Shown: in pieces, positions 1-64,000 of the stretch
Numbering within the stretch: position 1 is the stretch's first letter
How the letters are laid out: every line of letters begins with the position of its first letter
Origin: Pagrus major
Lineage: Eukaryota > Chordata > Actinopteri > Spariformes > Sparidae
Assembly (NCBI RefSeq): GCF_040436345.1
Contig: NC_133224.1
Span: 13,601,703-13,665,702 of the forward strand
Direction of reading: 5' to 3'
Length of the DNA: 64,000 nt
The notes under the pieces: model-generated
Told to the model about the DNA's origin: nothing
Databases searched by the model: none
What the model saw: only the letters and a program-made list of their open reading frames with translations
Program-made: the position numbers and the translations under genes

Positions 1-2476
1 CACTTGTAGTTTTCACTGTTGTTTCTACAGGTGACCTACAATGTTCAAAGACCAGCAGCACAGTCAGTTATCCAGCTGATGAGAGTCAAGACTGCACCTG
101 GCCACATTTACATTTGGTTGGCCCCCAACGAGTTTCTCACTCAGAGGTGTTCCTCATGAATACATTTCTGATGCTCACAGTATCTGTTGCAAACAAAGTG
201 TAATGCAGGAGAGCCAGAGATGTGTATGTGTGTGTGCTGGCACTGGATGTGATGGAGTGCGTGGCAGACACACCGTGGGATTAAATGCCTCTGTGTGTAT
301 ACAATTAGGGCTCTGCAACATGATCCTGCATCCATCCACCTACAACCCCCCCACCCAGTTTCTATATGGGCCCACAGCCAGCAGAGATGCCTTTAACACT
401 GACCTCTTATTTAGCACACATTCTAGCATCAACAGTGCTAAGCCTGTTTTCAGCCCTGCAAACAGGCCGGCAAGTTGTCAGTGCTGAATGATTTTCCAGA
501 AGATGGAAGCCACAAATGAAGGTTGGTCTCAGGTGTTTCTTGGTCAACTGAGGCTGAAAACAACAGATTCTAAGACAACGTGGACCAGGACAGATTGGAC
601 ATTATCATATATTGAGAAACTGGCCTGGTGGCAAGCTGTCATCACTGCAGCAGCAGCTTACTTGTAAATCCATGTACAGTAGGCGTTGTCTCACCTGTGA
701 ACAGAGGTTCCCATAGAACCAGATATGTGTTGAAAATATCTAAAGCTAGTTTACGGCTAACGCACAGTCAAGTAATGTGGCTGTTTGGGGTGAATAAACA
801 TACATGGGCATGAATTTGCTCCACTGGCTCAGGCCCAAACCTTCATGGATGACGTAATGTTTGAAATATTTGTTCAGGTTACGTTGAGTCTCACTGGCCA
901 TCAGTTTTCCTCACTCTCTCCCAAAAGTTACAGCGACAGGCGACCAAATGAAACACACCATCACCTTCAGAAGACTTGTGGATTTCTCTGGTTTGATGGA
1001 AATATTTGGGATAATAGACAAGTACACAACTCAACAAAATATATAACAAGAGATGTCTTCAGTTAGTTACTCCAAAAAGCTGTTTCATCTCCAGTGTAGA
1101 AGGAGACAATCTGTATGCTAAGCTAACCTAAACACTCTAAACACTGTATGTAATAGACATGAGATTGATATGAACTGACTCATCTAAGGAAGAGACAAAC
1201 ATATTCAAAAAATGTTGAACTATTTTAAGTGTTTGAAATAATCATGAGAGCTTTTCTAAGAACCAAATCTGACGTGAAAGTATTCTTGACAAGATTTATT
1301 TCCTGTACATCACAGGTTCATACAGAGCCGACCAAAACTGGATCCCATACCTGGAAGAACTCACCTGGAGCTGTGTGGCTGCTTGTCTTCAGATGGGCCA
1401 CACACTGAAAAGGTTCAAGGATTGAGGGACTAAACAGTAAATGTAAAGAGAACCAGACAGTTCAAATCTCTGTTGTCTTTGTATGTGTTTTTTAACCAAA
1501 CGTGTGTGGTTTTACTTTAAAAACGGTACTTATATCTCAGAAAGGACATGAAATTCAAAGCAGTGTTTTTGTAAAGCCTGGAGTGGAAGTAGAACATGAA
1601 AGAGTGAAAGTAACAAAGGCTTCCATGTTGTATTCAGAAGAATTTTATTTACAGTAAGCTCCATGTTCCTGTGCTTCATTCTGTAGGTCATGTCACACCA
1701 ACAAGTAGAAAACATTTAGAGACGTCTGCAAAAGAATTTCACATTTATTACATTTTCAAAATGCACAAACACATTTAAAATCAGCATGTGATGAAACATC
1801 TCATGTGGAGCCAACGCTGTACAGTTCACTTGCAAAGACTCCAAAGTTAAAAACCTAAACTAGGGCAGCGTCTGAGCATTAATTTCTGTTTGGACAAAAT
1901 GTTCAATGTTTCATTTCTCTCTCTCATCTGTACCCACCTGTCCCTGCTGTGCATTCACCGTTTCATTCCATATAAAAGTCCCTTTATAACTTTCTCACTT
2001 TTTCTCTTCAAGACAAATCTACCTTCTTCTACCTTCATACAATTTCAGCTTGTCCTGGAAGTTCACAGCAGGTGAGGGTCAGGCTTCAAACCCTCAGCCT
2101 GTTGACGTGTCCTTTGGCTCTGAATCAGTCCCACATTCACTCATTGATGCATAAGAACATCAGGCCTTCCTTCAGACCTGTGGAAAAGATATTTACACTT
2201 ATACAGAATTATTTATTTAAACAACAAGCTGTACTTTAAAAAAAAAGACAGTTATTCTCCATGCACCTTCACAAACTGCTGCAATGTGACTGGCAAAGTG
2301 TCACAATCTGAGATAATGGAGGAGCTGTCTGAGTTAATGATTGTTCAAAGAACTTTGCTTCTTCAGTCACACCTACTATTAAAATGTGATTAAAGGACCA
2401 TTAGATTGGAAAACTACAGAGCCTGTCAGGGGTCACGTGGTAGGACATGGTAGGACAGGACGTGGTCACTGTGCTC

Positions 2477-2770
2477 ACAGAGCACCAGGGAAACTAACTG
2501 ATGAACTGTGCAAACAGACAGAATTTGTCTGGCAGAACATGCTCTCTCTACGGCCAGTCTTTGGTTTGTCTGTTCTGGGCTACTGTAGAAACACAGCAGG
2601 CAACATGGTGGACTTTGTAGAGACAGACTGTCTCCCTCTGAAGATGTAAAAGACTCATTCTGAGTTAGAGAAAACACTACGATTCTTAGTTTCAGGTGAT
2701 TATGTACCAATGAAAACAAATGTATGATTATTACATTCCATTTCTGCTGATAGATCTCTATAAAAGTACA
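2477..2770. repeat. Interspersed repeat, MITE/SINE-like, in copy 1
   Basis: The stretch around a GGGCTACTGTAGAAACA motif, followed by the region ending near 'gatagatctctataaa', resembles from memory a very common perciform repeat that usually ends in 'tacacactggacctttaa'. Short ORFs on both strands here show no protein family. A consensus search would settle the family. Confidence 0.45.
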
Positions 2771-3584
2771 ATTTGTAATTTCATCTGCTGGAGGGCCCCG
2801 ACCAAAGAGAGTACAGAAAAGTGAGGGGAGAAGAAAAGAGTGAACCAGAGTCTCTGCTGATTCAAACTGACCCTTAAACTGAGAGTTTGCTGATCATAAC
2901 ATGCTGATAAAGTGCAATCAGAGCAGTGATGGAGCAGCACTTCAACCTAAAACAGCAACCACAGCGTAGCATTTTCTATATTACAACATGTCAACCGCTC
3001 AGAAGGCAGAAATTGATTTTTACCATTGAAAACTAAAACAACAACACAACCTGCATGATATTTAGATATAATACAGTACAATACCTGAATACAAGAACAC
3101 ATATTAATAATACTTTAATTCACTATAGTTTGGGGTTTTGTTTTTTACAAATGTAGGATTCTTTTGTAAGATTCTATGATAATGATAATGAATGATAACA
3201 TTCTAGTCTCCTCGCATAAAGAAAAGTAAAAACACATTTCCAAAAGTTGATTCAAAATGAAAGAAGGATGGACTGGCCAGCAGATCCACAGTCTGTGAAC
3301 TGTTTTAAGTACAAAACAATAAGTCAATGTCAGAATAATTACTTTGAACAGTGATATACAGAAATACATCAGGCTGCAGGTCACACAGCTGAGTTATCCC
3401 AGAGGTCCCTCTTTGTCCTTCCTGCTACAGCAGGTAGCGTGTAATGCTTTGACAGCTGCCTGGAAGCTAAAATCACATTCTTTATATTCCAGGGAGAAGG
3501 GAGAAGACCATTTTACATTTTTGTGAGAATAGTGAATAAACTGTATCTCAACATGAACTGCCTTCAGGTGGTTATTACAGGAAA

Positions 3585-3795
3585 ATGCAAAAGATTTGTA
3601 GGCAACAGGTCATGTTGAAAAATGAAGTGAATATTCTGTCATATATGCAGGACAAGTGCCTGAAGAGAGACCTCCAGGATGTCTACCATTGTATACATTC
3701 AACACACTACATTCAAAATTGTTATCAAAGTGACTCGAGGCAAATAGTGATTTGTGATTCTGGGCTATATAAATAAAACTGACTTGACTTGACCA
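3585..3795 (+). repeat. LINE (L2/CR1-like) 3' tail remnant, copy 1
   Basis: The stretch ends in 'gggctatataaataaaac' followed by the short tandem 'tgact' words typical of the 3' end of fish L2/Maui-type LINEs (recalled, not searched). No reverse transcriptase coding sequence is visible upstream. Confidence 0.4.
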
Positions 3796-5779
3796 TTATG
3801 TTAATGAATACATACAATGATATTTCCAGGCACATTAAAGATGGTGGTAAATGCTTTTACAGAAGCTCTGAGAGGCAAGTAGGAACAAATATGGTGATCC
3901 ATTTTCAAAGTGATCTCATTTTGTTCTTCTGACCCAAGGACAGGTGAATAAAAGGTTTGATCAGGATAATCTTTCCATTTTCCTTAATTATTTTATTTCA
4001 TCTATGAAACAGGTGAAAATAAATGTTTGCCAGGATCATTTTTCTAAGTTACTTTTTTTCATCTGTGACGTATGTCTCACATCTACTTTTCTTATGTATA
4101 GTCACCAGAGATAGCACCAATTAAAATAAATTTCAGTATTGTTTTATAACTCACTAACACAATATATGAACCTTGTGTTTCAAGTGCACTGAGGCTCAGA
4201 ACATTAATGCTTTCAGCTCTGTTTATAGCATGTGGTGCTGAAATGAGTATTGCAAAAACAAACACTTACAAAAATGATCCTGACAAAAAAATACAAATAT
4301 TTCATCAGTTAAAACTCTTTTGTCCCTCATTTTTAACAGATGAAAAAAAATTAAGGAATGTAGAAAGATTATCCTGGTAAAACCTTTTTTCACCTGTCCA
4401 CCACAGTACAGATTAGATTTTTTTTTCTCCTCACTTAGAGCTTCCATTTGACTTTTGTGCATTTTAAAGCAAAAGATGTGACACTGCATAAAATCCACCA
4501 GAAGTGATGGTGAGGAAATGTTAAGCTGTGTAGATATTTGCCTAAATACAGTCATCAAATATATTATTCAATAATGTGTTGTAATATGAAATAAAGAGGA
4601 GATCAATTACTGCAATAGTAAAGTCAATGCAATATAGATCTACAAGTTAACAAATGAAGTGACTCTTTCACATTTTTACAATGTGATGTTATAAAACAAG
4701 GCAAGAACTACACACTTCACTATAAACATCTTTTACAAGTTAAAAAAAAGGTGAAACAGGAAGTGGATGAGCCCTCTGATACAAGAGCCCTGATCCATCA
4801 CCTCCAGCCAATAACATAACACGATGAAGAGACCAAAACCCAGAGCAGTCCAACATCCACACAGGGTTCAGTCCTGTTGGGAACCAAGAAGAAACAGACA
4901 CTAAATTATTATGAACACACCATAAACAACTAAAACCCAAAAAATATAATTCACCAGATTTACTTTAAACAGAGTAAACTGTGTTTCTGCGTACCAAGAA
5001 ACCTTGTGTTCTGAGTTCATACAGTATACAGTGCAGAGACCTCTGATCAACTGCTTCACTTCTTTGACTCATTTCCAAGAAGATCCTGAGACAACTAGAC
5101 TAGATGAGAGTCCTGTGGAGGTTTTTCAATGAGAGAAATATTCAGCGAACATTTAAGCATTATTCACTCTGCAATCTGAGATTCAAAAATGATAGCTGGA
5201 CTGAGCTCATGTGTGTCCGACACACAGGTTCTGTCTGGCATCAGACTGATAAAAGTAGAACGGTACAATACTTCACAGTGCTGTGCTGGTTTGGAGACGT
5301 TTCTCCTGCACACACAGAAACATCATGCTGCTTTGTACTCTTTTCACATAAGATGGAACTTTATTAATGCTGAAGGATATTGTGTCAGAGATCGCTACAA
5401 TATTTTTATTACAGATTGCACATCTTTAAAATGCTAAAAGCCACGAGGTCTTTACTACCTAGTATCTGTATCTGTACATATTTGATTAACACAGTGTGTT
5501 GCTGGATAACTTTGGATTGCACTGCAGCAATGAGAGGGAGCAAAGAGCACTTTATTTGCCTGACTACCACACATACTTGCTTTACAGAGCGTGCTCCAGC
5601 AGGAAGCTTGTGTGTTTCACTCCAGTGTTATTGTTTGTTAGTCATGACTGCTGTTGACAGATGTCAGGTATTTAGCTGTGGCTAAAGCTGCCATGACTTA
5701 TATAAAAAATGCAACCAGCAATGAATTCTGTCTTCATCTGATCTGTAATTACACATTGACATAAATCAAAATCAAAAGC

Positions 5780-6068
5780 CCGAGTCCAGTTAACACTTTA
5801 TTATGACATCATTAATGAGTTACAGTTAGTTAAACTTTAGTCAATAGTTATTTCACTGTCGTAAAGGTTTATAAACAACAGTGTTAACTTCATAATGACC
5901 ATCTGAATAATGCTTTAAGACAAACTAACAGTATTTATGAAACATTTACAAAGTATGATGAACATCAGTTGTAACTTTACAATAAACAGTTGTTTAATAA
6001 ATGGTTTATAAAACATTTCATTGTTTGTTAACATTAAAAGTTATAGTTATTATAAATAGTTACCCAAG
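5780..6068. repeat. AT-rich interspersed repeat upstream of the TRIM 3' end, copy 1
   Basis: AT-rich block beginning with an 'aacactttattatgacat' motif and ending at 'tataaatagttaccc'. It resembles from memory a common teleost element built of words such as 'agttaaactttagt' and 'ttataaacatt'. Nothing coding is seen from 5700 to 6768. Confidence 0.4.
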
Positions 6069-6768
6069 TCCAATTTAAATGTTCATTTTCAACATTAGGT
6101 AGCACTTTGTCTGCCAGTTTAAAAATGAATGGTCGATTTCATATTCACTGTTTTTGTAAGTTACATTTTATTCTAATTGATTTGGCTGTATAAACACAAC
6201 AATCCAAGTGTGTAATCAAAGTGTATAAAACACTTCAAAACATTTATAGGCCATAGAGCATTATATATACAATTTCATCTAATTATACATTTCACAGGAT
6301 TACACTTGAGTACATTGGAAATTATCTACCAGTTGATTTTATTTATTATTCACTGTTTTACACGTGATACATTTTTAAATCTGTAAAATAAATTGAAATT
6401 AAAAAAATTGGGGATTGTTGAATTTTAGTCTAAATGTGTTCACATGAGGCTTCCTACAAAAAGCAAACTCAAATAAAAAACAGAAAATTAATGTTCTTTA
6501 CTCATCTCAATATAATCTTTATATGATGCCACAAAACCTGTCATGCATTCTCTATTGACTAGCAAAGCTCCAGTTCATAACAACATAGAAAAATTTTGTT
6601 CCAATAACACGTATAGAAACACACATATCTGTTAATGTGTAGCACAGTGGACATACTGTGAATATAGTGATTCAATCAAATAAGTAGCAAAGAAAGCGGA
6701 AATAGGCATCTCACTATCATAATCATCATCATCATCGAGATAACCATGACCTTCATTAACATAATCAT

Positions 6769-8175
6769 CTACATCTCTAACTTTGCAGTGACTTTCACAG
6801 GTAATATCCTCACTGGCTTGGTACTTAGTGTGTTAATGTATGGAAACAGCCTCTCAGAAAAAGTCTGTGAGAAGGTGTGTATGTGTGTGTTAGTATCCAG
6901 GTCAGAGAAGGACAGCTTTCCTCTGTTCCAGTCCAGATGCACTCTGATCCTCCTGATCGGGTTCTTCACTGAGAGAACTTGGTATGTATGTGGTGGAGAG
7001 TACGCTCTGTATTTACCATTGTCAAACCAGATTTCCCAGTATCCAGTCAGAAGCTCTCCCTTCCTCTCAATAGACTCTGCTGCCACACCCACTGCCCAGT
7101 TTGCATCAGTTGTAACTTCAACATCCCAGCTGTGAGTCCCTGAGTTAAAGCCCTCAGATCCCAGGACCGTGGGGTAGTATTTAAATCTTTCTGGGTTTTG
7201 CGGAAGCTCTCTCTCGCTCTGTCTGCAGGCCATACTTTTCAGATCGTCAGAAACAACGAGGTAGGGACCTGCTGTGTTTGGATCCAGAATCATGGGAGAA
7301 TACGTAACCATCTCCTTCATCTTGTTCCAGATGTTGTAGGTTAGGTTGCCCAGGTGTTTTGCCACATCTATGAGTGCTCCTAGGCCCAGCTGTGGATCAG
7401 CCAGCAGGGGGCACTGCTGGACTCTTTTCACTGCAGCCTTGTAATTCTGCAGGAATGAGACACTTGCACCATTCAGCTCCTTCTCTGTGGCTCTGATTGT
7501 GTCTGTGAGAGCTGCGATCTCTCTGCTCAGAGCCTGAATCTTCTGCCCCATCACCCTGATCTTCTGCTCCTCTTCCTCCTTCAGTGCAGTGATCCTAGCC
7601 TCCTCTTCTTTTTCTAAAAAATACTTGAGCTTCTTAAATTCTTCCCTAATCTGCATCTTTGTGTCCTGTGCCTGACCCAGGATGATTGCCTCTGTTAGTT
7701 CCCAGTGAACCTTAACTTGATTTAGGTTCTCCACTCTCTCTTGTAACGGCTTCAGGGATTTCCTGAGCTCCTCCTTGTAATCCTGTGCTGCTTCATCGAT
7801 GGGTCTGAATCTGTGCTTGATGTGTGTTTTTGAATCTCGACAGATAACACACACTGGCTGCTGATGGTCCAGACAGAAGAGCTTTAGTGTCTCTGAGTGC
7901 AGACTGCAGAAAGCCTCACATCTTGCAGAAGCAAGAGAAAGATCTTGTACAAAGGCTTCACACAGGTCCTTTAAAGCCAAGTTTCGGGGTGGGTCACTTT
8001 TTGAAGATCGTCTTTTACAAACTGGACACTCGCGAATCAGTTTCTCTGCCCACCAGTTCCCCAGACAGACTTTACAAAAGCTGTGGCTACATGACAGCAA
8101 AACCGGATCTTTGAAGATGTCTTGACAGATTGGACAAGAATAATTCAACTCTGACCTGGACAGCCGAGCAGCCAT
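6769..8175 (-). CDS. TRIM35-like E3 ubiquitin ligase (RING, B-box, coiled coil, PRY-SPRY), intact
   Basis: This is an intronless 468-codon gene. The RING finger uses C14, C17, C29, H31, C34, C37, C50 and C53, the C3HC4 pattern that recruits ubiquitin-conjugating enzymes. B-box 2 follows at residues 90-121 (C90, H93, C101, H104, C109, C112, H118, H121). A charged coiled coil rich in E and K runs roughly 125-260 and should mediate the antiparallel dimer. A PRY-SPRY domain fills about 275-468, with PRY 'LDPNTAGPYL' and SPRY words 'SWDVEV' and 'VHLDWNRGKLSF'. The domain order and text resemble the fish TRIM35-like/zinc-binding protein A33-like class. Such proteins are cytosolic E3 ligases whose SPRY domain reads the target, often in innate immunity; the target here is unknown. 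The start is the first Met before the RING, with a TATA box about 78 bp upstream. The only other copy in the window is frameshifted. Confidence 0.93.
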   Translation of the reverse strand: MAARLSRSELNYSCPICQDIFKDPVLLSCSHSFCKVCLGNWWAEKLIRECPVCKRRSSKSDPPRNLALKDLCEAFVQDLSLASARCEAFCSLHSETLKLFCLDHQQPVCVICRDSKTHIKHRFRPIDEAAQDYKEELRKSLKPLQERVENLNQVKVHWELTEAIILGQAQDTKMQIREEFKKLKYFLEKEEEARITALKEEEEQKIRVMGQKIQALSREIAALTDTIRATEKELNGASVSFLQNYKAAVKRVQQCPLLADPQLGLGALIDVAKHLGNLTYNIWNKMKEMVTYSPMILDPNTAGPYLVVSDDLKSMACRQSERELPQNPERFKYYPTVLGSEGFNSGTHSWDVEVTTDANWAVGVAAESIERKGELLTGYWEIWFDNGKYRAYSPPHTYQVLSVKNPIRRIRVHLDWNRGKLSFSDLDTNTHIHTFSQTFSERLFPYINTLSTKPVRILPVKVTAKLEM

Positions 8176-8252
8176 TTCTGAGTGAGCCTGAGAAGACAGT
8201 ACGACGACACTTGCTTTTGGCCTTGGTTTGGAGTCGTCTCTCTTCTAAAAGA

Positions 8253-8260
8253 CTTTTATA
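8253..8260 (-). promoter_or_regulatory. TATA box of the intact TRIM gene
   Basis: The minus strand reads TATAAAAG here, 78 bp upstream of the TRIM ATG. The spacing suits a transcription start about 30 bp downstream and a short 5' UTR. It is conserved in copy 3. Confidence 0.6.
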
Positions 8261-8383
8261 ACCAGTGGAAGTAGCAGTATTCCAGTATTCCCAGAATTCC
8301 CAGTATCCCCTTTCTTCTGTCCTCTCTGTCAGTGGAAGCTGTGTGTTTTGTATCCTGTAATCTGTCTCTCTGTGTGTCTCTGT

Positions 8384-8435
8384 CAGCAACTAACTGTGCT
8401 TCCTGGTTTATACCAGGAAGCACAGTTAGTTGCTG
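8384..8435. repeat. Palindrome at the left/right module junction
   Basis: Two perfect 24-bp inverted arms (8384-8407 and 8412-8435) flank a 4-base loop (TTAT). The arm includes AACTGTGCTTCCTGG. The outer right flank (TTTTTTCTCTCTAAGGACAGAG) has its inverted partner preserved only in copy 3 (31161-31180), so the ancestral arms were longer, about 45 bp. It lies about 210 bp upstream of the TRIM start. Confidence 0.9.
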
Positions 8436-8460
8436 TTTTTTCTCTCTAAGGACAGAGAGA

Positions 8461-8474
8461 ACTGTTGCAACAGT
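8461..8474. repeat. Short perfect palindrome ACTGTTGCAACAGT
   Basis: A self-complementary 14-mer just beyond the larger palindrome, kept in copy 2 near 18420. It could be part of a transposon terminus; no function can be shown. Confidence 0.5.
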
Positions 8475-8479
8475 AAGCA

Positions 8480-8965
8480 TTTATTGATATATCCACGGAC
8501 GTAATTTGGGGGGGGGGGGGGGGAGACACAGGGGGGAGACACAGGGGACATGTCCCCTGCACTTTTTCAAAAGGTCGTTTTGGTCCCCTGCAGTTTTAAT
8601 CGTCCAAAAACAATGTTACGCTATAGTAAACACAGACTGGTCAAGCACTAGGACCAAGCGGAAAACGGCCGCTCAAGCTGCAGCCTGTTCCCCTTAGTTT
8701 AGACCGCCCACAAGCTCCTCGATTGGCTCTGCCGTTTCTTGTGTGATTGGCCGTCCCCGCTGTCACTCCATCTTGCTTGCACACCGGTCTGCTAGTTGCC
8801 CAGGAGTCCTTATTAATCTGCCACGGTAAATTTGGCGTTTGTTCTGCCTGGGTCACGTCAGCTAGAAGGATTGTAATATCAGAGGTTTCATTTACATTAA
8901 CTTTTGAATCGGTGTCCATGCGCGTGCGTGCGTGTGTGTGTGTATGTGTGTTTGGTAATTAGGCG
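8480..8965. mobile_element. Poly-G-led block resembling a DNA-transposon terminus, copy 1
   Basis: A run of G's follows 'cacggacgtaatttgg', then two 'gacacaggggg' direct repeats, then a CpG-rich block with two inverted CCAAT motifs (ATTGG at 8722 and 8746), and finally a CG/TG dinucleotide stretch. I recall a similar start in teleost hAT-type (ZMYM1-like) transposons, but no transposase frame is present. The G run length differs between copies. Confidence 0.35.
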
Positions 8966-9271
8966 CAGCTGTAGAGCCTCAACAATGCAAAGATTTTAAA
9001 AAAGCTTATATTTAATGCCAAAGAGATGCACTTATTTTCATGTATTATTTTTATGTTGAAAGGCAACAACTGATTTAAAAAAACACCAACAATGAAAGAT
9101 TTAGGGAAAAATACAATAAAACCTCGGATTACAAATGTGATTTTATACATCCAGACTCATGATAATTGTCAAACTAAGTTTTTTCCTCTATAACCGTATC
9201 ATCAAAATTGATGATTGTTGCACCCCAAATTGTCCCATTGTTCATGTCATGCATCAATATATTTTTGTCAG

Positions 9272-9499
9272 GTGACGGATGATAGAGATGCAGAAGGAGA
9301 TACAGGAGGAGAGGCTGGAGGAGATGGAGGAGAAGAGGCTGGAGGAGGGAGAGGAGGAGAAGCTGGAGGAGATGTAGGAGGAGAAGAGGCTGGAGGAGGG
9401 AGAGGAGGAGAAGCTGGAGGAGATATAGGAGGGGAGGCTGGAGGAGGGAGAGGAGGAGAAGCTGGAGGAGATATAGGAGGAGAGGCTGGAGGCTCACAG
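9272..9499 (+). repeat. GA-rich minisatellite between splice-like borders, copy 1
   Basis: Degenerate 24- and 27-bp units of the GGAGGAGA type encode Gly/Glu-rich text in one frame (GGDVGGEEAGGGRGGEA), Glu-rich coiled-coil-like text in another (RLEEMEEK) and Leu-rich text on the other strand. The block starts right after 'atttttgtcag' and ends right before 'gtgaggt', so it has the form of a 228-bp exon. No flanking coding exons could be recognised, so this may be a relic of a transposon or gene exon. Confidence 0.6.
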
Positions 9500-11142
9500 G
9501 TGAGGTTGAAAGAATAAACATATGTTAGTCATGGGTTGATGCCTTGGGCAGGAAGAAACTCTGCTAGGAATTTATTTCTGCCAATGATCGAAGACAACAT
9601 GTGTTTGGAAGCTTTGGATGAGTTGATTATGTTGACCCTTCTGTGGTCTTTGGGTCAAATTGACCCTTTTTCACTTTTCATTTACATCAAAAATAGGATT
9701 TTCTTCCTGCCTAAAGATGACAGTGGTTCTCTGTTACACTTATTTCAAATAAAATTGATTACTTGACTACTTGCACTGAATTATGGACATTTTATTAAAT
9801 TTCTCCCCACCTGTGATATTCCTATAATATTGTCAGTGAGATTAAATGTCTAAACCTCACACATGAGGTGCTGTGTGAAGCTGAAATGATGAAAATATAC
9901 ATGACTTGAATTATGTTCAGTAGCCTGAGTTATTTCTAACACAAGTGGAATATAGCTCAGAAAATACACAACACCACAGTGTAGATATACTCTGTACAAT
10001 CAATGCATTTCATTTTTACTAATGTAAAAGTACTAGCATCAAAATATACTTTAAATATCAAAAGTAAAAGTACTCTTTATGCAGAATGGCATATTTCAGA
10101 ACAAATCTACATTGATGCATTGATGTGTGATCACTTTGGAATAACAACTTTATCTAATTAATCTGCAGGGTAACCTGTGAATTTCTCCTCAGGGATAAAT
10201 ACATTTTGATCTTAATCTACAATATTACAGCATCATTGATTTGTTGATCACAAGCTGTCAAATAAAGGTAGTTCAGTAAAAAGTCAGTAATCTGCCTCTG
10301 AACTGTGGAGGAGTAGAAGTATAAAGTAGCAGTAAATACACATATTCAAGTACCTCAAATGTGTACTTCACTACTGTACTTGAGTAAATGTACTTACTGT
10401 AGCTTTCACTGAACCACTGATATCTAATCCCAGTTTGTCCTGCTGAGAGTCTGAAAGCTAAATCTTACACTCCTACAGAGACCTTTAGAAAGGGACATCT
10501 GCACCAGACTCCATTCAACAATATGCCAATTTTAAATTCTCTGACTGATTGCTTACAAACCTGCAAACCTCCTACTGCACCATGACTGAGCCTTAATGAA
10601 TAAATGAAACAGTGAGTCATCAGCACCACAGGCACTTTCACCTTTTCTGGAAAAGAAGTGTCCTTTTGCAGTCCTTTACAGCTCTCTGCTGATGATCTGC
10701 TGATGAGTGTCTGTGTAGGTCAGGACAAGATCAAATCACGTTTTAAAATAAAGTATAAATTAAAGCTTTTCAATTTTCAAAAAAAAAGGTTTTTACAACA
10801 CAAATATCCCAAATATTTAGAATAAAAGAAAACAAGCTGATTTTTTTCATCAATCAGACCAAAGAAGCAGCTTTTGGTTTCCTTATTCAATCATGGTCAC
10901 ATCACCCTCAGTCCCATTAGATTCATTAACACTAATGGAAAATATTGCCAATATTAGCAATAACTGCTAGCTTAAGTCTAATGTTGAAATACATGAGAAA
11001 CAACAGGGTTTGACAGATTTATAAATCTCACTGTTTTCTGGACTAAAGTCCTCTTGTCAGTGACAGAAGGTGTGAAGAAGGTTCAGGTGTAATAAGTCTC
11101 CAGTAAATCCTTTTTTCGTGGAAAAAGTGAACTTTTCTGAAA

Positions 11143-11394
11143 ATGTCGGACCGTAGGAAGGCTCGGTTCTGTCTCAGTGTTGATCCGGACCGAATGATGC
11201 ACCTGGAGACAAACCATGGCAACCGTGGAACGTTCAGGTTCCCCTGCCCAGCAGCCCACAGCTCACCTGGAGAACATAGATCCCACCAGAATGGTGAAGT
11301 CCCGACAAAGGAGGCCAGAGATCAGGCCGATATGAACCTATGGAGAACTTCACATAAAGAAACATGTCAGGTGTCCGATAAGAGGCCCTTATAA
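11143..11394 (+). other. Small open reading frame of unknown status, copy 1
   Basis: An 83-codon ORF starting MSDRRKARFCLSVDPDRMMH. It sits in a stretch with more CpG than its AT-rich surroundings and contains a donor-like site (CAG|GTGTCC) at 11369. No domain is recognised. The copy 2 version differs by three amino acid changes (R to Q, H to N, T to S) and no silent change, which argues against purifying selection. It could be a first exon or chance. Confidence 0.2.
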
Positions 11395-12169
11395 CGCTTA
11401 TAACGTGATGACGCATCCCCAGGCCTACAGACGTTAGAACATGAGCTGGACATGTTGGACTTTCTAGCCTTTCATTTATAATATTTATGCATACAAACAA
11501 TATTCATATATTTAATAAGTCATATTATTATTTCTGGGCGGCTCCTCTCCTGCTGAACTTTTTCTGTGTGTTCATTCTTGCACATTATATCGCTACTATA
11601 GCGCCATCAGGTGGGCTCAACAGAGAACTGCATGTTAATGACTAGTTGGGCTGCGGTTCAGTTTAAGTGGAACAAGCCAGAGAGCAAACATTACTGCAGC
11701 CTGTACCATACACATCATTTATTATTGTTCTCTATCTACTACGGGTCTGTTATATTGAAGTTCATGTGAGGCTTTGGGCCCCTGGCTGACCTTACTGTCG
11801 GCCCCCCACCCACCCAGCACACCCCAACAATCAGCTGATTGCTGCTGAAGAAGCAGATCCTGAGGACACTCAGGTGAAGGATTAGGGACAGAGGTATAAA
11901 TGAACCTTTACTCTGTGTCAATACTATGATTGGATACTATGAAATGAAAAGAATACTATGAAAAGAATTTCCTCTTGCGGGATCACAATAGTAAATTAAA
12001 TTAAATAAAAAAATGATTATATGAACAAATATGCTGAATATTTGTTATGGTTTCATATAGTGGGGATGTGTTTATTTACGCATGATGAATATGTGAGGCT
12101 TTTACCTGCTGCAACAGGAAACGTGCCACTTGACAATAAATGGAGCTTCAAAAAAGCTGAATATTTTGA

Positions 12170-12560
12170 AAAGTCACCCAGCCTCCAGCACCTCTGCAAC
12201 CTGCCTGCACTCTACTGTGGATCCTCTGTGTTATATCCTCCTGAGCCTCCACTTCTACCTCAGCCCACACCACTGTGAGTCTCCACCTTCTCTTACCTAC
12301 CCAGCCACCAGCGTTTCCACCTGCCAGAGCCCGAGTCTCTCCACGCCAGCCCAGCCACCTGCTGTGCCACCTGCCTGAGCCCGAGCCAGAGCATCTTCCA
12401 CTACCTGCCTACTCAGCTTCAACAATAAATTCATTTAACTATCTCCCTGCTTGGTGTCAGCTTTTGGGACCCTTCTGTACTTCATATCGCTGCTGTAGCT
12501 GCTGAAAAGACAGAGATCTCCTAACTTCATTATCTCCTTGTCTACCCAAGCCTCAAACCC
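12170..12560 (+). mobile_element. LTR-like retroelement tail, copy 1
   Basis: A C-rich region (CCTGCCTGCACTCTACTGTG, then repeated 'ccagcccagccacc') is followed by AATAAATTCATTTAAC and 'ctccctgcttggtgtc'. This is the arrangement of R-U5 in fish Ty3/gypsy LTRs as I remember them. No gag-pol lies beside it, so it would be a solo-LTR fragment. Proline-rich ORFs here are a by-product of composition. Confidence 0.35.
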
Positions 12561-15439
12561 TGGTTCTGGCAGCCAGGCAGAAAGTCCTCTATGGTACGGA
12601 TGAGCCTCCAGGCCTTAACATCACTTAAAGTGGTAGGGTTAGTACAAAGGTCCGTCACCGACTCACTTATTCACTAATAAATTCCACAAAGGCCATTTGG
12701 ACTGAGAGGATTACACGTTTCTTATGTTACCAGTCACTGTTGTTTGTACAGGTGACCTACAATGTTCAAAGACCAGCAGCACAGTCAGTTATCCAGCTGA
12801 TGAGAGTCAAGACTGCACCTGGCCACATTTACATTTAGTTGGCCCCCAACGGGTTTCTCACTCAGAGGTGTTCCTCATGAATACATTTCTGATGCTCACA
12901 GTATCTGTTGCAAACAAAGTGTAATGCAGGAGAGCCAGAGACGTGTATGTGTGTGTGCTGGCACTGGATGTGATGGAGTGCATGGCAGACACACTGTGGG
13001 ATTAAATGCCTCTGTGTGTATACAATTAGGGCTCTGCAACATGATCCTGCATCCATCCACCTACAACCCCCCCACCCAGTTTCTATATGGGCCCACAGCC
13101 AGCAGAGATGCCTTTAACACTGACCTCTTATTTAGCACACATTCTAGTATCAACAGTGCTAAGCCTGTTTTCAGCCCTGCAAACAGGCCGGCAAGTTGTC
13201 AGTGCTGAATGATTTTCCAGAAGATGGAAGCCACAAATGAAGGTTGGTCTCAGGTGTTTCTTGGTCAACTGAGGCTGAAAACAACAGATTCTAAGACAAC
13301 GTGGACCAGGACAGATTGGACATTATCATATATTGAGAAACTGGCCTGGTGGCAAGCTGTCATCACTGCAGCAGCAGCTTACTTGTAAATCCATGTACAG
13401 TAGGCGTTGTCTCAGCTGTGAACAGAGGTTCCCATAGAACCAGATATGTGTTGAAAATATCTAAAGCTAGTTTACGGCTAACGCACAGTCAAGTAATGTG
13501 GCTGTTTGGGGTGAATAAACATAAATGGGCATGAATTTACTCCGCTGGCTCAGGCCCAAACCTTCATGGATGACGTAATGTTTGAAATATTTGTTCAGGT
13601 TACGTTGAGTCTCACTGGCCATCAGTTTTCCTCACTCTCTCCCAAAAGATACAGCGACAGGCGACCAAATGAAACACACCATCACCTTCAGAAGACTTGT
13701 GGATTTCTCTGGTTTGATGGAAACATTTGGGATAATACACAAGTACACAACTCAACAAAATATATAACAAGAGATGTCTTCAGTTAGTTACTCCACAAAG
13801 CTGTTTCATCTCCAGTGTAGAAGGAGACAATCTGTATGCTAAGCTAACCTAAACACTCTAAACACTGTATGTAATAGACATGAGATTGATATGAACTGAC
13901 TCATCTAACTCTCAGGAAGAGACAAACAGACGTATTCAAAGAATTGTTGAACTATTTTAAAGTGTTTGAAATAATCATGAGAGCTTTTCTAAGAACCAAA
14001 TCTGACGTGAAAGTATTCTCGACAACTTTATTTCCTGTACATCACAGGTTCATACAGAGCCGACCAAAACTGGATCCCATACCTGGAAGAACTCACCTGG
14101 AGCTGTGTGGCTGCTTGTCTTCTGGGCCACACACTGAAAAGGTTCAAGGATTGAGGGACTAAACAGTAAATGTAAAGAGAACCAGACAGTTCAAACCTCC
14201 GTTGTCTTTGTATGTGTTTTTTATCCAAACGTGTGTGGTTTTACTTAAAGTAACAAAGGCTTCCATGTTGTATTCAGAAGAATTTTATTTACAGTAAGCT
14301 CCATGTTCCTGTGCTTCGTTCTGTAGGTCATGTCACACCAACAAGTAGAAAACATTTAGAGTCGTCTGCAAAAGAATTTCACATTTATTACATTTTCAAA
14401 ATGCACAAACACATTTAAAATCAGCACGTGATGAAACATCTCATGTGGAGCCAACGCTGTACAGTTCACTTGCAAAGACTCCAAAGTTAAAAACCTAAAC
14501 TAGGGCAGCGTCTGAGCATTAATTTGTGTTTGGACAAAATGTTCAATGTTTCATTTCTCTCTCTCATCTGTACCCACCTGTCCCTGCTGTGCATTCACCG
14601 TTTCATTCCATATAAAAGTCCCTTTATAACTTTCTCACTTTTTCTCTTCAAGACAAATCTACCTTCTTCTACCTTCATACAATTTCAGCTTGTCCTGGAA
14701 GTTCATAGCAGGTGAGGGTCAGGCTTCAAACCCTCAGCCTGTTGACGTGTCCTTTGGCTCTGAATCAGTCCCACATTCACTCATTGATGCATAAGAACAT
14801 CAGGCCTTCCTTCAGACCTGTGGAAAAGATATTTACACTTATACAGAATTATTTATTTAAACAACAAGCTGTACTTTAAAAAAAAAGACAGTTATTCTCC
14901 ATGCACGTTCACAAACTGCTGCAACGTGACTGGCAAAGTGTCACAATCTGAGATAATGGAGGAGCTGCCTGAGTTAATGATTGTTCAAAGAACTTCACTT
15001 CTTCAGTCACACCTACTATTAAAATGTGATTAAAGGACCATTGGTTCTGGAAGACTACCATATCACATTGAATTGGTAAATATATTCTTAAAGTGCCAGC
15101 AAATATGTGGATGCTATTTTTGTCTGTATTGCACATCCCAGTTATACACAACAGACAGACAATTTGGGATTTGATTGGTATGTTTAAAGGGTCCATTCAC
15201 CCAAATCAGAAAAAACATATTTCCTCTTAATTAGTCTTCTCTGGTCATACAGCCAGTTTTGGTTTTATGTTTCTGGGTGTTGAGATATCTATCTCTGAGG
15301 TTTATGCCTCCTGTCCAAATACCATGAAGGTTGAATTTTATTTGTTCTGCTCGCAGGATGAAAACTGAGGTTTAAAAAACTACAGAGCCTGTCAGGGGTC
15401 ACGTGGTAGGAGAACATATTGGCATAAAATCTGTGCTCA

Positions 15440-15735
15440 CAGAATACCAGGGAAACTAACTGATGAACTGTGCAAACAGACAGAATTTGTCTGGCAGAAC
15501 ATGCTCTCTCTACGGCCAGTCTTTGGTTTGTCTGTTCTGGGCTACTGTAGAAACACAGCAGGCAACATGGTGGACTTTGTAGAGACAGACTGTCTCCCTC
15601 TGAAGATGTAAAAGACTCATTCTGAGTTAGAGAAAACACTACGATTCTTAGTTTCAGGTGATTATGTACCAATGAAAACAAATGTGCGATTATTACATTC
15701 CATTTCTGCTGATAGATCTCTATAAAAAGTACAAT
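15440..15735. repeat. Same interspersed repeat in copy 2
   Basis: Paralogue of 2477-2770. It lies inside a 204-codon minus-strand open frame that I do not regard as a gene. Confidence 0.45.
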
Positions 15736-16554
15736 TTGTAATTTCATCTGCTGGAGGGCCCCGACCAAAGAGAGTACAGAGAAGTGAGGGGAGAAGAAAA
15801 GAGTGAACCAGAGTCTCTGCTGATTCAAACTGACCCTTAAACTGAGAGTTTGCTGATCATAACATGCTGATAAAGTGCAATCAGAGCAGTGATGGAGCAG
15901 CACTTCAACCTAAAACAGCAACCACAGCTTAGCATTTTCTATATTACAACATGTCAACCGCTCAGAAGGCAGAAATTGTTTTTATCATTGAAAACTAATA
16001 CAACAACACAACCTGCATGATATTTAGATATAATACAGTACAATACCTGAATACAAGAACACATGTTAATAATACTTTAATTCACTATAGTTTGGGGTTT
16101 TTTTGTTTGTTTTTTACAAATGTGGGATTCTTTTATAAGATTCTATGATAATGATAATGAATGATAACATTCTAGTCTCCTCGCATAAAGAAAAGTAAAA
16201 ACACATTTCCAAAAGTTGATTCAAAATGAAAGAAGGATGGACTGGCCAGCAGATCCACAGTCTGTGAACTCTTTTAAGTACAAAACAATAAGTCAGTGTC
16301 AGAATAATTACTTTGAAACAGTGATATACAGAAATACATGAGGCTGCAGGTCACACAGCTGAGTTATCCCAGAGGTCCCTCTTTGTCCTTCCTGCTACAG
16401 CAGATAGCATGTGATGCTTTGAGAGCTGCCTGGAAGCTAAAATCACATTCTTTATATTCCAGGGAGAAGGGAGAAGACCACTTTACATTTTTGTGAGAAT
16501 AGTGAATAAACTGTATCTCAACATGAACTGCCTTCAGGTGGTTTTTACAGGAAA

Positions 16555-16763
16555 ATGCAAAAGATTTGTAGGCAACAGGTCATGTTGAAAAATGAAGTGA
16601 ATATTCTGTCACATATGCAGGACAAGTGCCTGAAGAGAGACCTCCAGGATGTCTACCATTGTATACATTCAACACACTACATTCAAAATTGTTATCAAAG
16701 TGACTCGAGGCAAATAGTGATTTGTGATTCTGGGCTATATAAATAAAACTGACTTGACTTGAC
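16555..16763 (+). repeat. LINE 3' tail remnant, copy 2
   Basis: Paralogue of 3585-3795, with the same TATAAATAAAAC and TGACT tail. Confidence 0.4.
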
Positions 16764-18440
16764 CTTTATGTTAATGAATACATACAATGATATTTCCAGG
16801 CACATTAAAGATGGTGGTAAATGCTTTTACAGAAGCTCTGAGAGGCAAGTAGGAACAAATATGGTGATCCATTTTCAAAGTGATCTCATTTTCTTCTTCT
16901 GACTCAGGGACAGGTGAATAAAAGGTTTGATCAGGATAATCTTTCCATTTTCTTTAATTATTTTATTTCATCTATGAAACAGGTGAAAATAAATGTTTGC
17001 CAGGATCATTTTTCTAAGTTACTTTTTTCATCTGTGAAAATGTTGTTTTTCATCAGATGGGGATTTTGTTGTAATACTCAAATCAACCACATACGTCATA
17101 CTGGTTTCTATATCTATGAGTAAATGTGGAAACTGTACATGTCCACGTATGTCTCACATCTACTTTTCTTATGTATAGTCACCAGAGATAGCACCAATTA
17201 AAATACATTTCAGTATTGTTTTATAACTCACTAACACACAATATATGAACCTTGTGTTTCAAGTGCACTGAGGCTCAGAACATTAATGCTTTCAGCTCTG
17301 TTTATAGCATGCAGCGCTGAAATGAGTATTGCAAAAACAAACACTTACAAAAATGATCCTGACAAAAAAAATACAAATATTTCACCTGCTAAAACTCATT
17401 TTGTCCCTCATTTTTAACAGATGAAAACAAATTAAGGAATGTAGAAAGATTATCCTGGCAAAAGCTTTTTTCACCTGTTCACCATAGTACAGATTAGATT
17501 TTTTTCTCCTCACTTGCCTCTCAGAGCTTCCATTTGACTTTTGTACATTTTAAAGCAAAAGATGTGACACTGCATAAAATCCACCAGAAGTGATGGTGAG
17601 GAAATGTTAAGCTGTGTAGATATTTGCCTAAATACAGTCATCAAATCTATTATTCATTAATGTGTTGTAAAATGAAATAAAAGTACAAAATCAAAAGTTA
17701 TGTAATCTGATGTTAAGTTAAAAAATAAAGAGTTTTGAGACTTTAACCCTCATCAGTTTAGGGGGAGATCAATTACTGCGATAGTAAAGTCAATGCAATA
17801 TAGATCTACAAGTTAACAAATGAAGTGACTCTTTCACATTTTTACAATGTGATGTTATAAAACAAGGCAAGAACTACACACTTCACTATAAACATATTTT
17901 ACAAGTGGATGAGCCCTCTGATACAACAGCCCTGATCCATCACCTCCAGCCAATAACATAACACGATGAAGAGACCAAAACCCAGAGCAGTCCAACATCC
18001 ACACAGGGTTCAGTCCTGTTGGGAACCAAGAAGAAACAGACACTAAATTATTATGAACACACCATAAACAACTAAAACCCAAATTATGATTCACCAGATT
18101 TACTTTAAACAGAGTGAGCTGTGTTTCTGCGTACCAAGAAACCTTGTGTTCTGAGTTCATACAGTATACAGTGCAGAGACCTTTGATCAACTGCTTCACT
18201 TCTTTGACTCATTTCCAAGAAGATCCTGAGACAACTAGACTAGATGAGAGTCCTGTGGAGGTTCTTCAATGAGAGAAATATTCAGCGAACATTTAAGCAT
18301 TATTCACTCTGCAATCTGAGATTCAAAAATGATAGCTGGACTGAGCTCATGTGTGGGCTTCCTGGTTTATACCAGGAAGCACAGTTAGTTGCTGTTTTTT
18401 CTCTCTAAGGACAGAGAGAACTGTTGCAACAGTAAGCATT

Positions 18441-18926
18441 TATTGATATATCCACGGACGTAATTTGGGGGGGGGGGGGGGGGGGGACACAGGGGGGAGA
18501 CACAGGGGACATGTCCCCTGCACTTTTTCAAAAGGCCGTTTTGGTCCCCTGCAGTTTTAATCGTCCAAAAACAATGTTACGCTATATTAAACAGAGACTC
18601 GACAAGCACTAGGACCAAGCGGAAAACGGCCGCTCAAGCTGCAGCCTGTTCCCCTTAGTTTAGACCGCCCACAAGCTCCTCGATTGGCTCTGCCGTTTCT
18701 TGTGTGATTGGCCGTCCCCGCTGTCACTCCATCTTGCTTGCACAGCGGTCTGCTAGTTGCCCAGGAGTCCTTATTAATCTGCCACGGTAAATTTGGCGTT
18801 TGTTCTGCCTGGGTCACGTCAGCTAGAAGGATTGTAATATCAGAGGTTTCATTTACATTAACTTTTGAATCGGTGTCCATGCGCGTGCGTGCGTGTGTGT
18901 GTGTATGTGTGTTTGGTAATTAGGCG
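18441..18926. mobile_element. Poly-G-led block, copy 2
   Basis: Paralogue of 8480-8965 with a longer G run. The inverted CCAAT motifs and CpG-rich block are retained. Confidence 0.35.
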
Positions 18927-19233
18927 CAGCTGTAGAGCCTCAACAATGCAAAGATTTTAAAAAAGCTTATATTTAATGCCAAAGAGATGCACTTATTTTC
19001 ATGTATTATTTTTATGTTGAAAGGCAACAACTGATTTAAAAAAACACCAACAATGAAAGATTTAGGGAAAAATACAATAAAACCTCGGATTACAAATGTG
19101 ATTTTATACATCCAGACTCATGATAATTGTCAAACTAAGTTTTTTCCTCCTATAACCGTATCATCAAAATTGATGATTGTTGCACCCCAAATTGTCCCAT
19201 TGTTCATGTCATGCATCAATATATTTTTGTCAG

Positions 19234-19785
19234 GTGACGGATGATAGAGATGCAGAAGGAGATACAGGAGGAGAGGCTGGAGGAGATGGAGGAGAAGAGG
19301 CTGGAAGAGGTAGAGGAGGAGAGGCTGGAGGAGATGGAGGAGAAGAGGCTGGAAGAGGTAGAGGAGGAGAGGCTGGAGGAGATGGAGGAGAAGAGGCTGG
19401 AAGAGGTAGAGGAGGAGAAGCTGGAGGAGGTAGAGGAGGAGAAGCTGGAGGAGATGTAGGAGGAGAAGAGGCTGGAGGAGGGAGAGGAGGAGAAGCTGGA
19501 GGAGATGTAGGAGGAGAAGAGGCTGGAGGAGGGAGAGGAGGAGAAGCTGGAGGAGATGTAGAAGGAGAAGAGGCTGGAGGAGGGAGAGGAGGAGAAGCTG
19601 GAGGAGATGTAGGAGGAGAAGAGGCTGGAGGAGGGAGAGGAGGAGAAGCTGGAGGAGATGTAGGAGGAGAAGAGGCTGGAGGAGGGAGAGGAGGAGAAGC
19701 TGGAGGAGATATAGGAGGGGAGGCTGGAGGAGGGAGAGGAGGAGAAGCTGGAGGAGATATAGGAGGGGAGGCTGGAGGCTCACAG
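19234..19785 (+). repeat. GA-rich minisatellite, expanded, copy 2
   Basis: Same borders as 9272-9499 but 552 bp long, an expansion of 324 bp (108 codons, in frame). The Gly/Glu frame reads three GGDGGEEAGRGRGGEA units, one short unit, five GGDVGGEEAGGGRGGEA-type units and two GGDIGGEA-type units, so unit types are clustered as in unequal exchange. Confidence 0.7.
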
Positions 19786-21419
19786 GTGAGGTTGAAAGAA
19801 TAAACATATGTTAGTCATGGGTTGATGCCTTGGGCAGGAAGAAACTCTGCCAGGAGTTTATCTCTGCCAATGATCAAAGACAACATGTGTTTGGAAGCTT
19901 TGGATGAGTTGATTATGTTGACCCTTCTGTGGTCTTTGGGTCAAATTGACCCTTGTTCACTTTTCATTTACATCAAAAATAGGATTTTCTTCCTGCGTAA
20001 AGATGACAGTGGTTCTCTGTTACACTCATTTCAAATAAAATTGATTACTTGACTACTTGCACTGAATTATGGACATTTTATTAAATTTCTCCCCACCTGT
20101 GATATTCCTATAATATTGTCAGTGAGATTAAATGTCTAAACCTCACACATGAGGTGCTGTGTGAAGCTGAAATGATGAAAATATAACATGACTTGAATTA
20201 TGTTCAGTAGCCTGAGTTATTTCTAACACAAGTGGAATATAGCTCAGAAAATACACAACACCACAGTGTAGATATACTCTGTACAATCAATGCATTTCAT
20301 TTTTACTAATGTAAAAGTACTAGCATCAAAATATACTTTAAATATCAAAAGTAAAAGTACTCTTTATGCAGAATGGCATATTTCAGAACAAATCTACATT
20401 GATGCATTGATGTGTGATCACTTTGGAATAACAACTTTATCTAATTAATCTGCAGGGTAACCTGTGAATTTCTCCTCAGGGATAAATACATTTTGATCTT
20501 AATCTACAATATTACAGCATCATTGATTTGTTGATCACAAGCTGTCAAATAAAGGTAGTTCAGTAAAAAGTCAGTAATCTGCCTCTGAACTGTGGAGGAG
20601 TAGAAGTATAAAGTAGCAGTAAATACACATATTCAAGTACCTCAAATGTGTACTTCACTACTGTACTTGAGTAAATGTACTTACTGTAGCTTTCACTGAA
20701 CCACTGATATCTAATCCCAGTTTGTCCTGCTGAGAGTCTGAAAGCTAAATCTTACAATCCTACAGAGACCTTTAGAAAGGGACATCTGCACCAGACTCCA
20801 TTCAACAATATGCCAATTTTAAATTATCTGGCTGATTGCTGACAAACCTGCAAACCTCCTACTGCACCATGATTGAGCCTTAATGAATAAATGAAACAGT
20901 GAGTCTTATCAGCACTACAGGCACTTTCACCTTTTCTGGAAAAGAAGTGTCCTTTTGCAGTCCTTTGCAGCTCTCTGCTGATGATTGTCTGTGTAGGTCA
21001 GGACAAGATCAAATCACGTTTTAAAATAAAGTATAAATTAAAGTTTTTCAATTTTCAAAAAAAATGTTTTTAAAACACAAACATCCCAAATATTTAGAAT
21101 AAAAGAAAACAAGCTGATTTTTTTCATCAATCAGACCAAAGAAGCAGCTTTTGGTTTCCTTATTCAATGATGGTCACATCAACCTCAGTCCCATTAGATT
21201 CATTAACACTAATTGAAAATATTGCCAGTATTATCAATAACTGCTAGCTTAAGTCTAATGTTGAAATAGATGAGAAAGAACAGGGTTTGACAGATTTATA
21301 AATCTCACTGTTTTCTGGACTAAAGTCCTCTTGTCAGTGACAGAAGGTGTGAAGAAGGTTCAGGTGTAATAAGTCTCCAGTAAATCCTTTTTTCGTGGAA
21401 AAAGTGAACTTTTCTGAAA

Positions 21420-21671
21420 ATGTCGGACCGTAGGAAGGCTCGGTTCTGTCTCAGTGTTGATCCGGACCAAATGATGCACCTGGAGACAAACCATGGCAAC
21501 CGTGGAACGTTCAGGTTCCCCTGCCCAGCAGCCCACAGCTCACCTGGAGAACATAGATCCAACCAGAATGGTGAAGTCCCGACAAAGGAGGCCAGAGATC
21601 AGGCCGATATGAACCTATGGAGAAGTTCACATAAAGAAACATGTCAGGTGTCCGATAAGAGGCCCTTATAA
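21420..21671 (+). other. Small open reading frame of unknown status, copy 2
   Basis: Paralogue of 11143-11394 with the same length and three replacement differences. A 9-bp tandem duplication (CTTATAACG) just after the stop in copy 1 is absent here. Confidence 0.2.
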
Positions 21672-22489
21672 CGTGATGAAGCATCCCCAGGCCTACAGAC
21701 GTTAGAACATGAGCTGGCCTCTGTGAGCCTCTACATGTTGGACTTTCTAGCCTTTCATTTATAATATTTATGCATACAAACAATATTCATATATTTAATA
21801 AGTCATATTATTATTTCTGGGAGGCTCCTCTCCTGCTGAACTTTTTCTGTGTGTTCATTCTTGCCCATTATATCGCTACTATAGCGCCATCAGGTGGGCT
21901 CAACAGAGAACTGCATGTAAAGGAATAGTTGGGCTGCAGTTCAGTTTAAGTGGAACAAGCCAGAGAGCAAACATTACTGCAGCCTGTACCATACACATCA
22001 TTTATTATTGTTCTCTATCTACTACGGGTCTGTTATATTGAAGTTCATGTGAGGCTTTGGGCCCCTGGCTGACCTTATTGTTGGCCCCCAACCCACCCAG
22101 CACACCCCAACAATCAGCTGATTGCTGCTGATGAAGCAGATCCTGAGGACACTCAGGTGAAGGATTAGGGACAGAGGTACAAATGAACCTTTAGTCTGTG
22201 TCAATACTATGATTGGATACTATGAAATGAAAAGAATACTATGAAAAGAATTTCCCCTTGCGGGATTACAATAGTAAATTAAATTAAATAAAAAAATGAT
22301 TATATGAACAAATATGCTGAATATTTGTTATGGTTTCATATAGTGGGGATGTGTTTATTTACGCTCAGAAAATTCGATGAAAACTAACTTATTGATCCAG
22401 ATGCATTGGTATGATGAATATGAGGTGAGGCTTTTACCTGCTGCAACAGGAAACGTGCCACTTGACAATAAATGGAGATTCAAAAAGGT

Positions 22490-22900
22490 TGAATATTTTT
22501 AAAAGTCACCCAGCCTCCTGCACCTCTGCAACCTGCCTGCACTCTACTGTGGATCCTCTGTGTTATATCCTCCTGAGCCTCCACTTCTACCTCAGCCCAC
22601 ACCACTGTGAGTCTCCACCTTCTCTTACCTACCCAGCCACCAGCGTTTCCACCTGCCAGAGCCCGAGTCTCTCCACGCCAGCCCAGCCACCTGCTGTGCC
22701 ACCTGCCTGAGCCCGAGCCAGAGCATCTTCCACTACCTGCCTACTCAGCTTCAACAATAAATTCATTTAACTATCTCCCTGCTTGGTGTCAGCTTTTGGG
22801 TCAGATTAAAAATATCTGGTTCAAACCACAAGAGTATCTTAAAAAAATCCCCCTTCATATCGCTGCTGTAGCTGCTGAAAAGACAGAGATCTCCTAACTT
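22490..22900 (+). mobile_element. LTR-like retroelement tail, copy 2
   Basis: Paralogue of 12170-12560. Copy 2 carries about 55 extra bases (about 22800-22853, after 'agcttttggg') relative to copy 1, an indel inside the presumed U5 end. Confidence 0.35.
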
Positions 22901-25261
22901 CATTATCTCCTTGTCTACCCAAGCCTCAAACCCTGGTTCTGGCAGCCAGGCAGAAAGTCCTCTATGGTACGGATGAGCCTCCAGGCCTTAACAGTACTTA
23001 ACCTACCTGACTGCACCTGGCCACATTTACATTTAGTTGGCCCCCAACGAGTTTCTCACTCAGAGGTGTTCCTCATGAATACATTTCTGATGCTCACAGT
23101 ATCTGTTGCAAACAAAGTGTAATGCAGGAGAGCCAGAGACGTGTATGTGTGTGTGATGGCACTGTGATGGAGTGCGTGGCAGACACACTGTGGGATTAAA
23201 TGCCTCTGTGTGTATACAATTTGGGCTCTGCAACATGATCCTGCATCCATCCACCTACAACCCCCAAACCCAGTTTCTATATGGGCCCATAGCCAGCAGA
23301 GATGCCTTTAACACTGACCTCTTATTTAGCACACATTCTAGCATCAACAGTGCTAAGCCTGTTTTCAGCCCTGCAAACAGGCCGGCAAGTTGTCAGTGCT
23401 GAATGATTTTCCAGAAGATGGAAGCCACAAATGAAGGTTGGTCTCAGGTGTTTCTTGGTCAACTGAGGCTGAAAACAACAGATTCTAAGACAACGTGGAC
23501 CAGGACAGATTGGACATATCATATATTGAGAAACTGTAAAATGAAAATAGAAAATATCTAAAGCTAGTTTACGGCTAATGCACAGTCAAGTAATGTGGCT
23601 GTTTGGGGTGAATAAACATAAATGGGCATGAATTTGCTCCGCTGGCTCAGGCCCAAACCTTCATGGATGACGTAATGTTTGAAATATTTGTTCAGGTGAT
23701 GTTGAGTCTCACTGGCCATCAGTTTTCCTCACTCTCTCCCAAAAGTTACAGCGACAGGCAACCAAATGAAACACACCATCACCTTCAGAAGACTTGTGGA
23801 TTTCTCTGGTCTGGAAGAACTCACCTGGAGCTGTGTGGCTGCTTGTCTTCAAATGGGCCACACACTGAAAAGGTTCAAGGATTGAGGGACTAAAGAGTAA
23901 ATGTAAAGAGAACCAGACAGTTCAAATCTCTGTTGTCTTTGTATGTGTTTTTTAACCAAACGTGTGTGGTTTTACTTTAAAAACGGTACTTATATCTCAG
24001 AAAGGACATGAAATTCAAAGCAGTGTTTTTGTAAAGCCTGGAGTGGAAGTATAACATGAAAGAGTGAAAGTAACAAAGGCTTCCATGTTGTATTCAGAAG
24101 AATTTTATTTACAGTAAGCTCCATGTTCCTGTGCTTCGTTCTGTAGGTCATGTCACACCAACAAGTAGAAAACATTTAGAGTCGTCTGCAAAAGAATTTC
24201 ACATTTATTACATTTTCAAAATGCACAAACACATTTAAAATCAGCACGTGATGAAACATCTCATGTGGAGCCAACGCTGTACAGTTCACTTGCAAAGACT
24301 CCAAAGTTAAAAACCTAAACTAGGGCAGCGTCTGAGCATTAATTTGTGTTTGGACAAAATGTTCAATGTTTCATTTCTCTCTCTCATCTGTACCCACCTG
24401 TCCCTGCATTCACCGTTTCATTCCATATAAAAGTCCCTTTATTCCAAAAGTCACAAACTTTCTCACTTTTTCTCTTCAAGACAAATCTACCTTCTTCTAC
24501 CTTCATACAATTTCAGTTTGTCCTGGAAGTTCATAGCAGGTGAAGGTCAGGCTTCAAACCCTCAGCCTGTTCACGTGTCCTTTGGCTCTGAATCAGTCCC
24601 ACATTCACTCATTGATGCATAAGAACATCAGGCCTTCCTTCAGACCTGTGGAAAAGATATTTACACTTATACAGAATTATTTATTTAAACAACAAGCTGT
24701 ACTTTTAAAAAAAGACATATTCTCCATGCACGTTCACAAACTGCTGCAATGTGACTTGCAAAGTGTCACAATCTGAGATAATGGAGGAGCTGCCTGAGTT
24801 AATGATTGTTCAAAGAACTTCACTTCTTCAGTCACACCTACAATTAAAATGTGATTAAAGGACCATTGGTTCTGGAAGACTACCATATCACATTGAATTG
24901 GTAAAGATATTCTTAAAGTGCCAGCAAATATGTGGATGTTATTTTTGTCTGTATTGCACATCCCAGTTATACACAACAGACAGACAATTTGGGATTTGAT
25001 TGGTATGTTTAAAGGGTCCATTCACCCAAATCAGAAAAAACATATTTCCTCTTAATTAGTCTTCTCTGGTCATACAGCCAGTTTTGGTTTTATGTTTCTG
25101 GGTGTTGAGATATCTATCTCTGAGGTTTATGCCTCCTGTCCAAATACCATGAAGGTTGAATTTTATTTGTTCTGCTCGCAGGATGAAAACTGAGGTTTAA
25201 AAAACTACAGAGCCTGTCAGGGGTCACGTGGTAGGAGAACATACTTGCATAAAATCTGTGC

Positions 25262-25560
25262 TCACAGAATACCAGGGAAACTAACTGATGAACTGTGCAA
25301 ACAGACAGAATTTGTCTGGCAGAACATGCTCTCTCTACGGCCAGTCTTTGGTTTGTCTGTTCTGGGCTACTGTAGAAACACAGCAGGCAACATGGTGGAC
25401 TTTGTAGAGACAGACTGTCTCCCTCTGAAGATGTAAAAGACTCATTCTGAGTTAGAGAAAACACTACGATTCTTAGTTTCAGGTGATTATGTACCAATGA
25501 AAACAAATGTGCGATTATTACATTCCATTTCTGCTGATAGATCTCTATAAAAGTACAATT
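25262..25560. repeat. Same interspersed repeat in copy 3
   Basis: Paralogue of 2477-2770 and 15440-15735, carried along by the segmental duplication rather than by independent insertion. Confidence 0.45.
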
Positions 25561-26319
25561 TGTAATTTCATCTGCTGGAGGGCCCCAACCAAAGAGAGTA
25601 CAGAGAAGTGAGGGGAAAAGAAAAGAGTGAACCAGAGTCTCTGCTGATTCAAACTGACCCTTAAACTGTTTGCCGATCATAATATGCTGATAAAGTGCAA
25701 TCAGAGCAGTGATGGAGCAGCACTTCAACCTAAAACAGCAACCACAGCTTAGCATAGATTTTTACCATTGAAAACTAAAACAACAACACAACCTGCATGA
25801 TATTTAGATATAATACAATACAATACCTGAATACAAGAACACATGTTAAGAATATGTCAATTCACTATAGTTTGGGGTTTTTTTGTTTGTTTTTTACAAA
25901 TGTTTCTATGATAATGATAATGAATGATAACATTCTAGTCTCCTCGCATAAAGAAAAGTAAAAACACATTTCCAAAAGTTGATTCAAAATGAAAGAAGGG
26001 TGGACTGCCCAGCAGATCCACAGTCTGTGAACTCTTTTAAGTACAAAACAATAAGTCAATGTCAGAATAATTACTTTGAAACAGTGATATACAGAAATAC
26101 ATCAGGCTGCAGGTCACACAGCTGAGTTATCTCAGAGGTCCCTCTTTGTCCTTCCTGCTACAGCAGGTAGCGTGTGATGCTTTGAGAGCTGCCTGGAAGC
26201 TAAAATCACATTCTTTATATTCCAGGGAGAAGGGAGAAGACCACTTTACATTTTTGTGAGAATAGTGAATAAACTGGATCTCAACATGAACTGCCTTCAC
26301 GTGGTTATTACAGGAAAAT

Positions 26320-26535
26320 GCAAAAGATTTGTAGGCAACAGGTCATGTTGAAAAATGAAGTGAATATTCTGTCATATATGCAGGACAAGTGCCTGAAGAG
26401 AGACCTCCAGGATGTCTACCATTGTATACATTCAACACACTACATTCAAAATTGTTATCAAAGTGACTCGAGGCAAATAGTGATTTGATGATTTGTGATT
26501 CTGGACTGTATAAATAAAACTGACTTGACTTGACC
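26320..26535 (+). repeat. LINE 3' tail remnant, copy 3
   Basis: Paralogue of 3585-3795. It has a small internal tandem duplication ('gatttgatgatttgtg') just before the tail. Confidence 0.4.
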
Positions 26536-27911
26536 TTTATGTTAATGAATACATACAATGATATTTCCAGGCACATTAAAGATGGTGGTAAATGCTTTTA
26601 CAGAAGCTCTGAGAGGCAAGTAGGAACAAATATGGTGATCCATTTTCAAAGTGATCTCATTTTCTTCTTCTGACTCAGGGACAGGTGAATAAAAGGTTTG
26701 ATCAGGATAATCTTTCCATTTTCTTTAATTATTTTATTTCATCTATGAAACAGGTGAAAATAAATGTTTGCCAGGATCATTTTTCTAAGTTACTTTTTTT
26801 CATCTGTGACGTATGTCTCACATCTACTTTTCTTATGTATAGTCACCAGAGATAGCACCAATTAAAATACATTTCAGTATTGTTTTATAACTCACTAACA
26901 CACAATATATGAACCTTGTGTTTCAAGTGCACTGAGGCTTTCAGCTCTGTTTATAGCATGTGGTGCTGAAATGAGTATTGCAAAAACAAACACTTACAAA
27001 AATGATCCTGACAAAAAAATACAAATATTTCACCTGCTAAAACTCATTTTGTCCCTCATTTTTAACAGATGAAAACAAATTAAGGAATATAGAAAGATTA
27101 TCCTGGTAAAAACCTTTTTTCACCTGTTCCATTTTTTTCTCCTCACTTGCCTCTCAGAGCTTCCATTTGACTTTTGTACATTTTAGCAAAAAGTTGTGAC
27201 ACTGAATAAAATCCACCAGAAGTGATGGTGAGGAAATGTTAAGTTGTGTAGATATTTGCCTAAATACAGTCATCAAATCTATTATTCAATAATGTGTTGT
27301 AAAATGAAATAAAAGTACAAAATCAAAAGTTATGTAATCTGATGTTAAGTTCAAAAATAAAGAGTTTTGAGACTTTAACCGTCATCAGTTTAGGGGGAGA
27401 TCAATTACTGCGATAGTAAAGTCAATGCAATATAGATCTACAAGTTAACAAATGAAGTGACTCTTTCACATTTTTCAATGTGATGTTATAAAACAAGGCA
27501 AGAACTACACACTTCACTATAAACATCTTTTACAAGTTAAAAAAAGGTGAAACAGGAAGTGGATGAGCCCTCTGATACAACAGCCCTGATCCATCACCTC
27601 CAGCCAATAACATAACACGATGAAGAGACCAAAACCCAGAGCAGTCCAACATCCACTCAGGGTTCAGTCCTGTTGGGAACCAAGAAAAAACAGACAGTAA
27701 ATTATTATGAACACACCATAAACAACTAAAACCCAAATTATAATTCACCAGATTTACTTTAAACAGAGTGAACTGTGTTTCTGCGTACCAAGGAACCTTG
27801 TGTTCTGAGTTCATACAGTATACAGTGCAGAGACCTCTGATCAACTGCTTCACTTCTTTGACTCATTTCCAAGAAGATCCTGAGACAACTAGACTAGATG
27901 AGAGTCCTGTG

Positions 27912-27966
27912 GCAGAGTGAATAATGCTTAAATATTCAGCGAACATTTAAGCATTATTCACTCTGC
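27912..27966. repeat. Copy-3-specific perfect hairpin (22-bp arms)
   Basis: Arms 27912-27933 and 27945-27966 are perfectly inverted, with loop ATTCAGCGAAC. Copies 1 (about 5112-5175) and 2 have the right arm, but their left side reads 'aggtttttcaatgagag'. Copy 3 has exactly 17 bases replaced by an inverted copy of the right arm. Confidence 0.95.
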
Positions 27967-28569
27967 AATCTGAGATTCAAAAATGATAGCTGGACTGAAC
28001 TCATGTGTGTCCGACACACAGGTTCTGTCTGGCATCAGACTGATAAAAGTAGAACGGTACAATACTTCACAGTGCTGTGCTGGTTTGGAGACGTTTCTCC
28101 TGCACACAAAGATACATCATGCTGCTTTGTTCTCTTTCACATAAGGTGGAACTTTATTAATTCTGAAGGATAATGTGTCAGAGATCGCTACAATATTTTT
28201 ATTACAGATTGCACATCTTTAAAATGCGAAAAGCCACGAGGTCTTTACTACCTAGTATCTGTATCTGTACATATTTGATTAGCACAGTGTGTTGCTGGAT
28301 AACTTTGGATTGCACTGCAGCAATGAGAGGGAGCAAAGAGCACTTTATTTGCCTGACTACCACACATACTTGCTTTACAGAGCGTGCTCCAGCAGGAAGC
28401 TTGTGTGTTTCACTCCAGTGTTATTGTTTGTTAGTCATGACTGCTGTTGACAGATGTCAGGTATTTAGCTGTGGCTAAAGCTGCCATGACTTATATAAAA
28501 AATGCAACCAGCAATGAATTCTGTCTTCATCTGATCTGTAATTACACATTGACATAAATCAAAATCAAA

Positions 28570-28860
28570 AGCCCGAGTCCAGTTAACACTTTATTATGAC
28601 ATCATTAATGAGTTACAGTTAGTTAAACTTTAGTCAATAGTTATTGCACTGTCGTAAAGGTTTATAAACATCAGTGTTAACTTCATAATGACCATCTGAA
28701 TAATGCTTTAAGACAAACTAACAGTATTTATGAAACATTTACAAAGTATGATGAACATCAGTTGCAACTTTACAATAAACAGTTGTTTAATAAATGGTTT
28801 ATAAAACATTTTATTGTTTGTTAACATTAAAAGTTATAGTTATTATAAATAGTTACCCAA
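28570..28860. repeat. AT-rich interspersed repeat, copy 3
   Basis: Paralogue of 5780-6068. It is absent from copy 2 because of that copy's 3.2-kb deletion. Confidence 0.4.
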
Positions 28861-29559
28861 GTCCAATTTAAATGTTCATTTTCAACATTAGGTAGCACTT
28901 TGTCTGCCAGTTTAAAAATGAATGGTCAATTTCATATTCACTGTTTTTGTAAGTTACATTTTATTCTAATTGATTTGGCTGTATAAACACAACAATCCTC
29001 TAGTAATCAAAGTGTATAAAACACTTCAAAACATTTATAGGCCATAGACCATTATATATACAATTTCATCTGATTATACATTTCACAGGATTACACTTGA
29101 GTACACTGGAAATTATCTATCAGTTGATTTTATTTATTATTCACTGTTTTACACGTGATACATTTTTAAATCTGTAAAATAAATTGAAATTAAAAAAATT
29201 GGGGATTGTTGAATTTTAGTCTAAATGTGTTCACATGAGGCTTCCTACAAAAAGCAAACTCAAATAAAAAACAGAAAATTAATGTTCTTTACTCATCTCA
29301 ATATAATCTTTATATGATGCCACAAAACCTGTCATGCATTCTCTATTGACTAGCAAAGCTCCAGTTCATAACAACATAGACAAATATTGTTCCAATCACA
29401 CGTATAGAAACACACATATCTGTTAATGTGTAGCACAGTGGACATATTGTGAATATAGTGATTCAATCAAATAAGTAGCAAAGAAAGCGGAAATAGGCAT
29501 CTCACTATCATAATCATCATCATCATCGAGATAACCATGACCTTCATTAACATAATCAT

Positions 29560-30956
29560 CTACATCTCTAACTTTGCAGTGACTTTCACAGGTAATATCC
29601 TCAGTGGTTTGGTACTTAGTGTGTTAATGTATGGAAACAGCCTCTCAGAAAAAGTCTGTGAGAAGGTGTGTATGTGTGTGTTAGTATCCAGGTCAGAGAA
29701 GGACAGCTTTCCTCTGTTCCAGTCCAGATGCACTCTGATCCTCCTGATCGGGTTCTTCACTGAGAGAACTTTGTCTGTATGTGGTGGAGAGTACGCTCTG
29801 TATTTACCATTGTCAAACCAGATTTCCCAGTATCCAGTCAGAAGCTCTCCCTTCCTCTCAGTAGACTCTGCTGCCACACCCACTGCCCAGTTTGCATCAG
29901 TAACTTCAACATCCCAGCTGTGAGTCCCTGAGTTAAAGCCCTCAGATCCCAGGACCGTGGGGTAGTATTTAAATCTTTCTGGATTTTGCGGAAGCCCTCG
30001 CTCACTCTCTCTGTAGGCCGTACTTTTTAGATCATCAGAAACAACGAGGTAGGGACCTGCTGTGTTTGGATCCAGAATCATGGGAGAATACGTAACCATC
30101 TCCTTCATCTTGTTCCAGATGTTGTAGGTTAGGTTGCCCAGGTGTTTTGCCACATCTATGAGTGCTCCTAGGCCCAGCTGTGGATCAGCCAGCAGGGAGC
30201 GCTGCTGGACTCTTTTCACTGCAGCCTTGTAATTCTGCAGGAATGAGACACTTGCACCATTCAGCTCCTTCTCTGTGGCTCTGATTGTGTCTGTGAGAGC
30301 TGCGATCTCTCTGCTCAGAGCCTGAATCTTCTGCCCCATCACCCTGATCTTCTGCTCCTCTTCCTCCTTCAGTGCAGTGATCCTAGCCTCCTCTTCTTTT
30401 TCTAAAAAATCCTTAAGCTTCTTAAATTCTTTCCTAATCTGCATCTTTGTGTCCTGTGCCTGACCCAGGATGATTGCCTCTGTTAGTTCCCAGTTAACCT
30501 TAACTTGATTTAGGTTCTCCACTTTTTCTTGTAATGGCTTCAGGGATTTCCTGAGCTCCTCCTTGTAATCCTGTGCTGCTTCATCGATGGGTCTGAATCT
30601 GTGCTTGATGTGTGTTTTTGAATCTCGACAGACAACACACACTGGCTGCTGATGGTCCAGACAGAAGAGCTTTAGTGTCTCTGAGTGCAGACTGCAGAGA
30701 GCCTTGCAGAAGCAAGAGAAAGATCTTGTACGAAGGCTTCACACAGGTCCTTTAAGGCCAAGTTTCGGGGTGGGTCACTTTTTGAAGATCGTCTTTTACA
30801 AACTGGACACTCGCGAATCAGTTTCTCTGCCCACCAGTTCCCCAGACAAACTTTACAGAAGCTGTGGCTACATGACAGCAAAACAGGATCTTTGAAGATG
30901 TCTTGACAGATTGGACAAGAATAATTCAACTCTGACCTGGACAGCCGAGCAGCCAT
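29560..30956 (-). pseudogene. TRIM35-like gene, frameshifted copy
   Basis: Paralogue of the intact gene at 6769-8175. The first frame (30672-30956) encodes the full RING finger and then runs into a stop after 94 codons. A net 7-bp deletion around 30697-30705 removes the Cys-Glu-Ala-Phe stretch at the B-box entrance and shifts the frame. The rest of the B-box, the coiled coil and PRY-SPRY continue open in another frame down to 29560, where the stop lies. A second, in-frame loss of one codon occurs in the SPRY domain (VEVTDANW against VEVTTDANW). The long downstream frame is still open, so the lesion is recent. It could be a true pseudogene, an allele, an assembly error or a source of a RING-only protein. 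Confidence 0.85.
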
Positions 30957-31033
30957 TTCTGAGTGAGCCTGAGAAGACAGTACGACAACACTTGCTTTTG
31001 GCCTTGGTTTGGAGTCGTCTCTCTTCTAAAAGA

Positions 31034-31041
31034 CTTTTATA
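31034..31041 (-). promoter_or_regulatory. TATA box of the frameshifted TRIM copy
   Basis: TATAAAAG on the minus strand, 78 bp upstream of the ATG, identical in sequence and spacing to the box at 8253-8260. Confidence 0.5.
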
Positions 31042-31160
31042 ACCAGTGGAAGTAGCAGTATTCCAGTATTCCCAGTATTCCCAGTATCCCCTTTCTTCTG
31101 TCCTCTCTGTCAGTGGAAGCTGTGTGTTTTGTATCCTGTAATCTGTCTCTCTGTGTGTCT

Positions 31161-31226
31161 CTGTCCTTAGAGAGAAACAACAGCAACTAACTGTGCTTCC
31201 TGGTATAAACCAGGAAGCATTTATTG
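31161..31226. repeat. Partial palindrome and end of duplication copy 3
   Basis: The outer left arm (CCTTAGAGAGAAACAACAGC), missing from copy 1, is kept here. The right arm is cut down, leaving 10-bp arms (31195-31204 and 31209-31218). The loss joins 'ggaagc' to 'atttattg'. In copy 1 that word is preceded by 'taagc', giving a shared AAGC at the join. Similarity to copy 1 ends about eight bases later. Confidence 0.85.
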
Positions 31227-31539
31227 TGCTATTATGGGGGTGTGGCGACAGGTTCCATGTAGCAGATGAGATATGAGTCAGCAAATCCAGTTTAATGGCT
31301 CATTAAACAACAAACTGAACGGTGGCTTGCACGCCCGGATTTAACAATGTTTATCATAGGAGTCATATTGTTCTCGTCTCACTTTAACAGATTTCAGAAA
31401 CAAACCTCAAGTAAACATCAAATTTCATCTAGGACACAGCCGATCAAATAATCGACCATGTTAGTGTTGATGGACAGTGTGACCACCTTGTGATGAAAAG
31501 TGGTATCATAGAATAAAACTGTGACTGGTAAAAATGTTG

Positions 31540-32095
31540 TTACGTCTATCAATCCAACATCTGGAAAGAATACATCCTGACATTAAAACTAGTAACTATA
31601 GTTTACCAGTCCACAGCCATGCTAGCAGCTCTGTGAGGCATGCTAACATGCTCATGATGCTAACATGCTGATGTTTAACGTAAAAAGGTAACCATTGTCA
31701 CTATCGTAGTTTAGCATGTTAGCGTGCTGACATTTGGTAACTGGATCTCAAAACAAAGTACAGCTGAAGATGGTGGGAATATCATTAGTTATGCAGACAT
31801 GTGGTCATAAACCAAAGTAATGGACAGATTGCAATGTTGGCCTGGACTGAAAGTCATTAGGAGTCATATATTGATATATCTACCAAATTTCATGGCTATC
31901 AGTCCAATTTTTGTTTGGATATTTCACAAAAATACTAAATTGTCAACTTCATAATGAAGAAGTCAGGGGATCATCAAAATCAATAGGATTCACTTTCTGT
32001 GGAAGCCATCAATATCTTACATTCATTCATCAGATCTATTGCCAGTCTGATCCAAAATGGTGGACCATCCAACAGACCGCTAGAGCCTGCATGGC
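31540..32095. repeat. Interspersed repeat (teleost 'atgctaacatgct' family)
   Basis: The words 'atgctaacatgctgatgttt', 'accaaatttcatggctatc' and 'ccaaaatggtggaccatcca' belong, from memory, to a very common perciform non-coding repeat. No ORF is supported. The stretch 31227-31540 before it shows nothing recognisable. Confidence 0.45.
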
Positions 32096-33950
32096 TAGAA
32101 ATGTACTGTTATATGTTATGTGTTCATGTATTTTGAGCTCTTTTGGGTCTCATACGACTGCAGTTTGATTTGACTGTGTCAGATTTAGTCACATAATTTC
32201 TATCGAAGGATCAAAACATTGTCACAATCACAATCTGCTTTTGTAATACCATGATCTGTGCTTATGAATCTGTTCATCTACACTCTCAGATTTTGCCCCT
32301 GCAGACTAAACACTGCCCGCTTAGTTTTCACATCAATGAACTGAATATTGGGTTATTTAGGAGACAAACCTGAACAGTAATCAAGACGCCTGATGTGTTT
32401 TTGTAGGCTAACCCAGAAGGTAGCATCGCCCTCGACAAAAAGCCTATGGGAGTTTTGAATTGGATTATTGTGGAATGTGACCCCCCACAAGTTTATGATA
32501 CTGACACATTTTGTTCAGCAAGATAATCTTTTCAAATTAACGCCACCTCAAACACTTTTGAAGCATAAATAAAATCACCAGAGGTTAAAAGCTAATGTTA
32601 GGCTATAAACAAACTAGGGTGCATCGCAGTCACATGACTTCAATGTCACCGCCACTAAGCTTCTTACTACACTATACTACACACACTTTACTGTAAACTG
32701 TTAGAGAGTACCGTTGGAAAGGTTTGAGTTAAAAGAGTTTGCAGCTAAAACCTGCATGTAAAGACAGACGAGTGAGTAGATGAGTCTCCATGTTCGCTGT
32801 GATGACGTTTAACGACCCCGACAACCTCTGTAGTCTCATTTAGACACTCGTTAGCAACTGCAGTTCTGAAGTTACATAAATGCTTTCAAATTCACAAGTG
32901 GGATATTAACTGATGTATTTTATGACATAGAACAAAAGGTGAAAATGTTTTCAGGTTCTCACATCGGTCCCTAGACTGGCTGACAGACTGATTCCACACT
33001 CAAAGGCACCATGACAGTAGCTGTTGCGGTACATGATCATTGACTTTCCTCACCCACAGTTTTGCATGTATGATTTAAACTACCTTCCAGTCCAGAGCCC
33101 GTTCCTCCAGCCTCTAGACGATCAGACTCCAGCCTATCTGTTTACTCTATAAACATCGCTGAGCCCTCCAGTATGTTGCTCTCAGTCTCAGATGAGAAGG
33201 GGAACTCCAAATGTTGACCCACAGTGCAGCTGAGGCTATCTGCTGCTATGTTGCATGTTGTGTTTATGTAATTGCTGATCAGAAGCCATGTGAACCTGGC
33301 TTCTCACTCTCTCTGTCTTTAAATGACTGGTCCTATAAAAAGACGGCTGACCCCGCTGCGACTCTAACCTGCCAGGCAGCCTCTTGATGTCCAGCAGCAG
33401 CTGAGGCAGGCAGTGTGTACACATAACAAACACCTGCCATCGCCTGACCTTTTACTCCTGCACACACTATGCCCACCACACCATACACACACATTCAGAC
33501 ACCTAGCCCGGGAAGAATCTTATATCAGTATAATCCTCCATATCTCTGCTGTGATATCAGGATTCACAGACGAGCTTCTGAGTGCTAGCGCCTACTGAGG
33601 TGCTCAGTTGCAAACTTTACAATCACATCGTGTCTCCTCCTTTTTCAATCCTAGCACACGATTGGTTGAATGCCTACTGCCTTTATCCAAATGACATGAT
33701 ACCAGAGGAAATAGACTGCGACTAGGTGGCCTTTAGGGTAGTTAAATTACCGCATGTAGTGTGTGTGCCGCCAATCCACTATGTACTTATAAGCATTTTT
33801 GAGTGTCCAAAATGAACTAGGCATTGAGAAATAAATAATGATATGAATTGTAAAATAATACAATAAATGTTTAATACTCAGCTCCCTACTGAAATGTTAT
33901 TTCATCCCGTTACTTCTCTTAATAACAGAGTTCACTGCAAGTCATTTTTT
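32096..33950. other. Intergenic stretch without recognised features
   Basis: Only short ORFs without codon bias or domains are present. I see no splice-bounded coding exon, RNA gene or long tandem repeat. Confidence 0.4.
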
Positions 33951-33954
33951 TATT

Positions 33955-34090
33955 TGAACGCACAGTATGTCATTTCTGCCACTAGGGGTCTGTCTATCAA
34001 ACACAACAAACGACTTGCTGAGTGTTGTGTGAGGAGAGCCAGGCACAGCCGGGAGCACAGCTGCTGTAGGAGAGAGGCTTTATTCATATA
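33955..34090. repeat. MITE-like fragment
   Basis: 'cagtatgtcatttctgccac' followed by 'taggggtctg' matches in style the opening of a fish non-autonomous element also seen near 46795 ('caatatgtaacttctgctgc'). Confidence 0.35.
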
Positions 34091-34814
34091 ATTATATATT
34101 TAATAATTCCATATGTATTTATTTATTTATTTTTACATTTTGGCTCTTTATAGTCTCACGTCGAAACTTTGATCTAAACTTAGTAAGACAGTTTTATAAT
34201 TAGAAATGTTAATTAATCTTGTAAATGAGTACATGGGAGCAGACTTCCTAAGAGGCAGAAATGGAAAGAGACACCTCTTCAGCCAAAAGGTTCAGGTTCA
34301 TTCCAGTTCTAAGGTCACACCAGAGTGACACTTGATGCTAACGAGAGCATTTTAACGTGGGAGGTTTGACAGACTGGAGTGGTACCTGGCCAGCCGGAAA
34401 GGTAATTGGGCTGCTCAAGTCTCACTCATCAAAGCTAAAAGGAAACATGAAGGAGTCCCATTAGGGGAGAAATATATCACGATATAATAAAATAAAATAA
34501 AAGGTGTCCCCTACACTGACACATATTTTACTTTCACACTTTATCAAGGAGTATTAATATGTCTTTTTTAGTTTTTCTCTGTTACTTCTTTTCTGTTAAG
34601 TAGAATTTTGAATGTAGTACTTTTTCTTGTAATATATATATATATATTTTAATATAATGTGGTACTGCTATTTCTAAAAGTATAAAGGATCAGTAACTCC
34701 TTTTACGTCAGTGTTTACTAGACGTAGCAGGTGGCAAAAATGTTTTCATCAACTGCTGAATGTCAGGTCAAGAATGAAATTTAAATCTCAAGTAACTGTA
34801 CTTACAATTAGAAA

Positions 34815-34873
34815 TAGTAGTAGTAGTAGTAGTAGTAGTAGAAGAAGAAGAAGAAGAAGAGGAAGAAGAAGAA
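34815..34873. repeat. Compound trinucleotide microsatellite (TAG)n(GAA)n
   Basis: About nine TAG units followed directly by GAA units with one interruption. The Ser/Arg run in the overlapping ORF is an artefact of it. The flanks (34100-35290) contain no supported gene. Confidence 0.9.
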
Positions 34874-35289
34874 CATTCAACCATCTTGGTTGAACGAGAA
34901 TAACAGAACAAGACAAGAAAGGAAACATATGCAGAGATTAGTTCACTTGTGCATCATATTTAGATTTGTTTTTTGTTTTTATTATATTGTCAGGAATGGT
35001 CTCTATCTCTCATTTTAATGGATTTATAAGTCCAAAGTTATCATGAGCTAAACTCAACTAAACAGGTTACAATATGATGAAGTAGTAGAGGGCCACCAGC
35101 GGAGACGATTGATAAATCAAACTCTTACCAAAGCCAGTTGAGAGAAGAGCGAAACATCTTTTCCATGGAGAAAACCTTTCAGTGCTGTGTTTTGCTCTTC
35201 TTTCAATGAAATATACTCTCCAGTTCTGACATTTTGTCTTCAAACAAACATTAGCCTGTTTCACTGAATGCCTGTAGCTGCCAGTAGTT

Positions 35290-35670
35290 CGTTAAAGGTG
35301 CAATATGAGTAAGAGTTTTGGTTGAAAACATTTTTAAAAACTAACTGAAATTATCAACAGAACGTGAAGAAATAACAGTTTTGACATTATGTCAAAGACG
35401 TCTATGTACTGTGTTGCAAAGATGTCTACTAAAGTTTGTATGCTAACCAGCTAGCAGAGATGGTTAGCCTGTCCTGGTCCAAAGCTCCTGCGCTAGCGGT
35501 GTAAACACCAACACTCCCATGTTGCGCCGAGCTCCTAGTCTGGACTGCTAGATGCACGGCGGAGCTACAGTTAGCAGCAGTAAGCAGTTACCCTGGCTGC
35601 CCTCTTTTTGTTTTGAGTATGACAGGTGGCCTATTCTCACACATTTCACTTTTAAAGGACGCTGGCTGGT
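35290..35670. repeat. MITE-like element downstream of the C4orf54-like gene
   Basis: Opens with 'ttaaaggtgcaatatgagta' and closes near 'catttcacttttaaaggacg', a degraded inverted-terminal arrangement. The interior includes 'gttagcctgtcctggtcc'. It lies 3' of the gene at 35831-40396 and could contribute to its 3' UTR. Confidence 0.35.
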
Positions 35671-35830
35671 CAAACCCACAGGTGCATTGCTTGAGGCCTG
35701 GCAAGGTAAAACATAAAGTGACACAATACATAATCCTGGTTCACTCAGACCCACTCATTCCTGATACTGTACATAAACAGGTGAACTGATAAACAGTCAG
35801 AACTTCTCACCTGTCCAGGTATGTTGCCGT

Positions 35831-38800
35831 TCATCTGTGCTCCACCACAAAGCTCATGGTGGTCCCGTCAAACGAGGGTGGGGCGATGATCCGGGGCCCT
35901 TGCTGGGAGGTGATACTGACGACCGGCTGCTTGATGCTGGAGAAGCCCTGCGGCGGCCTGCTGGCGGTGGCCTGCTGTTGAGCCCCAGAGGTCGCCTGGG
36001 GAGACTTCCCAGTGGCCATGTAGAAGGGACTCTCCATGTACATCCCCTCATTCTGCTGCACTGAGGCTTTCTCCACATTCTCCATCTCTGACTGCATCGA
36101 CATCTGCGACTGCACCAGCGTCCGGGCTGGGATCATAGATGGTGTTGGCATGAAGCCTGGGTAGATCATGTAGGTGTGTCCATAAGCTCCTGGACTGAGC
36201 GCCAAAGGTGAGACTGGCATGGGCACTGGGGTCATAGGCGGTTGCTGCATGGGCACGTCCACATACTGGCCTGTCTCAGGGTCAAAGAGGCGCTTGGTGG
36301 TCGGCTGCACAGGAGTGTCCACCAGATAGTAGTTTCCGGTGGTGGGATCCAGGAGCATCTTCCTCTGGGTGGTCTGGAAGGGGTCCATTGTGGGTGTGGG
36401 GGTGATTGCTGGAGAGAAACAGTACATCTGAGGCTGATTGGTGGCCATGCTGAATGGCATGGAGTGGTAGATGGTAGCAGAAGGGATCTCTGGGGAGTGT
36501 GTCCCCATCACAATGCTGGAGCGTTTAGGGGACTGGTTGTGGTCGTCCTGTCCCCTGGAGCTGGATCCCAAGTGTCCTGAAGGTGTGGTTGGATGTGTCT
36601 GGGTTGTAAATGTGGACACTGATGATTTATCAGCAGATGAGGCTTGCTTGTTGCCGCTGGCGTGAGACTTGACCGGAATGGTCAGGTAGTTCTCGTTGTC
36701 AGCCAAGGTGCTCAAGAGCTCCTGCATGGACCTCTCTGACTCCTTTGATTCATCTCCTTCATGTCCACTTACCCTCGGCTGGCTGACTTTTAAGGATGCA
36801 GGCAGTTTTGGAGACTTTGGGACAAAGCATTTGTTGCTGAAAGGTGTTGGTGTGACAGCGCTTGGCTGGGGTGTCTTTGGGGTTGTGGAGGCCTTGAAGC
36901 TAGAACTGAGGCTGAACAGGTTTTTACTCCCTGTGGCGCTGGTGGTTTGCAGCGGCTTAGTAACTAGCCTTTCATCACGGCTGCTAGGACTCTGAAAGAG
37001 TTTGTCCTCTCGCCTCAGCAGGCTGTCAGTGGCGGGGGATGCTGCAACCGCTGGTGGCGTCTTGGCCACGTTGGACCCTCTCGCTGCTTCCTCCTCAGGT
37101 CCTCCATGCTCGGCACTGGATATCAATGAAAGCACATGGCTGTCTGTCAGGCGCCGGGGCTCATTCTTCCTTTTCCATTCATTTCTCTCAAAGACATAGA
37201 GCTGCTCCATGGTTTTCACAGCAGCCTGGAGTTTTTCCAAAGCCGCCTGGTTCGCCATCTTGGATTCAGGTTTCTTCTCTATGATGTCTGTTATTTTTTC
37301 CTGCCTCTTTGGAGCTATTCTGCTTTCAGTTTTCAATCCAGTGTCTCCCTCTGAAGAATTATCTGAGGTACCTATGGGTGCTCTCCCTGCTGCCTTTTGC
37401 AGTAGAGCACTTTTAGCGCCCTCTGGAGACGACCTGTCTATATCAAGTAGCTCCCGATCAGACAACTCATTAAGTTTTCCGTTACTATTTGTATTGACAG
37501 ACTGACATTTTATCACTATAGGGGACACAGAATTAGGGTTGCGATAGGTCATTTGCTTCCTCTGTTCTGCCTGGCTGTCAGCAGAGGCAAAGCTGGATTT
37601 ATTTTCGTTGTTATCCAAAGAAACAAAGTGATAGGAACTTTTCACCAATTTACGCACGTCTCTCACTTGGTGTATGGGCGTCTGCAGCTTTCCTTTGTTA
37701 TCTCTAATGTCTCTGACCATGAAGTGCGGAACCTTATCTGAAGACTCACCCTTGAAAGCTGCAGCCAGCGCCTGGCATTTGAAGTCATCTGCTCTGATGA
37801 GGCTGGCTGCGTTACAGCCTATATTAGGCGCGCGCAGTTTGGAGACGCCAAAAGGCTCCGTTTTATTGTTTCTGACGCTCCTTAAGTTAATTTTAATTTC
37901 CGGAGATTTCGATGTAGCCACACTCCTGGTGTCTTGGATGTATAAAGTGTTGTCGGAGCGGAGTTTAATCCCTCCTCCGTCTCCACACGGAGAATAATTC
38001 CTGTTCTGCAGCTGCTGTCCGACTTCTCCGTCACTGGGCAGCAGTTGGATACTTGGCACAAACAAATGTGACATTTTAGTCAGTTTGCCGCTGCACGATG
38101 AGTACTGATCCCTCTCGCCCTCTTTGACGTTAACTGAAGGCGGCTTCTCCTGCGGAGTTTGATCGTTTTTATGATCCTTTTGAAACTCTAGCTCCTCGTC
38201 CTTCCAGCATCTGAACGCGCTATTTTGGCTGCGAAGCAGCGTGCTTTTGGACGCTTCCAATGCGCCTTTTTTAGCATCGATTCCAGCTTCATTCGCTTGC
38301 TCCAAATTAGTTTCTGGTGCGGGAGCGGCCGTCTCTTGTCTCCGAGAGTCGCTCTTGGTATCACATGAGCCACTGTCCACGATGTCCCCTAATTCATCCA
38401 CGCACATTATGGTGTAGTCAGAGCTGCTCTCAGAAAACCTGGAGCCCTGTCTGTGCAGCTCCCTGCTCCCCTTCCCCCTGTGGCTGTCGCTCTCCTGGTG
38501 CACAAAGCACGGGGAAGGCGTCTGATGCGGCTCACTGATCTCCCCTCTTTCCATCTTGCGCTCCTGCTCGAACTGCATCTTCTTAGAAATCACATTTTTG
38601 AGCAGACTCGAGGCGAATATGGCTTTCTTGTGTGTGTCTTCCATGGTTTTAGTGGGCGGCTGGCTGGCCCCTCTCCTCTGGCTGCTTGGCAAAGTGTTGG
38701 TAACTTCATCTGTGGAACGTGATCCTGCTGCGTTTTGTGCAAAGTTAGTGCGTCTTTCTGCCTCAGACATTCCCGATTTGACATTGCAACGAAAATTCAA

Positions 38801-40396
38801 AGTCTCTGTCAGTCTGATGACCCCACTGTGGCCCTGACTGAATTTCCCCATCAGCTCTATTTTCTTTGTAGATGACGATGCGCCGTGGGGATTCCCACTC
38901 AGAGTGAAGATCTTGCTGGTGGGCGGTTGGATGCTTGCTGGTCTAATGCCCTTATAACCTCTGTTCTCTACATTCTTTGCTATTTCAAATGAGGCCGTAG
39001 AGTTTTGATGGGAAACAACACTTTTGTCCAGTCCCTGCGACATATTCATGTTGCCATATTTCAGGTCGACAAACGTGGACCACCTGTTTATCCCTATGCC
39101 ATGCTCTGAAGCAGATGACTCACTGGAGGTGCTGAAATTAATGGCATCAAAGTAAGGGTAAGCCAGGCTCTTGAAGGCTCTGGCTGTCAGGTTGCGCACC
39201 TCCTTGTCAGCGTCGTCCAGCTCGCTGACAGCGCTGGACGCGCCGCTGGAATACCCGGTGACCTCTTTTCCCCTCAATTTGCGGCCAAAGTGTAAGCGTC
39301 CGGGCGCGGCTATGAAACACTTCGCCCTGTCACACAACGTCTCTGCCTTCCCATCAACTCCCCTCAACACATAGCGGCTCATGTCTCCGGAGCGCCTGGC
39401 ATGATAAAGGATATTTCCCTGTTCTTGGATGTTGCCAGGGTCATTTATAGCTCGAGAAGTGGTTCTGATTGACAGGTGGATCTGTCCAGCACTGTTGCCA
39501 CTGCACTGCTGCTGCTGTGGCTTTGACAAACTCTCATCTGAGCTGGTGAACTTGGCCGCGTCGCACAGATCACTTTCAAGCAGAGTGCTGACTGCTGCTG
39601 CTGCTGCGCCCTGAGAGCGAGGCTGGCGGTCGTCCCCCCTCTCCCCCGCCGCTCCATCACCGTCAAAAGAAGCGTAATCGACAAAAGAGTACACCTGGTT
39701 GGCATCCTCAATGTCCCAGCTGGCGGAGGAGCCCTCCCCGAGGTCGTAGTCCCCCTCATGATCAGAAAGCTCCGAGAGCTGGATCTCGTGCGTGGTAATG
39801 TAATGGGACTCATCCTCCGTTACGCACGGGACGCAGTCTGCGGAAAGCACCAAAGTAACATCATCATCATCCTCATAATCATCCGACTCACTTCTCCCGC
39901 TCCAATAATTATCACCACAGTGTAAATCCTCATCTCCTGGTGTGTTTTCTTCTATTTTGGGCACGTCGCACTCGCCCCTGTCTCCTGATTTGAGGCAATC
40001 CTCTGACATGACTTTAAGACCAGGACGGTGTGATGATGAGACTGGATCAGTGGGACCATCCTCTGCATCTTCTGCACATTTCCCGACTCCAGAATCCTCT
40101 TTCCTCTGAGTACCATTCTTGGTTTTAATCGGTAGCTCGTGGTTTGGTTCCGTTACGCACAGAGCACCGGAGTCGCTGCTTTTAATAGGGGCAGACATTT
40201 GGTTTCTTTCACCCAAAAGACAGTCTTTCTCTGGCTTTGCCCCGCTTGTGTCCACGTCCACTGACTTCAAATCGACGTATTTGCGTTCGTCTTGCTTCTC
40301 CGGCTCATCCTCCTTTCCGTGCGCTAGTTTTTGGAGCAGACTTTTGATCCCCCGGAGAGTCGCCGGTGTCTCCACAGAGCTTTGCTCAGTCTTCAT
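35831..40396 (-). CDS. C4orf54: C4orf54-like large disordered protein (DUF4585 family)
   Basis: A single 1521-codon open frame on the minus strand, ATG to TGA, without introns. Most of the protein is low-complexity and polar. An acidic stretch (SDDYEDDDDVTLVLSADC) lies near residue 170. Ordered-looking islands follow, such as 'GVDGKAETLCDRAKCFIAAP' and 'VTGYSSGASSAVSELDDADK' around 345-390. Near 1340-1410 a tandem motif reads LLDPTTGNYYLVDTP then LFDPETGQYVDVP, followed by a Pro/Met/Tyr-rich tail. The DP-x-TG-x-Y motif is what I know from DUF4585 proteins, C4orf54 and PROB1. The length is closer to C4orf54 (about 1.8 kb codons in human) than to PROB1 (about 1.0), hence the choice, but orthology is not proven. 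Molecular function is unknown; C4orf54 is reported as muscle-enriched. The start has a G at -3, and many overlapping antisense ORFs are shadows of this frame. Confidence 0.8.
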   Translation of the reverse strand: MKTEQSSVETPATLRGIKSLLQKLAHGKEDEPEKQDERKYVDLKSVDVDTSGAKPEKDCLLGERNQMSAPIKSSDSGALCVTEPNHELPIKTKNGTQRKEDSGVGKCAEDAEDGPTDPVSSSHRPGLKVMSEDCLKSGDRGECDVPKIEENTPGDEDLHCGDNYWSGRSESDDYEDDDDVTLVLSADCVPCVTEDESHYITTHEIQLSELSDHEGDYDLGEGSSASWDIEDANQVYSFVDYASFDGDGAAGERGDDRQPRSQGAAAAAVSTLLESDLCDAAKFTSSDESLSKPQQQQCSGNSAGQIHLSIRTTSRAINDPGNIQEQGNILYHARRSGDMSRYVLRGVDGKAETLCDRAKCFIAAPGRLHFGRKLRGKEVTGYSSGASSAVSELDDADKEVRNLTARAFKSLAYPYFDAINFSTSSESSASEHGIGINRWSTFVDLKYGNMNMSQGLDKSVVSHQNSTASFEIAKNVENRGYKGIRPASIQPPTSKIFTLSGNPHGASSSTKKIELMGKFSQGHSGVIRLTETLNFRCNVKSGMSEAERRTNFAQNAAGSRSTDEVTNTLPSSQRRGASQPPTKTMEDTHKKAIFASSLLKNVISKKMQFEQERKMERGEISEPHQTPSPCFVHQESDSHRGKGSRELHRQGSRFSESSSDYTIMCVDELGDIVDSGSCDTKSDSRRQETAAPAPETNLEQANEAGIDAKKGALEASKSTLLRSQNSAFRCWKDEELEFQKDHKNDQTPQEKPPSVNVKEGERDQYSSCSGKLTKMSHLFVPSIQLLPSDGEVGQQLQNRNYSPCGDGGGIKLRSDNTLYIQDTRSVATSKSPEIKINLRSVRNNKTEPFGVSKLRAPNIGCNAASLIRADDFKCQALAAAFKGESSDKVPHFMVRDIRDNKGKLQTPIHQVRDVRKLVKSSYHFVSLDNNENKSSFASADSQAEQRKQMTYRNPNSVSPIVIKCQSVNTNSNGKLNELSDRELLDIDRSSPEGAKSALLQKAAGRAPIGTSDNSSEGDTGLKTESRIAPKRQEKITDIIEKKPESKMANQAALEKLQAAVKTMEQLYVFERNEWKRKNEPRRLTDSHVLSLISSAEHGGPEEEAARGSNVAKTPPAVAASPATDSLLRREDKLFQSPSSRDERLVTKPLQTTSATGSKNLFSLSSSFKASTTPKTPQPSAVTPTPFSNKCFVPKSPKLPASLKVSQPRVSGHEGDESKESERSMQELLSTLADNENYLTIPVKSHASGNKQASSADKSSVSTFTTQTHPTTPSGHLGSSSRGQDDHNQSPKRSSIVMGTHSPEIPSATIYHSMPFSMATNQPQMYCFSPAITPTPTMDPFQTTQRKMLLDPTTGNYYLVDTPVQPTTKRLFDPETGQYVDVPMQQPPMTPVPMPVSPLALSPGAYGHTYMIYPGFMPTPSMIPARTLVQSQMSMQSEMENVEKASVQQNEGMYMESPFYMATGKSPQATSGAQQQATASRPPQGFSSIKQPVVSITSQQGPRIIAPPSFDGTTMSFVVEHR

Positions 40397-43300
40397 AGCT
40401 GCACCGGCAGGTTTAGGTTTACATTGGGTGTCTGACAGAAAAGAAGCGGCAGAGATGGAGCCCCCCCAGGGTTCCTCAGTCTTCAGGCAGAGGTGGTGCT
40501 GCGCGCAAAGCTCCGGTCAGACAGACACTCGGATGACACTGAAACGCTCCAAGCATTCCAGCTCACCGCGAGATGAAGCCCAAAGCCGAGTATCTAAAAA
40601 GGACCAGAGACATTACTAACTACTGTCTGGGCCACATGGTTCTCAAGCTGGGGTCGAGGGACCAATGGGGGTCGTTGAGAGGAAAAATTAGATCATTAAT
40701 AAACATCAACTTTTACTAGTCCTACATCATTAGTAATGAGTTGCATACTGTACCATATTATAGGTGATATATTTTTATAACATTAATTAAATAATTACAC
40801 CCATTTTTTTAAATTTCTCATTATGACTTAAGTTGGCCTCAATCTTATTAGTGAACCCTGCTGGTCTAAAGTAATAAGGTACATTTACAGTACTTCAGTA
40901 CAATACTGAGGTTCTTGTACTTGATCATTTCCATTTTATGTTACTCTATACTTTGACTCAACTCCACTGCAGATTGAGTTTTAAATGATTTAATAATTTA
41001 ACAGATTTTTAAATGTTTATTTTCTACTTATCTTAGACAAGAACAGTTTTGGGACTTGATCATAAACAGAGACGGCTTTATAAGATTGAAGTTTCTGCAG
41101 TTACAGATAATGTAAAGTAGTTCATATATGATGACAAACACCAGTATTAAAGGAACGGTTAATCAACATTGCCTAAATATTCCTTTAATGCATAATGCAT
41201 GTGACTCAAGTTCATTCTGCATAATGACTACATTTACTTTTGCTGTGACTACTGTGCATTCACTGAAACTTTTTACTTACTGTTTTCACTGAAGCAAATG
41301 ATCAGAATACTTCTCTCTCCACGGCTGGTAAATAATGTAGAGCATTAAACACTGTTACATTCACATTTAATGTCCATGTAACCGTGTACCTATGAAAGCT
41401 TTATCAGATTGGCTTCCTTGTCACCAAAACACATGATATCTGGTCTACGGAAGGGGCGCACAAGAGTCCACAAGAAGCCCAGTGACAGCCTTATTTCTGC
41501 CTGACCAACAGATAACATGCTCGTGCAGACAGATGGCTCACTGGCTGTTTTTAAAAATACCAGTCAAGCTCAAATATAGGCACCGTGATAAAATGTGAAA
41601 ACTGCAGCTGCGTTAGACAGGAGGGAATGTATGCAGGCTGTTGTGACACCTAGGATGAAGGCTGTGTGACAGATAAACACCCAAGTGACAACAACTCAGC
41701 AACAACACACCCCACGAGGAGTCAGCCGCTGTGCACGCCTGACTGCTGAAGCTCTCAGGGGGGTTGGTCTGTGTCAGTGGGGCCAGTCTTGGGTTCAGGG
41801 ACCACAAGGGGCCTCGGAAGATGCCAAATAAAGGAAGTAGGTCACACTTTATTTTCCATCATCTTCCTCCTGGAATAATTGATTGGTCAGATGACAATGA
41901 ACATGGGGGAGCTACATACTTATGAGTCCTTCAAGGCCAACTCCTGTGACCTCACAGTATCCTACAGCTGTACTCCTCTACTGCAAAGGCAGGATTCCAA
42001 ATCTGTGCAGCAGAAGTTAAGATATAATCTCTTTTCTAGTTGCTACGGGTCTTCCAAACCCCACACTACCAGTTTGTCAGCTTTCTAATAAAATAACTGT
42101 TGTCCTCAAGCCCAAGGGAACTGATGTCTCCTTCAACAAATGGAAGAAAAAGGATGGGGACGGAGGAGGAGGTGACTTGCTCGAGGACTGTTCTGTATCC
42201 TTTTCTCCTCTTGGTTCAACCACTTTATTGGAGCTTACCTCAGCCTAACGTGGTTACTTTTGGAGTGGAACTTTAAACATCTGTGGCTTTGGCCAAGCAG
42301 GCCCACAGTCCATGTGAAACTGATGAGGTTAAAAAGCACATGACATCCAGGTGACTCTTCAGCACCACGGACAGCTCAACTTTATCAGTTCTGTCACTGC
42401 AAGATAAAACACAGTAGACAATTCAACAGCCCTGCACACCCACACACTGTTTCCAGTTGGTTTGGCTGATGAGATCTCAGTCAGGTGGAGATTGGAGATT
42501 ATAAACCAGCTCCTCTGGTTTATAAGAATGAAAAAGTTTCAAGTTGTCCAGCTGTGGCAGTTGAAGTAAAACAGTGAGATGTTAATAAAGACAGCCTGTA
42601 CACACCCATTGCTGACAGTCACAAGGAAACAGGGCTTTAAAGGAAATATATTGTGGTTTCAAACACACCAGCAGAGCTGACGCAGGAACACTGTGGGCAG
42701 ACCTGCTCAGGTCTGTGACAGCTGACCAATCAGAGCACTGAGTTCCGACAGATAAAAGTAAAAAATAAAAAATAAAGGTGTGAACCTGAAAATTTTACTA
42801 GACGACGTGTTTTTATGTGTATTTTTAAAAAATGTTATTTGATTAATAATTTCCATAACATAACAAACAAAAGAGCAACAGACAAGACAAACAAATATAA
42901 AGCAAAAAGCATCAGACCCTCAGCAACAAAACAGTCCAACAACATCCTGTTAATCACAGCTGCATGTGGATTAATGCTCCTATCAGTTCCTGTACATCGA
43001 ATGTGCATTTGGAAAGGATCTACTCATGGTCAGTATAAACAGGAGGAATGATTACAGCAAATAAAAACGTGTCAGTGTTCATGTAGGCTCCTGTTGTTTT
43101 CAGATAGATTTGAAAAAATGTGAACCCATCTTTTAACTGCAGACTGACATGAGGACCATCATTACAGAGACACAGACAAAGATAAGGATAAGAGACAGCT
43201 GAGATAAAGTCTGTGAACATGACATCAGCTGGACACTCACTTTCTATGACAGTTACAGTTACATAGATGACAGATGTTTCTGGTTGTAATTTCATCTGGA

Positions 43301-44394
43301 ACCTTTAGCAGGGTGTTGTGCATGCTCTGTGGATGACTTTAGAATATTTATTTATGAATAAGAGTTTGAGTGTTATACAGAGATTTGACCATAAATTAGT
43401 CCAATCAGGTTCTTCATTCAAATGTTGTAGCTTCTTGTTTCTTAATGATACAACTGTATGAGGCTTTTTAACGTTTTCAATAGAAGATGTGCTGTCTCTT
43501 CTGAGAAAATGGAAACTCTAACCTCTGAAACATACTACAAGGAACCTTTAACTGATTATGACACAGTCTTAATTCAGTACTGATGCCTCTTTATGACCTA
43601 CATAAGCAAACAAGACCATCAGTGAGAAGACTGTGTATTTCTGTATGGTTATGATTGTTTTGCTGTATGCCTGTCACTGGGTTGGATTCTGTCTTATCCA
43701 GGGTGGAGTCCTAAAATTAAAACTTTTTTTTTCATGGTGGAGTTGTGATGATGACCCGGGGAGTCTCAGTGTCTGAGGAGCTGCTCTGTAGTCTGGTGGT
43801 ACGGCACTAAAACAAAGTTCACATTGTTTCACCATCATCGTATTACAGTAATTGATATGAAATAGCAACAAAAAGATACGTTATCTCATCACCATGCATC
43901 CCACGAACAGCTGTGTTTCAAAAAGAAAAACAGTATTCTGACAATATTCAAGCATCTTAGCACCAGGGTTAATGGGAGACATAGATATTTAAATGACTAG
44001 AACCACCACTGTAGCTGAGCGTCGGGGAGTCCAGTCTAATTGGAATGAATAACTTGGCATGCAGATGGTTGGCTGGTAGAGACCCTGAACTCACCACCAG
44101 GCTATGAAGGGGGTTGTGATGTCTGCTGTTGGTAGGCAACAAAACCTCCCCATCCCCATCCCCCCACCCCCACCCAGCAGTGTAATACAGTAGATGCTGG
44201 GTGGGAAACCAGAGATGACCCTGAGACTAAGTGGGAGAAACTTGGCTCTACAAGTAATACAAGTATCCAACTATCCAACCTATATACTACACTCATATGA
44301 GCTGATGTTGGAGAAAATATATCATCTGTGGTCATATAATGCAGGTGTTGTGTGCTTTAGCTTTTTCTGAACACATTTTAGTTTCAAGCGAGAG
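40397..44394. other. Upstream region of the C4orf54-like gene and intergenic DNA
   Basis: The first 200 bases should hold the 5' UTR and promoter. An A/T-rich TCTAAAAAGGA near 40590 resembles a degenerate CArG/MEF2-type element but is too weak to call. 'ttctcaagctggggtcgagg' near 40642 looks like a transposon-type end. From 41300 to 44394 I see no supported gene; short ORFs lack coding character. Confidence 0.35.
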
Positions 44395-44922
44395 TTGAGC
44401 TCAGAGGACTTGTTACAATCCCTTAGAATAATCAGCAGTACCTGGCGTCTTGAATGGGGGAGGGGTAGTCACGTCATCGGGTCCATGACACCTCCAGCGG
44501 GCTCAATGGCGTCACCTGGCACCCCAGGTTTTCCCCCCTCCACTTTTACCCCTCTTGCTGGACCTCCTGCAGCCCAGTTGGAGTCCTTTCTCTTCCCCCA
44601 AAGCCAGTTGGTGCTTCGCTCAGCAGCCTCTGATAGCGACTTGATGGCTTATCGGAAGGCTTGTCCTCAAACCCCCATTTTCTTCAGGAGCCTGGTTATT
44701 GACGTGGCTACAAACCCTCTACAGCCATACTCTACAGGGAGCACCGTGTTGTTCTCCCTCGACTGCTATGCCTGCGTTCTTCAGGCTTTTACAATCGTAC
44801 GCTTCACCAACTGCAGCCTCCCACAGTACCGTGAGCTCCACGATGTACAGAGACTTCTGAGATTAGGTGTAACGATCTCCAGTGGAGACTCTGACATACC
44901 CTCCGCCTCAGCAACCATCTGA
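44395..44922 (+). other. 175-codon ORF, probably transposon-derived fragment
   Basis: Open frame with a Pro-rich first half and a second half containing VIDVATNPLQPYSTGSTVLF. The nucleotide text around 'gtggctacaaaccctctaca' is one I recall as recurring in fish genomes, which suggests a repeat. No domain is recognised, and the initiating ATG has no special context. Likely not a host gene. Confidence 0.25.
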
Positions 44923-44989
44923 GAAATTACAGAGGGTGAGGCTAACACTCCTAACATTAGGCATGCCAACTGCTGCTGACTTGTTCATA

Positions 44990-46790
44990 CAAGGTACCAT
45001 AGGGTGCCCTTCACATTATTGTAGGCCCAGTTTAATGTAGTGGTCCCTCCCCCATCTCTCTTTCAACTAAAGTGTTCTCTATGTTGACGACCCCTGGTCT
45101 AGACTTTTCAAGAAGAGGCCCCATGCCAAAAGGGATGCTCAGTTTATTTGGCCCTACATATATGTGAGCAAATATTCACTCTTTCGACACTGAACAAGAG
45201 CAGGCTGAGGCCAAGATGGCTGACAGTCACCTTCCTGATGTGCTTCCAAACTCTTCAACTCCAAGACTTATACCTGACCTGACAGCCATTCGTCCAGTGG
45301 CTCCCAATGGGTGACACGCCATCTTTTTGAAGGATACTTTGAAGCATAACTACCACACAGCAAACCTGGGGCCAGGAATAATGTAATGAATGGTGAGGGG
45401 GGTACAGAGGGGGGTTTAATAGGGGTCTGGAGCTGCTCATTTTGCCCTTAGGCTTCCAAGCAGGTAAATCTGGGCCTGCCACACAATATACATGATATTA
45501 TGCAATAATAATGCATGTACAAAAAAATCATCCCAACAAAATTCAAATTGCATGTTAACATTTGCAGTAAACACAAACTTACAGTTTCCAGTGTAGTCCA
45601 CATGACATTGGTTAGAAATGAGATGATTAGAAAACAAAAATAGAATCATAAATGGGACACTCAGCTGCCCTGTTTGTGTAGCTCAATCCCATTTAAATGT
45701 CAGAGTCTTTCAGAGTGATTCATTTCTAAGACGAAGAAGTTTTTAGGCCTGGTGAAATTACAACTGTCTGCTGGCCCACAAAAAAACTTCAGTTGTTGCT
45801 CCTAACGTGGACTGGAGCTGAAATACTGTAAACCCAGTCACACAAACAGGATATATTTAGAGTACTATTTTGGAGAGACAGCCTGGTGACTGCAGGTCTT
45901 GAGGAGATACAGTTACTTCTGGAGTCCACATTAAAACAGCAGGCAGTCAATCATGTTGGGCCATTAGTCGAAAAGGACTACGACGAAAACTTAATTAATG
46001 AGCCGAGTGCACTAATAAATACAGTCCACTGTATGTCTCCTTGACAGCAAACATAAATATATATGCATTTATGTATATATATGTATACATATATGTAAAA
46101 TAGAGTTTTGGGTTCTGTGAAGTCATAAAAGAACTTGTAAAAGCTATCTGTGTCTCACAGCACAGCCGGATGTCTTCTTTAGCAGCTAATAGAGTCAGCA
46201 TGAGTCCTGCATGAGTCAGGATTAAAGGGCCGCTCCGCTGATTTTACACATGAGGATCAGTTTACTAATCACAAGGAATACTACTCACTCCTGTAGAAAT
46301 AGTTGAGTCATGTCCAGTGCTGGGGAGTAGTTAGTGACATTTAACAACGTAATGTAATTAATTTGTAAAATGAATGAAAGGGCAATCAGCTAAAGTTACT
46401 GAGAAAAATTATGTAATATTGTACATAGATTATTTTCAGTATAAAGCTTACATGAAGAAAATTCTTTCATATCTGTAAACTCAGTTTGAGTTTAAAATGA
46501 TCCCAGTCAGGATCCAGTTTGCCTTCTGCAGGAAAGGAAATCCACATGTTGATGTCCCGGACAGAAAAGGCATGATTATGATGATTATGTTAAGTCTTTT
46601 GTTTATAAACTGAGAAGAAGTTGACCAAGAAGAGAGCCCTTTAGTCTTTAATATAGAAGATTTCTCCGTATTTCTGATAACACATTGCTCACAGTTGGAG
46701 AGATAATATTTAAACCACTGCAAAGTTTTATCAGAGAAATGAAATTTCCAAAGAATATCATGATTTCATGAGCAATAAAATAAATAAATA
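44990..46790. other. Intergenic stretch without recognised features
   Basis: AT-rich, with only short ORFs. A (TA/CATA)-rich patch lies near 46058-46098. No coding exon or RNA gene is seen. Confidence 0.35.
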
Positions 46791-46794
46791 ACCA

Positions 46795-47110
46795 ATAAAA
46801 CATACAATATGTAACTTCTGCTGCTAGAGGGCTCTCCACAAAACAAAACAAATAATGTTTGTAGAGTGTCGTGTGGAGCAGCGGGCAAGAGCTGCTGCTC
46901 AGCTGTTTAGAGCCGGCTATAGAGTCTGGATCGGAGCCAGACCTTCTGGAGGAATAAACACATCAGTTTCTGCTCTGATCTGGAGCCGTTTACCAACGGG
47001 AGGAGAGCTCAGTGATTACTTTTTAACTTTTGGGATTAAAAAGTGGATTTATCTTCACTCCTGTTTATCAGCCTGACTGCAGCAGTGATCAGTGGAGGTG
47101 ACCTCCATTG
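46795..47110. repeat. MITE-like interspersed element
   Basis: Starts 'aaaacatacaatatgtaact', continues with GC-richer sequence (GGAGCAGCGGGCAAGAGCTG), and resembles the 33955 fragment. It contains short ORFs only. Confidence 0.4.
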
Positions 47111-47339
47111 TTGGGTGTTTATGTTCTGTAATGTTGACTGCTGACTGGAGCTGGAGGGGAAATGTACTTTACTTCATGAACGTAACGTTACAGAGAGGAG
47201 AGGGGGGAAAGAAAAGAGACTACTGAATTCACAGAGAGTTTACCTGAATTTAACCACACAGACACACACACCTTCAGTGTGTGCTGTTACTCACTAACGT
47301 TAGCTCGGGGCTAGTGTACAGTAAAGTAAACTGCTGATT

Positions 47340-49700
47340 TATAAGGGAGGACGGGGTAAGACTCAGACTATGGAACTTTAAAATCCAACAGGTGACATCA
47401 TTAGCAACTTTTAAATCTTCTCTTAAAACCTTTTTTTTATAGGAAGGCATACGGCTTCTTAATAAGTTTTGGATATTATCATTTTACTCTAACTAGTCCT
47501 TGGTTTACCCCATGATCTTTCATAATTCTCTGTTGTTTTTTTCTTGATTTGTGTTGTTCTTTATCTGCTCTAACTTTGTTTAGAAAAGTGCTGTATAAAT
47601 GAAGTTGTTATTATAAGATTCAGCCACTTTTTACATTTGATTATTTTACTACAAAATAAAAGTATATTTGTTTCAAATAATAGTTACTATATATACCTCT
47701 GGTTGTTGTGCACCAATGGAATAAAAAAACAACAAGACAACTTATGAAACTCTGATGGTTTCAGAACAATGACCAATAAAAAAAAAGTAGTCCTATAGCA
47801 CAACTTGCCCCAAGGTGGGGCTAAAATGAGCCTGGGTTGAGGTAAATTGAGGCCTCCAAGGGTTGACAGCCATCGTTAAATACTGAATACATAAATGACA
47901 CAAAGTCAAACAATTTTGAGACAATTTTGAACTTTATTAATGCCATCAACTTAACAACGTCAAAAACTCAAACCATATGTTTAAACATGCTAAATGAACA
48001 TAGCAGTAGTAAGTAACCTGCTGAGCTTCTGTGTTCATAAATGAATTGAGTTGTTTCATCATCTCATTGTGTCATAAACAAACTGTGGATCTTGGCCTTG
48101 TTTTACCTTCACCAATTAGATTCTTTCTGCCTTAAACACTCCAACTTGCTATCACAGACCAAAAAATGGACTCCACAGCAGTGGCAGAAAGGTCATGACT
48201 AACAGTATGAACTCTGTCGTGGGGTTCTTGAGTGCAGCGCAGCACCTGATACAGAAAATGAGCTGTAATTTCAGAGAGGATATGATAGTGTGAACAACTA
48301 TCTGAGTTCAGAGACCTTAGAACCACACTAATCTGTTTTCCATCTGTCACTGGCCTTTCATCAGCACAGCGAGGGGGCAGCAGAGATATTAAAAGATTAG
48401 ACATGTTCATATCCATCATGTGCTCTTGAATCTAAACTTCACTCTAAACTGCCAAGAAGTCTAATTATGTGTCCACCTGTGGTGGACTAGAAGCCTGTGC
48501 ATGTGTTACTCCCTACCTCTCTGAATACAGGCTGGAATTACCTGCAGTCCCCCGCTGACCTGAGAAGAAATACAAGATTTCATTGTCTTGAAGCCCCACT
48601 TAATATAATTAGGGAATCCAAATCATAGAGCTCATGTCAGTTTTTACATGTAATATTATTTTTTACTAGCCCCTGAAACAATAACAAGGAGCTCTGTGTT
48701 GTGCTGGAAGTTAGTTCATGTTAGCAGACTCCATTTCTAAACTAATGTTAGCTGCTGTTGCTCTCTGTTAGCGGAGCAGAGAGAGGCACTGAGAACGTGC
48801 ATAATGTCACATCCTTTAGACTGTTGCAGGACATCTGACCTGAATCAATTGTTACATAGAGCCCCTTTAAAGGACCTTATGGCCAACACACAAACAGGAA
48901 TGTAAAAATGACAGTTTGTGGTTTCAGGGGGAGGTAAATGCTGGAATACTTGTTGGTGAACCACAGTCAGGTGCAGCTTTCTGGAGTTATCACAGTGAGG
49001 TTGTCAGGTTTGGGACCATCTGGCTGAACAGACACCAGGAATTTAACTGTTATTCAGTAGTTCAAGTAAATAATCCCCTCTAAAACCACAGCTTATCTTT
49101 TTTACTCATTATGTTTGTTTTTAAAGAAATGTAAGAAAAGCACAATGTTTCAGAATTGAGAGAAACAGACACTTTTATTTTATTATCTAATATAATCCAA
49201 AGTGAAGTGTCAGATAAGAGATAAGTTGTCATTGCAGAAATGTTATATCTCTCCTCTCTGACCTTTGACCCTGGTAGCTTTTTCTGCCCCTCACACAGAG
49301 GGACAACGTAGTTGTGTGTTAGTTGTGTTCTGCATGTTTGTAAAGCAGGCTGAGTTCAACTGATGTATGAAGCTTTCTTTGTATTTTCTGCTGCAGTGAC
49401 ACATTCAGACAAGAAAAAGAAGAAAGTTGGAAGAAAGGCTGGAGCAACAGTTTAAAAACTCCTCACTGAGTTTTATGAGCTTCAATAAAATCATGCTGTA
49501 TTCAAACTGAACTGCTTCTGTGCTGTTTGTGTCTTGTTCAGTCTGAATCTTTATGTTGAATGTGAAATCTGCAGGGGGAGTTCATTATTTCCACCACTAG
49601 AGAGCAGTGCATACTATTTTATTGAGAGCAGCATCTGCAGTGGTGGAATGTAACCAGTGTTTTTTGTTTTTTTTTTCTTTTCTAACATCTGTTTATTGGT
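47340..49700. other. Intergenic stretch without recognised gene
   Basis: A 95-codon minus-strand ORF at 48132-48419 looks somewhat protein-like but matches no family I know and has no splice context. The rest is AT-rich and non-coding in appearance. Confidence 0.35.
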
Positions 49701-49727
49701 GTTCTTGGAAACAACAGGACAACCATA

Positions 49728-49856
49728 CTTACATACATACATACATACTTACATACATACTTACATACATACATACATACATACATACTTACATACATAC
49801 ATACATACATACTTACATACATACATACTTACATACATACATACATACTTACATAC

Positions 49857-49887
<31 letters not shown>

Positions 49888-49900
49888 CTTACATACATAC

Positions 49901-49931
<31 letters not shown>

Positions 49932-49988
49932 CATACATACTTACATACATACTTACATACATACATACATACATACTTACATACATAC

Positions 49989-50019
<31 letters not shown>

Positions 50020-50036
50020 CATACTTACATACATAC

Positions 50037-50067
<31 letters not shown>

Positions 50068-50068
50068 C

Positions 50069-50099
<31 letters not shown>

Positions 50100-50515
50100 C
50101 TTACATACATACATACATACATACATACTTACATACATACATACATACATACATACTTACATACATACTTACATACATACATATATACATACATACATAC
50201 ATACATACATACTTACATACTTACATACTTACATACATACATATATATACATACATACATACATACTTACATACTTACATACTTACATACATACATATAT
50301 ACATACATACATATACATACATACATATATACATACATACATACATACATACATATACATACATACATACATACTTACATACTTACATACTTACATACAT
50401 ACATATATACATACATACATATACATACATACATATATACATACATACATACATACATACATATACATACATACATACATACTTACATACTTACATACTT
50501 ACATACATACATATA

Positions 50516-50547
<32 letters not shown>

Positions 50548-50659
50548 CATACATACATACATACTTACATACTTACATACTTACATACATACATATATAC
50601 ATACATACATACATACATACATATACATACATACATACATACATACATACATACATACA

Positions 50660-50695
<36 letters not shown>

Positions 50696-50739
50696 TATAC
50701 ATACATACATACATACATACATACATACTTACATACAAA
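49728..50739. repeat. Roughly 1-kb tetranucleotide array (ATAC)n with TTAC and ATATAC variants
   Basis: Almost pure TACA/TACT tetranucleotides. ATACTTAC variants occur throughout, and ATATATAC and ATATACAT variants are concentrated in the right half (50180-50700), where blocks recur at higher order. The long His/Tyr/Ile ORFs on the plus strand and Met/Tyr/Val/Cys ORFs on the minus strand are products of the repeat. Confidence 0.98.
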
Positions 50740-51670
50740 TGAAATATATTTTGATATTGGCGGTGACACACGCAAAACAATGAAGATGTTACCATGAAAT
50801 GATCTCACAAGTGATAGGCTACCAACACATGTCATTAAAACACGGTTAGCCTGTTAAACCATTAACCGTTCATCTTAACTTTTCTATCAGATTAATGACA
50901 GGTTGCCAGATTTTCTGAAACAGTCCCTCCCTGTTTGACAGAGTGAATCTAATTTTCTCTGGATAATAGATAATGTGTAGTACATTCCCTAATTCCCTCA
51001 GCCACATGTCAAATGTTAGGGGCTTCTAAGATTTCCACATTTGTGGTAGTCATTTTCTGGCTAGCGGTGTGGATAGAGAGATGATCTGGGCTTCATGCCT
51101 GTTCATCAACCCACCTGGTTCAACCATCCCAAACAGTGCAGTTAGAGGGGCGGGGGAGAACTCCTTGTAAAATAGGTTTCCCACAGTTCATCTGAGATCT
51201 CTATACACAATTCATTCTGCCAGGCTTCCCTTAAAGAAACTGACAATGGGCTATTTAAATGTTGTTAAATGTTCTGTTTAGGGAATGTTTGATAAAAACT
51301 ACAGTGACCAGCTGGTTTTGAGCCTGAGCCTTTTCTAAAAAAGAAGATTTACATTTCTGAAGTGTTTTTGAAGATTTAAAACTTTTGGTGGCGCCGGTGG
51401 GTTTGGAGATGAGTGACAGAGCATTGTTGCTTTGGTATTTTCCTCATCGTTCAAACATATTAAATAGTCTTTTTTCTAGATTTAACAAGTTAACTGTCGT
51501 TCTGACTTTAATGGTAAGAAGCTTTTAAAGCTGTTTTGTGTGGAAAATATCAGCATGTCAGGAATTTACACTTTTTCTTCACTTGCAGTGCGAGGTTATT
51601 ATGAGACAGTGGTGTTCGTGAAGGTCTTCAGCTCATTCCTGCTGCTAATCCTAATGTTGTACACATGTAC

Positions 51671-51672
<2 letters not shown>

Positions 51673-51707
<35 letters not shown>
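51673..51707. repeat. (TG)n microsatellite
   Basis: An uninterrupted TG run about 370 bp upstream of the proposed HACD4 start codon. Confidence 0.95.
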
Positions 51708-51708
<1 letters not shown>

Positions 51709-52076
51709 TGAGTGCGGCTCATTGTTCTCCCGCTGCTCCTCTCTCTCCTGAGTCTGTGTTTTGTTGGCACACGGCTACAGTCTGTAGATAGACGTCCATA
51801 GCATAGACAGCAGATAGTTTTCTTTCAGGGGGCTGGGACTGTCTGACGTCACTCTCACACATGGAATGTCCACTTCCTACTCGCTGCACAGTGAGAAGTG
51901 TAAGAACCAGCTTGAGGAAGCAGAAGAAAACACTGATATTGCTGCATTTTCTCTGCCTCCACTTGTGAAGGACGATGAAGTAAGAGGCGGGTCTCTGTTT
52001 ACTGGGAGAAAACTGCTGCAAGGAGCCAAAAAACTGCACCTGGAAAAATGAGTCTCCTCAAAGTCAGACAGGGATT

Positions 52077-55000
52077 ATGAGCAGCTTCTTTTACCTGCAA
52101 CACAAGGACCAGAAGGAGACTTCAGAAGGAGAATGTGAGTGAGTGTTCTCGCTGTGGGAGGAATGTTCTGTATCTGCAGGGTGTGTTGAGGAATGCCAGG
52201 CTGATCACAAACAAAGCTTCTTTTGCTGTCAACTTTCTAGGCTTAAATCCTGTAAAGAAGGATTAGTATCCAGCATGATTTCACAAAACATATGCAAAGA
52301 GTTTAAAACGACCTAGGGAGATTTGCTTGTCTGCAGTCAGCCGTTCAAATTTTCCATCTGTGCTGATGTCATGTGCAATGAAGGCATATTTTCCTCTGTT
52401 TTAGGGAAGATTCAGGAAAACTTTATCATAACCATGCTTAATACATTGCAAATTTCTTGCTAATTAAACTTTAACGACACCTTGTCAGCAGTCTCACCTT
52501 TAATTTTGTGACATCACTCTATGTCACCATGTCACACATTTGTATAATTTATGACTAGCGGATAGTTTGGCATGTAAGAATTGATTTAGCACGGCTGCTC
52601 TGGTGTTGTTGGTGGTGCTGGCTCAGGCATATGTGAGCTGACCAATCAGAGGTCTTTAAGAGACAGGAGCTAAAACAGAATGTTTCAGATAGGGGGTGAA
52701 TACAGAGCTGCAGGATGGGACAGGATGAGAAAACACATGTGGTTTTTGAACATTAAAGCATGTAAACCTGTTCTAGCAGTAACCCAAAATAAAATGATGA
52801 ACCTGAAAATGAGCAGAATATGTCTCCTTCAATATGAGAGGGAAAGAGAGTTAATAGCTACAGTATATCTAATGTTCAACATCTTTCAGTGCAAGCTTTT
52901 ATATGTGGAATAAGAGTCAGTCAGTCAGTCAGTCAGTCAGTCAGATGACTCATGGGGATATCATAATAAGCAGCAGATGTACAGCAAACAGATCGTCCTG
53001 ACATTGGAACTTGTCATAACATGAAAAGCTCAGGAGTAACTAATAAAACTGTCTGGAAGCCAGCCCATAATGAATCAACGCAAACAGGATGCTAATTTTG
53101 ATTAGCTTGTCGGTGCACTTTTTCTCTCTTACAGGCTCAGCTTCAGGCTCGCCTACATTTTCTCTTATAACCTGTTCCAGTTCTGTGGACACACGTGGAT
53201 ACTGGCCAATAGCATCGCCAGGTTTCTCACATTTGGTCAAGGTAAGATTTATCAATGCAGAACATTCAGCTTCAGGCTCCAGCAACTCAGAGTGAACAGC
53301 CCAGTGGATTCATATGTACAATATTAGAGGCTTTTTGAGCTCAGTAAGAAAGAGCAGCTCATTTAAAGGAACAGTTCACCCATAAAAGAAAATTCAGTCA
53401 TTGTCCTGGTCTGTCTGGAGACTCGGATCACAGCAGATGAGCTGTATGGAGTCATTTTAAACCATTTTCTCTTCTTTTTTTTTTTTTATTTGTTTTTTTG
53501 CGTTTTAAAGTCCCCAGCTACTTCAGTTGTTTAGGAGAATGCTGCAACACTGTTTTTACAACTTCACCTGACTTTCCATCAGCATGAGGAGAGGAGATGA
53601 TGATGGAATTTTCATTTTCGGTTGAACTGCTCCTTTAAATCATGATTGATTGATCTCAGTAGGACAGGACTTCGATAAGTCTCAATTGGCACAAGTTAGC
53701 ATGATAAAATCAGATTTTTCACTTTGCAGATGCTTTAGCAGACACATTTTACTCTGTTGGCTTCGTGATGAGTCTGTGCCAGCTGCTCTCCATCCTGGAG
53801 CTCTTCCACATCGCAGACAGGATTGAGAAAGCCAGACTCCTTCCTCGCTTCATCCAAGTGTGTATCACAGCTCCACCTCTTACTGGAATTTGATTATTGA
53901 TCATGCAGATCTTATAAATATGTAATAAATATGTAATCAAGAGCTCTTTATCAGTTTGATGGGCTTGGTGGATAGTGCATGTTCTCTGTTCTTCAGGTTA
54001 TGGAGAAGAACCTGCTGCTGATCATGATCATCATGCTGGAGGAGATCCAGAGTAAACCAGTTGTGTGTGTTCAGTTCTTCTTGTGGAACATTCTGGACCT
54101 CCTACGGTATTTCACAAATATTAAATTAATACTGTATGGTTTGTTTTTGCCGAGGGTTAATAGCATAAGTCAGTTGGGGTGTCTGTTATCTGTTAGTTTG
54201 GTCTCATCCGCCGATATTGGCCTATTACAGATGTGTCCATATCAGCACACCTGTTGCCGGTATGGGTTGATATGAATAACTCTGTTTGTTAGAGATAATG
54301 CAAAAAAAAAAAGGAACTGTCCTGCCTCCCTCACATACCTTTGTCGCAAGTGTTTGATAATCACATGTGAGGGATCATTGCTATAAATGTGTGTATATCA
54401 GTCGATATCAGAACGTCCCTAATATCAGTCATTGGCCCCAAAATTATAGTGTTGGTCCGGCTTTACTCTTACTTATATTGTTGAGTTGTGTACTTATATT
54501 ATCCCAAATGTTTCCAACAATGTTCAAGCCAGAGAAATCTGTGATTTTACTCAAGGTAACCGTGCGTTTCATTTGGTAACCGGTCACTATAACCTCCAGA
54601 TGGGAGTCGGAGTGAGGGAGGAAGTCAGAGATGAGACTAAACATAACTTAACACGGAGTGAATAAAACTCAGAACATGACGAGTCGAGTAGATATATTTT
54701 CATCAGCAATAGTGGAGGGTTAACATTGACAACAACTCCCATGATTGATGATGCTACTGTACCTATACTGCACGCCATTGTACTCGGGCGGGATCCAGCA
54801 GGCCTGACTTCACCAACATATTTATCTTTTCATCACTTCTTAATTAATGTAGCTTTATTAACTTTGCAGTAGCTCTTTCCAGTCAGCTGATTTGTGTTTG
54901 ATTGTGTTGAAGTGTTTGTGAGCATGTGGTGCGAGTCTCCTCTCACTCCTCCTGTCTCTTGTAAAGCGTGCTAATCTGTTGATCATCTGATGTAGTTGCT

Positions 55001-58000
55001 TGTGAAGTTCATGTTGCCATACAAACATTTTATTGCTGCAGGCGTCCATGTTTTCTCAAACAGAAGCAGTGGGACGCATTCAGATTTAATGCATTTTGCT
55101 GGAATACAGACTTGGATCTATCGACTTCTGACTTGCACTGGACTGCAGGGTTCCTCTTTTGTTTTGCTTGACAGACCCCCAGTGGCATTTTTGTATTTTG
55201 TATTTTATTGTGTTACCCTCAGTTCCATTGCATCATCCTCCATATTGTAGCCTCTAGGTATGTCTGGACTAAGCTAAACTGTTAGTGGTACCCAGATCAA
55301 AAACTTGCTGTAGAGCCTCTATCATCCACCATAAAGTCAAACATTTTCTGGAAAATCCCCCAAATGAACTCAATATACAGTAAAATACAGTAGTTGAGGA
55401 GTTAAAACTAGATTTTTTTTAGCAACAGGCTGAAACCAAAACTGCATACTTTTAGGACGATAACATATATTTATGGTATACTAAGAATTATGTTGTTAAT
55501 AATTGATCTAAAGAGCAGAGGTCCTTATGTGCCCAGCTGAGATCTTACTGTGTCTTACTTACTGTTGAAACTGGACTGAGTGTCAGTCTGTTTGACTAAT
55601 GAGTTCCACTTTGTTTTCCATTAGTCGTTATACTGTAAACTGAGCAAACGAGCAACAAGCATATTTTGAAAGAATATAATATTCTATAATGTGGTAATTT
55701 AATTAATTTTCTGCTTCAATATGTATTACAGTAAGATATATGTTTTGTAATATGGTGTCTTGTAATCCCATGTGAGATGAGCATGTAATGAAGTAATGAA
55801 GTAGTGCAACTCACTAACAGCTTTACAGTTTGGCAAATTGCCTGCTGTTCTTCATGAAGTGGATGTTCAGCTCATGTTGACTATAAATAAACTGGCAGGT
55901 GTACAGAGAGCTGCAGCAGTATCATAGATCATGGTGAACAACATGAGTGTAGAAGAATAGTCTTTCCTCCAAGATCCAGAGAGGTCTGCTCAGTGTGACA
56001 GTGATCACAGCGATGTCTCGCTATAGAACAGTTCTGACCAAATCACCTGTCAGTTATTGAGTCATACTGTGTCATTTTGCCCTCATGAAACATTTCGTTT
56101 GATGACAGGTACCCACACGAGCTCTTGTGTCTTTTGGACAAACCATCCATCGCCATGCTGTGGACTCGCTACACACTCTGGATCCCCGTATACATCCTGT
56201 CAGTGGCCACTGAAGGTGACTGAGCCGCTTCATCAACTTCATTTTATTTACAAAAACAGGCCAAATGGCTACACAGGTCTCAGACTGTATCCCACTACAT
56301 TTAGGATCATAAGCTACAAGTTATATTAGTTATACCGTAGCTGATCTGACACTGCTGAGCCGTATGAACTACTTTAATGTGACAAAGAAACGAAGGAAGT
56401 TGTGTTGGCATACAGGAAATGAGTTGGCAAAGCAGAGGAGATGATAAAATGTCAGGAAGTGTGTGAGGAAAGTACATCCGGCCTCTGCTGAGTGTGTGAG
56501 GCTCAACACAAGTTCACTGCAAAGTCACACAACACATATAGTGTGTCTTTAGTCAGAAATGTTCTTTATTTGACTGCTTTGGACAGCTTCTTAACAGGGC
56601 AGTAAAGAACATACTGTGTTCAGTGTGAACACAGGGAGAAAAAAATGTCCCCTCTTACCTGAAGTGCTATTAGTTGAGAGTTTTGGAGATATCCGCTGTA
56701 GAGAGGTCTGTCTACATGATAAATATTATTACAGGTAAGAGGGAAAATGTGTATTTTTGATTTTGTAGTGACCCTTCCCTTTAAAGGAATAGTTCGGCAT
56801 CTTCTGTGTTCCTGCGTGAGAGTTTGTTTTCTTCTTCCTCAGGTGTCACTATATACCAGGCCGTGCCTTATGTTGAGCCAACAGCACCAAACTGCAACCC
56901 ATTGAATTCAACAGTGTCATCACACATTCACCTACCCTTCCTCCTGATGCTCTACCTGCCTGTTCTTGCTCTGGGTAAGCTGAGTTAGTCAGCGTTCAGC
57001 CTGAAACACCTTCACTTCTGTGTCGGAACAATGAAAGGGATTGTGCTGTATACAGGCCAGACAGTTTGAGGGCTCTTCACACCACAAAACACCATACTCA
57101 TGGTGAACAGCAGCTGGTGAGCTTACACTGAGACAAGTGGTAGTAAGTTCTGAAGAGCTCACTGGTAAAGAACTGAAGTTACTGGTGAGTGAGGCTCTAG
57201 TCTACTGGAAACAGCTGTTTGTTTAATCGAGTAGCGGCTCAATGCGCCTCGATAAGTAGCAACTCCAACCAAAGAGACTCCTGAAAGTTTACGAGCAAAC
57301 AAATCATTCAGGAGAAACTCCACCTGATTACACCGGGCTCATTCCAGGCCAACTCGCCCAGAATTGATGGATCATGTATTTTCTTGGAAACATTCATGCA
57401 AAAACTTTAATTAAATTAATGGGACCTTGTAAAATCCTGAAGCTGTATTCCAAACACATTTTTGAAGTTTGGCCATCGGAGCTCAATTTCAGCATTTTTG
57501 TGATATTTGCAGTCTAAACCTCAGCAACTGCTTGTTTTTCACTAGATTAGCTTTGGCGTGTGTATTGAGCTGAGGAACTAAGACTAATATTTTGTCCGAA
57601 GAGAACAAGAGAAATTCTATATGCAACAAACCAAACCATTATAAGCTGTAACTCGCAAATTTCCTAACCCCCATGAAAAACAGGCTCAACAGGTATCAGA
57701 CAGATAGAAAACTTTAAAGGTGCTAAATGTTAAACTGACATTTGACTGGTGGTCACAGTTCAGCACCCGCATGTTAGAACAAAACAAACCATGCATGTGT
57801 AGTGATGATGTAACATGTACATTCTGCATACGAGAGGATGAACATCTTGGCTATTATTTGTTTCAATAACTAGTAGAGTTGGGAATGAGAGGCGGGCGCT
57901 GCCAGGCCGGGAGTAAAGGCACGTTGTGTGTGTGTGTATGTTCTGACTTATGCCACTTTTACGGGAAAACACCAGAGTCAAGACAACATTTGCATGAAAA

Positions 58001-59004
58001 TACAACTTACTTTGGGCTTGGGCTCCTGATGAAGTGTTGAGGGTTCGGTAGACCTGTTTTCATGCAAATGCAGTCTTGACTCTGGTGTAAGTCAGAACAC
58101 ACACACACACAACCCTGCTCTCTGTCTCTATAAACAGGGCGGTCCAAAGGTTCAGAAGGGAGGGGGCTCACATGCACTAACATGCACGAGCAGCCAGACT
58201 GGCTCCAAAGAAAAAAAAAAGAGAAGCTCAAAAGTTAGAGAGAGAGTGACATCACTCTCTGCTCAGGACGTCTTTACTCCTCTACATCTTGACATAGTAA
58301 ACAGTTGTTTCCTGACATCTACAGTGGCTGAATGTTGTATACTGGACCTTTAAAGTCAACACAGTACTAATATGTATCTATTAAATAAACCCACCGGATG
58401 TGAAAAGTTTTAAAAAATATAGCTGTTTCCCAAAAATTGTTTTTCAGAGTATAGCTTTTGCTGTCTACAGGTGCGTAGCAGAAGGCCGAAGGGCGAAAAA
58501 ATCAGGGAAAAGACTCCCGCACACTGTCCACTTCACTTGCAATTAAGTTTATTGATAACAACGTTTTGGTACTAAGACCTTCATCAGGTTATCACTTTAG
58601 ATAACTGTTTACATAACCTGATGAAGGTCTAAGTACAGTAAAGTAAAATAGCTAAATAACAAAAAAACAAGGAAATTTAAATAATTCTTGGACAAACTGA
58701 CAAAGTATTTTGAAAATGGTTCTTTTTCAGCTCTCAAGCTTTATTAAGCTGTATTTTAGTGGAGATATGATTTTTTGATAATGAAATATTTTTCTTTGGG
58801 CTAATAAAAGATTGTTTTTAAATGTCTTTTATTAGATTTCTGTAAACATTTAAACAACTCTTTAAATGAATACATGTTGTAAATGATTAATTAATACTGA
58901 AAAACACTGGTGTTGTCTTTTCAGGGGCCTCTGTGACAGTGTGGCAACTGCTGAAGGAGAGACAACACCACCTGGAGAAGTGGAAGAAGATGAAGAGGAA
59001 ATAA
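52077..59004 (+). CDS. hacd4: Very-long-chain (3R)-3-hydroxyacyl-CoA dehydratase 4, seven exons
   Basis: Coding exons: 52077-52138 (tentative), 53135-53241, 53730-53857, 53997-54106, 56109-56215, 56843-56974 and 58925-59004. All introns are GT-AG and phases agree throughout, giving 241 codons (human HACD4 is about 232). The enzyme removes water from 3-hydroxyacyl-CoA in the ER fatty-acid elongation cycle. Diagnostic text is FQFCGHTWILANS in exon 2, FVMSLCQLLSILELFHI in exon 3, KPVVCVQFFLWNILDLLR in exon 4 and LWTRYTLWIPVYILSVATE in exon 5. Tyr164 and Glu171, seven apart, match the catalytic pair of the Phs1/HACD family. Several hydrophobic segments fit a multi-pass membrane protein, and the C-terminus KMKRK suits a KxKxx ER-retrieval signal. 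Exon 1 is the weakest part: its donor lies in overlapping GTGAGT sites, and only the second keeps the frame. FOCAD is its convergent neighbour, as in human. Confidence 0.88.
52600..52840. repeat. MITE-like repeat in HACD4 intron 1
   Basis: 'gctgaccaatcagaggtc', 'agagacaggagctaaaac' and 'aacctgaaaatgagcagaat' are words of a very common percomorph non-autonomous element (recalled). The 77-codon ORF at 52680 is part of it. Confidence 0.5.
52915..52944. repeat. (GTCA)n microsatellite
   Basis: Seven tandem GTCA units inside HACD4 intron 1. Confidence 0.9.
53361..53640. mobile_element. MITE with inverted termini in HACD4 intron 2
   Basis: Left end ATTTAAAGGAACAGTTCACC and right end GGTTGAACTGCTCCTTTAAAT are inverted copies with few mismatches. 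The interior has no ORF. The length of about 280 bp fits a non-autonomous DNA transposon. Confidence 0.7.
56640..56800. mobile_element. Fragment of the 59028-type MITE, in HACD4 intron 5
   Basis: Contains 'gttgagagttttggagatat' and 'cgctgtagagaggtctgtct', which match the element at 59028-59592, and ends 'cctttaaaggaatagttcgg'. It is internally deleted and lies just before exon 6. Confidence 0.55.
57929..58110. repeat. Long imperfect inverted repeat in HACD4 intron 6
   Basis: 57929-58000 and 58057-58110 are inverted copies (TTCTGACTTA, CACCAGAGTCAAGAC and TTTGCATGAAAA on the left arm). The right arm lacks 20 internal bases. The arms end in TG/CA dinucleotide runs. It could be a decayed foldback element. 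Confidence 0.7.
58541..58640 (-). mobile_element. Penelope-like element terminal fragment with hammerhead-like motif
   Basis: On the minus strand, CTGATGA is followed by a GGT...ACC mini-stem and AAAACG (58561-58588), then 'ttgttatcaataaactta'. A second, inverted CCTGATGAAGGTCT occurs at 58617-58630, giving a palindromic layout. The form follows hammerhead ribozymes carried by Penelope-like elements, but the expected GAAAC is AAAAC here. Confidence 0.4.
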
Positions 59005-59027
59005 TACCTCAGGCCATGTTTGGATGG

Positions 59028-59592
59028 TTTAAAGGGACAGTTCACCTTAAAAAAAAAACAACAACATATTTTCCCTCTTACTTGGAGTGCTACTAATCCA
59101 CCTAGATTGTTTTGGTGTGAGTTGAGAGTTTTGGAGATATCAGCTGTAGAGAGGTCCGTCTTCTCTCCAATATAGTGGAACTAGACCTGGTTCCTCAAGA
59201 CAGACCTTGTTGTGAGCAGTTTCATTTGGGAATTTTTTTCACATTTTTTGTATCACCGCACAGAGGGAAGCTTGCATCTACTCATGGACAAGAGGCTAGC
59301 TAACTAAGCAAGCTAACATTGGTGGACACCATTTATGTTTACATCTTTTGCTGTCAGGAGTCGGCCATGAGTAGATGCACACTTCCTCCACAGTGATACG
59401 GTGTAGTTCAGGAGATAAAATAGTTCCCACAAAGCTGCTGAGTTTTTCAAATGCATTTTTGGATCGACTATATAAAAAAGAATGAAGGTATTTATGTCTG
59501 ATATCTCTAAAAGCTCACACCAAAACAATCTAGATGGATGAATGGCACTAAAGGTGAAAGGAAAAATATGCATGTTTGATTTTGAGGTGAGT
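59028..59592. mobile_element. Long-TIR MITE just after the HACD4 stop codon
   Basis: The left part contains 'ctagattgttttggtgtgag' and the right part holds its inverted copy 'ctcacaccaaaacaatctag'. Outer ends are AAAGGGACAGTTCACCTT and a degraded 'ttttgaggtgagt'. It starts 24 bases after the HACD4 stop, so it must form much of the 3' UTR or supply the end of the transcript. Confidence 0.65.
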
Positions 59593-59865
59593 TTGAGGTC
59601 GTCAAGACATGTCATCATTAATATCTATATTAGAAGATCTTGAGCTCAAAATCCACAAAATGAAATTCAAACTGATTAAAATGTCCGTATTTGATGAACT
59701 TTTAATAGGCATACATTGTTTTGAGCACATTCCTCTGGACATTGTCATATGTGAGTGAAGCAGAGCTACAAAGCAGTGCAGTTTGTCTTCAAGTCCTTGA
59801 TGCTGCAGTGAGCCTCAGCTGTGTCCACACATGCTGTGGTAACAGTGTGTTGTAGCTCCTCTGGG

Positions 59866-62358
59866 CTACCATCCGTACGCTCTGGTCCACACAGCTTTCT
59901 TCTTGAACTCAGCGGACGACTTCAGGGCCAACAGGGCAGCTGAAACGAAGACACACAAGGACGATAGACAGATAATCCACTCTGAACATTTCCACTTTAT
60001 GATCAAACAAGGAGTGTTCATTTTGGCCAAACATGTTGTTTGTTCTTGTATATGTGTGTTTCCAGCTGAACCTCTATGAGTCTCTGCTAGCTACAGCCAC
60101 GGCTGATGTTTCTGTGCATCTTACAATACCAACAGTGTTTCCTCCTCAATGAACTGGCTGGACCTCTGTCAGTCACTTTAAAGGGGGTGAATATGTATAC
60201 AATCACTTATTTTACATTATATATTTTTAATTGATTGACGTCACTTTGTAGAAATCTGTTTTCACTTCAAAGAGTTTCTTTTTTTTGTCATTTTTAAAAA
60301 AATATATTTTTTGTATATTGACCATGATTCCATTTATAAAAGCAAATAAAGAGGAAAACATCTGAGGGGGTGAATACTTTTTATAGGCACTGTATTATGA
60401 GAACTGGATAGGACTGGACTTTTTGTTGTTCGGCCAGAGCCAAATCTTTTTAAGTTACCCAGTAAATCCAGTAGAACCAAGGTAACATTTTGTCACCAAC
60501 CAGCTAACCTAGAGACCCAAACGGATCTCCCGTCCCGTCTGTCTTACGCCTACGATCACTGAGCTGCTTCCAGTGAAAAGTCTGCTGGCAGACTTCCAAC
60601 AGCAAACCACCGTAGAGAAGAGACCCGGCAGAGCAATTCGACCGAACCACACATCGGTCATCCGGGACAACAACGCCCAGAGTTTACCGTGACGGGATTC
60701 TGTCCACCACATTGAGTTCTTTGGTTCTGACTGAGTTCTCAACTCTGGACCTGACTTCACATCTAAAAGTAGGCTGAACCATCCTCTCAAACTGAGATTT
60801 GAGATTTCACTACAACAGGAAATTCATTATTGCACTTTAGGTGCCGATTTGGCCGCCCACCAACACAGTCAGCAGATGCAGCAGCAGGTTGTGACAGACA
60901 CAGTGGTGATTCAAGTACTTTCAAAACATTAGTGCCAGATTGCTGCAAAATCGTTCTTCTGTGAGTCATAAATCAGTCTAATCTGCACACGCAGACATGA
61001 CACACACCTTCTCAGGGATACCACAATCTCTTAACTCCATTGCAAATAATCCATAAATCTTCTTAGAAATCAGAGAAAGACACTCCTTATAATTTTCCAG
61101 AGAATCATCAGGTTTTTTAGTTTTCGCCAGCATCACAGTAACCCTGTGATAGTTGTATGAACATCGATGCGTGGGAACACTGTATACAGGAACTGCTAAT
61201 AGCTTATTCAGCACAAGTTTAGCAGTGTAATTAGTAAGAAGTGGCCATAATTCAAAGTTAGCTCCAAAACTATAGGGGGTATAACCGCTAACTACTGCTC
61301 ACTATACTCTTTGTGTAGCTATCTCTGGCTGTAGCAATGAGCTGCCATTAGCAAATAGCTCAGCCATCTGTGGAGCTAGGTGGCCATATCAGCTGATGGG
61401 CGTCTGTCTGGGCTGCAACCTCAGGTGACCGAGGAAGTCAATGCAGGCAACAGGGCCCAGCTCGACAGTCCCAGCCATCTCCCAGTGAACAAGGTTGGAC
61501 AAAGACTGAGACTGAGGCTGGACACAGACTGAGGCAGGACACAGACTGAGGCTGGACACAGACTGAGGCAGGACACAGACTGAGGCAGGACACAGACTGA
61601 GGCTGGACACAGACTGAGGCAGGACACAGACTGAGGCAGGACACAGACTGAGGCATGAGCGACATCTCACTCTGTGAACTGAGGATTTTTTTCCAGCCAA
61701 ACCAGAGGTGACTGTGAAAATACAAACCAAGACCGTTTTGGTGAGTTTTATTTAGTTTATGTCCAGTTTGACTCGAGTGTGTATTACGATGAGTAAATGA
61801 AACGATTGAGCTCGTCTTAGTTCAGTAAAAGAGAGAGGTTGTATTTTTCTGTTTAGTAAGAAAAAAAGGTGAAAAAACGTTTCCTTTTTGTCTCCTGGGT
61901 TTAGTTTGTTGACCTTTTAGACTAAGTTGCTGGCATACATCTCCCAGCTGAAACTATGGGGGCTGTCAGACTATCACTTCTTGTGGTACAAAGTGGTATT
62001 AGGGGGGCAGCACGGACCATTATGTCTTTCCCGTAACATTCTGGTCATATATTACAAATTCCCTGTTTATTGATGTAAATTAGCCAAAGTATAAAAATAT
62101 ATAAGCTACAAAAACAGGGTCACATGGAAGCCCCCATCACAACCCACTGCGCTGAATCCACAGCAACATGATACTTCCTGTCCAAATCCCTCAAAGCATT
62201 ATGGGAAATGTAGATTATCCACTACAGAGAGAGATAAAGAACTGAGTAGTGTGTGTTAGATTTCTGTTGTGTTCTGACCTTTGGCTGTGCTGATGGTCGT
62301 GGCTGACAGACACTGTTCAGGACCTTCTGTGATGCTGAGAAGCCAGTCTATGAACTGA

Positions 62359-62407
<49 letters not shown>

Positions 62408-63042
62408 ACAGACACACACACAGGTTGTCATCATCTTGCTCAGCTCTAAAAACCTGAACCATTGCTATTCAAATTAAAAGACTTTACATCCAACACACTC
62501 ACCTTGTGTGTCTGGCTGCTCCAGGGCTCTTTGTTCAGAAGCAGAGCCAGGCTGTGGGACATTCCCAGCAGGCACCGCGGCAGGGCGTGGTCAGTGAGTG
62601 ACTCCTCACCGTACAGACTGTGTTGTAGAGCTTTGGGCTTTGAGCCGGGTTGCCATGGGGACCACTGGGCCCTAATGCCAAGAAGGAGGGGCATGAAGTG
62701 GTCACCCCAGGCAACTACAGCAGCACCAAAAACCTGAAACAGGAAGTCTGTGGCCTGCAGAAAAATAAGAGAAATCTACATTCAGCTAGTCAGAATATAA
62801 AATACTATCTGTAATGAGTGAGTCTGACCAGGTTTCAAGAGCTTTTGTCTTTGGCCTGCTGAACACCCATACATCTGGTATAAGGCATTATCTCACCAAA
62901 CAATACCTCTGGTTCTGCTGCATGTTTTCAATCCTTTTTTTCAGACTGTCCACTATGAGTCCAACAACACTGACATCATCATCAGACAATGTGACTAACA
63001 AAGAGTGTAACAGGATCCCGAGCAGGAAACAGCTAACTTTTC
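59866..63042 (-). CDS. focad: Focadhesin, last exons (partial, continues past the window)
   Basis: Minus-strand exons, 5' to 3': about 63042-62897 (tentative), 62754-62503, 62354-62279 and 59939-59866. The second encodes ATDFLFQVFGAAVVAW, HFMPLLLGIRAQWSPWQP and ends SSQTHK. The third begins FIDWLLSITEGPEQCL. The last ends EFKKKAVWTRAYGW and stop. Phases agree (0, 0, 1), with GT-AG borders; the acceptor at 62755 follows a good pyrimidine tract. The fourth candidate, KVSCFLLGILLHSLL to NQRYCL, has a matching phase-0 donor but a poor acceptor. I recognise this text as the FOCAD C-terminus. Focadhesin is a large HEAT-like protein reported at focal adhesions and as a partner of the SKI RNA-decay complex. 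It lies tail to tail with HACD4, as in human. Confidence 0.85.
60181..60393. mobile_element. Tc1/mariner-type terminal remnant in the last FOCAD intron
   Basis: 'gggggtgaatatgtatacaa' at the left and 'gggggtgaatactttttata' followed by 'ggcactgta' at the right are the familiar ends of fish Tc1-like elements. No transposase is left. Confidence 0.65.
61511..61655. repeat. 17-bp minisatellite in the last FOCAD intron
   Basis: About 8.5 units of ACTGAGGC(T/A)GGACACAG. Two variants, T and A at the ninth base, alternate as T-A-T-A-A-T-A-A. Open frames on the minus strand (SLCPASVCVLPQSV) are by-products. Confidence 0.95.
62360..62421. repeat. (CA)n microsatellite abutting a FOCAD splice acceptor
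   Basis: On the minus strand this TG run ends in GTGTCTCAG directly before the exon at 62354, so it replaces the usual pyrimidine tract. Length variation here could affect splicing. Confidence 0.9.
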
Positions 63043-63244
63043 CTGATGTTGTAGGATGTGTTTTGTTTAAGTACATTTGTGGATTTCTATGATTTGAACA
63101 TTGTTGGAAACATTTGGGCTCAGTACACAACTCAACAAAATATATAACAATGACCTAGCCGTTTTTAGACATTTCAATGCAGAACTCTTACATATTGTAT
63201 CTGTAAGGGCTGGCCACCATTCATGGATAACAACCTTTGTGATA

Positions 63245-63888
63245 TTCTAGGTGCTGTATCGTAGGCAACTGGACTTGTTTCAGTTTTTTGAAGACGTTTC
63301 ACCTCTCATCCAAGAGGCTTCTTCAGTTCTAACTAACTGGAGGGGAGTTGCAGGCTTTTAAACTCTGTGTGGGAGTGTCCTTACAGAGTCGTTAAGGACA
63401 CGTGTGAGCTCTGAGTTTCAGAGTCCTTAGGGCCACTTGTGGGTTGTTGACCCAACCGGCCTTCATGTGGGTTGCTTGGGCTAGGTGAGCCCAGGTGTGA
63501 ATGGTTGTTAAGCTGTCTGGGGAGAGACCTCAGTACTGCATTGTAGGTGGGTGATAAGTAATGTCGTAGGCCACCTCCTCTGTTTAAAGACGGTCATTCC
63601 AGTTTGACATAGATGGATTCCTTTACTCCTCTTTCAAACCAGATGTCTTCTCTGGACAATATGTTTACATTGTTGTCCTCAAAGGAATGATTTTTCTCCT
63701 TCAGATGTAAGTGGACAGCAGAGTCTTCAAGTGGCCCTAACGAATCTGTAAGGACACTCCCACACAGAGTTTAAAAGCCTGCAAACTCCCCTCCAGTTAG
63801 TTAGAACTGAAAAAGCCTCCTAGATGAGAGGTGAAATGTCTTCAAGAAACTGAAACAAGTCCAGTTGCCTACGATACAGCACCTAGAA
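63245..63888 (-). mobile_element. Penelope-like element relic with GIY-YIG endonuclease fragment
   Basis: Flanks 63245-63394 and 63738-63888 are inverted copies (CTAGGTGCTGTATCGTAGGC and its reverse). Between them the minus strand encodes AVHLHLKEKNHSFEDNN, ILSREDIWFERGVKESIYVK and, after a stop codon at 63594-63596, PSLNRGGGLRHYLSPTYN. I recognise this as the C-terminal GIY-YIG endonuclease region of fish Penelope-like retroelements. The reverse transcriptase is missing. Dead element. Confidence 0.75.
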
Positions 63889-64000
63889 TTACCATGACCC
63901 GGATGACTGAGAACCTTCATCAACGACCTTTGTGATAGTTTATGTTTCTTGCTTACTTATTATTTCAGTTATCTTAAGTGAAATAAGACCTTTTGATGTT

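Follow-up and report, generated by a model that had tools for sequence, protein, structure and literature searches.

The array and its TRIM gene

The window, meaning the whole 64-kb stretch of DNA that was analyzed, resembles fish DNA in its gene content. It contains an array of three tandem copies of one unit, which spans from near the window start to position 31226, with a spacing of ~12.7 kb between copies 1 and 2 and of 10.2 kb between copies 2 and 3. All comparisons described below are between these three copies in a single assembly. With gaps excluded, the identity over positions 13–5215 of copy 1 is 97.8% between copies 1 and 2, 96.2% between copies 1 and 3, and 97.1% between copies 2 and 3. 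Over positions 5216–8383, copies 1 and 3 are 98.2% identical, and copies 1 and 2 share 99.2% identity at 8398–9285 and 98.2% at 9493–12690, figures that exclude the minisatellite located between 9285 and 9493. This minisatellite is built of 48–51-bp units and differs in length between the copies, occupying 9304–9492 in copy 1 (~4 repeats) and 19259–19778 in copy 2 (~10 repeats).

Copy 1 carries a TRIM gene on the minus strand (6772–8175; start codon at 8175), an open frame without interruption in which the RING, B-box, PRY, and SPRY domains all exceed the Pfam cut-offs. The frame lies entirely within 5216–8397, the stretch absent from copy 2, in which a 3.2-kb deletion has removed the whole TRIM gene. 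Compared with copy 1, the corresponding TRIM sequence in copy 3 (29563–30956) has a frame-breaking gap of 7 nt, which falls at copy 1 position 7915, in the interval between the RING and the B-box.

Elsewhere in the window, a long open frame on the minus strand (35834–40516) encodes a DUF4585 domain and is presumably C4orf54-like. A 1-kb tetranucleotide array of the CATA type (49724–50737) contains several long open frames that are probably meaningless, and an inverted repeat of ~170 bp, with arms 92% alike and ~300 nt apart, is found at 63244–63413 and 63719–63889. A search of the window against Rfam returned no family that reached the gathering threshold, and no paper on this locus appears among the literature matches listed.

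The main palindrome in the three copies

A palindrome scan of the 64-kb window (score of at least 12, loop of at most 10) found two palindromes, scoring 24 and 22; six simulated Markov-1 windows of the same size contained none scoring at least 12, the best reaching 11. The higher-scoring one, hereafter the main palindrome, occupies 8384–8435 in copy 1 and is the palindrome with 24-bp arms claimed in the earlier note. It is real: the arms (8384–8407 and 8412–8435) are perfect, separated by a 4-nt loop, TTAT, and located upstream of the minus-strand TRIM gene of copy 1, 209 bp from its start codon. As a single strand, it folds into a hairpin of −34.6 kcal/mol, 10.8 standard deviations lower than shuffled sequences (mean −8.9, sd 2.4, n = 200). 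The arms have a G+C content of 50% by hand count and are hence not AT-rich. Exact scans of viral contigs and of bacterial and archaeal genomes for the palindrome core returned zero stretches, as expected given that the DNA appears to be vertebrate.

The arms start with CAG and end with CTG, as do several transposon ends, raising the idea that what remains here is part of a transposon of the fold-back or MITE-like type. We regard this origin as extremely improbable: no target-site duplication is visible by eye beside the arms, and outside the array copies the arm matches in the 64-kb window are at most 17 nt long.

Copy 3 differs from copy 1 at this site in several ways at once. When the two are aligned in the ordinary way, the left arm of copy 3 carries an insertion of 16 nt, its loop shows two changes, and its outer right arm is missing. 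The earlier note described the right arm of copy 3 as lost, which holds for the outer 13 bp, while the inner 11 bp are kept; it did not mention that the loop is reversed, from TTAT in copy 1 to ATAA in copy 3. All of these differences are captured when positions 31158–31219 of copy 3 (plus strand) are read as the reverse complement of positions 8397–8458 of copy 1, with one mismatch and the loop flipped, and the copy 1 stretch up to a 5-nt repeat is skipped. In a four-point fit from copy 1 to copy 3, the sequence follows copy 1 up to 8376–8384, continues as the reverse complement of the source tract within 8397–8458 (54–62 nt, read on the minus strand), and rejoins copy 1 from 8475–8480 to 8486. 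This fit has one mismatch over 116 nt, with microhomologies of 8 and 5 nt and 54 equivalent placements. The putative switch-out zone (8376–8384, plus strand) shares the 8-nt inverted microhomology with 8450–8458, so that placements across the zone are equivalent, and the 5-nt microhomology, AAGCA, lies at 8475–8479, where the copy 1 sequence would be re-entered. When the direction was reversed, with copy 1 to be derived from copy 3, the search gave no four-point fit at this site.

The event that would turn the copy 1 state into that of copy 3 is a short-range template switch at the time of replication, in which 54–62 nt would have been copied inverted and the stretch up to the AAGCA repeat of 5 nt then skipped. 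We scored this history in bits, using indel rates after Walker et al., a divergence of 0.02, and switch-point priors of our own. Under these settings, the ordinary alignment scores −82.2 and the template switch −47.0 (rate 1e-4) or −53.7 (rate 1e-6), which places the switch 28–35 bits above the ordinary alignment of copies 1 and 3. A bare count of events, with insertions uncharged, gives two events at either site and would argue against the need for template switching; we dropped it because an inserted stretch of whatever content then costs a single event, whereas the bit scores charge the inserted bases.

The earlier note had proposed a different history, in which the ancestral palindrome had arms near 45 bp that were trimmed by deletion, on the left in copy 1 and on the right in copy 3. 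Spelled out, this history starts from 47-bp arms, of which copy 1 would have lost 16 nt and copy 3 a stretch of 57 nt, and it must also flip the loop between the two copies. In its favor, the left arm of copy 3 and the right arm of copy 1 are complementary over ~47 bp with one mismatch, and under this history the 57-nt stretch lost from copy 3 sits between two AAGCA repeats. Such long ancestral arms are not required, however, because one switch accounts at once for the left arm with its ‘extra’ sequence, for the missing right arm, and for the reversal of the loop. When computed from event lengths, the score of the long-ancestor history is −43.5 if the loop flip is free, −53.4 if the flip is charged at 1e-3, and −57.9 if it is replaced by two loop substitutions; i.e., it ranges from 3.5 bits above the switch at its higher rate to 4–11 bits below the switch. 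The two sets of scores overlap, and the long ancestor fares better, equally well, or worse depending on the assumed rates and the cost of the flip. It also posits an unobserved ancestor and three events in place of one, and its deletions leave the reversal of the loop unexplained. On balance, we consider trimming from a long ancestor possible but somewhat unlikely.

A further history reaches the same end product as the template switch by two events: the palindrome would have been inverted between the inverted repeats TCTCTGTC and GACAGAGA, through recombination or a nick in the hairpin and with no switch by the polymerase, and an independent deletion would then have joined the two AAGCA repeats. 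The placements slide by 8 nt and 5 nt, so that the inverted tract and the loss are each bordered by short repeats, as such a history would have it. With an identical product, this history is hard to tell from a switch by sequence alone; it invokes two events where one suffices, and we hold it to be very unlikely. The fit at the main palindrome suggests a single template switch as its simplest history, though an unproven one, and hence a mutation of a known kind, in which the copying machinery may have briefly switched strands. A single switch leaves the origin of the 24-bp palindrome of copy 1 itself unaccounted for.

Recognizing the inversion in copy 3 also moves the end of the unit. The earlier note had placed the palindrome exactly between the two modules of copy 1, which no longer holds once the inversion is taken into account: if the switch is correct, homology between copies 1 and 3 extends to 8486, and the unit boundary (8486/8487) lies 51 nt beyond the right-hand end of the main palindrome. 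The 12 nt of the plus strand that contain the re-entry point and the end of the unit (8475–8486) are common to all three copies, recurring at 18434–18445 and 31215–31226. Position 31226, given in the earlier note as the end of homology in copy 3, is indeed the last base in common with the copy 1 unit.

In copy 2, the site is altered in another way (18346–18392, plus strand). As the earlier note claimed, the 3.2-kb deletion ends within the left arm: homology stops at 5215 of copy 1 and 18355 of copy 2 and resumes at 8398 and 18357, respectively, leaving an inner stem of 10 bp at 18357–18380, compared with 11 bp in copy 3. The near-coincidence of the two stem ends is weak evidence, since the copy 3 junction slides by 5 nt. 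The copy 2 junction contains one or two added G residues and has TGTG on either side, features that point to end joining guided by minimal homology, if any. The deletion would be a separate event, joined by at most 4 nt of homology plus 1–2 G, and its end may have come to lie in the hairpin arm by chance or have been promoted there. We also considered a role for the second palindrome of the window in this deletion, which starts 43 nt past the equivalent site; copy 2, however, lacks that palindrome, and the idea was rejected.

A second palindrome in copy 3

The second palindrome (27912–27966) lies outside the stretch treated in the earlier note and is present in copy 3 only. It has 26-bp arms with one mismatch and a 3-nt loop, and the left arm repeats the right arm in reverse complement. 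At the equivalent site, copies 1 and 2 are identical to each other except for one base and carry other sequence where the left arm stands. Positions 5118–5139 of copy 1 (plus strand; the copy 2 equivalent starts at 18258) are replaced in copy 3 by the inverted sequence of 5151–5172, of equal length. A four-point switch that leaves copy 1 at 5117–5118, copies 5151–5172 inverted, and returns at 5140 accounts for this 22-nt in-place replacement with zero mismatches and scores 19–26 bits above ordinary alignment, while in reverse even the best fit leaves 14 mismatches. One arm has been replaced in place, giving a near-perfect palindrome, as in a putative conversion of a quasi-palindrome. The second palindrome is best read as the product of one template switch, and the process would thus be visible in the array itself.

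The site folds at −23.8 kcal/mol in copy 3 and at −2.7 kcal/mol in copies 1 and 2. Because copies 1 and 2 fold no better than shuffled sequences (1.3 and 1.4 sd less stable), the site had no strong pre-existing hairpin, a point that weighs against the switch reading. A small imperfect inverted repeat with 8-nt arms, one mismatch, and a 3-nt loop can be read in copy 1.

We also surveyed the aligned parts of the array for similar differences. In the left part of the unit (A-left), 24 ungapped polarised substitution clusters were scored, two of which had P < 0.05. Only the cluster at the second palindrome reached the length threshold, its 22-nt reverse-complement match being equaled in 0 of 200 randomised versions; the match of the other cluster fell below that threshold. 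None of the 16 clusters in the other blocks (9, 1, and 6) was flagged. Similarly, a novel inverted tract of at least 12 nt was held by just 5 of 1150 overlapping tiles, four at the second palindrome and one a 12-mer at 9700 that is probably due to chance. The tiles cover four aligned blocks, and the main palindrome, which lies outside them, was tested separately by the four-point fit. Both strong palindromes of the window coincide with template-switch-like differences between the copies.

Taken together, the alignments and fits favor, with a probability of roughly 0.64, a reading in which both sites arose by short-range template switches in replication and the copy 2 deletion was a separate event. 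A single switch is a simpler reading of the main palindrome than the two arm deletions from a large ancestor implied by linear alignment, and the array would then hold two well-marked candidate switches, one creating and one inverting a palindrome, within one young set of gene copies.

Breakpoints, strand logic, and known systems

Three of the 23 structural events listed for the array have an endpoint in 8360–8486, namely the deletion end, the switch, and the unit boundary. The corresponding clustering P is ~0.003 if this stretch is taken as named beforehand, a value to be read as partly post hoc, given that the unit boundary was brought in by widening the stretch, and 0.55 for any stretch that wide; for the two events inside 8384–8435, with the unit boundary excluded, P is 0.008. 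The list was compiled by hand, with gap runs in 993–1350 merged and other runs assigned by eye, and excludes indels shorter than 10 nt and two substitution clusters (copy 1 positions 2441 and 4422); owing to the manual compilation and approximate endpoints, all these P values are rough. Clustering at the main palindrome is nominal: the notion that it attracts rearrangements is compatible with these data, and the palindrome may act in this way. The broader suggestion of the earlier note, that the array may owe its diversification to the palindrome, is unsupported, as 20 of the 23 listed events have no endpoint there. As it appears here, the main palindrome is a place of local mutation rather than what drove the array.

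The order of the switch points constrains which strand could have served as the template. According to the parts of Walker et al. (2021, PMC7954356) drawn on here, the nascent strand is excluded as a template when point 2 lies ahead of point 1, and both orders, 1-4-3-2 and 1-3-2-4, are given there for events in primates. The event at the main palindrome (1-3-2-4) would require the opposite or sister strand, since its source lies ahead of the switch whichever way synthesis runs, and copying from such a template would also flip the loop. For the second event (1-4-3-2), the nascent strand may have folded back at the small imperfect inverted repeat, provided that synthesis ran from right to left. 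In the sections of their study used here, Abraham and Hazkani-Covo (2021, PMC8604942) explain inverted spacers by switching between molecules, and we infer that the flipped loop of the main palindrome and the unflipped loop of the second would agree with this origin.

A bolder extension, which we consider quite unlikely, is a palindrome cycle, whereby switching enlarges small hairpins and later switches or deletions invert, trim, and remove unit ends together with genes. If this cycle were true, tandem immune-gene arrays would bear rearrangement points of their own making. In more practical terms, comparing paralogues in tandem arrays offers a cheap view of template switching that needs no outgroup.

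The four-point model of short-range template switching was applied as in Walker et al. (2021, PMC7954356), with earlier work by Loytynoja and Goldman cited there. As in the cases described in the portions of that study consulted, one reverse-complement copy of neighboring sequence explains a cluster of mutations, the same point orders recur, and the tract lengths fall inside the published range. The inverted tract of 54–62 nt at the main palindrome is long compared with the great-ape median of 12 and below the great-ape maximum of 128 given in the same source. Unlike the between-species comparisons made there, ours is between tandem paralogues of one assembly, and direction is taken from the asymmetry of the fits, plus the agreement of two copies against one at the second palindrome, not from an outgroup.

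A second parallel is provided by yeast inverted repeats, for which, in the passages of Abraham and Hazkani-Covo (PMC8604942) relevant here, template switching yields spacer inversion and arm homogenisation. Along these lines, the 4-nt spacer of the main palindrome is inverted between copies, and at the second site a short imperfect inverted repeat became long and near-perfect. Unlike the yeast cases as presented in those passages, the event at the main palindrome also entails the loss of the outer part of one arm, and it lies outside any coding frame found. Finally, the main palindrome resembles the human fragile palindromes treated in the parts of PMC7999016 used for this comparison in its perfect arms, short spacer, and a deletion ending in an arm; it differs from them in size, with 52 bp in total and 24-bp arms against two cases of 160 and 180 bp, and in not being AT-rich.
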